DNA of 64,000 bases from positions 250,966,901 to 251,030,900 of the forward strand of contig OX352772.1 in NCBI GenBank assembly GCA_947095535.1. The letters are read 5' to 3'. Source of the DNA: Poecilobothrus nobilitatus. Taxonomy: Eukaryota; Arthropoda; Insecta; Diptera; Dolichopodidae. Positions 1-64,000 of the stretch are shown here, one piece after another. The notes beneath the pieces were generated by a model. That model worked only from the letters and a program-made list of their open reading frames with translations, made no database searches and had not been told where the DNA came from. Made by a program: the position numbers and the translations under genes. How positions within the stretch are numbered: position 1 is the first letter of the stretch; every line of letters begins with the position of its first letter.

Positions 1-1810
1 TTATAATCTTAGTATTATGTCATTATTTACAAATGCCTTTCACTTTATCTCTTTTGCAACTTTCGAGGTACATTCCATGCATTATTCTCATGTAAAGAGA
101 TAGATCCAAATATTTTTTGCCCGTTGTTTTTCGGCTACTAGATTTTACTGCGGGGAATGATGTTACATGCCTTTCTAAGTACTCTAGCTCTTTTTTAGAT
201 AATGTATTGATTGATATTTGCTTCTCCCTTTTATCTTTTTTCAGATACCCTTTTACCCTGTTAGGTACTTTTAAAACAAAAAAACTATTTACATCTTCTT
301 CAAATATTTGTTTTGTATTTATGTTCTAAAAATTTAAGCGTTCGATTTATTTCAAAAAGTAGATAAAGCAATACGCAAAAACAACGTAAGTGACTATTCA
401 TTCATGAAGGCTATAAATACCGATTATTGTAAACCTATTTTCGTTAGTAGTGAATTCGAATTCAATGTCTCATTAGTAGTGAAGTTAACTTTTATGATAT
501 CGGCACTTACCCTGTTTAAATTTGAAACAATGCAATCAATATCATTAAGAACAAATGCTCCTTCTCCTCCATTGGCATAAGAATTATTGAAGTAGCCAAA
601 AAATAATATAGTAATTTACCCCATCATTAAAGATCCATATCTCTGAATCAAATATTTCATCCGGTCTCTTTGCAAATGAATGAAGATGCGCAACTAACGA
701 ATCAAAATTTTTACGTAAGCTCCTGATTTTCTGATGTATACAAAAAAGTCTACAACAAAAATTGATATTTGAATTAAAAACATTTTCGCAATTATTACTA
801 TTTAAGGTCAAGATTTATTGTTTAAAAAAAAAAAGAATTTCAATTATAATTTGTTGAGATCTTCAAATTAATTTATTTTGTTTACCATATCACCATATTT
901 TTTCCTCATTAATATAGATGAATTGCTGAATCCCAGGTACTTGTATGGTTTTTCTTCTATATGTATATTTTATAAAACTATTGTTGATATATTTTCTTGT
1001 TGTTTTCTTCTCCGATTACAGATGAAATTAATTTGCTTCTTGTTGATGTTTTAGCTTTCATAAATTTCTTTTTAATATTATTATTATTATAAAGATGAAC
1101 ACATAGAATATTGTTTTCATTATTTTTTCTTACATAGCACTTTCCAATTTGGTTTTCTGAAATGTTTATATTCGAACATTTATTTGCAATGTTTGGAAAA
1201 GTGACAACAGCATTTTTATTATTTACTTTGTTTAAACCACTTATTTCAATTATATCATCTTTCTCTTTCTGTTGTAACCAGTTAACCTTACTCTCTAGAT
1301 TAAGTATTTTCCTTTGCAGAATCTCTTTCTCTTCTTGCAGATTATTTAGTTTTAAGAGGATATCGCGGTTTTATTTCTTTTATACTTTGCATATTAGAAT
1401 AAAGCAACTCTAAAGTAACTGGAACTGCTATTGGGGTTTGTTGTTGTATGCAATGCCATTGGTAATGATTTTTTTTATTATTCATTATATCAGTGTTGTT
1501 TGTTACATGTACATCATTGAATGGGTATGTAGGAGTATTAAGAGTAGTGCAAAATTCACTAGTAGTAGTTATATTTGTATCACTGTTGTTCGTACTGCAT
1601 GTTGAATTAAATGTAGAAGTGATCACAAGAACTAACTAACTAACTAAGATCTAACACAGCTATAGCCAAGTTTACTTTTTTCAAAATAATCATTTTCTGT
1701 TTTGTTGATTTTGGCGCTCTTTGCATGAAAAAGTTTTTACAAATTGAGCAAATAATTTTTAATTCAACACGCTCGACCTTTAATCCACATAAATTACATG
1801 ATTAATTATA
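1..1810 (-). pseudogene. Decayed non-LTR retrotransposon (CR1/L2/Jockey-like), ORF1 and start of ORF2
   Basis: Read on the minus strand. At about 1800-1680 there is a Cys-rich stretch (CNLCGLKV then ICSICKNFF) resembling the PHD-like finger that opens ORF1 in several CR1/L2-type elements. An Asn/Thr-rich segment follows (1626-1342), then a charged coiled-coil-like stretch and an RRM-like region (about 1330-950). After an AT-rich spacer, 830-420 reads as an endonuclease-like N-terminus of ORF2, with a KIRSLRKNFDSLVAHL motif and, further on, IIGIYSLHE. The frames shift many times and no reverse transcriptase is reached before the window edge. The exact clade cannot be settled from these remnants; dead copy. 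Confidence 0.5.
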
Positions 1811-1969
1811 AAGATGAAAGAACTGCTTCGAAAAAATAAAAGTAGGCAGAAAATAAAGCAATAAAAATAGTTTAAATAGTTTAAAAAAAATTAAACAACT
1901 AAGAGACGATTTAAACACTTGTCCTCCCACTAACACTCGTGATGTATGAACAATATCCTCCATAAAATG

Positions 1970-2356
1970 ATTTTTTTCAGCATATCTATCCGTAATTAAA
2001 ATTGTATGGCTCTACTTCAAACGTTGTAGAACTTTCGAAAAATTTGTATGAAAAATATGTAGATTAAAAAGTTGTTCGAGAGCTACTCGAAGTTTTGGTC
2101 GGATCTCAACCAAAAAAAATAAAAAGGGAACCTACAACTTGATCCAAAAATATTTTGAGTTAATTTCAATACTCTAGGTTTTTTAGTTTTTGAGTTAGAG
2201 TGCTGACGGACGGACGGACAAAGTTTAATCGGCTCAGAATTTGATTCTGATCCGATCCATACCTTTGAAGGTAAATCTAGACTCGCTTATTTCGAGGTGT
2301 TACAAACGGAGGAGTAAATTTATTATACCCGATACTTATCGCACGGGTGTAAAAAT
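1970..2356 (-). repeat. DINE-1-like (HINE) repeat, 5' end only
   Basis: On the minus strand this begins at about 2356 with a TTTTTACACCCGTGCGATA-like start. It runs through the same blocks as the long copies at 20.4 and 38.5 kb: an ACTCCTCCGTTTGTAACACC block, an ACCTTCAAAGGTATGGATCG block, a GTCCGTCCGTCCGTC run and a TTTTTTGGTTGAG block. It ends around 1970, so it is a 3'-truncated and more diverged copy. It has no coding capacity. Confidence 0.8.
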
Positions 2357-2433
2357 TAAATTGTGTGGAATGTAAAAATAGAATTGCACAATAAAAAAGT
2401 GATTTTGATTCAGAAAATTATTATTTTAATTAT

Positions 2434-3110
2434 TTGCAACGTGGTAGTTTAATTTTGACCACAGATTCATTATATTATATACTTTTCCATATGGATGCTA
2501 TACTGCATAAAATTATTTCAGTTGATAAAATCAAATTTCTTCAAACCATAAGTCAGAAAGGTATTCTTTGTTCTTTGAGTTATCAAAGTCTAATTTCTGA
2601 CGACTTTAATGTATGTTTTGACGAGATTTGTAAATGTGATGAACCTATAATTAAAATTTTTACTAAAATATTTAGTATTTTTCTAATATTTTGTTGAAAA
2701 ATTTTTATAAAAATTTAAATGATGATATTTCAAATAGAACAGACTTACTAAATTCAAGTCCACAGACAATTTTGCAAACAGAAATTTTAGACCTAAAAAA
2801 CACATTGAAAACTATAATTCCTAATAAAAGACCAAGACGAGGAGTAATATATGGTATCGGAACAATGTCTAAATGGTTGTTCGGAACAATGGACGAACAA
2901 GATCGACAAAGTATAGAAGAACATTTACAAACTGTAGATCATAACAATCATTTACTTATAACAAATTATAATGATCAAATTACAATTAATCAGCAATTTC
3001 ACAAAACAATTAAGCAACTTAAGTCAATTATAGAAGATGACAGAAATATATTATTAAACCAAATAAATAATTTACAATATATAATTATATCTGTTCAAGT
3101 TAGTTTTTAA
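2434..3110 (+). pseudogene. Env (fusion glycoprotein) fragment of an endogenous retroelement
   Basis: The second reading frame (2691-3110, 139 residues) contains a furin-like basic site (KRPRRG) followed directly by a Gly-rich hydrophobic segment (GVIYGIGTMSKWLFGTMD), then a helical, Asn/Gln-rich heptad-like region. This is the usual order around the cleavage site of Env proteins of insect Gypsy and BEL elements, which are related to baculovirus F. The upstream frame (2434-2697) is in a different phase and not recognisable. No pol gene or LTR lies beside it on this strand, so it is an isolated fragment. It is a different Env type from the one at 3665-4790. Confidence 0.6.
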
Positions 3111-3303
3111 AATTTTAAAATAAAACACGTTGATTTTAATTTTAAACGAATTTATCAATTTACTTCAAGAAAAAAACTACTTAAAAATAATATTTTTTCA
3201 ATACAATCATTTTCTTAATACTAAAAAGGTTTTACAGTTGAAAAATGCTGATTTTTTGCATTATCAGCGTTTTTCGATAATTGTTTAATATTTTTTTTTA
3301 GTT

Positions 3304-3615
3304 CATTCCGTACATATTGAGTATTGACCTCATATGATGACGAAATGTACGATCAGCTAGTTTATTAATCATGTTTAAAGAAATGCGTTTAGTTATTTAT
3401 ACAAAAGTTAAAAAGCAACGATCGATTGTGAACTTAGGTTCAAGTGAGTTTAAAAAAATTGAAATGAAAGTGTGCTAGTAATAAAATATGAAATTAAGTT
3501 TTTATCTTAGATAAATGGAGTTTTTTGTCCCTGTTGAGTAATTTCATCCCTTTGTACAATATTGTTTAGTACAATAGTGATGGTCTTATCAGTAGGAGAT
3601 GGTGTGGATGTAACT
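3304..3615 (-). repeat. Probable 3' LTR of the minus-strand errantivirus
   Basis: Just downstream (minus strand) of the Env C-terminus lies a purine tract, AAGGAGGCAGG, that fits a polypurine tract. It is followed at 3615 by AGTTAC, the same six bases that open the LTR of the plus-strand element at 57996. A TATA-like TGTATAAATAAC lies at about 3395-3410. The outer end near 3304 is a guess, because no matching 5' LTR survives. Confidence 0.45.
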
Positions 3616-3664
3616 CCTGCCTCCTTAGAGTCGAACTCCCGGCGGATATCATTTAAATTAAAGG

Positions 3665-4790
3665 TTACCTTGGTACAGTGAATTTGAATCCCGATTTCAA
3701 ACGAATTCCAATGAAAATGAATACTATTATTATTAAAAAGATAAACGAATCTGTAATTACACTGGTATACCATTTCGGTGTATTATCAAATTTAATTTCT
3801 TCAATGTGTCTTATATGACTTGCGTGCAAAGTTTCCAGATCGATTTCATTTACTATTTTCTTTACCTTTATTTCACGTTCGACGTACGGTAAAATTTTGT
3901 TTACATAATATTTAAGTTCAGTATCATTTATTTTAAAATTATTTATTGAACTTATACAATTAGAAAATTTTATTAAGTTGTTACCTCTAATTTTAATTTT
4001 ATTTTGTGAATTACAATTATTGAATAAAAATGTTTTATTTAAGTTTTTTGTTATTAATACATTTTTGTTAATAATTCCTATGTCACTAGTATCATTCTTA
4101 TGATAAGTACAAATCATTTCATCTGTATTTAGTAGGTTTGCTATGCACTTATCATCAAATGACATTAGTTCTGAATCTAAAATTACTTTTTTCGCTGGAT
4201 ATTTAAAAATTTTTTGTTTACAAATTAATAATTTTTTCAATTTCATTACTTAATTCTAAGTTTTTATTATTATTAGAAATTTTTACAATATTGGTTTTGT
4301 AACATAGATCTGTGGTAAAATTAGGCACTGAGACAATAAACACAATTTCGTTTTCATTAAGTGCTACAGTATTTTTTATAAGTGGTAATTTTTCTAGTGT
4401 AATATTAAAATTATTAATTTCCTCATTTGTCAAGATATTTTTTGATAAAATTTCTAATTTATTAGATAATATTATTATATATTAGATGATGTGGGATTAT
4501 GCTGTCAAAGTCATCTTGTAAATGCTTTAGATCATGGAATATGTTAATAGAAATTTCATTTTTGTTTTGTAAATGTTCCACATTTTGTGTGATTTTATTT
4601 ATAGCTTCTTTGTACAGGTCCAATTTGATAATATGCATTATTTTCGTATAATTGTAGATTATATTTATTTTAGAATCTTGTACGAGGATATACCCGTTCC
4701 CATTTTGTAGTTCATTAATTTCGATATAAGAACATGCGACGACATTAAGAAGACAAAGTAGAAACCATGCAGAAGAAAATCGTTCCTAAA
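3665..4790 (-). pseudogene. env: env gene remnant of minus-strand errantivirus
   Basis: From about 4790 downward the minus strand codes a hydrophobic leader (AWFLLCLLNVVA) and an N-terminal Env region to about 4490. There the frame is lost and the expected cleavage-site/fusion-peptide block is absent. 4433-4218 and 4246-3665 carry the C-terminal ectodomain with several Cys, then a transmembrane helix (SFIFLIIIVFIFIGIRL) and a short cytoplasmic tail. Errantivirus Env is a virion-surface fusion protein. This copy is split by at least two breaks plus the central loss, so it is a pseudogene. Confidence 0.7.
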
Positions 4791-5225
4791 GTAGTAATAA
4801 AGTAAATAATATCAGTTTTACCGATTGTTCATAATTCATAGCATTAGTATTGTTATCTGTCAGTAGGAAAAAGAAATATTAAATGTATGTGTAAAAGTGT
4901 AATTCCGATTACCAGTAAAAACTGTGAATAAAGTAATCAAAACTGTTATCTGAAAATAGTTGGAGTGTCAGATTGGCTTAATTGAATTTTAATTTTTAAC
5001 TTATTATTATTGTTTATGTTTTGGTTACTTAGTTTTCATGCTTAAATTTTTTTTTTGAATTGACTGATATATATCTAGGTAAGATTTCATTATTAATTTG
5101 AAAATGATTCTCACTTTGATTTTTTATTTCAGTTTTTTTATAATATGGTTGAAGTTTGTTGACCCCGGTTAGGTTTTTAATAATATTTCTCTTTTTTTCT
5201 ATTTTCATTAAATTTCTTTAATTTT

Positions 5226-6000
5226 TTAGTTTTTGAATTTTATCAGTCTTTCATGGATAATAGGATATTGCGCGGACAAGATTGTACCATTAATGAAATC
5301 AATGGGTCTTTGATTGGTTAAGGAATGGATTGTTTCGTTGTAAGTTTTAACAGCTTTGACAACAGGATCTTCATCTGTTGGTAAGCCTTCTTCTTTTTGA
5401 ATTGTCTGTAAAATTCTAAGATGTCCATTTAATGTATTGTGGAATTTTTCTATATCCGTTATTTGGGGTAGTGAAGTGGATATCAATTCCTTCATTGTTC
5501 AAGTAATTTTTAAAATTTAAACTATTAAAACCTTTTTCTCTATCTGTGACTATTATTTTGGGTTTACCAAGACATTTCATAAATTCGTTTTTTAGGTCAG
5601 ACCAATTCCTTGATTTATAGGGAAAACTTGCACATGTTTGGTAAACTTATCTATAAAGGTAAGGTATGGGTCTCCTTTGGATTTGAACCAAATGTCCATG
5701 TAAACTATTTCTTAAGGTTTACTGGCGGTTTCTGAAATTTTAAACAATAATTTTAGTGGCTTACGTTCGTATTTAGCAGAGTTGCAAATATGACAATTAT
5801 TTATGACTTTTTGAATTTCTTCTTTCAATTTAGGAAAATAGTATCTTTTTTATATTTAATAGTATTTGTTAAGTTTAAATAGACAACATTAATACCTCTG
5901 TGGTTTGTTTTTACATATTGATCAAGAATGAGTTCTTGCAATTCTTGACGATATAAAATGTCACTGAGTAAGAGTGAGCATTTGTTTAATTTTATGAATT
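5226..6000 (-). pseudogene. Integrase remnant of minus-strand errantivirus
   Basis: 5495-5226 reads as the C-terminal part of a Gypsy integrase (YNETIHSLTNQRPIDFINGT). Upstream (5520-5900) the catalytic core and the zinc-binding HHCC region can be followed only by switching frames several times. The order fits pol of the same element: RNase H upstream at 6.0-6.6 kb and env downstream. Inactive. Confidence 0.65.
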
Positions 6001-6007
6001 TGTTTTT

Positions 6008-7158
6008 TCAAAAATATTTTAGGTATGTATTTTGAAAAGCGCTGTAAATATTAATATATTCAATCATAATCCCTATTATTCTTTTACTTGGAATATGATC
6101 TTTAAAAATTTTAATGAAAAATTCTTCATTAGGATTAGGATGTATAAAAATTTTTCTTTTTCTATGATTAATATTCAATAATTTAAAGTTTTCTTGTGAA
6201 CCTTTCTTAATAATAATTTGCGTTTTGTAAAGATTGATAGGTGAATCTGATATGGGAATATATTTGGAATTATCTTCGTCAGCTGAATGCATTGTAGCAT
6301 CAGTTGATCGTATTTCGTCAATTTCCATGTCGTTTAAATTATTTTCATTCGAATTTAACCTATTTAAATTAGATTCATTTAAATGAATCTCGGCACGAGA
6401 GAGAGCATCAGCAACTTTGTTTTCCCGTCCACTCAAATATTCTATTTCAAAATTAAATTCTTCTAACTTGATTTTCCATCTTTGCAATTTGCAATTAGGT
6501 TCTTTTAAATTATGAACACACTGTAAAGGTTTATTGTCTGTTCTAATAGTGAATTTGCGACCAAAGATATACGGGCGAAAATATTTAGTAGCAAAAAACA
6601 ATTGGAAGCAATTCTTTTTCTATTGTTGAATATTTGCACTCATGTTCATTGAGTGTACGTGAAGCGTAACAAATTGGGTGGATATTCTGTGAAAGAACAG
6701 CACTGATAGCAAAATTGCTGGCATCTGTAGTAAGTAAAAAGTGTTTTGAAAAATCGGGATCTGTTGTAATTAAGAATTTTAATTTTGTTTCTTTGTATTC
6801 AGCATTTGTGATGTTAATATTTTTCCCTTTTTTTAGACAATTTGTTAGTGGTTTTGAAATTTTTGCGAAGTCTTTAATGAATTTTCTGTAATACCCAACT
6901 AGTCCTAAAAAACTTTTAATTTGTTTCTATGTTTTGGGTATTGGAAATTTAGTTATAGCCTCTATTTTATTTGGATTTGGTTTAATACCATTTGTCGTGA
7001 TAATATGGCCAAGAAACTAAGTTTTTTGTTTCATAAATTCACTTTTATCCAATTGTATTTTCAGGTTTGCGTTATTTAATTTACTTAAAATCTTCTTCAT
7101 ATTATCTAGATGTTCTTCTTTGCTTGTACTAAATATAATAATGTCATCTAGATATACA
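6008..7158 (-). pseudogene. RT palm end, connection and RNase H of minus-strand errantivirus
   Basis: The minus strand from 7158 contains the RT catalytic box [11 protein letters not shown], then a connection region with LGHI and [12 protein letters not shown] motifs, and the RNase H start ([22 protein letters not shown]). The open part 6601-6008 covers the RNase H end (FTIRTDNKPLQCV, ENKVADALSR) and a following Asn/Glu-rich linker. Stops and frameshifts lie at about 7020, 6930 and 6600. The upstream half of RT is displaced to 8483-9094 by an inserted fragment. Confidence 0.75.
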
Positions 7159-7159
7159 T

Positions 7160-8465
7160 AAGTTTAAGTTCGAAACAAAAGAAAGAAACTCCTTTGAAGC
7201 ATTAAAAATAACGCTAACTACATCACCACTTTTAAAAATTTGCAGCTACGAGGACTATACGGAATTACATACAGATGTCTGTAAATTTGGAATAGCAGCT
7301 GTCTTACTGCAAGGAAATCCAGAAGATGGAGCGTTACACCCTGTTCATTACGCAAGCAAGAAGACAACCGATGCACAACAAAAGTGGAGCAGATACGAGC
7401 TGGAAGTCTTGGCCGTGGTGGAGGCTATTAAGAAATTTAGGACTTATTTATTAGGAAAGCATTTTAAATTAATAACCGATTGTAAAGCATTCACCATGAC
7501 GTTAAACAAAAAGGATCTGGTAACCAGAGTGGCACGTTGGTCGTTATTACTAGAAGAGTTCAGTTACTAGGTCGAACACAGCGAAGGCACGAGCATCCGC
7601 CATGTTGATGCTTTGAGTAGAAATCCGGTAACGTATTGAATACAAATTAAAAAAGATTTTATAAGTCAATTACAGGAACTACAAGCAAAAGACGAAAAAT
7701 TAACTGCTATAATGGAAATATTGAAACAGGGCCAGTACAAAGACTTTGTCATCCATCATAACATTTTATGCAAGGAGATTAATGGAAAAATTTTATATGT
7801 TGTCCTCGAAGGGATGAAAAATTCATTGGTAAGATCAATACATGAAAATGGTCATTTCCATTTTACCAAGATGAAAAAGAAAATTGAAGAAGAATTCTAT
7901 ATGCCGGATATGAAGAAAAGGATAGTTTCTTGCATCGGAAATTGTATTAAATGTATTTTGGCAGAAAGAAAAAGTGTAAAACAAGAATGTCTTTTAAATC
8001 CAATACCAAAAGGAGAGAAACCATTAGACACTTTCCATATAGATCATCTAGGACCACTAAGTACAACAAAAAAGGGTTATCAATATATCCTAACAATTAT
8101 AAACGGATTCACTAAATTCTGCTGGTTGTTTCCTACCAAGACAGTAAATGCCGAAGAAGTCGTTCAAAAATGCGAGATCATATCAAACACTTTTGGGTAC
8201 CCGGCAAGAATAATAGCAGATAGAAGCGGAACTTTTATTTCAAATAATTTTCGTGAGTATTGTAAAATACATGATGTTAAACTTTATTTTACTTCGACAA
8301 GGTTACCAAGAGGCAATGGTCAAGTGGAGCGGTTACACACAACCACCATTGCAGTACTCACGAAAATGTCATTGAACAAGCCGAATAAATGGTACACACA
8401 CGTCGTAGATTTACAAAGAATTTTTAATCCTACATTTTTTGATCCTACATCCTACATATGAATTC
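7160..8465 (+). pseudogene. Inserted pol fragment (RNase H + integrase) of a different Gypsy element
   Basis: The plus-strand frame gives an RNase H domain (HTDVCKFGIAAVLLQ, HYASKKTTDAQQKW, ITDCKAF, RHVDALSRNP) with in-frame stops at about 7570 and 7640. An integrase ORF follows (7712-8461, 249 residues): zinc-binding H..H..C..C (CIGNCIKCI), core residues DTFHIDHLGPL and IIADRSGTFISNNF, and the third acidic residue in GNGQVERLH. No LTR accompanies it. It interrupts the minus-strand RT between the FGLK box and the YLDD box. Its motifs differ from those of the errantivirus around it, suggesting another Gypsy clade (Mdg1/Mdg3/Osvaldo-like is a guess). Confidence 0.75.
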
Positions 8466-8482
8466 TTTAAGTACGGAATTCA

Positions 8483-9530
8483 TTAGCCGTTGGAATGTTG
8501 CAGGAGCATTTTAAGACCAAATGTCATCCTGACAAACTCGTAGTGGCCGTTATAGGTACTAAATGCGGTTTTCTTTATGTCTTTTTCTACGATTTCGATC
8601 TGGTAGTAACCTTTGGCAAGATCGAGCGTTGCGAAGTACATAGACCGACCTAATTTATTTAAAATATCCTCCATATTAGGTATGGGATATTTATCACTGA
8701 TAGTATTATTATTTAGTTTCCGGTGATCAATTACGATGCGCCATTTTTGTCTCTATGGCGCATCCAATTTTTTTGGGACAACCCATATGGGTGCGGAATA
8801 GGGACATTCACTATGCCTAGTGATTCCTTGTTGTAGCATTTCCTCAATTTGGTTATCGACTTCCTGGCGGTGAATTTCAGGATAGCGATATAACTTGGTA
8901 TAGATAGGGACTTCACTTGTTGTGTTAATAGTATGTTTAATCTCGTGAGTAAATGTAAGGTTGTCACCTTCGTGGTAGAAGGCTTTGTCGAACTTCTTTA
9001 AAACATTCATAAGTTCATTTTTTGTAATTTTATCTAAATGCTCACATCGGATTGAATTGTGATTAACAAATATTTCGTTTTGAAATATTTCCAACTCTTT
9101 TAATGGAATTAGTATATAATACTCCTTCTCTTCATTTTCGTTGAAGTAAAAAGGAATTTCAGTACCCGATTTGAATTTAATTATTTTATTTTCATAATTA
9201 ATATCAGTTATGAGTGGAATCAGAATATTATTACCTAATAACCCGTCGAATTTATCACGAAAATGCAGTTCTAAAAATTCAAGTTTAATATCGAAACCAA
9301 ATTCAAGAAAACAATCTATTTTTTTTTAGTATTGCATTTAATAGTATTACTAAGTGTCTTTACATTAATTGCAATAATTTTGGTACTGTAAATAGGAGTA
9401 CAAATTCCTGTATTGATAATACTCATTGTCGCTCCGGTATTTATAATAAATTTAAGCGGCCTTCCTTTAGATTGGATCTTTATATAAGGAAGTCGTTGTT
9501 TTGCGCTTCCGAGGCTGTTAATTGAAAATT
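8483..9530 (-). pseudogene. Protease and N-terminal RT of minus-strand errantivirus
   Basis: Around 9500-9430 (minus) lies an aspartic protease box, RPLKFIINTGATMSII, in which the catalytic Asp of the usual D-T/S-G triad reads Asn. 9094-8753 and 8674-8483 give the RT fingers and palm ([49 protein letters not shown]), with a frameshift near 8760 and another just after FGLK. RT continues at 7158 on the other side of the inserted fragment. No gag is recognisable upstream. Confidence 0.75.
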
Positions 9531-9539
9531 TTTTTGCTT

Positions 9540-10120
9540 AAAAGTACCTAAACATTCATTCACCTTTTGATAAATAAATTAATTAATAACATTTAATAAT
9601 GCAAACTTAGTATTTCTTTAGTAAATTTTTATTAATAAGTATTAATAAAAACAAATCTATAAACATTTTCAAAATTAGTACTAAGTAATGTTTTATGTTA
9701 AAAAATGATTATGTTAGCAAAAAGTATAATATGTAAATTTTAATATAAATAAAAATATAAAAAATAAAGCTAGTCTAAAGACCGATCAAAAACAATTAAG
9801 TTGTTTGATTTATATCAAAAACATAACTGGAGCAGACGGTAGGATATTAAGATGCAGAAGACCGAATCGAGCTGAGGCGATATTTTCATGACATATATGG
9901 TTAATTTGTTGTTCTAGGAAATCTAACTTAAACATTTGTTCTAGGAAACCAATTTCCGATTTAATTTTTATCTTTTCACTGTCAAGTTTATTAATTTAAA
10001 GATAGTAAGAAATGCTATATTGCATTTCCTGTTTTCAATTAATTTATTTATCAAAAGCTGAATGAGTTTTACATAATCTTAAATTAATCAAAGTTTTTGC
10101 TAATGTATATAGTAAGGGTT
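9540..10120. other. Non-coding AT-rich spacer
   Basis: No reading frame, LTR or recognisable repeat was found here. If the minus-strand errantivirus once had gag and a 5' LTR on this side, they have been lost or have diverged beyond recognition. Confidence 0.5.
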
Positions 10121-10129
10121 GGGTACGAA

Positions 10130-10320
10130 ATCCCACATCACAAAATCCCAATCACAAAATCCCAAATACAAAATCTCAAATTACAAAATGTCAAAATACA
10201 AAATCCCAAAAAATGTTAACTTTTTACAAAATCCCAAATAACAAATTCGCAAATTGCGAAATCTAGGGTTGGGTGCGAAATTCTAAAAAATAACTCCAAA
10301 AAAAATTCCCAAAAAAAAAG
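10130..10320 (+). repeat. Short tandem array of CAAAATCCCAA units
   Basis: About a dozen imperfect copies of an 11-17 base unit built on ACAAAATCCCAAAT lie here, bounded on the left by GGGTTGGGTACGAAAT, which recurs at about 10265 as GGGTTGGGTGCGAAAT. The same unit occurs in reverse complement at 11090-11210 and 11745-11840, so the two ends of this region are inverted relative to each other. Confidence 0.75.
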
Positions 10321-10379
10321 CAGGTGTACCCACCGTTAAACACAGTCAATACAAATATCTTTCTTCACTTTTTATCCGG

Positions 10380-11080
10380 TAGAAAATCCAAAATTTAAAA
10401 TTCAAACTTTCAAAATCCAAATATTTAAATCAAAACCTTCAAAATCCAAAAGTGTCAAAATCGGAACTTTCAAAATCCAAACCTGTACAATCAAAATAAT
10501 AGACAATATGATCCAAAAATCCGGATATATATAAATACTCCGGAAAAGAGGGCCACCTGGATTTTTTAACCTTCCTAATTGAGAATCTGGCATACACTAA
10601 TGTATAAATCCTCTGGATAAAGCGGCAACCAAAATCCCAAAAATTCCAGAATCCCAGATACCAAAATCCCAAACCACTTTCGTTATCATAATTCATTTTG
10701 AATTTTTTTATTTCAGATGTCGATTTAATTATTGAAACCCTGATTTTGAAACCAACTATAAAATCTCACCGAACTATGTTTTCTTACATGTATATTTCAA
10801 CAATAAAGTTCTAATAATAGTGGGGGCTACGCCCCCAAAGCCCCGCTAAAAAAATTATTGAAATCTTGATTTTGTAACTAACTCTAAAATCTGTCCTACT
10901 TCCGAATTTGGCATATATATATATATATATACGTATTCTGGAAAAAGCGGCAATCCTGATTTTGAATCCAACTCTAAAATCACTCCTAATTCAGAATCTG
11001 GCATATACATATATGCATATTCTTGAAAAAGCGGCAATCCTGGTTTTGAATCCAATTCTAAATTCAAAACGAACTATAAC
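10380..11080. repeat. Dispersed degenerate repeat with CCCGGCC-poor core (ATTATTGAAA..GATTTTGAA units)
   Basis: Several divergent copies of a unit containing ATTATTGAAACCCTGATTTTG, an AACTCTAAAATC block, TCCTAATTCAGAATCTGGCA, an AT dinucleotide run and GGAAAAAGCGGCAATCC occur at 10440-10640, 10720-10900, 10905-11060 and again at 17345-17450. The copy at 10815-10850 holds the GC-rich inverted piece GGGGGCTACGCCCCC. Short ORFs here are repeat translations, not genes. Confidence 0.6.
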
Positions 11081-11084
11081 ATCA

Positions 11085-11225
11085 AAACTACTTTGGGATT
11101 TTGGGATTTTGGTATTTTGGGATTTTGGAATTCGGGATTTTGGTATTTTGGAATTTTGAGATTTTGGAATTTGGGTTTTTTTTTTTTTGGGATTTTGGAA
11201 TTTGGGATTTTATTTAGGGATTTCG
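11085..11225 (+). repeat. Tandem array of TTTTGGGATTTTGG units
   Basis: At least eight copies of TTTTGGGA / TTTTGGTA-type units follow each other. They are the reverse complement of the array at 10130-10320. Confidence 0.8.
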
Positions 11226-11229
11226 TGGC

Positions 11230-11745
11230 GCTGCCTGTCAATTCTTATACGCTTTCCTACAAAAGTATTAAATTTTGACATTTCTCTATGAAAAATAGTA
11301 AAATTTTGTAAAAATTTAGATATTTTTATATGAAGAAAATTAATTTTGAATGAATCATGCATTGAATGAATCAAAATCCTCGCTAAATTATTGAAACCCT
11401 GATTTTGAATCCCACTCTAAATTTACTACTAATAGTATGTCAATGCTTACTCGGTTTCATACAAAAGTATTAAATTTAGATATTTTACTGTGAAAAATAG
11501 TAAATCTTGATTAAATTTTGACATTTCAGTACGAAAAATTATTGGAACACAAGGCAAATATTAGTAGTATTATTGGAACCCTATTAAATCTAACTCTAAA
11601 ACCAATACTAACAGTATGTTAATGCTTACAAGCTTCCCTACAAAAGTATTAAATTTTGATATTTCTCAATGAACATAGTAAGGTTTTTAAAAATTTTGAC
11701 GTTTTTATATGAAAATTAATTTTCAAAATTAACATTGAAAATTTC
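11230..11745 (+). repeat. Tandem repeat of about 190 bp, three diverged copies
   Basis: Copies start near 11235, 11395 and 11570. Each contains a TACAAAAGTATTAAATTT block followed by a TGAAAAATAGTAAA-like block, and the last two share a TAGTATGT-AATGCTTAC block. They lie between two TTTTGGGATTTTG arrays. Confidence 0.65.
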
Positions 11746-11840
11746 TAATTTTGGGATTTTGTGTTTGGGATTTTGTAATTTTGGGATTTTGTGATTTTGT
11801 AACTTTAGTATTTTGAAATTTTTGGATTTGTTACTGATTT
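11745..11840 (+). repeat. Second TTTTGGGATTTTG array
   Basis: Five or so copies of TTTTGGGATTTTGT lie here, in opposite orientation to the 10130-10320 array. Together the two could form the arms of a 1.7 kb foldback-like structure. Confidence 0.7.
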
Positions 11841-12267
11841 TGAGACGTTCCCATTTAATATAACTCACGTCTGTTTTTTTCAAAATTTTCTTTCTTCTTT
11901 CAAGTCTTCACTATAATTATATTATCAACAAAGCGATTTCAATGCAAATTTGGAATATGTCAGCCAAGTATGGTCACCATATTTTAATATGTATATGTAT
12001 TAATAGGATTGAATCAGTTCATTTTTCTTTTAATCACAAACTGGACTCACTGATCACTTTTCCGTATGGACACAGATCAAATCTAATCCACTTAAATTCG
12101 CTCGTAAAAACGAATGATTTGGCTGATGTTATTTTCCTTACGGATTATTTTAAATAAAACGAGGGACTTGAAATTTATTCGGAATAAAATTTTACTGAAC
12201 AATAATACTCTGATGTGATCTCCTGACATGTTCATAATACCTTCAAAAATTTAAATTGCTAATATCA

Positions 12268-12430
12268 AACTTATGTCGTTTTCTTTTCTGAAAAAAAAAG
12301 TTTGACCTGTCAAAGTGCAAAACTGAAAAAAGTCAAACCTACTTTTTCTAGCTTTGCACTTTTTTTTTCATTTTTTACCTGAAAATTTTTTAGAATAGAA
12401 CAGAAAAAGGGCAAAATTTTTTTTCAGTCT
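12268..12430 (+). repeat. Left arm of a split TIR element (MITE-like)
   Basis: It starts TTATGTCGTTTTCTTTTC and contains GTGCAAAACTGAAAAAA. The arm at 15775-15957, read in reverse complement, starts TAATGTCGTTTTCTTTG and contains a similar TGCAAAACTGAAAAAA. The element is interrupted by the Gypsy remnant described below. Confidence 0.6.
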
Positions 12431-12682
12431 GCTGCACTGATATCTATTTTATAATTCAAACAAACTTCAAATTGATAGCATGCAAAATTATCGCATTTTC
12501 AGACATTTTCTATCTACAAATTATATTTTACTTATTTAAAAATTTTTAAACTTCTTTCTAATCAAATATAAATTTATTTTTTTTTTTAAACTAGATATTT
12601 TTCAAAACTCAACCAAATAAATGAAATAATGTATTTTTATATTGTCATTAATTACTATTTAACTGACAGTGATAATTATATG

Positions 12683-12783
12683 TAGGTTTTATATTTCAAG
12701 TAAAACACTCCAAATTTAAAATATAAATTCAGTTTAATTTATTATTTGCAAAATTATTAGGTAAATAAAAAAAAATTATTGAC
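12683..12783 (-). repeat. Left copy of about 105 bp direct repeat (short LTR or LTR remnant)
   Basis: From TAGGTTTTATATTTC to AATTATTGACT this matches 15377-15486 with few differences. The two copies bracket gag-pol of the minus-strand Gypsy element exactly, which is what LTRs do. At about 105 bp they are short, and the ends lack TG..CA, so the full LTR may be partly lost. Confidence 0.6.
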
Positions 12784-13363
12784 TGTACATAATCCATCTT
12801 TGTATTTGTGCCGGTATATTTTCTTTATGAATGATTTGCTTATATGCAGCGCAATCCGTCACTATTTTGAACTTTGATCCCAATAAGTGGATCCTAAATT
12901 TCGCTAATGCTCTAAATACCGCATAAGTTTCCAACACAAAACTGTGTAATTTTTCTTCAGCCGGGCTATTTTTTCTGCTATAATAATAAACTGGATGTAA
13001 TTGATTATCTTCGCCTTTTTGCATCAAAATAGCTGCTATTCCGCTTTTGCAAGCGTCTGTATGAACTTCTACTTTTTCATCCTGGTTGTATAGTGCTAAA
13101 ACTGGTTTGCTAATTAGTGCTTGCTTCAGAGCAATAAACGTCTTTTTCTCAGCAGCTGAAATCAAAAAATTTGAATTTTTTCTTAATAAATTTGTAAGTA
13201 GTTTCACTATTAAAGAACATTCCCTGATAAACCTTCTGAAAAATCCTGTAAGACCAAGAAAAGCCTGGACGTCCTTTACACATTTTAAATCGGGAAAATT
13301 TTCAACCGCTTTAATTTTGTCTTCAGATGGTCTAATCCTTCCGTTTATAATAATATGGCCCAA
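12776..13363 (-). pseudogene. RT connection and RNase H of internally deleted Gypsy element
   Basis: The minus frame carries the connection box MGHIIINGRIRPSEDKI, FLGLTGFFRRFI, then RNase H motifs (VHTDACKSGIAAILMQKG, YYSRKNSPAEEKLHS, IVTDCAAYKQII). It stops abruptly with RWIMYSQ next to the direct repeat. The rest of RNase H and all of the integrase are absent, so the element was deleted internally up to its 3' repeat. Confidence 0.8.
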
Positions 13364-14475
13364 AAATTGTATTTCACGCTTTAAAAACTAGCTTTTTTTC
13401 GAATTAAAATTTAAACCGTTCTCCGCCGCAACTCAAAAATTAGGTTTAGTTTTTTAAAATTTTCTTCTTCGTTTTCGGATGGCACAATTAAATCGTCCAT
13501 ATACGTATCTAAAATATTTTTGTTCACTAGATCTCTGAAAATTAATTTAATGTATCGTAAAAAAACCGATGGTTAATTCGCTAGCCCGAAAGGAACATAA
13601 TTGAATTCGAACTGGCCATCTTGAGTGATAAAAGTTGTAAACTTCTTACTGTCCTCCTCTGGTACATGGAAATAACCATTTTTTAAATCCAAAATAGTAA
13701 AAACTTTTGCTTTCTGCAGTCCATCCAATATTCATTCAATATTTGAAACCGGAAATCGCTCTTTAATAGCTTTGCTGTTTAATTTCCTGTAGTCCACACA
13801 TATTCTCGGAGTACCATCCTTCTTTCTTACAACCACTACTTGGCTTGCGAATGGAGACATCGACGGACGAATAATTCCCGCATCTGTCCATTCTTCAATT
13901 TGTTTTGTCACAGTAGTTTTTTCTTTTATTGGTAAACGTCTAGGTCGGTGATATATCGCTGTTTCATTTTTTAAAATTATTTTCATCTTGATCGGACAAT
14001 TTTCTATTCGTTTTGGCTGATATTCTTCAATCAAACCTTTCACCTTTTGTTGGTATTGATAAGATGCATCCACTTCTGAACTTTCGTCTATTTGAATATT
14101 CATTATGTAATTTTCTTTTTCCACTTTATAAAAGCATGCATTTCCTTGATCGAATATAACCCTAAAACTTTTTATAATGTCTTTTCCTATTAATACTTTT
14201 ACCCGTAATGAATCATCCGGCACTACTAGAAATTGTTGTGTTGTTATTATTCCGTCTACCTCGAATATTGCTGAAAAGGACCCTAATGTGCTAGTCTTAC
14301 CTAAGCCGAGGCCTAGTAAGTTAATTTTCATTTTTTTCCAAGTGGTTGTTTTTAACTGCTTAAAAGCACTTTCTGTAACCAGTAATGTATCTGCACCCGT
14401 ATCTATTAATGCTTGAAAACGAAACTCATTAATTTTAATATCTTTCAAATTCTCACCCACATATATCGTGTTCAC
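13364..14475 (-). pseudogene. Protease and RT of the same Gypsy element
   Basis: 14475-13732 is open (247 residues). It holds an aspartic protease with ALIDTGADTLLV at residues about 29-40 and a second hydrophobic-Gly motif (VLIGKDII), then RT fingers (YHRPRRLPIKEKT, SPFASQVVVVRKKDGT, RICVDYRKLN). Further on, the frame is broken at about 13730, 13560 and 13390, but the catalytic box YMDDLIVPS is visible at about 13505-13479. Protease and RT run in one frame, as in many Gypsy pol genes. The protease triad is intact. Confidence 0.8.
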
Positions 14476-15318
14476 TTTCCGTTCCGGGCAATTTGTAGCG
14501 ATATGGCCATTTCGGTTACATTTAAAACACTTTGTTTCTTGTTTACAATCCTTTTTTCTATGTTCCTTCGATCTACAATTAAAGCATCGAGTATCTTTGA
14601 ATAATTCGGCCTCAGGCTTGTAGTTTCTTGTATAATTATTTTTATTTTCATAAATTTTTGATTGAAATCTTTCGTATTCTGTATACTTTTCTCTTAACTT
14701 CTTTGTATTTTGGCGCTGTATAAAATTAATTTATGCTCTTCTCGTCCACTTATTCCTGTTATTATATATTGAACTAGCAATTTCTCATCAATATTAGCAC
14801 ATTTTCCAATTTCCTGCATTTTATAGACAAATTCTCTGAAAGATTCCTATTTTTGTATTCTTCTTTTTCTTAATTGATTATGAATATCTGCTTCACATAC
14901 AGTCATGTCAAATTCTAATAATAATCCTTTTTTAAGTTCATTAAATGTTGTACATGTGATCTTATATAACCTCTTGCTGCTCCCGTTAATATTTTTTTGC
15001 TGACACTAACTTCTCTATTTCTGATAACTGTACCGACTCTGCGACCACTTCAAAATCCTCTTTCCATGTTGTTATAGGAATACTATTACCTCCCGAAAAT
15101 TAATCCAATAGGAAATCAACTTCTTTTAAAGATATTCTGTTACGTTCTTCTGTCATTGTGTGTTTTCCAGCTATTTCTTGCAATGAGAATTTAATACCCA
15201 ACGCCTCCACTAATCTGCTCACCAATACTTTTTTTCTACGAGTGTAGTCTAACTTTAATTCTCGTAATCTTACTCTTAATTCTTCTACTGTTAATGCTGA
15301 TAGTTCTTGTACTTTCAT
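14476..15318 (-). pseudogene. gag of the same Gypsy element (SAP-like N-terminus, two CCHC knuckles)
   Basis: 15318-15100 encodes an N-terminal segment (VEELRVRLRELKLDYTRRKK) that resembles a SAP-type DNA-binding helix pair, as found in some insect Gag proteins. The middle (15090-14640) is frame-broken. At 14605-14490 two zinc knuckles are visible (CFNCRSKEHRKKDC and CFKCNRNGHIATNC), and these lead straight into the protease frame. Gag would package the RNA. The copy is not functional. Confidence 0.7.
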
Positions 15319-15376
15319 TTACATGCCTTTTTTTGTTTTATTTTACCAAATTTTACTTAGGTTGAGCCGCCAAATA

Positions 15377-15486
15377 TAGGTTTTATATTTCATATTCAAG
15401 TACAACACTCCAAATTTAAAATATAAATTCAATTTAATTTATTATTTGCAAAATTATTAGTTAAATAAAAAAAAATTATTGACTTC
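15377..15486 (-). repeat. Right copy of about 110 bp direct repeat (5' LTR remnant)
   Basis: It matches 12683-12783. On the minus strand it is followed at once by TTGGCGGCTCAACC, which sits where a primer-binding site should be, then by the gag start codon about 50 bases on. I could not match the site to a specific tRNA. Confidence 0.6.
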
Positions 15487-15774
15487 ATATAAATTATTTG
15501 AAAAATAAAATAAAAGTAACAAAATTTAATGATATCGGCTATAACACTTTTATTCTATATTCTTCCAAATTAAACTACTTCTTCTATCTTCTTTTATCGA
15601 CTGACTTAAAAAAAAAACCAAAACCATATGCTTTTTAAATTAATCCTGTTTTCTTAATATATTGTAATTGTCAACCGTATTTTATGTTCTGGGCAAATAG
15701 CATATGTTGACAAATAGTAAACTGCAATCCTACATACATATATTTTTTAATGTTGTCATTCTGGAGAGTGCCAT

Positions 15775-15957
15775 ACTCATTTTATTGCCCCGTCAATATT
15801 TTCAGGTCAAGTTTTTAAAAAAAATGTTGCCCTGTGCGAGTTTTGCGTTAATTTTTTTCAGAAAAGAACACGAACATTTTTTTCAGTTTTGCATTTTTTA
15901 TCAGAAAAGAACGGAAAAAATGTGACCTGAAAAAAAAGTGCAAAGAAAACGACATTA
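15775..15957 (-). repeat. Right arm of the split TIR element
   Basis: It ends in AAAGAAAACGACATTATA, the inverse of the start at 12268, with further inverted similarity inside (TCAGTTTTGCATTTTT, GACCTGAAAA). The spacing of the two arms without the Gypsy insertion would be about 0.9 kb. Confidence 0.6.
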
Positions 15958-16317
15958 TAAACCCATATCTGCTGATGCTAATTTTATACATTTGCTCTGC
16001 TAAAATATAATATTTGTTATAATTTAAAATAATAATTATTAAAATTAAGGTAATTTAAGTAAAATTTTGTTAATTTAAAAAAAAAAACTTGTATAAACTT
16101 GTATTTTGCATTTTTGTAACTCTGTGTAACAATTTTGTAACTTCCAGTGTATCTTATTTGAATAAAATAAATAAAAATAAAAAATAAAAACGCAATGGTG
16201 AGATTCGTCCATTTGCAGCTTTAACAAAATTAAACTTGTCAGTCGAAAGGGAAATCTACACAATAGAAGTAGACCGGTAGTAGGCGATATACCGGCTTAA
16301 CTTTCAGGAGCTAAAGT

Positions 16318-16500
16318 ATGTTATAAAATTAGGTGCAAATTCTGGATTTTGGCAAATAAAACTAGTAAACAAATAGCAATTGTTAACAAAATTTTTGACA
16401 CCCTTTGGAAGATACTGTTTAAAGTTTGTAAAGTTACTCTTTGGAATTTCATCTTCCCCGAGTTTTACCAAAAACGAGTGAATTAAACGAAATGCATTTG
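16318..16500 (+). pseudogene. Relic of a Gypsy reverse transcriptase
   Basis: A short plus-strand frame reads KLGANSGFWQIKLVNK, then, after a stop, a TPFGRYCLKF-like box and FGI..S.PSF. These are the palm motifs of Mag/CsRn1-type Gypsy RTs (usually D.N.GFWQI and ITPFGRY.F..LPFGI). Stops and a substituted first Asp show it is an old relic. No other domain was found around it. Confidence 0.5.
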
Positions 16501-16603
16501 CTGTAGCAGGCGTTGTTTGGATCCGAGACCTAAACTTGTAGAGTATGTTATCGAATAGTTATCGGATACTCCGCGATCATAGAATTGATATCAATCGTCG
16601 TCA

Positions 16604-16684
16604 ATTCGGTCGAACTTTACATCATCGGTCGAACTTTACATCATCGATCGAACTTTACATCATCGGTCGAACTTTACATCATCT
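16604..16684 (+). repeat. 19-bp minisatellite, four copies
   Basis: The unit CATCGGTCGAACTTTACAT is repeated four times, with one G/A change in the third copy and a degraded first copy. Confidence 0.9.
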
Positions 16685-16899
16685 TTTATCTTATTCATGC
16701 TAAACGTAAAAATATTCCATACGAACCTGTGCATGTCGTAGAATTTCAACACCAAGTCCCCCATTCCGAAAAATTCCTGACATATCGAAACAAACGGCAA
16801 CAGAAAATGAAACTGAAATGGCTCAAAAAAATAATATACCACCTTTGAACAATGAACTACAGTCGACAAATTCAACAAAATATGTCACAACAGCAAATT

Positions 16900-19800
16900 C
16901 TTGCCGTATTATAAAAATTTCCAGAGGAATATTAGGTTTTGCTTTAAAGGAAAAATGTAAATACCTTGAACTATAATTTGTTAGCAAGCTACGCCACGGT
17001 GATCTGTAAAAAGAAATTTTTAACTAAATCGTTTGGCGTATTTGAAACTATTTTCTAATTAAACTAGATTGGGCTGTACGCGTAAATTTCTCTAATTCTT
17101 ATAGAAAACCAATATGTACTTTCACACTTGATTATAGAGTTGTTTACAAAATCTGAATTATACGCCATACTATATAGTATACATTATATATATGCGAGAT
17201 TCCGAATATAGAGAGATTTTATGGTTGAATTCACGATCAGGGTCAGATCAAGATCAGATCAAGGGAATCCTTTTTCCAGAATCCTAAAGTCCTTCCTAAT
17301 TATATTTTTACATACATATTTCAATAACATTGTATTTAATAATAAACCCCCGCTAGACAAATTATTGAAACACTGATTTTCGAACCAACTTTAAAATCCC
17401 TCCTAACTCAGAATTTCACTTATACATTTATATAAATATTCAGAAAAAGGCGTAATTAAATAAGATTTTAATTCACATTTTTATATAAAAAATGTACTTT
17501 TTTTTATCATTCAACCCAAAAACATTTTATCATAACTCAAAACCAAATAGGACCAGAGTAACCAATGAGGGCTTCCTACAAAGACGAAGAAAGGGAGAAA
17601 AAAATTTGTTCACAAAAAAGGCACCGTTGATTTTAAAATGAAATATTGAAAAAAGTGCATATTAAAAAAAAATTTTTTTTAAGCACTCTGTACGCTAATG
17701 AGGCAACCTGTACCAATTTTAATTTAAGTATATCATTTTAAGGTTTGTTTACAGACCTATGTTTTGGGACTTTGGGACTACAACGGTTTTTATAGATCTA
17801 ACAATTTTTGAGATATTTTCTGTCATTTAAACTTGTAAAGTATGAAATTGTATTTTTTATAAAAATTGTTGTTTCCATTTTGAATTCCTAACCTCTGGTG
17901 GGACTATTTAGCAAGCCGTACCATATTTGTCATACATCTTTGGAAAGGGTATGAAGAGGCCTTTCTAACAGGATAAAAATAATTCATGGTATCTTTGAAA
18001 ATTTATAAAGTATAATGGTTCCTAGAAAGCCTAGAAAAAAAATTTTTCTATAACATTTTCCGTTTGAAGTGCAGTAACTCAGAAACGGTAGCACTGATTA
18101 AGATGGAACAAGATATTTTTTAAAGACAATCATAGGCACCACAATCTTTTAAAAAATAGGTTCCTTGATACTATCGTAGACTAAAACATAACGAATAAGT
18201 AAAATACTACAAAATGTTAAGAACATTAATAATCAATTTGACGTGTAAATGACCTTTACGCCAAAAGTCGTATTCTATGAAATACATCTATATTTCAATG
18301 GTCAATAGGTACTGTTATGTAAAATTTAAAGGCAATCGGACAATATACCTAAAGTAAAGTATATCCTGATAGTTTATTAAAATAATAAAGTACAGTTTGT
18401 GCAACTAATAAAAGAATCTAATTTTGCAATTTGCTTATCAACAATATATATTTTGAAGTACGCCAAATTTCCTAATTTTGTTAATATTTATTAGTTTTAT
18501 AATTTTATAATTACAAAATAGCTAACCGTCATTCAAATTTTTCAACGAAATATCTAATTTCAAGATATCTGCATAATTTATATACATTTCTTAGTAAATC
18601 CAATAGTGAGTTTCTCTGATTCAATGCAGTGATTTATAGAAAACATGGTTTAACATACTTAAATGTAAATTATGTTCCTTAAGCTGACATGCGAAGCTGT
18701 CAAAATATACATATTTTGAACCAAAATAACATAAGAGTAACATATAGTATTATTATTATTTTAAAAATTTATAATATTTACTATGGGACTTCCGCCCTAA
18801 TCGAATTAACATAGTAAAGAACTACGTTTAATTTTTTAATTAATAGTGAAAATCATAATAAATTAAATATTAATCAGTTTTTAACTTTGGCTGCCCTTTC
18901 AATAGCGGCAATAGAATAAGTACTTCACTATAATTATTTTCCTTTTCAAATTTCCTAATTAAACTCGCACGGTTGTTTTGTTTCCAATAAATTAATTTTA
19001 ATTTTTTTTTTCTTTCTTTTCTTCTAGTAGAAAGCAAAACAAAATCAATATCCTTCTCCCTCCCTCCCGTTGATGGATGTTAATGTTCCAATTTCGTCTC
19101 TTCTCAATAATTAATACCACCATAACTTAAACCGTAATTTTAAATTGTAATTTCTTGCGGATATATTTATTTTAATTTACTTTTACTTTACCATAAAAGA
19201 TATTGAGCAGAGTTAAGGAGTGAAGAGAGAGCAAGGGAGGAAGATCTTTTCTCTTTTGTCTTCTCTTTTTTCCTTGTAAATTTTATTATAGTTCCTATGG
19301 AGTGAGGAATAAATCTCATTTTAAGTAAAATTGTTTCAGAAATCGCATTTGCAGTAAAGATGACATTCTTATCGCAGAAGCACAATGATCAACCAAAGGA
19401 TCTAGAAAAGTTGTTAAGAACATCCCAATTCACATGGCTATTGCGCCAGACCAATTTTTATATAGCCATACAGAGTTAACTTCGCCACCAAAAAAAGAAT
19501 GCTGTGTAGTCTCACGCAAAACAGCTACTACTAAAGGCAATCTGACATGTCAAGTTTTGCAGCCTTCTTCAAAATAACTATCCAAATTTTTCCCTTCATT
19601 CTCCATAATCCTAATTATCCCAAACCCAATTTCCCAAATAATCCTTCCCTTATTCTTTTCCCAAAACCGAACTGCACATTATATTATTATGTATTAAGGG
19701 AAACCCCTAAAGTTTGGTTTTAAAGAGGGTGGTTTTGGTTGGTTAGAATTCAACACTACTCAGAGGAACCTCGTGCAGTTCCTTTGAGTGACTTTTGCCG

Positions 19801-20405
19801 TTTTCCACCGTCCCTCGTAAAAAATAAACAAATATGGGGAATTTACAACGTGTTGAATAGTTAGTGAACATATTTTTGAAACCATTTTGACAGTTGAAGT
19901 TTTGTTTGTGAAAAAACCAAAATTGTTTATTTATGTGGGCGAGGGTTTGATTGTTGGTTGAATGTTTTAATATGTATAAGCAAGTTGAACAACTGAATAA
20001 AGTTTATGTCATTTTCAAAAGAATTTTGAAGAGAAAAGAATGGCGGAAAAAAATTTGTACAAAATGTTATTAAAAAGTAATTAGATTTTTTTTTGTTAGC
20101 TATTATCGATAATGAAATGTATAGGCAATTTTTTGAAGCGTATAGAAGCTGTTCGGAGCTCTCATAAATCATAATTGATCATATACTCATAATATTGTAA
20201 TCGATATTTTTTAAATATTTATCTAAATTTTTTATACGGAATTATTAAAAATATTTCACATAAATACATACTTACATATGTGATATGAGTATGACTGTAA
20301 CCACAAATTCAACTAAAAAAAAGCAAAATTATATTCTAATATATTTGTATAACTATAACTACACAGCCTAAATATGTCTTAATAAATACATAACTATACA
20401 TATAG
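16900..20405. other. Long non-coding AT-rich stretch
   Basis: No credible gene was seen. It contains one diverged copy of the ATTATTGAAA..CTGATTTTCGAACCAACT repeat (17345-17450), pyrimidine/purine-rich tracts (19000-19060 and 19210-19285), and a GAAACCCCTAAAGTTTGG region with somewhat higher complexity at 19680-19830 that I cannot identify. Short frames are not supported by composition or homology. Confidence 0.5.
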
Positions 20406-21861
20406 TTTTTATACCCGTACGATAGGATCGGGTATAATAAAATTACTCCTCCGTTTGTAACACCTCGAAATAAGCGAGCTAGATATACCTTCAAAGGTAT
20501 GTATCGGATCAGAAAAAAATTCTAAGACTTTGAGCCATGTCCGTCCGTCCGTCCGTCCGTCAGCACGCTAACTCAAAAACTAAGAATGCTAGAATCTTGA
20601 AATTTACACAAAATATTCTGGGAGTAATTTGTAGGTTCCCTATTTTTTTTGGTTGAGTTTGGATCAAAACTTAGGGTAGCTCTCGAACACCTAACTTTTA
20701 GATCCCGACATTTTTTTTGAAATAGAGCTGTGAAATTTTTACTGCTGATAGATCTCACAAAAATATTAATTTTACTTTTAATAACTTTTTTTCGTAGCCC
20801 CACCCGTTACGGAGCTACAGTTCCCCAAAGGTTCAAAAAAGCTCTATATTTAAATTGCTTTAGCACAAGTTGTATAAGGTATATCTTCATTTTGAGAACG
20901 ACAAACGATTACTGCTTTTATTAGCTTTAAAAGTACATATACAATACATATATATTTGTGGCATACGGTGTCTTAATTTACCGTTATGTGAAACTCAAAT
21001 TTTGCAAAATCCTTTAACCCTTCTATCTTCTAAACGGTTTAAGTTGGAAACTTGAAATTTTGACAGAAGTTAGATCATTGAAAATAAGTATGAGTCATTT
21101 CAGAAATACATTATACTCTTATTTCTGTTAACGACTTTTTTCAATAATATAGGGTTACTTTATAATTGAGGAAAGTGTTACTTGATTTTTTCAAATTTTC
21201 TAACAAATTTCTTCAACAAATTTTTTGCATTTGTTTTACTCGATAATTTGAAATTGTTGAGGATATAATGCGTAGTACAAAAAAATGTGAATAAATAAAC
21301 AACATAACGGTTGCTTGAAGAATTTTTATTTATATGATATTGATATATATACATACTTATATAATATCATGTTTATTTACATATCGTATATGTCACTAGT
21401 GAATGAATGATAAGAGTATAGATGTATATTATATAGCGCCGTATTTACATACATATATGTATTTTATTGTACTTATAAGAAATTATTCTGTCAATGGAAT
21501 ATTTAAATATAATATAATATAATATTTAAAATTATATTTACTGTTTTGTACTTAGTAAATTTAATATACATTTACCGCTTAGTATTAAATGGTACTATAG
21601 AATATTTGAAAAAGTTTTGGATTGATAATCGTTATGTGGAAGGTTAGAATCTGCTTTTGCAGAATGTACATATAAACATATAGTTTGAATATATGTACAA
21701 CCCATAATTCTAGAAATTATAAAATTCACCCAAATTATTTTAAAATACTAAAATATTAAAAAAATAATATTGTAAGCAGAGTGACAGGCTGTGAACATAC
21801 TAACGGTTCGTACGGGTATCTAAGAGTTGACAAAGGCAACTGTATTCTTCCTCGTTTTTTT
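20406..21861 (+). repeat. DINE-1-like (HINE) element, long copy 1
   Basis: It begins TTTTTATACCCGTACGATAGG and ends with TCGTACGGGTATCTAAG, a small hairpin (GTTGAC/GGCAAC, one mismatch), then TATTCTTCCTCGTTTTTT. The subterminal ATACCCGTACGA and TCGTACGGGTAT are perfect inverted 12-mers. Together with the CCGTCCGTCCGT run, the tetra-/dinucleotide-rich middle and the 3' hairpin, this matches the layout described for DINE-1/INE-1, a Helentron-derived non-autonomous family. It has no protein-coding capacity. Compared with copy 2 it lacks about 160 bp near 21110. Confidence 0.85.
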
Positions 21862-24800
21862 GTTAAAAGAGGTAAATCATTTTATACGTACACATATTAC
21901 AAATATATAATGTGATGTACGTTAGTTAAAAAAAAATAAAAAAAATAAAAATTTTACAGTACTACCTCTTGTGTGGTAGCATAAATCTAATTCAAATAGA
22001 AATGAGAACAGTTTATTGTAAGAAATAATAATAAAAAGTAAAATGTTTGAATATCAAAAAAATTTAAAAGAGAAATGATGAGAATTTAAAACAAATTTTT
22101 AAAAGCAACATTTTATTTCTTGTGTTTGATGATTTATATTGTTATTTTGGGATTTTATGATATGAAAAATTTTGAATTAGAAATTTGTTTAATTTTGTTA
22201 TTAAGAAAATAACTTTACACTTGTAATTGTAATGTAGGTCACATTACACATAACTCATGTAATTCTTATCCGATTAGAATAAAATTTGGTATAGAGATTA
22301 GTGTTATGATTAGAACCTTAAGTAGAACCCTTTATAATGTTCGAATAAAATATGATTTGTTCTAAAAAACCACGTGGCCAGGCAAAAAACAAAGCTCTCG
22401 GATTTCAATCAAATTACGGGTTCCTCTTACGCTCCTACATCAGGACACAACATTTTAAGTCTGTAGCTACAGTGGGTCCGCTTTAAAATATCCGAATACA
22501 AATATTATTTGATATGTTTTAGAGCACTATAATTGTTATATATTTTAATGAAATTTGGTATATATATTAGCTCTTGCGATATAGTTGATGCTAAAATAAT
22601 TTGAGACTTCAGTGGGTCCTAGCTGTACTATTTGGCCTCTAAATTAAAATTGTGATGAAATCAAGTGATTTTAAGATACACTATTTAAACTTGAAAATTA
22701 GGCAGAGTATGATAGAACCTTTCAAAAACGGGACCAGCTCCAGCCTTCACCCCTCTAAGATAGATGAGGAGGTACTTACTTAAACCAAGTTACTGTCCCG
22801 CCCCTAAACTTGTAGTATATTTAACAGCCTTTTTAGTGCAAATAGCCTTATAAAAATAAAAATAAATTATTCATATTTAAATTTATTTTAAAAATTTAAT
22901 TCTATAATTTATAAAAATATAAGTAAAAAGACTGTTAAATACAATACGATTTTGGGCTACCCTTAGGTTAGCAGCTTTTTTTTTAAGTGCTAGGATTGTC
23001 AACCGTCGACCTTAAGCAATCAGGTTTAAAATTTCTCGAAAAATATGAAATATATTTTAAGGTAGTGTTGTAGTATAATAATTTTTCCATTAATATTTAA
23101 GTTTTAAAACATACAAAGTTGTTATGAATATATACATATATATATTGTACGTATTACGTAGTTTCTTCAAAAATTTTCTTTAATTGAAATCTTGTAAACC
23201 TTTACCTTCTTTCATTAAGTTAATTTATTAATAAAATTAGGACTTTTCATGTTTATAAAAATTGGTAACTAACTAAATTTGTTTTTCTATATCTTGTTTA
23301 ATTTCATTAATTTATAAACCAAAAAAAAATTTTTCGTTTATTTAAATACGGGGTGATGGGAACCGTAAAACGTAGAACTCGATATATGTATCTCCAAAAC
23401 TATCGTGTCTACAAACCGTTATAATTTTCCCGACCTCGGAACACTCTGGGGGTAACTTTTAGGATTTATGGAGCCTTAACTATTTTTCAACTATAATTAT
23501 TGTTTTTTAAACCCATACAAAATCATAAAACTAAAATAAATTAGAAATTTTTGGTCTAAGGTAAATACCTTAACTACCAATCAATTTTTTTTTATATATT
23601 TTTAAAATGACGAAGTGTAGAAAAATAATTTTATAAACAAGTGATACTCGTACAAGTATTTAAGAACTGACAAGAGTAAATGTATTACTCGTTTTTATTT
23701 AAAAGTGTTTGAAAGTAGTAGTCTAAATATACTCGGGTTGAACATTAGCTTTGAAAGTTAAAAATACAACCCATTATTTTTTTAAAGATACAAAAATTTT
23801 ATTATTATTTAAAGATATATTTTATTTTTTAAGCTGTATAGTAAGCACCAGAACGTAAATAAATAAGAAAATAAATAATAAATACGCAAAAGGTTACGAA
23901 CTTATAACTTCTTATGAGAGAATAAGTCATGTATATATAATACAATATATTCATTTACATATATATATATTAAATAAATGATGAGGATATTAAGTATATT
24001 ATAAAAGCATAATGAATCCTCAATTAAAATGTAAATGCACTAAAAAATATTAACGATTTATTGTAATGTATATATAAATTCAGTACTTACATGACATCTT
24101 GACGTGTTCCTGGAGTGCTCGATACCTATTTGTTTTTTGTTTTTTTTTTAATTTTTAAAGTGTTTTACTCAAAATTGTTAATACATACGGTTTGGGTCCA
24201 CAATTGGCCGTCTTCCTCCCAACATTTTGGAGGAAGAATTGAATTTAAGATTTCCTCGTTTTCTCGAGCTTCTGAAATTCCTGAATCTCCAGCACCCTTT
24301 TTAAATTCCTTAAAATAAATTTGAATACATATTTTTATTCAAAAATAATTTTGAAATTTTTGATTTTAATACCTTGGTCTCACCTAAAAGTTTTTTATCG
24401 CTCTTCCTTGTTACTATAACGGGACTATTATATCGCACTAATGTATCGCTGCTTGTCCAAATTTCATCCATTTTTAATTAATTTTAAAATCTCAATAGTT
24501 TGTTTTTTTTTTGTCTGGAAGTATTTTTTAAATATTTGAAAATATAATTAAAATTATTGTAAAATAATTTAAAAAATTTTTGAATTAAACAATTAAAAAA
24601 ATGATGTAACTGATTTATTATTTTATTTTGTTATATTGTTAATTTTGATTTATTAATTTATTTAAATTTACTACAAAAATCTTTGAAAACACATATATAT
24701 GTACATTTGCTATATCTAATAAAAGATAGTTTTAGTTATAGTTTAAAAAAATTATGTAACTGATTTATTATTTTATTTTTTTTGTGTTATTAATTTTGAT

Positions 24801-25845
24801 TTATTAATTTATTTAAATTTACTACAAAAACCTTTGAAAACATCTATGAACATTTGCAATATCTAAATAAAGATAAACATATTTAGATAAAAAAATAAAT
24901 TATACAATGAAAAGTTTTTATTAATACAATACTAATAGGTATTAATTGGTTCGCACGAGAACAAGAACTAAAATAATTAAGTATTTTATTTTTAAACTTA
25001 AGTAAAAAAAATATCATTAAATGATAGTATATTATGGATTTTATGTATAAACAGACAGCAAACTATCTCATTGGGTCGGAAAATTATTAGCCGATTAATA
25101 GATTAGTAGACGTATTAGTAGACACCTTGGCTAATAAAATGGTATTTATAAAGTATTAATTTTGTAAAAAAATTTGTTGAAATGGTAAAACTAAAAATTT
25201 AAAGATAAGAAAAAATCTTAAATAGGTTGACTAATCGAAACGAATTGACAGAAAAACATTAAAATTTTTATTAGATCAGTTCAAAGTTTATAAAAGTCAA
25301 TTGCAACATTTAAAACAGTTTGCTGTTACAAAATTTCTTTTGTCGAATTGATGGAACTTTCCCATTTAAATTTTATTGATCATACACGTTATCGTTAGTT
25401 TTCTTAAAAATTTTTTACTGCTTGAATTCATCAGTGTTTATATACATTAATTAATATTTTGTTATAAATTTAGTACGGGCATAAGTTTGCGAAAAATTTA
25501 AATACAAATTACAAATAAAAATGAAAAAAATTAAAAAAATAATAGTAGGTCTCGGATTTTCAATTATTAAAATTTTATAAAAATTTAAAAAAAATTTTTT
25601 GAATTAAAGAAGAAAATGTAAATGTAAACAATCTGTCTAAACAAATATAAATGTGTATACAAATGTATGGAATTTTTAATATATACATACATAAAATAAT
25701 ATATATGCATATATCAATAATATTTATGAGTCATATATGTATACATATTATATTACATTACGAATATGTTAGTTATATTTATGTTTTAAAAGCTTTTTAT
25801 TATTTAATATAACATTAATATACCTACACACATACATATATCTCA
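21862..25845. other. Non-coding AT-rich region with repeat remnants
   Basis: No gene was recognised. 23645-23697 (ACTCGTACAAGTATTTAAG, an ACTGACAAGAG hairpin-like piece, then TTACTCGTTTTT) is a diverged HINE 3' end. The upstream 22240-22800, with phrases like GATTAGAATAAAATTTGGTATAG repeated at about 22550, may be the body of the same diverged copy. Confidence 0.45.
24597..24890 (+). repeat. Tandem duplication of about 150 bp
   Basis: Two adjacent copies share TGTAACTGATTTATTATTTT (starting 24605 and 24755) and the following TTAATTTTGATTTATTAATT and TTTACTACAAAAA blocks. Confidence 0.85.
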
Positions 25846-26045
25846 NNNNNNNNNNNNNNNNNNNNNNNNNNNNNNNNNNNNNNNNNNNNNNNNNNNNNNN
25901 NNNNNNNNNNNNNNNNNNNNNNNNNNNNNNNNNNNNNNNNNNNNNNNNNNNNNNNNNNNNNNNNNNNNNNNNNNNNNNNNNNNNNNNNNNNNNNNNNNNN
26001 NNNNNNNNNNNNNNNNNNNNNNNNNNNNNNNNNNNNNNNNNNNNN
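25846..26045. other. Assembly gap, 200 N
   Basis: Exactly 200 undetermined bases. The flanks are AT-rich with TATACATA-type microsatellite sequence, a likely reason for the gap. Confidence 1.
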
Positions 26046-26189
26046 AACATTTATCAAAGTGAAATTTACAACAAAAATTTTTGCATGTATGAATGTACAT
26101 ATATTTATAATATTATGTTAGTATAAATGATAATATATTCTTGTTCTTTTATGAAAGAATTATTCTATACCCTAACTGTAAATTACTTA

Positions 26190-27300
26190 TTTTTTTTTTT
26201 TAACTAGACTAGATTAGCTCAGGTGATTTTTTTTTTTTAAATATGTTTAGAGATTTTTAATTTGTTTAGAAAATCTAATATTATGTTGATATTATTGTCA
26301 GTGGCGAGTGTGAGTATTTCTTTAGGGTTTTTGATTTGAAAAACTTCGGTTTTGATTTGGCTTATGGCACTACATTGATGGAGGATGTGATTTATGGCTA
26401 ATGGGCCGTTGTTACAAAAATGACACACTGGCTGTTGTTCCTCTTTTAAAATGTATAAATGTGTTATATTGGTATGTTCCAATCGTAGTCTAATGAAGCA
26501 TTTATTCATCATAGTTGAGGTTGTGGTAGGTAAAACAATGGGTTTTCTGGCTGGATTGACTAGCTTGTAATTGTGATTGTAATTATTCCATTGTTCTGTA
26601 AAATATTCTTGAACCTTATTGGATGCATGTTTGGCTACTGATTTTTTACTGAATGGTGTATAAGTATGTAATGGACAATTAGTTGCGGCTTTGGCTGCCT
26701 TATCGGCTAATTTGTTCCCTTCGATGCCAACATGTGCGGGTATCCACATAAGGCAAACTTTATTATACATTTGTACCATCATTTGCTTTATTGTGTCTAT
26801 TGGTTCAGAATTTTTCCCAATGTTTTGGATGGCATCAAAGCTGATCTGCTATCGGTGCAAATTACTTTTTTTCCTTTTGTTTGTTTTATTATTAATAAAC
26901 ATAACAAAATTGCTTGGGTTTCAGCTTCGAATATTGTTGCATAAGAAGGTAGAAGACCATTTGATAATAATTTGCCGGATTCCTCCACTACTACATATGC
27001 AGTACTGTAAGTGTTTTTGGACCCATCGGTGAATAAAAGTTCCCATTTATTTTGTTTTAGCTTTACGGTTATTTCTGTAAATAATTGTTTGTATTGGTTG
27101 TAAGTGGTGTTATCTTTCTGTAGAAGAGTTAGATCGTTAATAAGTGCAGTTTTGTTCAGAAGCCATGGCGGGTATTTTAACTTTGGAATTTTAGCAGGTG
27201 ACAGATCAATACTAAGTTGTGTTTTGAGGTTTAATATTTCACTTACTCCCGATTTCATTTTAATAGGTTTTGTTCTGGCTTTTAGTGTGTTGTAGCACAT
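26190..27300 (-). pseudogene. RNase H and C-terminal region, ORF2 of non-LTR retrotransposon
   Basis: Minus frame 27300-26797 has the RNase H motifs FTDGSKN, a Glu in FEAETQAILL and the third acidic site in CTDSRSAL. 26782-26237 continues with the last motif (WIPAHVGIEGNKLADKAAK) and a C-terminal Cys-His zinc motif, CHFCNNGPLAINHILHQC. An RNase H of this type after the RT points to the I/LOA/Nimb-like group of non-LTR elements. A frame break separates the two parts at about 26790. Poly(A)-like tracts at 26225-26235 and 26190-26203 mark the probable 3' end. Confidence 0.8.
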
Positions 27301-28503
27301 TTTCCATAGATATGTAGCCCATAGTCAATTTTTGAAAGTATTATTAGTTTAGTTATATTTAGTAAAGTGTTAGTATGTACATTACTGTTCTTAGAAGATA
27401 TATATTTGATTATAGTAAGCCTATTGGTGACATTTTTTCTAATATAATTGCAATGTTCTTTAAAAGTATTTTTTTTATCAAAAATTAAACCTAAAATTTT
27501 TAAATTATTTACATTATTGATTTTTGTGTTTTTAAAATTTATTTCTGGACATTTACATTTAGTTTTTCTTCATAAATGCATATGTTTACATTTATAGGTT
27601 GAAATTATCGCCCCTGACTGTTTTGACCAGTTTTCGATTGTATTCAATGCATCAGAAAACTGTTTTTCGATTAAATTTGAATTTTTTTCTTTTGAAAGAA
27701 TATACAAATCATCTGCATAAAGATAGTGTTGTAAATTATTTTGATTTGTTAACAATTTGCTAATATCATTGAACGCAATCACAAACGGAGTTGCCGATAG
27801 CGGAGACCCTTGTGGGACACCGTTGAAGAGTGAAAACATTGGTGATACAATGTTGTTCATCCTGCAACGTATTTTCCTGTTATTTAAGAAAGCTTTTACG
27901 AAATTAAACTTTTTTCGACCCACTTTCCATTTTTGTAATTTATTTAAAATAATATTTGGGTTTATCTTTCGAAGGCTTTTACAAAGTCTACAGACAATAT
28001 GAAGTATGGTTTTTTGTCGATAAGTTTTTAGAAATTATGTGATCTATATATAGTAGTGCGTCTGTTGTGCTGGAATTTGCTTTAAAGCCAATTTGATTTG
28101 GGGAGAGCAAATCATTATATAAAAGATACCACATTAATCGCTTAGAAATAATTTTTTCTAAGTTTTTCCCTATACATGGTAGTAGAGAGATCGGCCTATA
28201 GCTTGAAATATTGTTAATGTCTTTGTTTGGTTTTTTTATAGGTATGACTATGGTCATTTTGTACATTTGGGGGATTATACCGGTATTGTAAATATTATTA
28301 TATAGATCAAGAATTCTAAATTTAAACTTTTGAGAACATTTTCTCAACATTTCATATGTTATTTTGTCTTGTCCTGGCGTAATACCTTTTGCAAATTTTA
28401 AACTACTTTCAATTTCGTTCAAATTTATTTTAAGGTCTAAGTAATTGGTTTTGTTGTACGAGATTTCATTCTGGTAGTTAGGGGCGGGTGTTGAAGCGGA
28501 CAC
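27301..28503 (-). pseudogene. Reverse transcriptase, ORF2 of non-LTR retrotransposon
   Basis: 28503-27988 carries RT motifs 1-3 (KGITPGQDKITYEML, PIKKPNKDINNISSYRPISL, LSPNQIGFKANSSTTDAL). 27923-27570 carries the palm with GVPQGSPLSATPF and the catalytic YADDLYIL. Frames change at about 28000-27930 and again near 27570-27300, where the thumb region can be read only in pieces. The catalytic residues are preserved but the gene is broken. Confidence 0.85.
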
Positions 28504-29532
28504 GGTATTGATTTTGGAACATTTTGAATAGTATTCAGCAAAACTTGAAGATATTAGTACTGGATCTTCTATTATGTTTGGACCTATATTTAATGATTTT
28601 ATCTGAAAGGGGGTATATGGGTCTGTTAGAAGTGTAATTTTTTTCCATAAAGTATTTACTGGTGTATTTGGGTTTAAAGTTTTTGTAAATTCTTGAAATT
28701 TTTGTGTTTTTGAATTTTTTTTCTCCTTGTTGAATATTGCATTTTTTTTCCGATTAACATTATCGGAAGAAGGAAGTTTAGCACTTAATTCTAGAATTTT
28801 ATTTTGGTACTTTACCCAATCGGCTCGATTGTAGTTGAATTTGGCGATTTTGGAAAGCTTAACATTGGATGGTTCTGAAATTTTGACAGATATTGTTATT
28901 GGATAGTGATCACTATTATGTAAGTCTTCAGAAATATACCATGAGATAAATGGTAGAAGTTGTGGACTGCAGAAAGTTAAATCTATATTGGTGAAAGTAC
29001 CATGTGTGGGAAAATGTGTCGGAGAGCTATTATTTAGAATTGTTATATCGGAGCTGTAAAAAAAATCTTCTATAATTTTGCCTCTGGAATTTTAATTGGT
29101 AGAGCCCCAAAGTAAACTCCACCCATTAAAATCTCCTGCCAGAATAATTGCAGTTTTGATGTTCAATATGATGGAGCAGAGATCTTGACAAGTAATTATT
29201 TGTTCTGGTGGGATGTAAATTGAAATGATTGTGATTGGAACTTTAAGATCGATTTCTATTGCTACTATTGATAAGTTAGAGATTAGTTGAATATTTTTAT
29301 GGGGGATACTTTTGTGTATTAAAATGCCTGTTCCTTGTTTTGCAGTTATATTGTTTTGGAAATTATGAAAGTAACTAGAATATTGTTTAGGCGTGAGGAG
29401 GGAATTTTTATGTTTTAGATGAGTTTCCTGTAGACAAATAACTTGAGGGTGTTGTAATTTAATCAGCAATTCTAATTCTTCATAGTTGTTATGATAACCT
29501 TTGATATTCCATTGCAGAATGTTAAGGATCAA
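28504..29532 (-). pseudogene. APE-type endonuclease, ORF2 start of non-LTR retrotransposon
   Basis: 29532-29092 begins MILNILQWNIKGYHNN and contains VICLQETHLK, GILIHK and LAGDFNGWSLLWGS, the nucleic-acid and metal-binding boxes of apurinic-like endonucleases that nick the target for reverse transcription. A stop at about 29090 interrupts it; the C-terminal half (S-D-H box region at about 28905) is out of frame. The start is the first ATG after the end of ORF1. Confidence 0.85.
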
Positions 29533-29704
29533 GAATAAGTTCTATTTATTAAAATTTTAATATTAGGAGTTATCACGTACCCGTAAATTTATATTTATAA
29601 ATAGTTGTGTTTTTCTTAACATTAGTACAAAGTTTATACAAATGCAAGATCATTATTACCTTTTATGATTCCATTGAGAAATCACTATCTGAAATGTTTT
29701 GGTC

Positions 29705-30410
29705 TTATGTAAGCATGGTCTTATTAGTAGCTTGTGCAGACATTAAGTCATTAGAAGATTGTGTTGAAAGCAAATCGAAAGTAGAATTTAAATTTTCGTT
29801 GTTGTGTGAAGTTTGTTGTGATGGGCAATCTATTATTGTAGATATTGACTGATTTTCTGCAGTCGAATTTAGGATTGTTTTCTCTTTTTTTACATTGTTA
29901 TTTGTTATGTTCTTGGTATTTTGAGTGTTACTGTTTACTGGAGTAATATTATTACTACATTTAGTATTTAGAGAAGTTGTGTTTTTGATTTGCGTATTAT
30001 TTATAGAGGTAGTGTTGTTTGAGTTTGTTGTGGTTTGCATGAAGGGAATCGATTTTGGCGAGGTGCTAAAAGATTGTGATAATAGGTTTGTGGATAAATT
30101 TAATGGGTGTTGTTGTTTATACAACTTCCTAGCTTCATTCATTGTGCATTAGTTTTGTGTTTTTATTTTCAAAACTTCTTTCTGTTGAAGGTATTTTGGG
30201 CAAGTTTTCGAGGAAACTGGGTGTTCCCCAAGACAATTTGCACACAAAGAACGTATACAATCCTTTGGATTATGTGGTGGGAGGTTGCAGTTGTCGCATG
30301 AAGCGTTACTTCTGCAATGTTTTGCTGTGTGTAATAAAAGCTGACAATTCTTACAGCGCATAGGATTAGGATAATAATCATAGACTTTAAGAGAATACCA
30401 CGCAACATCC
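29705..30410 (-). pseudogene. ORF1 (Gag-like) of non-LTR retrotransposon, 5'-truncated
   Basis: Three zinc-knuckle-like Cys/His clusters (CKNCQLLLHTAKHC, CDNCNLPPHNPKDC, CANCLGEHPVSSKTC) lie at 30355-30190, followed after one stop by a low-complexity Asn/Thr/Ser tail (30142-29705). The frame remains open upstream to 30411, where the sequence switches to a dispersed repeat also present at 57.6 kb. The missing N-terminal part shows the insertion was truncated at its 5' end, as is usual for non-LTR elements. Confidence 0.75.
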
Positions 30411-30818
30411 TCAAATCATATTCATATTCTATACTAATTCAGTGTAAATATACAATACTAAATCATATATATGCGATAGGCAAACACAAATACATATTTA
30501 CATTCTGAAGTATAAATAAGTACCCACCTTAAAAAATACTACTACGATTTACGAACTAATAAAAAGCAAGTACTAAAAAGTAAAACGAAAGAAAGAATTA
30601 ATATGTAAATACTATACTTGTATATACCTATAAATATAGAAAGTCATGCAAAAAAATGCATATGTGGCAAGAAATTTTGATAAGCTGATTTCCTAAACTA
30701 CCACCGCGATTAAAAAGATAAAAACATAAAAACATCTTTCTAAAGATGCATAAACTATGTAAATCGGTCCAATAGTTTTCTCTGAAAAGGAACCCAAAAA
30801 ACAATGCTGGCGTATTTA
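30411..30818 (+). repeat. Dispersed direct repeat, copy A (about 410 bp)
   Basis: From TCAAATCATATTCATATTC to AACAATGCTGG this matches 57574-57995 closely, with small indels. It includes GCGATAGGCAAACACAAAT and CTACCACCGCGATTAAAAAG. No coding potential or terminal repeats seen. Confidence 0.9.
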
Positions 30819-30822
30819 TATA

Positions 30823-30868
30823 ATGATGATGATCATTCTTATTATTCTTACTCTTATTATAATTATTC

Positions 30869-30914
<46 letters not shown>

Positions 30915-31075
30915 CATTATTATTAATATTATTATTATTATTATTATTATTGTTATTATTATTATTATTAATATTATTATTATTATTATTATTATTATAT
31001 TATTAATATTATTATTATTATTATTGTTATTATTATTCTTATTGTTATTATTATTATTTGCATTATTAAGTTTAA
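30823..31075 (+). repeat. ATT/TTA microsatellite
   Basis: About 250 bp of almost pure ATT triplets with scattered C or G interruptions. The frames that read as poly-Ile are artefacts. Confidence 0.98.
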
Positions 31076-31079
31076 TAAA

Positions 31080-32057
31080 TAAATTTATTGTAAAATAACC
31101 TCAAAAATTTATTATTATAATATACAGGCATTTACATATTAGTTCTTAACTGAAACACATAAAGTTTGTATTTAATATATGACCTATTATTTTATAAATG
31201 TTTCAATTCTAAAACTCTCAAATGTGCACCCTATACATAGCAAAAGTTTATCTAATATTCAGTAAATACAGTAATACATACATATATGTACTTATTCTTT
31301 AACATTTTTAAAATTCACACTCGATCCAGTCAAAAAGAAATCGGTTTTACGATACTTACTAAAAATTAAAATGCAATAGTAACTTTTTCCAATATCTTTG
31401 ATATTTTAAATTCCAAATCTTTCAAATGAGAGAAGCTGTTGAACAATTTAAAAAAAACTCACCACTGGACTACTGGCACTGACCACAATACTATATACAA
31501 CATACATAAGCAAAATCCTAGAAACCAAAAAAAATAATCAATTACTTTTAATTTAAGGAACAAACATTTTTTACTGTCTTTTAAATTTTCATATTCTTGT
31601 TGTTAATATTGCTATGTCTCACGTCATGTCTGTTATCTAGTTGTACTCTCTAAGTCAATACTTGGTTAGTACTGTACTGTGCCACTCTTTGAATGACAAA
31701 ATAGTATAGATAATACGAACAATAAATAATACGTACCACAAATCATAGTAATGGGCCTTGGCAATAAGTGCATAACTGCATACCATACTCTACATGCATT
31801 GAAATTTGAATTTTTTAAAAGAGAAAATTACATATTTTAATTTTTTTAAATTTATGTCCTACATATATTAATACATTTCATTCTCTTAAATTTTTCTTAA
31901 AATCTTAACATAAAATATTAATTAGTACTAAAATTGTAAATTCTAAATCCTACTCACATATTATTGATATTATTTTTATTTTTGTACGTTAAAATTTATA
32001 TTGTTGTTTTTACAAAATACATAATATGTACGTATATGTATTATCCTACCACACTAA
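31080..32057. other. Non-coding AT-rich spacer left of the Polinton
   Basis: No gene or clear repeat was recognised. It ends with the 6 bp target duplication CACTAA at 32052-32057. Confidence 0.5.
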
Positions 32058-32443
32058 AGTAGGTATAGGGGCACTTTGGCATGGGAAAAAATAAGCCCAT
32101 ATCGCACGACCTAGTTTTTAATAAACCATATCGCACGCCCACGCATATTAACCTATATTTGAATGACCTTGAGTTTTAGAGAAACCGGAAGTGTTGTGAC
32201 CTGGATTCTGTTAGAATCCAGTCTGTTAGAGCTCTTTGATTGTATATTATAATAGGTCAACATGAAAATAGTTAGCAAAACTATTATATGTAAATATTAA
32301 AGCACGTGTTATTTAATGTTGGTGAACTAGTTTTAAAGTGTATCTTTAAGGAATGCGTGTTTTTTTTTTTTGTGTTGGTTAACTAGTTTTACTATAGGAA
32401 GAAATACAAAATAACAATTAGCATCTTCGTTTTTTTTTTAGCA
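32058..32443 (+). repeat. Outer Polinton left TIR
   Basis: About 386 bp, matching 56161-56556 in reverse complement with moderate divergence. It contains paired CATATCGCACG motifs and an A/T-rich inner edge with a poly-T run. Confidence 0.95.
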
Positions 32444-32706
32444 TATGTTTTTACGTTGACTACTACTTAAAATTGTAGATATAATGGGTTCAATGATCTT
32501 TATTCGCCTTTGAAATCTCATTCTATCAATTGCATATTGTTACCAATGATTTTTCCAAGAAGAATTGTAAGCAAAGCTCCATACATACATAACTTTAATT
32601 TGTAAAGTTGAATTAAATCGTACTTTTTTAGTTGGATTATTTAATTCCATATGATCTATATATTTATATTACAAATAAAAATTATTTTTTTGTTTTTTTT
32701 TGTTTT

Positions 32707-33207
32707 TTATTTTAACACGTTTTCTTTAAGTAAGTACATATAGATATTAAAACTATTTTTAATTGCACATCTTAAACTTGAACTTACATTATGTGTTGGG
32801 ATAGGACACATAGATTTAAAATGTTCAATTTTTAGCAATGATGGCATTGTATTGGTTAAATCATTTATTTTAGTACAATTTATGTATTTTTCAAGAAAAT
32901 TTTTTTTCTGCTTTCCTTTAACGTAAATTATATCAGCTGATTGTAAATGGTACTTAAGTATATCCCTCAAACATAAGTATTCTACTGTACCACTATTCCA
33001 TTTTAATCCATTTATTTTATTTTCAGAATATTGAATATTGTATTTTGTTTCATGATTAAGTTCTTCTTCGGGGTAAGGCGCTTTAAAATGATATACAATT
33101 GGAATCAAACTCCCCTTTTTAAGAATAGGCAATTCCTTTATAAAATATTGCTTTTCATTTCCTTGTACAAATTGTAAGTCAACAATGAAAATTTGTTGGT
33201 TATCCAT
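32707..33207 (-). CDS. Polinton accessory protein, 'IVDLQF..KEL' family (outer copy)
   Basis: 166 residues, apparently intact. It starts MDNQQIFIVDLQFVQGNEKQ and continues with a YHFKAPYPEEEL box (about residues 40-52), INGLKW, and a distal IIYVKGKQKKNFLEKYI segment. I know this type as a recurrent unknown protein of arthropod Polintons and insect genomes. The alternation of acidic beta-strand motifs suggests an RNase H-like (DEDD nuclease-type) fold, but that is inference. It is transcribed away from the packaging ATPase, with start codons 121 bp apart. The inner Polinton has the same gene in the same place. A shorter relative precedes the protease. Confidence 0.75.
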   Translation of the reverse strand: MDNQQIFIVDLQFVQGNEKQYFIKELPILKKGSLIPIVYHFKAPYPEEELNHETKYNIQYSENKINGLKWNSGTVEYLCLRDILKYHLQSADIIYVKGKQKKNFLEKYINCTKINDLTNTMPSLLKIEHFKSMCPIPTHNVSSSLRCAIKNSFNIYMYLLKENVLK

Positions 33208-33328
33208 TATGAATGTTGATGAATGAATAACCTTTTGAGTGAATGAAGCGGGACTTTATATTCTCTTTCTGAGTGTACATTTTGGTATAAATATAGGTTT
33301 GCTATCATGAATAATTAATTATTTAATT
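33208..33328. promoter_or_regulatory. Divergent promoter between accessory gene and ATPase (outer)
   Basis: The 121 bp gap holds TATAAATATAGGTT at 33286-33299 (plus strand), 33-43 bases before the ATPase start. An ATATAAAG box lies on the minus strand (about 33254-33261) facing the accessory gene. The first motif is repeated exactly in the inner Polinton, which supports a conserved core promoter. Confidence 0.6.
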
Positions 33329-34003
33329 ATGTTTTTTCACCCATTTACAATGATGGTGGCTGGGCCAACTTGTTGTGGAAAAACTACTTTTATTCATAAC
33401 CTAATAAAATTAAAAAATAAAATCAAACATCCGCAAATCAATAAAATTATTTGGTGTAACCCAGATAAAAATGCAGTACCGAATGATATAACAGATCTTG
33501 AGTATAGCAACAGTATTCCTGATTTTAGTGATAATAAAAACTCTGTATTAATTGTGATAGATGATATGATATTAAAGTCTTATGATAGACATGTCTGCGA
33601 ACTATTTACTAGAGGATCGCATCATAGAAATTTATCGGTAATATTTGTAGCCCAAAATATATTTCATCAAGGTAAATTTTCTAGAGATATTTCACTGAAT
33701 TGCAAATACATAATTCTTTTTAAGAATCCTAGAGATAAATCACAGATATTAGCATTAGCCCGTCCAATATATCCGAATCAGGTCAAGGAATTTGAGAAAG
33801 TATATAATGAAGTAACATCTAAGCCATATGGTTATATATTAATAGATCTTACTCAAGAAGTTAATGATTTATTTAGATTGAGAAGTGACATTTTCGAGCA
33901 AGATTTGTGTTATTGTACAACAAATCAGTTGGAACAATATGCAAAAGAATATGAAACGATTGAAAATCAACCGACATATATTGCACCTGTTAAAAAATTC
34001 TAA
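33329..34003 (+). CDS. DNA-packaging ATPase (FtsK/HerA, A32-like), outer Polinton
   Basis: 224 residues, close to the usual Polinton length, open throughout. Walker A GPTCCGKT lies at residues 12-19, Walker B VLIVIDD at 73-79, and a conserved polar sensor follows (VAQN at about 107-110) with an arginine-containing RGSHHRN segment just before. The family pumps DNA into capsids. This ORF starts MFFHPFTMMV, with a TATA box just upstream. It is the best-preserved gene of the outer element. At its 3' end it overlaps a small basic ORF in another frame, as in the inner copy. The inner homologue (48839-49522) is roughly three-quarters identical by eye. Confidence 0.92.
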   Translation: MFFHPFTMMVAGPTCCGKTTFIHNLIKLKNKIKHPQINKIIWCNPDKNAVPNDITDLEYSNSIPDFSDNKNSVLIVIDDMILKSYDRHVCELFTRGSHHRNLSVIFVAQNIFHQGKFSRDISLNCKYIILFKNPRDKSQILALARPIYPNQVKEFEKVYNEVTSKPYGYILIDLTQEVNDLFRLRSDIFEQDLCYCTTNQLEQYAKEYETIENQPTYIAPVKKF

Positions 34004-34160
34004 ACCGAAATTCCAAAGAGTTATTATAACACATTGTGAACCAGATGTAATTAAAACAATTTGTGAAATATCGTTAAATATTTTAAATGGTAACTGTAAG
34101 TTGAATAAAAAAAACAAAAAATCAATTAAAAAGATATAAAAGGGAGTTAAGATCACTCTG
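33981..34160 (+). pseudogene. Truncated small basic Polinton protein (outer copy)
   Basis: The frame reads HLLKNSKPKFQRVIITHC and onward, parallel to the intact 97-residue inner protein at 48851-48558. The position of the inner ATG is TTG here. The frame is lost at about 34137, and the sequence then jumps at about 34158 into the middle of the next-but-two gene, the junction of a large internal deletion. Confidence 0.75.
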
Positions 34161-34372
34161 GGGCAAATGTAAAGGAAGTTGTTCAAGATAGAGGTAAAGA
34201 AATTATGAAAATTGTAAGACGCGGCGCTGTTAGGAAGCTTATTAAAATGTATGGATCTGGTAAAAGAAAAGGGAAAACTATATAAAGACTTAACATTAGC
34301 AATTCAAATTATTCTATGTCAAAACGGCGTAAAGTTAATAAGAAAAAGAAACTAAAAGATATTTTTAACTAA
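34158..34372 (+). pseudogene. C-terminal remnant of basic capsid-associated protein (outer copy)
   Basis: From the deletion junction the sequence matches the second half of the inner protein at 46982-46608: KEVVQDRGKEIMKIVRRGAV and a Lys/Arg-rich tail. The N-terminal GGLF half is gone, and a TAA lies at about 34283. No function is possible. Confidence 0.75.
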
Positions 34373-34386
34373 TCATAGTGGAATGT

Positions 34387-35669
34387 ATGAAATCTGAATT
34401 AGATATTTTTAAAACTCAACCTATTCAATCCAGTATTTTACGATCTGAGGTGGTTTCTTACAATCCAATTGCTTCCCTAGACAATCCGTCAACAATCGAA
34501 TTTCTATCATTAGGTCATGATGATACATATAGAGATTTATCTTCTATATATTTACGATTAAAAGTACAAATTTTAAAAAAAGATGGAACTCATTGGAATA
34601 ATGATAAAGGAACTGATGGAAAACTAATAGCACAACCAAGTGTTGTTAATAATCTTCTGCACTCTCTAATAAAACAGTGTAATGTACAGTTAAATGGTAA
34701 AAATATAACCCCCTCAGACGCTAATTACCACTACAGAGCTTACATTGAATCATTATTAAATTATGGTGCAGATGCAGCAACAACACATTTGGAATATGCC
34801 GGTTGGAATCTGGATAAATCAAATATAGCAAAATTTGACAATGTTAGTTCAAAGGAGCGCCAAAAAGCTTACCAAAATAGCAATGTTGTAGAGCTTATGG
34901 GAAATTACATGCAGATATGTTCAATCAGCCAACTCTTCTGATAAATAATGTTGATGTTAGAATAGTTTTAACATTAGAAAAACCATATTTTTTCTTTTTC
35001 GGAGATGATTCGGATGAATCTCAATTAAAAATTGTAGAAGCAACATTGTTTATGAGACAGCAACTATTAATCCTAGTGTATTATTAGCACATAATGCTGT
35101 TATTGAGAAGTCGAATGCCAAATATAGAAGTAAGAAGTTTTACGACGGGTAGAAGTAAAAAGTTTTACGATTCCTTCTAATAGTACAACTATTTCGTTGA
35201 TAATGTATTTATTGGGCAGTTACCAAACACGATATTATTGTGTATGACAGAGAATGCCGGTTACTCTGGAAAAAAACACTTTAAACACTTTGATATTTCT
35301 CAATTCATGTTATATGTAAATGGAGTACAAATACCTAATACAATAATTGAAACCAGTTTTACGGAAGAAAATAATTGTTATACACGTGCATATCATACGC
35401 TATTTTCTGGTACAGGCATATATCATAATGATAAAGGTCATCAGATAACAAAATCTATGTTTAGTAATGGATTCTTTATATTAGCTTTTGATTTAACTCC
35501 AGATGCATCAGGAAATGAAGTGTGTCATGGATTACTTAATCAAGGCACTGGCACAAGGCATTGAAGCAAGGCTATCAAAACCGCTTCCATAAACTCTATC
35601 TGCTATAGTTTATGGAGAATTTGATGCAAGTTTACTGATAAAAATCGAAATGTGTTCACAAATCTATAA
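34387..35669 (+). pseudogene. MCP: Major capsid protein, outer Polinton (broken)
   Basis: Recognised from the conserved Polinton MCP blocks: TIEFLSLGHDDTYRDLSSIY, LLHSLIKQCNVQLNGK, DANYHYRAYIESLLNYG and, further on, FDISQFMLYVNG and SNGFFILAFDLTPD. The family is the double jelly-roll protein that tiles the capsid. Frameshifts or small lesions occur at about 34905, 35060-35240 (with a short local duplication near 35140-35160) and 35560. The end at 35669 is set by alignment with the inner copy. The first ATG is at 34387; the inner copy starts four codons earlier. Confidence 0.88.
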
Positions 35670-35707
35670 ATAGATTACTTAAGACTTGAATTTGAGTATT
35701 TGTTAAG

Positions 35708-36043
35708 ATGTCATTAACCTGTGCACTTGTAGATGTAACATTTTGTTGTGATGATAAAAACCACTTATTCGCGAAAGATATTTGCTTACTTGAAATTAAA
35801 GAACCTTGTAAAAAATTAATAAAAGAGTTTACATACAAATTTCCAACAAAAGAACTTTTAAATTATCATCTTGAAAATTATACTTTTGGAACTGTTCACA
35901 ATAATAAAATAAATAACGATCTTAGACAGATATTGGAGAAATTTGATATTATTATAACAAATGAAAAAATAAAAAAAGATTTCTTAATAAATTACACTAA
36001 CGAAATAAGTAAAGTGTATGATTTAAGTAAATTTGATTCATGA
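35708..36043 (+). CDS. Small accessory protein upstream of protease, 'LVDVTF' type (outer)
   Basis: 111 residues, open. The N-terminal CALVDVTFCCDDKNHLFAKD and later FTYKFPTKELL, LEKFDIIITNEKIKKDFL and VYDLSKFD follow the same order as the IVDLQF protein (VDLQF.., KEL.., YHFKAPYP, ADIIYVKGKQKK-FLEKY). I infer the two are paralogues sharing a fold, perhaps RNase H-like; function unknown. Its stop overlaps the protease ATG (ATGA at 36040-36043). Confidence 0.7.
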   Translation: MSLTCALVDVTFCCDDKNHLFAKDICLLEIKEPCKKLIKEFTYKFPTKELLNYHLENYTFGTVHNNKINNDLRQILEKFDIIITNEKIKKDFLINYTNEISKVYDLSKFDS

Positions 36044-36496
36044 ATACTTTAGAATTAACTAATATATTAAGATGTAACAAATAATGCTTTGGATAAATTA
36101 CCTAATATAGTTGAAAGGCCAACATTCATGATTGTAAACACTGATAAAGCCACAGATCCTGGAACACATTGGTTAGTTATTTTTATTCCAAAAGATGGTT
36201 GTATAGAATATTTTGGTTCTTACGGTGGCACACCAGATAAACCAGAAATTCTTAATTATTTAAAAAACCAGTGCATAATATTTAATAGGCAATTACAAAG
36301 TAACTTTTCAGATGTATGTGGACAATATTGTTGTGTTTACGCTTGGTGTAAGTGTAATAATATAAATATGAATAAATTTTTAACACAATTTAGTAGTGTT
36401 AGTTATATCCATAATGATAATCTAATTTTAAAACTTTATAACAGCATATTTGGGAAAAAGTATATTCAGAGCTGTGTTTCTAAACAAAAAATATAA
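36040..36496 (+). pseudogene. PRO: Cysteine protease (adenain/Ulp1-like), outer Polinton, frame-broken
   Basis: The catalytic order is visible in 36089-36496: His in GTHWLVIF, an acidic/aromatic box CIEYFGSYG, and Gln-Cys in VCGQYCCVYAW. The family matures capsid proteins. The ATG at 36040 overlaps the previous stop. After about 13 codons the frame is lost, and compared with the inner copy about 25 bases are missing. The rest is open but without its native start. Confidence 0.85.
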
Positions 36497-36559
36497 ATAT
36501 ATATATATCTAAAATATTGCGGTTTTTTAACTCATTTTAAAACAACTGTGAGAGGAATA

Positions 36560-37071
36560 GTATCATATACAATATGTTATTGGCCTATACCTACTTTTTA
36601 AACGAAGCACATACGGTAAAAATTGTTGTTGGTTTTCATACAAAATTAATAGAAGCAATAATTTCATTACACCGCATTGGGAAAAAATTGGTTGAAATTT
36701 TATCAGCAATATCATCTACATCCTAAAAATAAAGTTTCCTGCTTACAATTTGGTGTAAAAGCTGGAAACCACGGTCATTTGTACTAAAAGATGAGGAAAT
36801 TGATAAATTTCGTAATCTATTTAATTTTATCCACTTAGTAATGGTTTACAACAAAAATGCTGAAGGATGTGTAAAAGATTACGTAAGAAAATATATTAGA
36901 ACGTGTGTGGAAAACCAGCAAACTATATTAAAAGATGAAATATACATTCCATTAAACCGGTTTAATGTTCAATGTAATTATTCTATATTATTTTTTGAGA
37001 TTCCATTTTTATTAAAAGAATTAATAGATAAATATTTAAATATAAATGAAGAGAATAAAATGTTAGAATAA
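36560..37071 (+). pseudogene. Conserved unknown Polinton gene (outer copy, broken)
   Basis: The first part (AYTYF, HTVKIVVGFHT, LHRIGKK) and the last part (36841-37071: CVKDYVRKYIRTCVE, DEIYIPLNRFNVQCNYS, LFFEIPFLLKELI) match the inner gene at 44413-43918. Two or more frame lesions lie between. Function unknown. It lies downstream of the protease in both elements. Confidence 0.65.
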
Positions 37072-37316
37072 GATTAAACTGTAAAATAAATTTATAATAA
37101 AAAATTTTAAATAAACTTTATTTACTTTTGTTTTTACAATTACAATAAAATATGGCAATAGCAAAAACAACACAATAAATAAACAAAAATGTAAAAAATA
37201 ATATAGGGTGTTCAAAATTGAGGTATCATTTTGATTTTGCCGCCATTTTTTTTCTACCTGGTATTTTTATACGAGGTTTCTTTAGGTATATTCTAAATAC
37301 ATTCCGGTTAGTTAAT

Positions 37317-38401
37317 ATGGAACATTACACGAAGGAACAACGTGTTTTTGTTATTACAACATTTTTTGAAAGTGGTAAAAGTTTTCAAGATGTAATTAGG
37401 AAATTTCGAACAAAATTTGGTAGAGAAAATGCTCCAACAAATCGTGCCATCAAGCTGATGGTTGATAAATTTGTAGAAACTGGATCTGTTCTTGATAACA
37501 GAGGCAACATTTATCAACGTAGTGGCCGTTCAACCGAGAATGTAGTAGCTGTGAGCAGAAGTGTTGAAGAAGATCCAAAAACTTCCATTCGTCATCGTTC
37601 GCAGCAATTAAACATAAAACCATTCACATTATTCAACATTTTGCATCGTGATCTCCATTTAAAGGCTTATAAGATCCAGCTGACGCAAGAATTAAAACCA
37701 ACTGACCATGCATTACGTCGGCTATTCGTTTCTTGGGCAATCGAAAAACAAAAGAAAAAGATAATTTTTTTAACAAAATAATCTTCACCGACGAAGCTCA
37801 TTTCCAGCTCAATGGCTACGTCAATAAACAGAATTGCCGCATTTGGGGTGAAGAGAATCCAAAGGTTATCTTAGAGCAACCAGTATATCCACAAAAAGTT
37901 ACGGTTTGGTGCGGTTTCATCGGTCAGGAGGAATCATCGGGCCATATTTTTTTGAAAACGCAAATGGAAATGCGATTACGGTCAATGAAAATCGCTACAG
38001 GGAGATGATCCGAAGCTTTTTTTGGCGAGAAATTGATGATTTGGAGTAGAGAATATGTGGTTTCAACAGGACGGTGCCTCTTGCCACACAGCAAGAGAAA
38101 CAATGGATCTTTTGACGGAAAAGTTCGAAGATCCCATTATTTCTTGTAGAGGAGGAGTAATGTGGCCACCAAGATCGTGCGATTTGATACCGTTGGATTT
38201 TTTTTGTGGGGTTTTGTGAAATCAAAAGTGTACAGCAATAATCCCACAACAATTCAAAAGCTTAAAAACAACATTATCGAGCAGATTTCAACCATTGAGA
38301 ACAGTTTATTGAACAACGTGATTCAGAATTTTGGTAAAAGATTGGAAGCCTGCCGAAGTAGTAGAGGGGGCCACTTGGCCGACATAATTTTTCATTATTA
38401 A
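37317..38401 (+). pseudogene. Transposase of the mariner-type element (broken)
   Basis: It starts MEHYTKEQRVFVITTFFESG, a DUF4817-like helix-turn-helix N-terminus. The catalytic triad is visible as FTDEAHFQ (first Asp), FQQDGASCH (second) and SCDLIPLDFF (third), with 36 residues between the last two Asp. Frames change at about 37770 and 37930, and there is an in-frame stop near 38047. The enzyme would cut and paste at TA sites. This copy cannot. Confidence 0.88.
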
Positions 38402-38461
38402 CCAGAACCTATTTGTAATAAATTAAAATAAAAATATATTTAATATTTCAAAAAAAAAGTC

Positions 38462-40080
38462 TTTATACCCGTACGATAGGATCGGGTATAATAAAATTAC
38501 TCCTCCGTTTGTAACACCTCGAAATAAGCTAGCTAGATATACCTTCAAAGGTATGGATCGGATCAGAAAAAAATTCTAAGACTTTTGAGCCATGTCCGTC
38601 CGTCCGTCGGTCCGTCAGCACGCTAACTCAAAAACTAAGAAAGCTAGAATCTTGAAATTTACACAAAATATTTTGAGAGTAATTTGTAGGTTCCCTATTT
38701 TTTTTGGTTGAGTTTGGACCAAGCCTTAGGGTAGCTCTCGAACACCTAACTTTTAGATCCCCACATTTTTTTTGCAATAGAGCTATGAAATTTTAGCTAC
38801 TGATAGATCTCACAAAAATATTAATTTTATTTTTAATAACTTTTTTTTTTAGCCCCACCCGTTACGGAGCTACAGCTCCCCAAAAGTTCAAAAAAGCTCT
38901 ATATTTAAATTATTATAGCACAAGTTGTATAAGGTATATCTTCATTTTGAAAACGCCAAACGATTACTACTTTCATTAGCTTTAAAAGTTTATATACAAT
39001 AAATATATAATTTTGGCATACGGTGTATTAATTTACCGTTATGCGAAACTCAAATTTTGCAAAATTCTTTAACCCTTCCATCTTCTAAACGGTTAAAGTT
39101 GAAAACTTGAAATTTTGACAGAAGTTAGATCTTGGAAAAGTATGTATGAGTCATTTCAGAAATGACTCAGTATGAGTATGAGTCATTTCAGAAATTTTTT
39201 TTGTATCACCCCCCGTTTAGGAGCTGTAAGGGGTCAAAAACTGAAAATTTCCTATTTTTAAACACCTGTAACTTGAACACCTGTTAAAATTTTTTTGAAG
39301 TAATACACAAAAATTAAAGCTCCAACATTATATTTTTATTTCTGTTAACAACTTTTTTTAATAATATAGGGTTACTTTATATTTGACGAAAGTGTTACTT
39401 GATTTTTTCAAATTTTCTAACAAATTTCTTTAACGAATTTTTTCCATTTTGTTTTACTCGATAATTTGAAATTGTTGAGGATATAATGCGTAGTACAAAA
39501 AAATGTAATTAAATAAACAACATAACGGTTGCTTGAAGAATTTTTATTTATATGATATTGATATATATATACATACTTATATAATATCATGTTTATTTAC
39601 ATATCGTATATGTCGCTAGTGAATGAATGATAGGAGTATAGATGTATATTATATAGCGCCGTATTTACATACATATATGTATTTTATTGTACTTATAAGA
39701 AATTATTCTATCAATGGAATATTTAAATATAATATAATATAATATTTAAAATTATATTTACTGTTTTGTACTTAGTAAATTTAATATACATTTACCGCTT
39801 AGTATTAAATGGTACTATAGAATATTTGAAAAAGTTTTGGATTGATAATCGTTATGTGGAAGGTTAGAATCTGCTTTTGAAGAATGTACATATAAACATA
39901 TAGTTTGAATATATGTACAACCCATAGTTCTAGAAATTATAAAATTCACCCAAATTATTTTAAAATACTAAAATATTAAAAAAATAATATTGTAAGCAGA
40001 GTGACAGGCTGTGAACATACTAACGGTTCGTACGGGTATCTAAGAGTTGACAAAGTCAACTGTATTCTTCCTCGTTTTTT
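38462..40080 (+). repeat. DINE-1-like (HINE) element, long copy 2
   Basis: Same ends and body as the 20406-21861 copy, with a perfect 3' hairpin GTTGAC-AAA-GTCAAC at 40050-40064. It is about 160 bp longer because it retains the segment around 39180-39345. It lies between the transposase stop and the right TIR of the mariner-type element. Confidence 0.92.
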
Positions 40081-40393
40081 ATTAAAATTAAAATGATACC
40101 TCAATTTTGAACACCCTTTATTAAACATCTACAATAATACGGATATAATGTGGTTGGTTGCAAATTCTCTTTATCATTGTCCAAAGATTCAGAAACTTGC
40201 CCTCTTTCTACAAAATTACTGTCCATTTGAAATGTTAAAATGTTGAATAACCAGACTTTTTGAGAAAATTAAGTATTTTTTTTATTAATTTGCAGTGTTA
40301 CTAAGATTAGAACTGACAACTGACTGAATAAAAATTCAAATTTTGAAAAGGTATAAAAAGAATGCATTATCTTTATTGGTATTTATTTTAAGA

Positions 40394-40687
40394 ATGGATG
40401 TGAAAGATTTCTTAGAAAAATACTCATTTACATTATTAGATGAACACAAAAATTATATTTCAAATTTATACAATTATTTAGAAAAATTTGAATTTGTTGG
40501 TAAAGAACAGTCTAGTTCAAAATATGGTACACATTTTAGTTGCTGTCCCTGGGCTTATAATAATTGTACGTCAGAGCCTGACATTTGTAAATGCTATTTT
40601 GTGGAAAAATATAACAAAGAATTAGAAAAGTTAATTAAATGGTATAAGCATAATGTCAAAAGCTCAAATTGTAATGGAAATTCATAG
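40394..40687 (+). CDS. Small Cys-rich ORF before the integrase
   Basis: 97 residues from the ATG at 40394 (an earlier in-frame ATG at 40343 is possible). It shows a KYSFTLLDEHKNYISNLYNY helix-like start and a Cys cluster, CCPWAYNNCTSEPDICKCYF. I do not recognise it. Its 3' end overlaps the integrase start in another frame. It has no counterpart in the inner element, which also lacks the integrase. Confidence 0.5.
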   Translation: MDVKDFLEKYSFTLLDEHKNYISNLYNYLEKFEFVGKEQSSSKYGTHFSCCPWAYNNCTSEPDICKCYFVEKYNKELEKLIKWYKHNVKSSNCNGNS

Positions 40688-41567
40688 ACCAGCAAGGCGT
40701 AGATATCCTAGTAGGAAATTCTTACAAAGAGGTTTAAATGATACTTGGCAAATTGATTTAGTTGAAATGATACCATACGCAAAGTTTAATAATGGCTTTA
40801 AACATATGTTAACTGCCATAGATATATTTTCTAAATACGCATATGCTGAACCTGTAAAAACAAAGAATGCTGAAAATGTTTTAAATGCCCTGAAATCAAT
40901 TTTTGAGCGCGCTAAAGTTATACCCAAAAATATTCACTCTGATCAAGGCAAAGAGTTTTTTAATTCACAATTCCAAAACTATATGAGAGAAAAAATAATC
41001 AATCACTATTATACATACAGTGAATTAAAAGCATCAATTGTTGAACGATTTAATCGTACAATGAAAAATTCTATGTGGAAAAAATTTAGTCTAAATGGAA
41101 ATTATAAATGGTTATCTATTCTGCAATCAATAATAAAATATTATAATTTAAGAAAACATTCTACAATAAAGCTTCCACCTGAAAAAGTTACGGGAAAAAA
41201 TGAAAGAAATATATTGAAAAATATATATATGCAACCTAAAATTTTTTAAAAAAGTAAATATAAGGTTGGTGAATATGTAAGAATAAGTAAATATAAAAGT
41301 CACTTCGAAAAAGGCTATCAACCAAATAGGTCAACTGAAATATTTAAAATTGATAAGATCAATAATACCTATCCAGTTACATGTCAATTATCAGATTATA
41401 AAAATAATCCTATTTCAGGTGGTTTCTACAAAGAGGAACTCACTCCTGTTAAATATCCAAATTCTTACCTCGTAGAAAAAATTATTAAAAAACAAGGTAA
41501 TAAAGTTTTTGTTAAATGGTTAGGGTTCAATGATGATCATAATACTTGGATTAATAAAAAAAAATAG
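40653..41567 (+). pseudogene. INT: Retroviral-type integrase with chromodomain, outer Polinton
   Basis: The catalytic core is seen in DTWQIDLVEM (first Asp), NIHSDQGKEFFN (second) and KASIVERFNRT (Glu). After a single in-frame TAA at 41247-41249 the frame goes on with an SH3-like segment (KVGEYVRISKYK, GGFYKEELTPV) and a C-terminal chromodomain (YLVEKIIKKQGNKVFVKWLG, then an aromatic NTWI) to the TAG at 41565-41567. Polinton integrases insert the linear element DNA and make the 6 bp duplication. Apart from the one stop it is complete for these parts. Confidence 0.9.
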
Positions 41568-41730
41568 TATTTAATAAATTTGAACATATTTGATATTTAT
41601 TTGTGCTATTTATACTAAAATTTTTAAATAAAAATTTAAACATTATATTTCTAATTAATTATTAACATTAGATCTTTTATATCCATAGGGAAATGAACTA
41701 CCATCTTCCATAAATTTACGTTTTTCTAAC

Positions 41731-42911
41731 CTAGTTTGATATTATTTTAATTTCAGGAACTGTGATAACTTTATGCTCTTTATTACGTCGAATATTTTGT
41801 GAAAGTATGTATATATCGTTGTCTTCCTTCACATTTAGCACCGCTTCTTTAATTGTATTAAAATTAATTTTTTGGGAGGCTGTATAGTTTAAACAAATTC
41901 CTTTAACTTTACAAACTAGTTTTTCTTCATTGTCTTTCGTACTGTGAACTTTATATGCATAGTTTTTAGGGCCTCCACTTACAAATTCTGTAATGTAACT
42001 TCCAACACCATAACATTCTAGTTCATCGGTCATATCTCCTATAAAATCCCCTGTTTGGGGTTCATATTCTCCTGTACGACTTATATATATTACGGAATCA
42101 GTGTCATAATATAAAACTCTATCCTTTAGTTTTTCTAAATAACTATATAATTTTAATCGAGCTTGAGTAGTTGTGTAAGCTGCAATACATACATTTACAG
42201 TAGATAATGATTCACCTGCTTCTTCTTTGTACTGCCAATTAACTATAATGTTTTCCTCACTTACTGGAAGAATACCACAAACGTCTATAGATGGATCTGT
42301 TAACATGTCATATAAATCCTTAGATTGATTAATAATTATTGTTTTTTGTAAGTTTTCTCTCTGTCCAAATTTACCCCAAAAAGAACTAAGCATTAATTTT
42401 GCAAAAGATCGTAGTCGCTGATTATTTACAATTTCATTAAATTCTAGTTGAATATTTTCATTTCTAAGAAAATCCGTTATATACTTTCTCTTCCTTTGTT
42501 ATACAGTTCCTAGGCCATCCCGATGCCTGTTGTTTTATTTTTAAAAATTTGTTCATCATCTGTGTGAAAAGACCATCTGTTTTTGTTAGACCATTGTATT
42601 GACATATGTTGTAACTCCATATTTCATGAATTTCTAATATTTTATATTTCAATTCAAGAGCTTTTAACACTCCATCAATAATCCATGTTCCAAGTAAAGC
42701 TCTTTCGTTATCATTATGTAAACAAAATTCATTTAGGTTTTTTTCCTCACTACATGTGCGACATAAGGAAAACATTAATTTGTTGTTTTGTTTTACAGTT
42801 AGGATGACCGTGATAATAACATCCATAAAATTCAAAAACTTGATTAGTTTCTGAATAGAACCATCAACTTTTACCCCGGCTACGACAGCTTCTTTTTTTT
42901 AGCAGCATGCC
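41731..42911 (-). pseudogene. POLB: DNA polymerase B, C-terminal part (outer Polinton)
   Basis: The minus strand from the junction at 42911 reads first the region ahead of the palm, with a Cys/His box near 42810-42780. It then jumps to ERALLGTWIIDGVLKALELK, IHEIWSYN and KIKQQASGWP, then (42393-41731) LMLSSFWGKFGQRENL and the catalytic YYDTDSVIYI. The stretch that should hold motif A (DxxSLYP) is absent, and frames change at about 42855, 42745 and 42470-42400. The protein would be a protein-primed replicative polymerase. This piece belongs to the same gene as 51916-54080 beyond the inner Polinton. Confidence 0.9.
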
Positions 42912-43487
42912 AGTAGATAGGTAGGCACTTGGGCCAGATAGGTCAGTAGGTTAAGGTCACCCGTAAGTAGGTCAAGGTCACCCGTAAGTAGATCAAGGTC
43001 ACCCGGAAGTAGGTCAAACTGTAATTAGGTCAGGCAGGAGTAGGTTAACGATATTAAAGTAGGTCAGACAGGCGGCGGCGACCGTCAGACAAGTCTTGTT
43101 GTTTATAAGGAATGTATACTTGTTTTAAGTAATAGGTAAACATGGAAATAGTAAGAAAAAATATTTTTTTTATGCTTGCAAATTTTAAGATGTTGTTGTT
43201 TGTTGTTTTTTTCTTTCGTTTTTTTATGAAGTATTTAAAGAAGAGGAAAGAAAAACCATTAATTAATTGTTATGTAAGAATGTTGAAAAAAAAACAAGAA
43301 ATCAAAAATATCTAAAGTGGTACAGGTCTACTTCTTATTGATGTATACTTGGCTTAAGTAATAGGCGCATATGAAAAGTAGAAACAAAAAAATGGTTCAT
43401 GAATGTAAAAGGAAAAAAACAAAAAAAAGTTTAAACGTACAAGATAGAACAATTTTAAAAGGTACAACGCATCTTTAAAATTCATAA
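42912..43487 (+). repeat. Inner Polinton left TIR
   Basis: 576 bp, the inverse of 51363-51915. At 42951-43018 it contains just over three copies of a 21 bp unit built on AAGGTCACCCGTAAGTAGGTC; further in come GTATACTTG-type motifs near 43115 and 43340. Confidence 0.95.
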
Positions 43488-43547
43488 CTCAACTTTTATT
43501 TTCAAATTTAATTCATTTCCATTCTGACTGCTCAACAACTCGCTGAA

Positions 43548-43844
43548 ATGCTGCCTGATTCCACATCATTTCCATTTAAAGAAACTGTAGATGATGTAAA
43601 TACACAAGGTCAGATACAAGAAAATGAAATTACGTCCACCATGGACGACGAAGATTTAGCAGAAACTGAGGAATTTATACCACCGTTCCAGATAGTTGAC
43701 TTAGAAGACGAAGAAGAAGAAGTGGAAGAAGAAATTGAGGAAGATGAGGAAGCAGTTCTATTTAATGAAATTTGGGACATAAATAATCAGCAGGGAGATC
43801 TTGATTATTTCAATGATTTAATAATCCTAAATAATTTTAATTGA
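43548..43844 (+). CDS. Small acidic protein next to the left TIR (inner)
   Basis: 98 residues, open. It is strongly acidic, with a Glu/Asp run at about residues 53-69 (DEEEEVEEEIEEDEE), ending in an Asn/Asp/Leu-rich tail. It is transcribed inward from the TIR, opposite to the main operon-like gene row. No family recognised and no equivalent in the outer element. Its composition is typical of disordered chaperone-like or transcription-related proteins, but that is only a hint. Confidence 0.55.
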   Translation: MLPDSTSFPFKETVDDVNTQGQIQENEITSTMDDEDLAETEEFIPPFQIVDLEDEEEEVEEEIEEDEEAVLFNEIWDINNQQGDLDYFNDLIILNNFN

Positions 43845-43917
43845 ATAATCTAATGAAGGTGTACAGAAAAATATTTGTCTATCTAGAACATATAAATAAA
43901 AAATAAAAATTTTTATA

Positions 43918-44413
43918 TTATTTGTTGTGATTTATTTTGTTTGTTTTATGTAGTATATTACAGATTTGTTCCTTTAAAATTACAGGAATTTCAAAAAATA
44001 ACCTTGAATAATTACATTGTACATTAAAACGTTGTATTGGTACATAAATTTCTCTTTCTAACCTAAATACTTGTTGTTCGACACATAAATTTGGATATTC
44101 CCGAACATAGTCTTTTACATTTATCTCAGCAGATTTATAATAGGTCATGCTTCTTCTTTGTTAATACTTATACTTTGCCCGTTCGCTGATTTTAGTCCAT
44201 TATCAGTTTATCGAGTTTTTTGTTAAATTCGTAATAAAATTTATTCCATTCATGATATTTTAAGACAATTGACTTTTTACCAATACGGTGAATTATACTT
44301 GAGGCTTCAAATGATTCACAGTCAAATCCAACAGCAATTTTTAATGTATGACTCTTATTGAGAAAATATGTGTAACTTAGCAATAAATTTGTGTTCTGAC
44401 CTGGTGCTTCCAT
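43918..44413 (-). pseudogene. Conserved unknown Polinton gene (inner copy)
   Basis: 44413-44192 reads LLLSYTYFLNKSHTLKIAVG and RIGKKSIVLKYHEWNKFYYE. 44148-43918 reads NVKDYVREYPNLCVE and EIYVPIQRFNVQCNYSRLFF. Both parts match the outer gene at 36560-37071 in order, but a segment between them present outside is missing here and the frame changes. Function unknown. It is the last gene of the minus-strand row. Confidence 0.6.
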
Positions 44414-44449
44414 TCCTTTAATTTTACTAAAACCTGTTTATATTGTTTT

Positions 44450-44936
44450 TATTATTTATACGTTTTAGGAACACAAATTTGTAATGAGTTATATTTTCCA
44501 AATACATTTTGAAAGGTACTTAAAATATACTTATCGTTTTCTAGTTGATTTCCTTTATTAAATATTTTTAAAAAAGCGTTCATACTATAACCGCAACATC
44601 TATACCACGTAAAAACACAACAATATTGCCCACAGACATCTGAATAGTTACTTTGTAAATGTTTCTTATTAAAAATTATACATTGGTTTTTTAAGTAACT
44701 TATAAATTCTAATTTATCTCGTTTTCTACCAAACGAATCAAAGTATTCAACACAGCCATTTTTTGGCTTAAAAATAGCTAACCAATGTGTTCCCGGATCT
44801 TTTGATTTATCAGTGTTTACAATTAAAAAAGTTTGTTTTTCAATTATCCTGGGGAGTTGATCCAGAGCAAAAACTCCTTTAATTTACGTGTGTGTTTGTT
44901 ACATCTTAATACGTCACTTATCTCTAGGGTATTCAT
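44450..44936 (-). pseudogene. PRO: Cysteine protease (adenain/Ulp1-like), inner Polinton
   Basis: The ATG (44936-44934) shares a base with the stop of the preceding gene (TGATG). A frame change follows after about 20 codons (about 44880). The remaining frame is open to the end with the catalytic His (DPGTHWLAIF), the CVEYFDSFG box and Gln-Cys (VCGQYCCVF), followed by a Cys-rich YRCCGYSMNAFL. Apart from the one lesion it looks complete. It would process capsid precursors. Confidence 0.85.
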
Positions 44937-45268
44937 CAATCAAATTGACTCAAGTCATATACTTTAGTTGTTTCTTTATAATTTGATAAAAACTCTTTTT
45001 TGATTTTTTTATTTGTTATAATAACATCAAATTTTTCTAGTATTTGACAGAGCTCTTTATTTATTTTATCGTTGTACACAGTTCCAAAAGAGTAATTATC
45101 AAAATTATCATTTATAAAATCCCTAGTTGGAAATTTATACTTGAGCTCTTTTACAAACTTTTTACAAGGTTCTTTAAAACCAACTATACAAATATCTTTC
45201 GTAAACAAGGTATTATTATCATCACTACAAAATATTATATCCAGAAGTGCACAAGACAGTGAAATTTT
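44936..45268 (-). pseudogene. Accessory protein upstream of protease, 'LLDIIF' type (inner)
   Basis: The frame CALLDIIFCSDDNN..FTKDICIV and then LKYKFPTRDFI, LEKFDVIITNKKIKKEFL and VYDLSQFD parallels the outer 35708-36043 protein. The codon where the outer ATG sits is ATT here, so the native start is lost; the next in-frame ATG would begin at 45208 (MFTKDIC) and drop the first strand. Relative of the IVDLQF protein; function unknown. Confidence 0.65.
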
Positions 45269-45302
45269 GTCAAATATTCAAATTTACTTTTATGTATGCT
45301 AT

Positions 45303-46605
45303 TTATAGGTTTGAGAATATATTTCGGTTTTTATCAATTTGTATGCTTGCATCAAATTATCCATAAACAATAGCAGTCAGTGTAGATGTAAGTGGTTTTG
45401 TAGCCTTGCCTCAATTCTAACTGTACCTTGATTTAGTAGACCTTGACACACTTCATTTCCTGATGCATCTGGAGTTAAATCAAAAGCTAGAATGAAAAAC
45501 CCATTACTCAACATGGTTTTTGTTATCTGATGACCTTTATCATTATGGTAAATTCCAGTTTCTGAAAAAAGTGTACTGTATGCTCTTGTACAGGAATTAT
45601 TTTCATCTGAAAAACTGGTTTCAATTGCTGAATTAGGTATTTGAACACCATTTACGTTTAACACAAATTGTGAAATATCAAAATGTTTAAAATTGTATGT
45701 GTTTTTTGACATTTTTCCAGAGTAACCTGTATTTTCTGTCATGCAAAAAATGATTGTGTTTGGCAACTGTCAAATAAAAACATTATCAAGTGATATTGAT
45801 GAACTATTCTGTGGAATGGTAAAAGTTTTTACCTCTACCCGTTTGTAATTGTATTTGGCATTAGTTTTTCCCAATACAGCATTATGTGCTAATAGCACAC
45901 TAGGATTAATTGTTACATGTCTCATAAATAAAGTGGCTTCTAAAATTTTCAGTTGAGATTCATCAGTATCATCTGCAAAGAGGTAAAACTTTGGTTTTTC
46001 TTATGTTAGGACAACTCGAACATCGACATTGTTTATGAGAAGTGTAGGTTGGTTAAACATATCTAAATGTAATTTCCCCATAAGTTCCACTACATTGCTA
46101 TTTTGGTATAATTTTTGACGTTCTTTTGAACCACTATTATCTGTTTTTGCTATACTTGGCTTATCTAGCATCCATCCACCACATTCCAAATGAGTTGTAG
46201 CGGCATCCGTACCATAATTTAACAATGATTCAATATAAGCTCTGTAATGATAATTGCCATCTGATGGAGATATATTCTTTCCATTTAGTTGAACATTACA
46301 TTGTTTTATTAATGAATGTAACATATTATTAACCACACTTGGTTGTTGTATAGGTGTTCCATCAGTTTTTTTATCTTTATTCCATTGAGTTCCATCTTTT
46401 TTTAAAATTTGTACTTTTAATTTTAGATATGTCGACAAGACAAGTCTCTATATGTATCACCGTGCCCTAGTAAAACAAATTCTATGACAGATGGATTATC
46501 TAAAGAAGCAATAGGGTTATAGAAAACTTCTTCAGATCGTAAAATACTTGACTGAATAGGCTGTGTTTTAAAAATATCAAGCTCTGATTTCATGCATTCA
46601 ATCAT
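45303..46605 (-). pseudogene. MCP: Major capsid protein, inner Polinton (broken)
   Basis: It starts MIECMKSELDIFKTQPIQSS. Conserved blocks follow in three frames: SVIEFVLLGHGDTYRDLS (46605-46423), LKLKVQILKKDGTQW, LLHSLIKQCNVQLNGK.. and NYHYRAYIESLLNYG (46438-46001), then TENTGYSGK, HFDISQFVLNVNG and FFILAFDLTPDA (45766-45377), and a C-terminal tail ending at 45303. Frame breaks lie near 46430, 46000-45780 and 45385, plus a stop in the tail near 45340. Double jelly-roll capsid protein; close to the outer copy across its length. Confidence 0.9.
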
Positions 46606-46607
46606 AA

Positions 46608-46982
46608 TTATTCAAAAATACCTTTTTGTTTGTTTTTGCTATTAACTTTGCGTCGCTTCGACGTAAAATAATTTAAATTATTAATGAGAGGTCTTTGTAT
46701 AGGTTTACTTCGTTTTCTTTTGCCTTGTCCATACATTTCTTTAAGTTTCCGAACTGCACCTCGTCTTACATTTTTCATTATCTCTTTACTTCGATCTTGA
46801 ACCACTTCTTTCACATTTGCACCTGTGGCAATATCAGATAATGCATTAATACCAGAGTTAATAACCTCTTTTTTTAATATATTAGCTCCAGACGTAAATA
46901 TTGGTTTTAAATATCTAAAAAGACCACCGAAAAAGCTCCCTAACCCTCGCCCCCTTTGGTAAGGTACAATTGAGTGTAACAA
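46608..46982 (-). CDS. Basic capsid-associated protein with 'GRGLGSFFGGLFRYL' motif
   Basis: 124 residues, open. An amphipathic N-terminal segment (YQRGRGLGSFFGGLFRYLKP) is followed by Ala/Gly-rich helices and a Lys/Arg-rich tail (RRGAVRKLKEMYGQGKRKR). Proteins of this pattern are common in Polintons and adintoviruses and have been likened to adenovirus minor/core proteins acting inside the capsid; that role is inferred. The true N-terminus may lie a little upstream, since the frame stays open to about 47040 without an ATG, behind an AG that could be a splice acceptor. It lies between the penton-like gene and the MCP gene. Confidence 0.7.
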   Translation of the reverse strand: MLHSIVPYQRGRGLGSFFGGLFRYLKPIFTSGANILKKEVINSGINALSDIATGANVKEVVQDRSKEIMKNVRRGAVRKLKEMYGQGKRKRSKPIQRPLINNLNYFTSKRRKVNSKNKQKGIFE

Positions 46983-47060
46983 AGGACCAATATCCTCAAG
47001 ACCTTTTCCTGATTGAACTAAATAAATAAAATAATATATAGTTTGTAAAATCGCTTTAAT

Positions 47061-47876
47061 TTATACTTTTTTAAAATGTAACACAATTTTTGTTGGAATT
47101 GAACTATTGGAAAAGTTTATTTTGTATCCATATTTATCACATAAAAGTAATGAAATGTTATTAAATGATTTCTCCACATTGCAATATTGAATATTACTGA
47201 ATTCTTTTACAGTATCAGTGAAAGAACTTTGTATGTTAACAGATCTTAAACACCTTATATCTTTATCACCTATTTTTTGAGGTTCAATTATATCTGTGTA
47301 TATAAAAAACATATCTGGTTTACTAATGGGAATCAATTGTAGACTATCTATAAAAGTTTTGAAAGCTTCTATTACACGTGATTTATATTTTTTAAAATCT
47401 GTAACCTTAAAAGATACTTAATTGAAACATGTTGTCAAAAGTTCTTCGAGGGTATAAGCGTAATTTGCTCTTATTTTTATATCTATTTTAAGCTTAGTAA
47501 CACATATTGTGGTGTAACTTAAATTTTTAGGCATCTCCTCAGCTTTTATTGGTTGTGTATAATTAACTTCATCGTTTATAAAATTAAAAATTTCCCAAAT
47601 CAACTGTCGTTCAACTTCTTTTCTTGTAAACCTATTAAGTGGGCGTATATTTTGAATTAGTGTTGGTAGTAGAAAAACTTTCCAGTCGCATATCATTTGT
47701 TTTTCTATGTATGGAATATATGATGTTCCAACTCCTATCATATCTTTCTGCATACCTTTAATAAATATTTGAGTACTTTTTTCCCATTCTTCACCATACA
47801 CATTTGGAACGAAATCATTAACATACATTTCTGAAATACCGACTCTCCACCTTGAATCACACATGTATTTATTCAT
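47061..47876 (-). pseudogene. mCP: Minor capsid (penton-like) protein, one in-frame stop
   Basis: 47876-47418 begins with a conserved SRWRVGISEMYVNDF strand. A single TAA ends it, but the same frame runs on without shift to 47061 with the typical C-terminal box (MFFIYTDIIEPQKIGDKDIR, NNISLLLCDKYGYKINFSN, KIVLHFKKV). Polinton minor capsid proteins are single jelly-roll pentons at the capsid vertices. The position before MCP fits. The outer element has lost this gene in its 1.85 kb deletion. Confidence 0.8.
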
Positions 47877-47877
47877 T

Positions 47878-48585
47878 TTATGTTGTCCATGAGCTTGCGG
47901 ATTTATTCTTACGAATTGGAAAATTAAGTTCTGTTTGAGTATTACCTACTACTGACCTTAAAACACGTCTTGATGAATTATTCAACTCTTTGCTATTTAT
48001 AGTTTTTTCTTTTTTCGTTGGTGGGCTTGGGCTATCTAAAGGAACAGTTATAATGTCTCCTGTATCAGTTTCAAAAATTTGTACATTTTGATTTCTAATT
48101 GATTTTCTTTTTCTAAGACATTTTCCAACTGAAGCAGCTGACAATGCTTTTGTTAAAACATTTTCCTGAATTTCATCATCAAATACTTCGTCATCAGCTT
48201 CTTTTTCATATACTTCTTCTTCTTCAGGAACAACTTGTATTCCTACATTCTTATATTCAGGAAAATGCGATTGAGCTTCCGCATCTATATACATTGGTTT
48301 TGCACGAGTTTGAGTACCTTTTGTTTCCGTAATTTTTACTTTCTCCTCTTTATTTCTAGGAAGTACTCTATTCTTGTTTCTTATTTTAAATAGATTTTGT
48401 CTGTATAAATACCATTTTGGAGTGTCCGTGAGATGTTTATTTAACAATATTTTTTTCATATTTTTATCCAACTCATTTAATTCAAAGTCTGCATTTTGTT
48501 TCATTTTCTCATAAATCTCGGGTTTTAGTATAATCATTTTGTTAAATGTTGTATTATTCATTTTATAAAATTTCCGATTATCCAT
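47878..48585 (-). CDS. Polinton unknown protein, 'LNELDKNMKKIL' family
   Basis: 235 residues, open. An N-terminal helical domain (KMIILKPEIYEKMK, LNELDKNMKKILLNKHLTDT, WYLYRQNLFKI) is followed by a low-complexity acidic stretch (VPEEEEVYEKEADDEVFDD) and a basic C-terminus. The N-terminal pattern recurs in arthropod Polinton proteins of unknown role. It overlaps the small basic gene by 28 bases and ends two bases before the penton-like start. Missing from the outer copy. Confidence 0.65.
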   Translation of the reverse strand: MDNRKFYKMNNTTFNKMIILKPEIYEKMKQNADFELNELDKNMKKILLNKHLTDTPKWYLYRQNLFKIRNKNRVLPRNKEEKVKITETKGTQTRAKPMYIDAEAQSHFPEYKNVGIQVVPEEEEVYEKEADDEVFDDEIQENVLTKALSAASVGKCLRKRKSIRNQNVQIFETDTGDIITVPLDSPSPPTKKEKTINSKELNNSSRRVLRSVVGNTQTELNFPIRKNKSASSWTT

Positions 48586-48851
48586 GATAGTACTGCACCA
48601 AGAAGTGTAGGTAAAAATTCACCACGTTGAATAATGATTTTTCTTTTACTATTTATAGATTTTTGGCGGCAAATGAGGGATCTCAATTCCTTTTTATACT
48701 TTCGTAATTGGGTTGTTGATTTTTTACTTAGATTACAATTACTTTTTAAAATATTTAAAGCAATTTCACAAAATGTTTTGATTACTTCAGAGTCACAATG
48801 TTTTATACTTACTTTCTGAAATTTCGGTTTAGAGCTTTTTAATAGGTGCAT
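48558..48851 (-). CDS. Small basic Polinton protein with hydrophobic tail
   Basis: 97 residues, open. It shows SSKPKFQKVSIKHCDSEVIK, a helix with conserved Cys (FCEIALNILK), a basic middle (RKYKKELRSLICRQ), then KRKIIIQRGEFLPTLLGAVL and a hydrophobic end. A common small gene of arthropod Polintons, perhaps a virion or membrane-associated protein; function unknown. It overlaps the ATPase stop by 13 bases. The outer version has lost start and end. Confidence 0.65.
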   Translation of the reverse strand: MHLLKSSKPKFQKVSIKHCDSEVIKTFCEIALNILKSNCNLSKKSTTQLRKYKKELRSLICRQKSINSKRKIIIQRGEFLPTLLGAVLSWIIGNFIK

Positions 48852-49522
48852 GACGGTTGACCTTCAAACGTTTCATATTCTTTGCCAAATTGTTCTAATT
48901 GATCTCTTGTACAAAAACACAAACCTTTTCCAAATATATCACTTCTTAATCGAAATATATCATTAACGTCTTGAGTAAGATCTATTAATATATACCCGTA
49001 TGGTTCTGACGTCACTTCATTATATACTTTTTCAAATGCTTTGATTTGATTGGGATATATTTGGCGAGCTAGAGGTAATATTTGCGATTTATCTCTTGGA
49101 TTTTTGAAAAGTACTAGATATTTACAGTTAAGCGAAATATCTCTTGAAAATTTACCCTGCTGAAAAACATTTTGTGTTACAAATATTACAGATAAATTTC
49201 TACGGTGTGATCCTCTAGTAAATAAATTACATACATACTTATCATGGGAATTTAACATCATATCATCGATAATAATTAACAAAGGTTCTTGATTGTCATT
49301 AAAATCCGGAATAGTGTTACTATATTCCACATCTTTTAAATATTTTGGAACGGCATTTTTGTCTGGATTACACCAAATAATTCTATTAATATGTGGTTGT
49401 ATATTTTCTTTTTTATACTTTATTAAATTATGAATAAAAGTGGTTTTACCACAGCATGATGGCCCCGCTACCATCATTGTAAATGGATGAAATATAATTG
49501 TTGTATTAGTTAAAAATAGCAC
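48839..49522 (-). CDS. DNA-packaging ATPase (FtsK/HerA, A32-like), inner Polinton
   Basis: Open throughout. Walker A GPSCCGKT, Walker B LLIIIDD and the TQN sensor are all preserved, as is the RGSHRRN segment. There is no ATG at 49522 (the codon is GTG), so translation probably begins at the MMVAGPSCC methionines near 49477, or the first ATG has been lost. TATAAATATAGGTT sits just upstream (49527-49540, minus strand). First gene of the minus row; divergent from the accessory gene at 49591. Confidence 0.9.
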   Translation of the reverse strand: MLFLTNTTIIFHPFTMMVAGPSCCGKTTFIHNLIKYKKENIQPHINRIIWCNPDKNAVPKYLKDVEYSNTIPDFNDNQEPLLIIIDDMMLNSHDKYVCNLFTRGSHRRNLSVIFVTQNVFQQGKFSRDISLNCKYLVLFKNPRDKSQILPLARQIYPNQIKAFEKVYNEVTSEPYGYILIDLTQDVNDIFRLRSDIFGKGLCFCTRDQLEQFGKEYETFEGQPSCTY

Positions 49523-49590
49523 TTTTAACCTATATTTATATGAAAAGCTCTTTTGCCGAAGTAAATATAAATATAAATTTATTTATTCTA
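49523..49590. promoter_or_regulatory. Divergent promoter between ATPase and accessory gene (inner)
   Basis: On the minus strand TATAAATATAGGTT (49540-49527) is identical to the outer ATPase promoter box. On the plus strand TATAAATATAAA (49566-49577) lies 14 bases before the accessory ATG at 49591. Confidence 0.6.
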
Positions 49591-50090
49591 ATGAGTATTC
49601 TTACACAAACCGTCGACATGGTTAAACGAGTTCTCATAGTTGACCTACAATTTTTACAAGGAAATGAAAAGCAATATTTCCAAAAAGAATTAGCCATACT
49701 TGAAAAAGGAAGTTTAATTCCAACTGTCTATCACTTCAAAGCACCGTACCCCTCAGAGGACTTAGTCCGGATATGAAATATAATAACCAGTATTGCGAAA
49801 ATAAAATAAATGGATTTAAATGGAATAACGGTCTAGTTGAATATTTAGATGTAAAATACATATTAAAACACTATTTAGAGTTAGCTGAAAAAATTTATGT
49901 TAAAGGAGAACAAAAAAAACTATTCCTTCAAAAGTACATTGACAATGACAAAATTGAAGATTTAAGCAGAAACTTGCCGTCGTTATAAAAGATTGATAAC
50001 TTTAAATCAAATTGTCCTATACACTTATTAAATAACAATTTCAGATGTGCTGTTAAAAATTGTTATAATGTATATATGTATCTTTTAAAA
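49591..50090 (+). pseudogene. Accessory protein, 'IVDLQF..KEL' family (inner copy), frameshifted
   Basis: It starts at ATG 49591, or at 49618 by analogy with the outer copy. The first frame holds LIVDLQFLQGNEKQYFQKEL and YHFKAPYPSEDL to a break at about 49770. The second (49773-49988) has ENKINGFKWNNG and EKIYVKGEQKKLFLQKYI up to an in-frame stop at 49986; the sequence goes on with similarity to the outer C-terminus (FRCAVKN, VYMYLLK) to about 50090. Function unknown. Confidence 0.7.
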
Positions 50091-50099
50091 TAAAAAATG

Positions 50100-51362
50100 T
50101 TAGATTAAGATTATAAAATTGTAAAATATTTTTAAATAAAAAATTATTTCAAACATATATTTCATATAAATAAATTTGTTTTATTTTTTTTTAACACAAC
50201 ATAAGAATATACATCTTTTTTTTGTTCTACATTCTTACATATCAATAAAATCTAAAAATACTAATAATTTTTTCTTTCCTCTTCTTTAAATATTTCATCA
50301 GAACAAAAAAGAAAAGAAAAAAATTCATCTCAAAATATCAATTTGGTCAAGGTTGATTCAGATTTAAAAACCAGCTTTGCACTTTTTTCTTCAAATTTTA
50401 AAAATTCGCATAGGTACACTTAATTTGTTTAAATTTTTCTCTTTACATTTTATAAAAACGCATTTTTTCTTACTATTTCCATTCACGCCTATTACTTAAA
50501 CCACATATTAGATATTTTTGATTTCCTGTTTGTTTTCTTTTTATTCATATTTTTGTCAACATTCTTACATAACAATAAAATCTTATACGGTGATACTAAG
50601 AATTTTTTTCTTTCCTCTTCTTTAAATACTTCATAGAAAAAAAGATAACAAGAAGAAATAAAAGCATCTCAAAATTGCATCAATTTTGTCAAGGTTGAAT
50701 CTTTATGTAACATTTAAAAACCAGTTTGCACTTTTTCGTTTAATTTTTTTAAAATTAGTTTTAAAATTTTAAAGAAACGTTGTTACACATCTTTTTGTTC
50801 TGTTTTCATTTTTCTCTTTAAATTTTATAAAGCATTTTTTCTTATTCTTTTCATATACGCCTATTACTTAAGCTAAGTATACATCAACAAGAAGTATACC
50901 TGTACCACGTTAGATATTTTTGATTTCTTGTTGTTTTCTTTTTATTCATATTTTTTTCTTGAACACAGAATAAATCTGTTTTATTTTTATATTCTTGTTT
51001 TCAAAAATAGGTGACAAATGCAATTAACCTGACTTGAATTTTTTTCTTTTTTTATTCTTCACAGATTATGCAACATACAATGCACTTAAGCAACATGTTA
51101 GTCGTTAAGTACTTCCACAGCTTCAATTTCCTGGTTGTCTTCTTTCCATTCATATTTGTTTTTGAACATTCTTACAAACAAAAAATATCTTACACGACAC
51201 ACCGACAGTAATCATTAGTTTTTTTCTTTTATCTTCTTTAAATAGTTAAAGTAGAAAAAAAAAAAAAAAACAACACAAATAGTTAGGTACATCTAAAAAC
51301 GCATAATTTTTTTCAAGGGTTTGATCATTATGTAGACAGAAAAACAGGTTTGCACTTTTTCT
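50100..51362. repeat. Non-coding subterminal region with TIR-derived repeats (inner right side)
   Basis: No gene. It contains several diverged copies of blocks that also occur once in the right TIR: TTTCTTTCCTCTTCTTTAAA (about 50268, 50608, again at 51593 in the TIR), CGCCTATTACTTAA (about 50488, 50858, 51483) and AACATTCTTACATAACAAT (about 50558 and 51563). The left side of the element has only the TIR copy, so the right side has grown by repetition. Confidence 0.75.
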
Positions 51363-51915
51363 TTATGAATTTTAAAGATGCGTTGTACCTTTTAAAATTG
51401 TTCTATCTTGTACGTTTAAACTTTTTTTTGTTTTTTTCCTTTTACATTCATTAACCATTTTTTGTTTCTACTTTTCATATGCGCCTATTACTTAAGCCAA
51501 GTATACATCAATAAGAAGTAGACCTGTACCACGTTAGATATTTTTGATTTCTTGTTTTTTTTTCAACATTCTTACATAACAATTAATTAATGGTTTTTCT
51601 TTCCTCTTCTTTAAATACTTCATAAAAAAAACGAAAGAAAAAACAACAAACAACAACATCTTAAAATTTGCAAGCATAAAAAAAATATTTTTCTTGTTAT
51701 TTCCATGTTTACCTATTACTTAAAACAAGTATACAATCCTTGTAAACAACAAGAGTTGTCTGACGGTCGCCTCCGCCTGTCTGACCTAATTTTATGTCGT
51801 TAACCTACTCCTGTCTGACCTAATTACGGTTTAACCAGCTTCCGGGTGGCCTTGACCTACTTACGGGTGACCTTGACCTACTGACCTGTCTGGCCCAAGT
51901 GCCTTTCTATCTACT
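51363..51915 (-). repeat. Inner Polinton right TIR
   Basis: 553 bp, the inverse of 42912-43487, with fewer copies of the 21 bp GGTCACCCGTAAGTAG unit than the left TIR (51845-51885). Ends at CTATCTACT, followed by CATGCC. Confidence 0.95.
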
Positions 51916-54080
51916 CATGCCTAATGTTAATATTCCGTTTTTCCTCCCATCAAACCAACCATTGAATAGCTGCCTTTGATTGGTTATCTGAATACCTACC
52001 CCCGTTTTTGGGTATTAAACCAATCGTATCTGGTTTTAAAAAATTACGTCTAAATGCAAGATTACAAGCAGACGCTATAGTTGTGGTCTCTAGAAAAGGT
52101 TCAACGTTACATTCTCGAAGAAAAAATTCTCTGAACTTTAAGTATGATTGCGTTAGTATTGCTACGTCATTTATACAATATTTTATAATATCATTTTCCA
52201 TATAGAATTCATCATTTTTGTGATCTTCAAACCATTTCAGAAATACTCCACGTTCGTTAGTTTTCATGGTATCTGGGTTATAATATTCAACAGGTGGTAA
52301 TGGTTCAATATAATTTTTATTTTCCGTTATATTCAAGAGGTGCGGGAAATATCCTTTTTTCAAATCAGCTTGTAAATCAAAAGCCTTTGCTAATTTTGAT
52401 AATGCCATTGCAAAGTAATTAATTGAGTCTATAAATTTTATGTTATCTAATAACATCATGATAATTTTTGAACCTCGCATAATTAGTTTAGTTTTTAAAG
52501 AGGTTTTTTCTAATATAATATTGAAAATAAATTGATGGTCAAAAGATTGTCCATTATGTGCTATTACCACGACAGTTTTGAATTCTTTTCTTATCTCCAT
52601 TATGTACATCAGAAATTACTCTATAATATTTCCCTCTTTAATTCCTCTTCTTCTAAATTTACATGTTTCACAAAAATATAACGAGGACAACGAAATACAT
52701 GCGTCACATCTTTGCTCGAAAACACACAAATTTGGTTCATGTAGTTTAATATCTGATAGAATGCCTCTTATATACTTCTCTCCAAAAGCTTTTTCTTGTT
52801 GTGTTTCCAAATCGTAAAATATATAAATAAAATTTTTTAGTTTAGGTTGATTTTTGTTTTGTTGAATAAAACATTTATGATTCTCAGGAACATAGTTACT
52901 GCAAATCTTGCAAAAGTATTCCCCATATACATGGTTTCTGTCGGCTCTATAAAGTTTTAAGCAAGACAAATATTTTTTAACTTCGTCACAAATACTGTTG
53001 CGTTTTGAACTTGACGCCCTATGGTTATCTAAACATATTCGACCTCGAAACCAACGATTACAATCATTGCATAAAATTTGTTTTAAATTATTAAGACATG
53101 GTGGAGAATTTTGACAGCATGGACATGTTCCTGTGCATCTATGATTACTTTTGTTGTTGTATGGAATGTGGCAATCTTCACAATAATAACTCGCGCAAAA
53201 GGTTGCAGTCAGCGATTTTATTACGTTGTAGTGATTTTTATAAAACAAAAAATTTAGCCGTTTTTCAGGTCCAATTCCTTCAAATATTACCTCTCTGCCT
53301 CTTGTTCCCCATTTGTACATAACAATTTTATAATTTTTCAAATATTCTTTAAACTTTTTGAGTTCCTGTATTCCACAACATTTATTTGGAATTTTTAGTT
53401 AGTTCGATAGCTTTTAAAGTTTGTAATTTTCCTGTATCATTACGAATTTTGTGTTTGTAGTTCTTATCATTTTTAGTTTGTGATATTGCCACAATTAAGG
53501 CCTGAGGTAGACATAAATTGTTTTTGTTTTTAATGCAAATTATTCCCTTTCGCTTTAATCTTTCCTCATCATATGATGAGTATTTTCCCAAATGGTAGCC
53601 TTACAGAAGTAACTGAAAGACAAAATGTATCTGTGCTTAAACCTGTAACATAAAAACAAAATAAAAGTATTAATAATAAAAATAATAATGAAGTATTTAT
53701 TTAGTAGTTACCTTCAGAATTACTTTGAAAAATTTTTGATATCATTTCCCATACATCAGAAAATGTTAGATCGCCTGCATTTCTAAAACTTAGCCATCCA
53801 GGACCATGTTGCTGGAAGCTTTCTTCACAGAATGTTAATCCTACCTTATCTAGAGGGTGCAAATCAGTTGTAACATCTTGAATTATTTTATACAATGCTG
53901 TTTTATCCAGTTAACCGGTTCTACGTTATTAGGAACTGAATTAATTATAAACTTGACTTTACGTCCGCGTACGTTAAAACGTTTGAATACTGATGCTGAA
54001 TCACTTTCAATCCTATAGGGAAGTGATTCTATCTCCGGTGAATGATTAAGAAATCTTTCTAATAAAATTTTTTTTGACAT
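51916..54080 (-). pseudogene. POLB: DNA polymerase B, N-terminal and exonuclease part (outer Polinton)
   Basis: It starts MSKKILLERFLNHSPEIESL at 54080. The N-terminal domain follows (HPLDKVGLTFCEESF, WEMISKIFQSN), with a frame change near 53890. An intron-like gap at about 53650-53710 (minus GTAACT... to ...TTACAG) separates it from VTSVRLPFGKYSSYDEE. Then come a Cys/His-rich region (53341-52616: CASYYCEDCHIPYN, CTGTCPCCQNSPPC, FIYIFYDLETQQE, whose YDLE is the Exo I box) and the exonuclease continuation (VVVIAHNGQSFDHQF, FIDSINYF, YCINDVAILTQ). In-frame stops lie at 52618-52616 and 51952-51950, with a frame change near 53390. The gene is cut at 51921/42906 by the inner Polinton. Confidence 0.92.
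53650..53711 (-). other. Probable intron in polB
   Basis: Minus-strand GTAACTACTAAATAAATA starts it and a pyrimidine-rich TTTTATGTTACAG ends it, about 60 bases. This is a typical fly intron length, and joining the flanks keeps the conserved N-terminal pattern of Polinton polB. Confidence 0.65.
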
Positions 54081-54662
54081 TTTTTATTTTTTTTTGTATT
54101 GACTCGCTTGCTGCAGCTATTTGACCAAACTAACCAAAACTAATTTAAATATTTCGTTTTTAGAGTAAAAAAAAATTTATTCAAGCAAATATTTGCAACA
54201 ATGTTTGTAAGATGTATGAATTCTAAAAAAGTAATTACAATAAATTCAATTTTAATTAAATATACGTTAGTAGATTGTATATATTGCATGCAATTGCATT
54301 TGATATAAATTATCGAAAAGGAATTTATAGAATAAATTCAGGTTTAAACACAAATATTTTGTTTTTACAGTAAACACCTATCTTCAAACAAAGTATTTTT
54401 AATAAATTATATCTTCCTTTTTTTTTTTCTAATTAAAACTACCTACATCTTTTTGAATCGTTCTTTGAAATAGAAAATATTTCAACAATGTAGTTTGATT
54501 TATGAAGCCGAAAGCAGTTACAATAAATTAAAATTTTAATTAATATGCTTTGGTAAATTCTATAGATTTCTAACAATTTTATTTAATATAAATACTGCAG
54601 AATTTTATAGAAGAAATCATAGTCTTACTTAAAATCAAGCAAAGTAAACAACATAATCAAGC

Positions 54663-55178
54663 ATGGACAACAACACTGAAGATATATTTTTCTTTACACA
54701 ACCAACACAGGTTGTGCTTCCACCGAAGAGGAAGAAATCCCAGCATCAGCAACAATTTCAACACCAACAAGCATCACAGCACCAGCAACAATTACAGCAC
54801 CAGCAACAATCCCAACAACAACAACAACAACAATACGAACAACACCAATCATATGAGCAACCAAAAAGAAAAATATGTTTGGAATCATTTAATGCAAAAC
54901 TAAAAAGAAAAACTTTTTTAAAGGTAAAAGATATGGAGCCAGATGCGCTCTATACAATTAAAAAAGTTAAACTATTACCAACAGTTAATGGACCATCTGG
55001 GGTTTTTGAAACAGAAAATTACATAATTTTCATACCAAAAACCTATTTGGACCTATTCGAAGATAAGGAATTCCGGGAGGAAATTCTAAAAGACGATCTC
55101 TATTTAATTAGAGATAGCACTGAAAATTTAAAACTGCTTGATGAAACAACCAATAAATATTTAGCAATTAACCAATAA
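54663..55178 (+). CDS. Poly-Gln/His protein with 'YTIKKVKLLPT..FIP' domain (outer, right end)
   Basis: 171 residues, open. It starts MDNNTEDIFFFTQ and has a Gln/His-rich low-complexity stretch (about residues 27-68). The C-terminal domain FNAKLKRKTFLKVKDMEPDA, LYTIKKVKLLPTVNG, ENYIIFIPKTYLDL resembles a widespread arthropod/Polinton pattern (Y.I.....V.T.YG....VFLP..Y) that I suspect is an OB-like single-strand DNA-binding fold; that is inference. It lies upstream of polB, divergent from it (582 bp apart). Absent from the inner element, consistent with a replication-module role. Confidence 0.65.
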   Translation: MDNNTEDIFFFTQPTQVVLPPKRKKSQHQQQFQHQQASQHQQQLQHQQQSQQQQQQQYEQHQSYEQPKRKICLESFNAKLKRKTFLKVKDMEPDALYTIKKVKLLPTVNGPSGVFETENYIIFIPKTYLDLFEDKEFREEILKDDLYLIRDSTENLKLLDETTNKYLAINQ

Positions 55179-55179
55179 A

Positions 55180-56160
55180 ATTGTAATAAAAATAAAATTA
55201 ATAAATAAAAAAAAATTTAATAAAAAAAACAAAATTCTGTATTTTACTTGTTTACACTTTTTCTTTTTGCTTTAAATTTTACAGCACTTTCTTTTTTTCT
55301 TTTACTTTCTTTTTTTACAGCTATTTAGATTATATATTTTAATTATAAATAATAGATGTTTAAAAAAAATGTTTAATAAAGAGAAAGTAATTACTTATAT
55401 TTAATAAAAAACGTTTGCATTTCATTTACATTTTTTTTTCTCAGCTTTTCAGTTTAAGCTCTGTGAGAGGTATTTGACTATTTTAGAGAGTCATATTAAA
55501 AAAAAAAAAAAAAAATTAGAATAGATGATTCAATATAAGTAGGGAATGTACTATTATATTTCGTATCACTTAATTAGAACGAAAAAAAGTAAAACGAGAA
55601 ATTTATTTTTAAAATGAAAATTAGAAAAAATAAGCATATTCAACTTAATCCATAACGAAAACGTAATTTGTCTGCCATCTATATGACATAATTACAAATT
55701 TCAATTTAAATCTTCTGATTACATAGTTTCTATTTTAGAATTTTCTACATAGAAATTAATACCCTTTTGATTTTCCTTTTTGTTTTGACCTTCTAATTTT
55801 ATAACATACAAGCCATCCTATACCAGGTACTCAGAAATTTAAGAATGCAATATATTCTTAATAAATTTATCTTGATAATTCAATTTATTCTTTTACCTTT
55901 TTTTCTATCTTTTAAATAATATACAAATATTGTAAACAAAACCAGATTTAATCAAACGAAAAAAAGAAAAAGGTACATGTGGACGCTAATTTCTATTTTG
56001 AATTTCTTTTTAACCTTTTTATATGCAATATATATATATAGATATATATTCTACGTTCTTACTATACTATACTATACCAATCTATTTGCATTCAAATTTT
56101 CTTGCCTCTTTCTTTTTTTACCTTTTTAAAATACTACATAGTAATCTAAACCAGATATTC
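55180..56160. other. Non-coding region before the right outer TIR
   Basis: Homopolymer-rich AT sequence with poly-A/poly-T tracts and no credible gene. It resembles the inner element's subterminal region in texture but I see no shared unit. Confidence 0.5.
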
Positions 56161-56556
56161 TGCTAAAAAAAAAAAAACGAAGATGCTAATTGTTATTTTG
56201 TATTTCTTCCTATAGTAAAACTAGTTAACCAACACAAAAAAAAACACGCATTCCTTAAAGATACACTTTAAAACTAGTTCACCAACATTAAATAACACGT
56301 GCTTTAATATTTACATATAATAGTTGTGCTAACTATTTTCATGTTGACCTATTATAATATACAATCAAAGAGCTCTAAAAGACTTGTTTTACCCTACCTT
56401 CTAATAGAATCCAGGTCACAACACTTCCGGTTTCTCTAAAAGTCAAGGTCATTCAAATAAAGGTTAATTTGCGTGGGCGTGCGATATGGTTTATTCGTAC
56501 TAGGTCGTGCGATATGGGCTTATTTTTTCCCATGCCAAAATGCCCCTATACCTACT
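56161..56556 (-). repeat. Outer Polinton right TIR
   Basis: 396 bp, the inverse of 32058-32443, ending CCTATACCTACT, then CACTAC. Confidence 0.95.
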
Positions 56557-57573
56557 CACTACCACAATTATTTTTTTGTAACTTAAAAATTGCTATTTAT
56601 TAATTCGAACGTAAATTTAGTATGCATGCATATATAAACAAACATATATATATACACTCGCATTTAATAAAAATGTTTAAAATTTATTGTTGGTTTAAAC
56701 TTTAAAGCATGAAATTTAAGTATAAAGCCGAAAGCGCACACTTACATAATATGTATGTATGTTTATATTATGAGATGACGTTATGTAATCATGTTGCAAC
56801 CATCTATGCTTACATACATATATTCGATGATTCGATGTAGTAAAGTTGAAAAAAAGTTTTTTTTTTATTCTTATTATATATACATGTATACCTACAGTCA
56901 TATATATATGTAAATCAAAATGGAATCCATTTCTTTGAAAAATTTAATTTTCTGATTTTGTTTTTTTTTATAAAAATTATATTGTCAAATTAATGAATGG
57001 GTACCCACACGCCCCTGACTGAACGTTTTATATTTAAATAAAATCACATCCATACTTATATGCGTTTGGTGGTTAAAAAAAAAAGACACTGTTTATTTCT
57101 ATATAGGTAGGTACCTACAAAAAATTAAATTCGTAAATCGTTTGATTTAAAATACTCCCCAAAAATTTTATGCGACCAAATTTACAAAATATGAAACATA
57201 CCAACATATACATATGAATGTATAATATAAAAAGCTTCTGAAACTTTTATGCGACCAAATTTACAAAATATGAAACATACCAACATATACATATGTATGT
57301 ATTATATAAAAAGCTTCTGAAACTTTTCATTTACGTAATTATCAAAAACAAAACATAAAATTCCTATAAAAAACAAAAATTGGAATTCTTTGCAAATTGA
57401 ATCTAGGCTCCTAATACTTTATATACTATTGTTATAATAAATTTTTTTTTATCTGTGTACTAAACAACAAAATGCTACCCATTTCATTCAAAACTTCCAA
57501 ACAAAACTTTTAAAAAATTAAAATATATTAATAAAATCCACCAATCTAATTTAAAAATTTTTACACCCTCAAA
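56557..57573. other. Non-coding spacer with 79 bp tandem duplication
   Basis: No gene. 57166-57323 holds two adjacent 79 bp copies sharing TTTATGCGACCAAATTTACA and AAAAAGCTTCTGAAACTTTT. Confidence 0.7.
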
Positions 57574-57995
57574 TCATATTCATATTCTATACTAATATGT
57601 TTAAATATACAATACAGTGCAAATATACAAGACTAAATCATATATATGCGATAGGCAAACACAAATACATATTTACATTCTGAAGTATAAATAAGTACCT
57701 ACCTCAAAAAATATTACTACGATTTACGAACTAATAAAAAGCAAGTACTAAAAAGTAAAAAGAAAGAAAGAATTAATATGTAAATACTAGATATACTTAT
57801 AAATATAGAAAGTCGTGTAAAAAAATGCATATGTGGCAAGAAATTTTGATAAGCTGCATTTCCTAAACTACCACCGCGATTAAAAAGATAAAAACATATT
57901 TTGTTTTTCCTCTCCTCATTCTTTCTAATGATGCATAAACTATATAAATCGGTCCAGTAGTTTTCTCTGAAAAGGAACGCAAATAACAATGCTGG
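57574..57995 (+). repeat. Dispersed direct repeat, copy B (about 420 bp)
   Basis: Matches 30411-30818. It stops exactly at AATGCTGG, where the LTR of the next element starts; copy A continues AATGCTGGCGTATT. Confidence 0.9.
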
Positions 57996-58334
57996 AGTTA
58001 CGTATGTTACACATACATATGTCTATCATAACACATGCCGAGGTCAACCGAGAGTTCAACAACTTACCTTTGCTTCTAAGAATCATTGCAAAACACTTTT
58101 TCCATAAAATTCAGTTAATAAACAAGTTACCTAGTAATGTACATTTTTATTTAAATTATATTAAATTTCATAATTGTCAAAATAGCTTAATTAGCATAAA
58201 TTTTATTATTTAAACCTGTAACAAATCAATTAATAAATCAATATATTTTGTATCTTTAATAAAGAACTTACTTTTACTTTCAAACTGAACATAAACTGTT
58301 TTTTTTTATGTTTTATTTGTGTAAACCACATAAT
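57996..58334 (+). repeat. 5' LTR of the plus-strand errantivirus
   Basis: 339 bp from AGTTACGTATGTTACAC to ACCACATAAT. The start is fixed by the break in repeat copy B, the end by the primer site. AATAAAGAACTTACTTTTAC at about 58258 could serve polyadenylation. Confidence 0.7.
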
Positions 58335-58353
58335 TAGCGCAGTGGGTAGGATC
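58335..58353 (+). promoter_or_regulatory. Primer-binding site (tRNA-Ser-like)
   Basis: TAGCGCAGTGGGTAGGATC directly after the LTR. The complement of an insect tRNA-Ser 3' end with CCA would be TGGCGCAGCCGGTAGGATT, about 15 of 19 matching. Confidence 0.65.
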
Positions 58354-59115
58354 AGGTGACGATCCTCGTGATAACAATGTAAAATAAAATTTCGACGGTT
58401 TATCGAAAAAATATATGTGATTTATAAAATAGAATTTAAATTCGAAGGTTTATCGAAGAATATAACTAATGTATAAAAACTAAAATTTTAAATTTTACAA
58501 ACTCAAAAATTCGACGGTTAATTGAATAAAAACATTTTATGAACAATAATAAATTTGAGTGTTTGACCAATTACAAACGAAACTATGCTAATAAAAAAAA
58601 AAAAATTTTTTTTATTCAACCTAATTATAAATAATTAAAAACAATATAAGAAATTAAACAAAACTTTATTAAGCTGATCAATTTATAAAATAAACAAAGT
58701 GCTAAAGTGTAATCAAACTTGAAAAAATCACCACTGGTATCCCGGATTGGATTGGTAAATTTCTATTTTTTACACCTGATCAACAATGTTAAAGATTTTC
58801 ATGTTCATAATCATTACAAAGTAAGTCAAATTTTTTCATTATTTTTATTGTATAGTGTTTTCATTTTAAATGCATAGACAAAATCCGTATCCAAAATTTT
58901 CAAAAATAAGAAATCTAATTAGAAAATATTGACGATAATAATAGTATTTTAATTAATAATCCTGTAGTTAATTTACAAATTAATATTTCGCAAAATAATA
59001 CCGAATATAACAATATTTTTGAAAGTAATTGTGATAATAATACTTCACCAGTACATATTTGTCCATTAGACGTTAATTCTTCTTTTTTAAATAATTCAAT
59101 AAATTCTAATTCAAA
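58354..59115 (+). other. Errantivirus leader region
   Basis: Untranslated leader with three to four loose repeats of TTCGACGGTTTATCGAA (58393, 58440, 58508), the remainder AT-rich. The last part may hold the true gag start, but no continuous frame is seen. Confidence 0.5.
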
Positions 59116-60041
59116 TATGGCTCGACCAAATGTTGTAAATACAACAGATATTTTCAATTCTCTCTGTATTCCCGATGCTATCAAAGACTTACCTCAATTT
59201 GACGACAACCCTAGGTTGTTATTCGACTTCCTAGCAAACGTAGACGAAGTACTTGAATTAATATCAGTTACAGTTACTAGTAAATTTTAAATAAAATACA
59301 TAATTATAAAAGATACAAATTAAAAACTAAAGGAAATATAAAGCAATATAGAAAAATGATTTTCAAATATACTATATTTTTACTTTATTTGGTTAAACAT
59401 GAAAAATAAATTAAGTGTTTTTTAATTAGTTCTGTATTATTATTCATTTTGCCGCAAAAAGGGAAAAAGTGGAATACATGCATTATGTAAGAAAACCTAA
59501 TCCTACACTACGCGGTTCCACTATCAGAGCAATGAAGCCAAGCACTTTAGCCGAAGCTTTTTCTCTCTGTATCAAGGAACAGAATATATTTTATGCAAAA
59601 TCTGATTCAGTTAGACCCTCTATCCAAACTACACACGTGAACCAAAATAGACTTGCACTAAAACCACCGATACAAAATCATTTCGGGAATAATTTCCAAA
59701 GAAGCAGACCTCCTTTTCAAACAAATAGACCACCTTTTCAAAATAATAGACCTTCTTTTCAAAGAAATAGACCCACTTATCAAAATAATAGAGCTCCTTT
59801 TCAAAACAATAGACCCTTTTTCCAACCCAGACCGCCTTTTCAACAAAATCAATTCAAACAACAAAACGAACCAATGGACGTTGCAACGGGTGGGACTATT
59901 CAGATAAGAAATAAAGAGTTATTTCACATAACTGAAAAGGATGAACAAAATCCGGCTATTTCATATCAAAATTCCCAAAATTTCGAAACTGTATACAATA
60001 ACAACAATGATGAAATATATGATTCACAAAACAAGTACTAA
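59116..60041 (+). pseudogene. gag: gag of the plus-strand errantivirus, disrupted
   Basis: 59116-59260 reads an N-terminal capsid-like segment (IPDAIKDLPQFDDNPRLLFD). An AT-rich stretch without gag similarity (59262-59470) interrupts it. 59469-60041 then reads the C-terminal capsid part (LRGSTIRAMKPSTLAEAFSL) and a tail of seven to eight RPPFQNN-type heptads, with no zinc knuckle. Gag forms the particle shell. The interruption removes the middle of the capsid domain. Confidence 0.75.
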
Positions 60042-60169
60042 AATTTAGACGACTACTATGACTCTAATAACTATAATGATTCTAATAACTACGAAATATA
60101 TGAAGAACAAAATTATAATACTGACTTAAATTTTACCACGAAAGCCTCTATGAACCCATCGGATACGTA

Positions 60170-62338
60170 GACCTCAACAAACACGAAGAATCGCTTCCAT
60201 ATATATTAATAGCATCTCCGTTTGGTCGCCCGTTAAGATTCCTAATCGACACAGGCGCATCCGCTTCATTTATTAATCCCGAATTCACCAAACTTTCCAA
60301 AATTATAGAAATAAAACCTATAACAATTTCAACAGCTTTTAACTACCATAAACTAAACCAAACAATAGAACTTTCGACTTTCAAGGAATTTAACCAAACA
60401 GGATCAATTCAATTTCTAATTTTCCGGTTTCATGCTTACTTTGATGGATTGATTGGGTTTGATACCCTTCAAAAATTAAAAGCTAAAATCGATTTAAGTA
60501 ACCATGCTCTTTTAACTGAGAAATCAAAAATACCGCTTCACTTTAAACCCAATTTTATATCAGAAAAATATGTTATACCAGCCAAATCCAAAACTAGAAT
60601 AAAATTACCAGTTGACAAAAAAAATGGTAATATTTTCATAAAACAAATTTTTTTAAACCCCCACTTAATTATTTCGGAAGGGATATATCTTGCTGAAAAT
60701 TGGTTTAGCTATATAGAAATAACAAACAGAAATAATAATGATCAAACTATTTATATGGAACAACCTATAAAAGTGGAAAATTATTCTTCCTCTGATTTCA
60801 TAGACGTAAACAACTTTAACATACGAACAGAAAATTACAAACCTATAAATGACATTGCTGAACTTATAAGAATAGACCATTTAAACAATGAAGAAAAAAG
60901 AGAACTGATTAAAGTATGCAAGGAATATGACGAAATATTCTTTAGAGAGGGACAAAATTTATCCTTCACGAATGAAATTAAACATAAGATTGTAACTAAA
61001 GATGATATTCCTATATATATGAAATCGTATAGATACCCATTCGTGCATAAGCAAGAAGTAAAAAGACAGATAAATGAAATGCTTGTACAAGGTATCATAA
61101 GGCCCAGTTATTCTCCCTGGAGCTCACCAGTTTGGGTAGTTCTAAAGAAAGCCGATGTTAGCGATAAGAAAAAATGGAGGCTTGTTATCGACTATCGCAA
61201 ACTGAATGAGAAAACTGTGAGTGATAGGTACCCTATCCCAAACATCACAGAGATCCTTGATAAATTGGGAAAGTGTATGTACTTTTCTACTCCAGATCTC
61301 GCAAGTGGGTTCCACCAAATTGAAATGGATCCTCGCGATGTTTCAAAAACAGCATTTACGGTGGAAGGTGGACATTTTGAATATGTCCGCATGCCTTTTG
61401 GCCTAAAAAACGCACCTAGTACATTCCAACGGGTTATGGATAATGTCCTTAAAGAACTGCATGGAACAATATGTCTCGTCTACTTGGACGATATCATAGT
61501 GTACTCTACATCCTTACAAGAACATATAAAAAATCTGAAAAAAGTATTTAGTGCTTTGAAATAGGCAAATTTGAAGGTACAGATGGACAAATCAGAATTT
61601 TTGCATAAAGAAATCGAATTTCTTGGGCATATCGTAACAACTGAGAGCATAAAAGGCAATCCCTCGAAAATAGGGGCAATACAAAAATTTCCATTACCTA
61701 AGAACCAAAAGGACATAAAAGTCTTTTTAGGACTTTTAGGTTACTACAGGAAATTTATTAAAGATTTTTCCAAACTTACAAAGCCATTGACGGAATGCCT
61801 TAAAAAGAATAAAACTGTAGTCCACAATGAAAATTTCTTAAGAACTTTTGAACTTTGTAAACAATTGCTGATAAACGATCCGATATTGCAATATCCGGAT
61901 TTCGAAAGACCATTCATACTAACAACGGACGCCAGCAACTTTGCATTAGGTGCCGTTTTATCCCAAGGAACGGTTGACAATGACAAACCAATTTGTTATG
62001 CAAGCCGTACTCTTACTGAGTCGGAAATAAATTATTCAACGATAGAAAAAGAACTTCTAGCCATAGTCTGGGCTACGAAGTATTTCCGTCCTTACCTTTT
62101 TGGAAGGAAATTCCAATTCGTGACAGACCATAAACCATTAACTTGGATTATGAGCCTAAAGGATCCAAACTCAAGATTAGTGCGTTGGCGCCTCAAGTTG
62201 GAAGAGTATGACTACGAAATTGTCTACAAAAAAGGAACTCTGAATTCTAATGCTGACACTTTGAGTCGAATTCGGATCGAATTAATATCAACGAAACTGG
62301 TCCAAGCTCCTGTGGAGCTACGGTACATTCAGCTTTAG
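60170..62338 (+). pseudogene. pol: pol: protease, RT and RNase H of the plus-strand errantivirus
   Basis: The protease triad is intact in [16 protein letters not shown] (about 60231-60278), with one frame change before 60449. From 60449 the frame runs through RT ([50 protein letters not shown], catalytic [10 protein letters not shown]) to an in-frame TAG at 61562-61564. It then goes on in the same frame with [20 protein letters not shown] and RNase H ([38 protein letters not shown]) to a TAG at 62336. Apart from the stop this is nearly complete. Confidence 0.9.
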
Positions 62339-62405
62339 AAGATATGGGTGATGGTATACTTATATCCGAGAGACCTTTAAACGAATTTTCATGACATTGT
62401 AATCA

Positions 62406-63458
62406 TTGACATTTCATGACATTGATTTTTCGTTATTTGTAATAATCGAAAAATCAGACAATAACCACTCCTCACTTAAAATTCTTTTTAAAAACAAGCA
62501 AAAAAGAATTATCAAACTCAAAAGCCCAAATGAATCAACCATAACAGAAATATTAAAAAAGTTTTTAGCACCCAATAAATTAAATGCCATATATACCGAT
62601 GACGACACATTTAAAGTTGTTCAATCTTGTTTTTCTAAATATTTTTTCCAATCAAAAATTTTCAAAATAATAAAATGCATGGACATTTTAGAAGACATAC
62701 TTAACGAAGATGAACAAGACCATATTATAAACCAGTACCATTCTAACAATAATCACCGCGGAATAAACGAAACATTACTGCACTTGAAAAGAAAATATTT
62801 TTTCCCATTAATGAAAAATAAAATCATGAAAATAATCAATAATTGTGACATTTGTCAAACCATGAAATATGATCGAAACCCACTGATTATTAAACAGATG
62901 GTTCCTGAGACTCCAAACAAACCATTAGATATTGTTCACATGGATATTTATGCCATAAACAGCAAACAAATACTCACCATTATAGATAAATTCTCTAAAT
63001 TTGCAGCTGCATACACCATTGAAAGCAGAAATAGCCTAACAATTATAAAATACGTTAAACATTTTATAAGCCTACACGGCATACCAAAAAAACTGGTTAC
63101 TGACTCCGCTCTAGAATTTACTTCTACAATATTCAAAGATTTTTGCAACCAATATTCAATAGAACTTCATCATACCTCTATACAAAAGAGTAGTAGTAAT
63201 TCACCTGTAGAAAGACTGCACTCCACTTTAACGGAAATCTTCAGGGTGATAAACGACAAACTAAAAAATAGAAACCATGATGAAATCCTTTCAGAAACAT
63301 TAATCACATACAATAATGCCATCCGGTCAAGTACACAACATACACCTTTCGAAGTATTTTACGGTAAAACCCATCAATTTGAAAAAATTGATCACCAAAA
63401 TATTCATGAATACCTGAACAAACTCAAGAATTTCAAACACAATTCTTCCCTACAATAA
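62406..63458 (+). CDS. Integrase part of pol, plus-strand errantivirus
   Basis: 350 residues, open. The zinc-binding domain shows H..H (NQYHSNNNHRG) and CDICQ. The catalytic core has Asp in IVHMDIYAI, Asp in LVTDSALEFTS and Glu in SSNSPVERLHST. A C-terminal YNNAIRSSTQHTPFEVFYGK follows. Normally continuous with RNase H; here a 25 bp tandem duplication at about 62387-62425 separates the frames, so this would have to start at an internal ATG. Confidence 0.85.
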   Translation: MTFHDIDFSLFVIIEKSDNNHSSLKILFKNKQKRIIKLKSPNESTITEILKKFLAPNKLNAIYTDDDTFKVVQSCFSKYFFQSKIFKIIKCMDILEDILNEDEQDHIINQYHSNNNHRGINETLLHLKRKYFFPLMKNKIMKIINNCDICQTMKYDRNPLIIKQMVPETPNKPLDIVHMDIYAINSKQILTIIDKFSKFAAAYTIESRNSLTIIKYVKHFISLHGIPKKLVTDSALEFTSTIFKDFCNQYSIELHHTSIQKSSSNSPVERLHSTLTEIFRVINDKLKNRNHDEILSETLITYNNAIRSSTQHTPFEVFYGKTHQFEKIDHQNIHEYLNKLKNFKHNSSLQ

Positions 63459-63499
63459 AACAACGACTTGAACAAAAAACTAACAGAAATATTGAAAAA

Positions 63500-64000
63500 T
63501 GAAATCAGAATAGAAATGATCCGCCTAATTTTGAAAACGGTAATACAATTTTTAGAAAAGAAAATCGTAGGAACAAATTAAAACCCAGATTTTCAAAAAA
63601 TAAAATTAGATCAAATAACTATATTACTCTTATTACCCGCAAACACCAAAAATTTCACAAAAGTAAAATAAAAACTAAACGTAAATTTCAGAACAACAAT
63701 AGAACAGCAAATAGAGATACAGGACCTAACTCAGATAAGGGGATACTACCTATGAAACTCGGAACAGCAAAACTTATACAAGGACATACTAACTTTCTTC
63801 ACGTAATAAGACTCGAACAATATAAAAACAGTCTAGCTCAAATTGAGGAGTCCCTACGAATCTTTTCCGCCACATCAATTATTTACATTCAGTAAATATT
63901 ACAAAACTTAGACTGAACGAACTAAAAATTAAATACGAATCACTTGAACCCAAATTTAGGATAAAAAGAGGACTAATTAATGGACTTGGAACTGTAATTA
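63500..64000 (+). pseudogene. env: Start of env, plus-strand errantivirus (partial)
   Basis: Several short frames lead to PKFRIKRGLINGLGTV at the window end: a basic cleavage site followed by the Gly-rich hydrophobic start of the fusion subunit, the hallmark of errantivirus Env. An upstream segment (KLGTAKLIQGHTNFLHVIRL) matches the N-terminal region of these proteins. A frame break lies near 63860-63895. The rest is outside the window. Confidence 0.7.

What the first reader, a model, noticed from the sequence alone, without database searches (positions are those of the whole stretch)
42906..51921. A Polinton inserted inside the DNA polymerase gene of another Polinton
The inner element has its own 550-576 bp TIRs (AGTAGATAG ends) and a perfect 6 bp duplication CATGCC at 42906-42911 and 51916-51921. 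The DNA on either side is the two halves of one minus-strand polB gene. With one CATGCC copy removed, the reading frames on both sides are in phase across the junction and the conserved sequence continues. This is a direct record of one virus-like transposon jumping into the replicase of a relative.
Basis: seen in the sequence. Interest (0 to 1): 0.92.

Follow-up and report, generated by a model that had tools for sequence, protein, structure and literature searches.

The report
Virus-like transposon nested in its relative
In what is probably a fly genome, a 9-kb virus-like transposon that keeps remains of its coat-protein genes but has no replicase or integrase gene sits inside the replicase gene of a related virus-like transposon; the jump is real, but such nesting is to be expected where these elements are abundant.

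Summary
The insertion is real. The inner element, 42912-51915, has TIRs of 576 and 553 bp (92%) and is flanked by CATGCC/CATGCC. Both flanks belong to one polB gene. Of 39 other scored outer-family places, 16 were fetched; in 14 of them window bases 42906 and 51916 map to one base: natural empty sites. None of the 16 reads CATGCC, yet both target copies here do, which argues against an assembly join.

The inner element is not a complete Polinton: ATPase, protease and (broken) double-jelly-roll capsid genes, no integrase or polB found. Relatives with the same ends include L034 (intact 433-aa MCP frame, cut integrase), L035 (integrase and a fragmented polB) and L036 (integrase and polB matches, capsid genes deleted in the stretch read). 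Three capsid-side deletion junctions recurred at no dispersed locus among the places scored, so spread of a capsid-only form is not shown. Known kind of event in an unusual setting.

The parts
42906..42911 (.). left copy of the 6-bp target-site duplication CATGCC
   Evidence: 42906 maps to the same base as 51916 in 14 of 16 other places examined
51916..51921 (.). right copy of the target-site duplication CATGCC
42912..43487 (+). inner element, left terminal inverted repeat (TIR-C), 576 bp
   Evidence: 39 other scored places match it at 91-96% (40 scored of 1953 candidates)
51363..51915 (-). inner element, right TIR-C, 553 bp
   Evidence: 92.0% identical to the left TIR; 26 substitutions in 553 aligned
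50193..51362 (.). subterminal repeats related to the TIR; in L034 and L035 matching sequence occurs at the opposite, integrase/polB side
43512..43844 (+). acidic 110-aa ORF of the inner element, no Pfam match
43918..44437 (-). gene of unknown function (187-aa ORF in L034), split here
44452..44883 (-). adenain-like protease (Peptidase_C5, E 8e-5)
45306..46605 (-). major capsid protein gene, broken here (frame changes and stops); 433-aa open frame in L034; a 91% identical homologue folds as a double jelly-roll MCP
47064..47903 (-). matches a 305-aa ORF of L034 (its residues 26-305), one stop here; candidate minor capsid protein (label by position, recalled; no Pfam match)
48839..49582 (-). packaging ATPase (Pox_A32-like), no stop over the matched residues
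32058..32439 (+). outer element, left TIR
56168..56556 (-). outer element, right TIR, 93.1% identical; flanks CACTAA / CACTAC (5 of 6)
33311..34003 (+). outer element, packaging ATPase
40635..41249 (+). outer element, retroviral-type integrase (rve, E 4e-16)
41731..42911 (-). outer polB, downstream part (homologue residues 449-918 matched at 42898-41962, 484-631 missing), frame changes
51916..53398 (-). outer polB, upstream part (homologue residues 1-445 at 53251-51917, two in-frame stops)
37199..40123 (+). second insertion in the outer element: mariner-like transposon (DUF4817 protein, 40-bp inverted ends at 95%), absent from the L010 copy
   Evidence: 'mariner-like' is a recalled label

Best explanation
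A Polinton-type integrase inserted an element with TIR-C ends into the polB gene of a resident copy of a different, high-copy Polinton family, duplicating six bases (CATGCC). The insertion itself is shown by the empty sites. The inserted element is today a 9-kb internal-deletion derivative: TIR-C ends around a capsid-gene module, without integrase and polB. One edge of the deletion lies at the inner limit of the left inverted end (43487) and the other in the module (43484), with four bases shared by both. Inferred: the enzymes that moved it were either its own, if the deletion came after insertion, or came in trans from a relative that had integrase and polB. The target was one of many Polinton copies, and the hit in polB needs no special targeting.
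For: Empty sites at the same base in 14 of 16 places examined. Both target copies carry a C that none of those 16 places has. The polB halves match complementary parts of one 918-aa natural frame. No polB or integrase match in the inner element (ORFs scanned; tblastn, where the only integrase-query hits in the inner element are a 19-20-residue tail that comes from TIR sequence). The L033+L026 relative has an outer-type TIR, inner-type capsid module (89-99%), integrase and polB sequence of the outer type (about 95%). L034 has the same module ending in an integrase cut at its junction with TIR-C sequence. L035 shows TIR-C sequence with its own polB and integrase matches. The terminal 24 nt of inner and outer TIRs align better than shuffles (score 13 against a mean of -2.6, 0 of 2000; over 40 and 60 nt, 1 and 3 of 2000). 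First-look candidates number 498, 1953 and 2525 (only 40 scored in each).
Against: TIR divergence runs the unexpected way: inner 26 of 553, outer 12 of 378 substitutions, although the inner must be the later arrival; the difference was not tested. Whether the internal deletion preceded or followed insertion is undecided, because its junction was seen nowhere else among 40 scored places. The polB of L035 lies in several separate ORFs, so that copy is not itself a working helper. Target duplications of the other elements looked at are mixed (L020/L021 6 of 6, L009/L010 none; L036 6 of 6, L034 5 of 6, L035 none). No reads were available.
Confidence: 0.9

Rival explanations
1. The inner element had integrase and polB when it inserted, and lost them later through an ordinary internal deletion in place.
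For: The deletion junction 43487/43484 was not seen elsewhere among 40 scored of 1953 candidates; the same holds for L034's junction and, outside a local tandem copy, for L015's, as expected of one-off deletions. Its capsid genes are also decaying.
Against: Nothing found excludes it. Window and L034 both lose the integrase/polB side, which might hint at a pattern, but both were met by following inner-module sequence, a biased sample.
Confidence: 0.45
2. The inner element was already capsid-only when it jumped, and was replicated and integrated in trans by a relative that had the enzymes.
For: TIR-C elements with integrase and polB sequence exist; the terminal 24 nt are alike between families; the L034 element, also without polB in the 9.4 kb read, is flanked by a 5-of-6 target duplication.
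Against: No shared deletion junction at dispersed loci was found among the places scored. A target duplication is equally expected if the deletion came later. No intact helper was identified among TIR-C copies read.
Confidence: 0.45
3. Assembly chimera joining two unrelated copies.
For: The genome holds many similar copies, which makes misjoins easy; no reads were available.
Against: No gap near the junctions (only N run 25846-26045); both target copies share a base found in none of the 16 other places examined; the flanks abut to the base at empty sites.
Confidence: 0.03
4. The inner element preferentially targets polB of rivals (directed hyperparasitism).
For: It lies in the replicase of a relative.
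Against: One case; none of the 16 other polB sites examined is occupied by this element. With many copies of both families, chance nesting is expected (inference; no rate was computed).
Confidence: 0.02

Closest known systems
Polintons / Mavericks (polintoviruses) of insects
   Same: 6-bp target duplication, long inverted ends beginning AG, A32-like packaging ATPase, adenain-like protease, double-jelly-roll MCP; the outer element adds rve integrase and family B polymerase
   Different: No polB or integrase found in the inner copy. The family definition and the AG-end rule are partly recalled; polB, integrase, TIRs and 6-bp duplications are named in passages of PMC12220804
Truncated virophage elements (EMALEs) of Cafeteria (PMC8547959; passages read)
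   Same: Shortened elements still flanked by inverted ends; capsid-module exchange between types
   Different: That paper's truncated type 8 lacks recognisable morphogenesis genes, whereas the inner element keeps such genes and lacks replication/integration genes; the passages do not say what its other two truncated elements lack
Nested retrotransposons in polinton-like viruses and virophages (PMC12220804, PMC8547959; passages read)
   Same: Mobile element inserted within a virus-like element, sometimes in coding sequence
   Different: There the inserted element is a retrotransposon; here it is a Polinton-family element
Polintons without capsid genes (PMC4028283; passages read)
   Same: Concerted loss of one module; L036, in the stretch read, resembles these
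   Different: The inner element shows the opposite loss

Membership tests
Polinton/Maverick (outer element) | family B DNA polymerase gene | tested here: met
   DNA_pol_B_2, E 2e-18 on the right flank; gene is broken
Polinton/Maverick (outer element) | retroviral-type integrase | tested here: met
   rve E 4e-16 at 40635-41249
Polinton/Maverick (outer element) | inverted ends and 6-bp target duplication | tested here: met
   TIRs 93.1%; flanks agree at 5 of 6 bases
Polinton/Maverick (inner element) | inverted ends and 6-bp target duplication | tested here: met
Polinton/Maverick (inner element) | family B DNA polymerase gene | tested here: not met
   no Pfam match in the inner ORFs scanned and no tblastn match of a 918-aa homologue in the inner element
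Polinton/Maverick (inner element) | retroviral-type integrase | tested here: not met
   tblastn with L034's cut integrase found only a TIR-derived tail
Polinton/Maverick (inner element) | virion genes: packaging ATPase, protease, double-jelly-roll MCP | tested here: met
   Pox_A32 and Peptidase_C5 matches; model of an MCP homologue, pLDDT 87.5, best PDB match Sputnik (E 2e-16, TM 0.65), then iridovirus, mavirus and PBCV-1 capsid proteins. The MCP gene is broken in this copy.
Helper-dependent (satellite) element | mobilised in trans by another element | not testable with these tools
   only indirect: alike 24-nt ends and TIR-C relatives with integrase and polB sequence
Helper-dependent (satellite) element | the same deleted form present at several dispersed loci | tested here: not met
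   0 of 39 other scored places for the window junction, 0 of 39 for L034's, only a local tandem copy for L015's; only the 40 best places are scored, so low-ranking copies could be missed

The most novel reading that the evidence does not exclude
The Polintons of this genome behave like a divided virus: some TIR-C copies carry capsid genes without replicase and working integrase (L034, window) while others carry replicase and integrase with the capsid genes deleted (L036). They share ends, so the parts can complement each other, and a capsid-only part was carried by a helper into the replicase gene of a relative.
Probability: 0.12. Interest if true: 0.75.

Novelty: new member of a known kind. 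Interest (0 to 1): 0.4.

Why it matters
It is a base-exact record, with natural empty sites in the same genome, of one virus-like transposon landing in the replicase of another. The genome also holds shuffled Polinton copies: one capsid module with two kinds of ends, and copies that have lost opposite modules. That makes trans-mobilisation of Polintons, and module exchange between their families, open to direct test in an animal host.

Tried and rejected
Phase across the junction: tested by coordinates and rejected. TIR regeneration after truncation (the explanation given for short EMALEs in PMC8547959) was considered because L034's integrase cut coincides with the edge of an extended inverted end. 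It was set aside, not excluded: the polB-side end of L035 runs on with TIR-C-type sequence for about 0.9 kb beyond the start of that stretch, so a plain internal deletion with one edge inside a long end suffices. Amplified capsid-only family: three junctions tested, none dispersed among the places scored. Search of IMG/VR with an MCP piece: 7 pattern matches, none confirmed; phage records with an ATPase: none. Paper searches: 2 papers held any of six phrases for nested, inserted or non-autonomous Polintons/Mavericks, both for 'insertion', seen as listings only; no nested Polinton pair was seen in the listings or passages looked at, which cover only the open library. Passages of PMC6431247 and PMC8097293 added nothing on nesting. 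A count of TIR ends by pattern did not complete, so copy numbers rest on first-look candidates. dN/dS was not run, and L035 and L036 were not scanned against Pfam.
Full report
WHAT WAS CHECKED. The window lies at C1:250966901-251030900 of a 944-Mb genome in 84 contigs. The best named match of the capsid protein of L034 is from Condylostylus longicornis, a long-legged fly (82% identity over the full length; lineage), so a dipteran host is likely (inference).

THE INSERTION. The inner element runs from 42912 to 51915. Its inverted ends are 42912-43487 and 51363-51915, 92.0% identical over 577 columns, and it is flanked by CATGCC on both sides. One search scored 40 places for the left flank: the window and 39 others. 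I fetched 16 of those 39 and compared the two flanks with them as separate queries. One search gave 24 rows: the window itself and 23 rows that collapse to 16 places, because seven places had been fetched twice. In 14 of the 16, window bases 42906 and 51916 fall on the same base, which is an unoccupied site. In the other two the right flank resumes about 20 and 70 bases further on (L003/L022 and L006/L018 minus). At the target the 16 places read CATGTC (15) or CATGTT (1); none reads CATGCC, while both copies in the window do. That base is therefore private to this outer copy among those seen, and was duplicated by the insertion. No assembly gap lies near; the only N run is 25846-26045.

THE TARGET GENE. 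A natural 918-aa polB frame in L026 (DNA_pol_B_2, E 3e-42) was compared with the flanks separately. The right flank, 53251-51917, covers residues 1-445 with two in-frame stops. The left flank covers residues 449-461, 462-483, 632-742 and 740-918 in three different frames; residues 484-631 are missing, in agreement with about 460 bases that the seven copies have and this one lacks (some other copies have less there, for example about 240 in L032 and 350 in L027). Counting codon positions on each side, the two halves are one base out of phase. The open stretch across the site (best of three frames) is 41 codons at the window's left junction and 94 to 937 codons at the 16 other places, taking the larger value where a place was fetched twice; many copies of the family are decayed too.

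THE OUTER ELEMENT. It spans 32058-56556 with TIRs 93.1% identical and flanks CACTAA / CACTAC. It carries an ATPase, an rve integrase and polB, and a second insertion at 37199-40123, a mariner-like transposon absent from the otherwise similar copy in L009/L010, which is about 15.65 kb long. The window copy also lacks about 2 kb of capsid genes that L010 has. Target duplications of two other outer copies: L020/L021 AACGTG on both sides; L009/L010 none.

THE INNER ELEMENT. It holds an A32-like ATPase, an adenain-like protease, a major capsid protein gene and several further ORFs. The MCP gene is broken in the window but is a 433-aa open frame in L034. A public homologue 91% identical to that of L034 was modelled (mean pLDDT 87.5); it matches Sputnik, iridovirus, mavirus and PBCV-1 capsid proteins. 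No polB or integrase match was found in the inner element.

RELATIVES IN THE GENOME. (a) L033+L026: outer-type TIR, inner-type capsid module (89-99%), integrase and polB sequence of the outer type (about 95%); polB is one 918-aa frame while the integrase lies in two ORFs, and the far end was not read. (b) L034, 9.4 kb of the interior of a 10.5-kb element with TIR-C ends: the same capsid module, then an rve integrase ORF of 149 aa cut where TIR-C-type sequence begins; flanks TCCCTC / TCTCTC, 5 of 6. The cut falls before the place where the third catalytic residue would be expected (motif knowledge recalled). Its protease gene is not one open frame (one frame tried; no ORF of 70 aa or more there). 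(c) L035, 6 kb of a 12.8-kb TIR-C element: polB matches (73-75% DNA identity to the outer one) spread over several ORFs and an integrase match (70%; a 193-aa ORF); its flanks show no clean duplication. So a TIR-C family with its own polB and integrase exists, though this copy's polB is fragmented. (d) L036, 6 kb of an 11.7-kb TIR-C element: the ATPase end at 95%, then a jump (inner 49206 to 44701) that removes most of the ATPase, the 305-aa gene and the MCP, followed by integrase and polB matches (72-75%); perfect duplication CTTCTA / CTTCTA. The rest of this element was not read. (e) L015: an outer-type TIR joined directly to the inner capsid module, in a local tandem. These elements are mosaics: capsid modules and ends occur in different combinations.

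COPY NUMBER AND JUNCTIONS. The search tool scores only 40 of its candidates. The inner left TIR had 1953 first-look candidates; 39 other scored places match it at 91-96%, and none continues directly into the module as the window does. The junction of the capsid module with the other end (49800-50700) is shared by 38 of 39 other scored places (2525 candidates), so TIR-C-type sequence joined to this capsid module is an established combination. In contrast, the deletion junctions of the window and L034 were found nowhere else, and that of L015 only in its local tandem copy, among the places scored.

MECHANISM. Shown: integration into polB with a 6-bp duplication; no detectable integrase and polB in the inner copy; relatives that have both. 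Inferred: a Polinton integrase did the joining. The outermost 24 nt of the inner and outer ends are alike (score 13 against a shuffled mean of -2.6, 0 of 2000 shuffles as high), and extending to 40 or 60 nt lowers the score (8.5 and 7.5; 1 and 3 of 2000), so the likeness sits at the very end; this would suit recognition of both by related integrases. Whether the inner copy lost its enzymes before or after the jump cannot be decided here. Substitutions between ends are 26 of 553 for the inner and 12 of 378 for the outer, the reverse of the order of events; small numbers, unequal ends at integration or gene conversion could explain that, so I draw no date.

NOVELTY. Nesting of mobile elements is common. 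In the passages I read, retrotransposons nest in polinton-like viruses and virophages (PMC12220804, PMC8547959), shortened virophages keep inverted ends (PMC8547959), and some Polintons lack capsid genes (PMC4028283). Searches showed no Polinton-in-Polinton case in their listings, which does not prove that none is in print. I rate this a new member of a known kind, with an unusual and testable setting.

Noticed in passing
window 37199-40123: Mariner-like transposon (DUF4817 protein, 40-bp inverted ends) inserted in the outer Polinton; pieces of the same element recur in other fetched loci (L014, L015, L019).
   Followed up: partly
L011/L012 (C2:101905500-101925499): An outer-type element lies directly beside a piece of a hybrid element (integrase at 82% plus inner-type 43484-44148 at 97%), possibly the reverse nesting, outer family into an inner-type element.
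   Followed up: no
L028 and L029: Two outer-type polB copies lie within a few kilobases of each other, in opposite orientation in L028 and in the same orientation in L029.
   Followed up: no
window 34158/34160: The outer copy lacks about 2 kb of capsid genes present in L010, at a sharp junction.
   Followed up: partly
window 2691-3110, 6008-8461, 12776-14475, 60449-63458: Reverse-transcriptase, protease and integrase matches of LTR-retrotransposon type; 2691-3110 matches an envelope family (Pfam Baculo_F, E 5e-7).
   Followed up: no
window 2111-2219, 20547-20655, 38602-38710: A 109-base repeat in three places (84%), one of them inside the mariner-like insertion.
   Followed up: no
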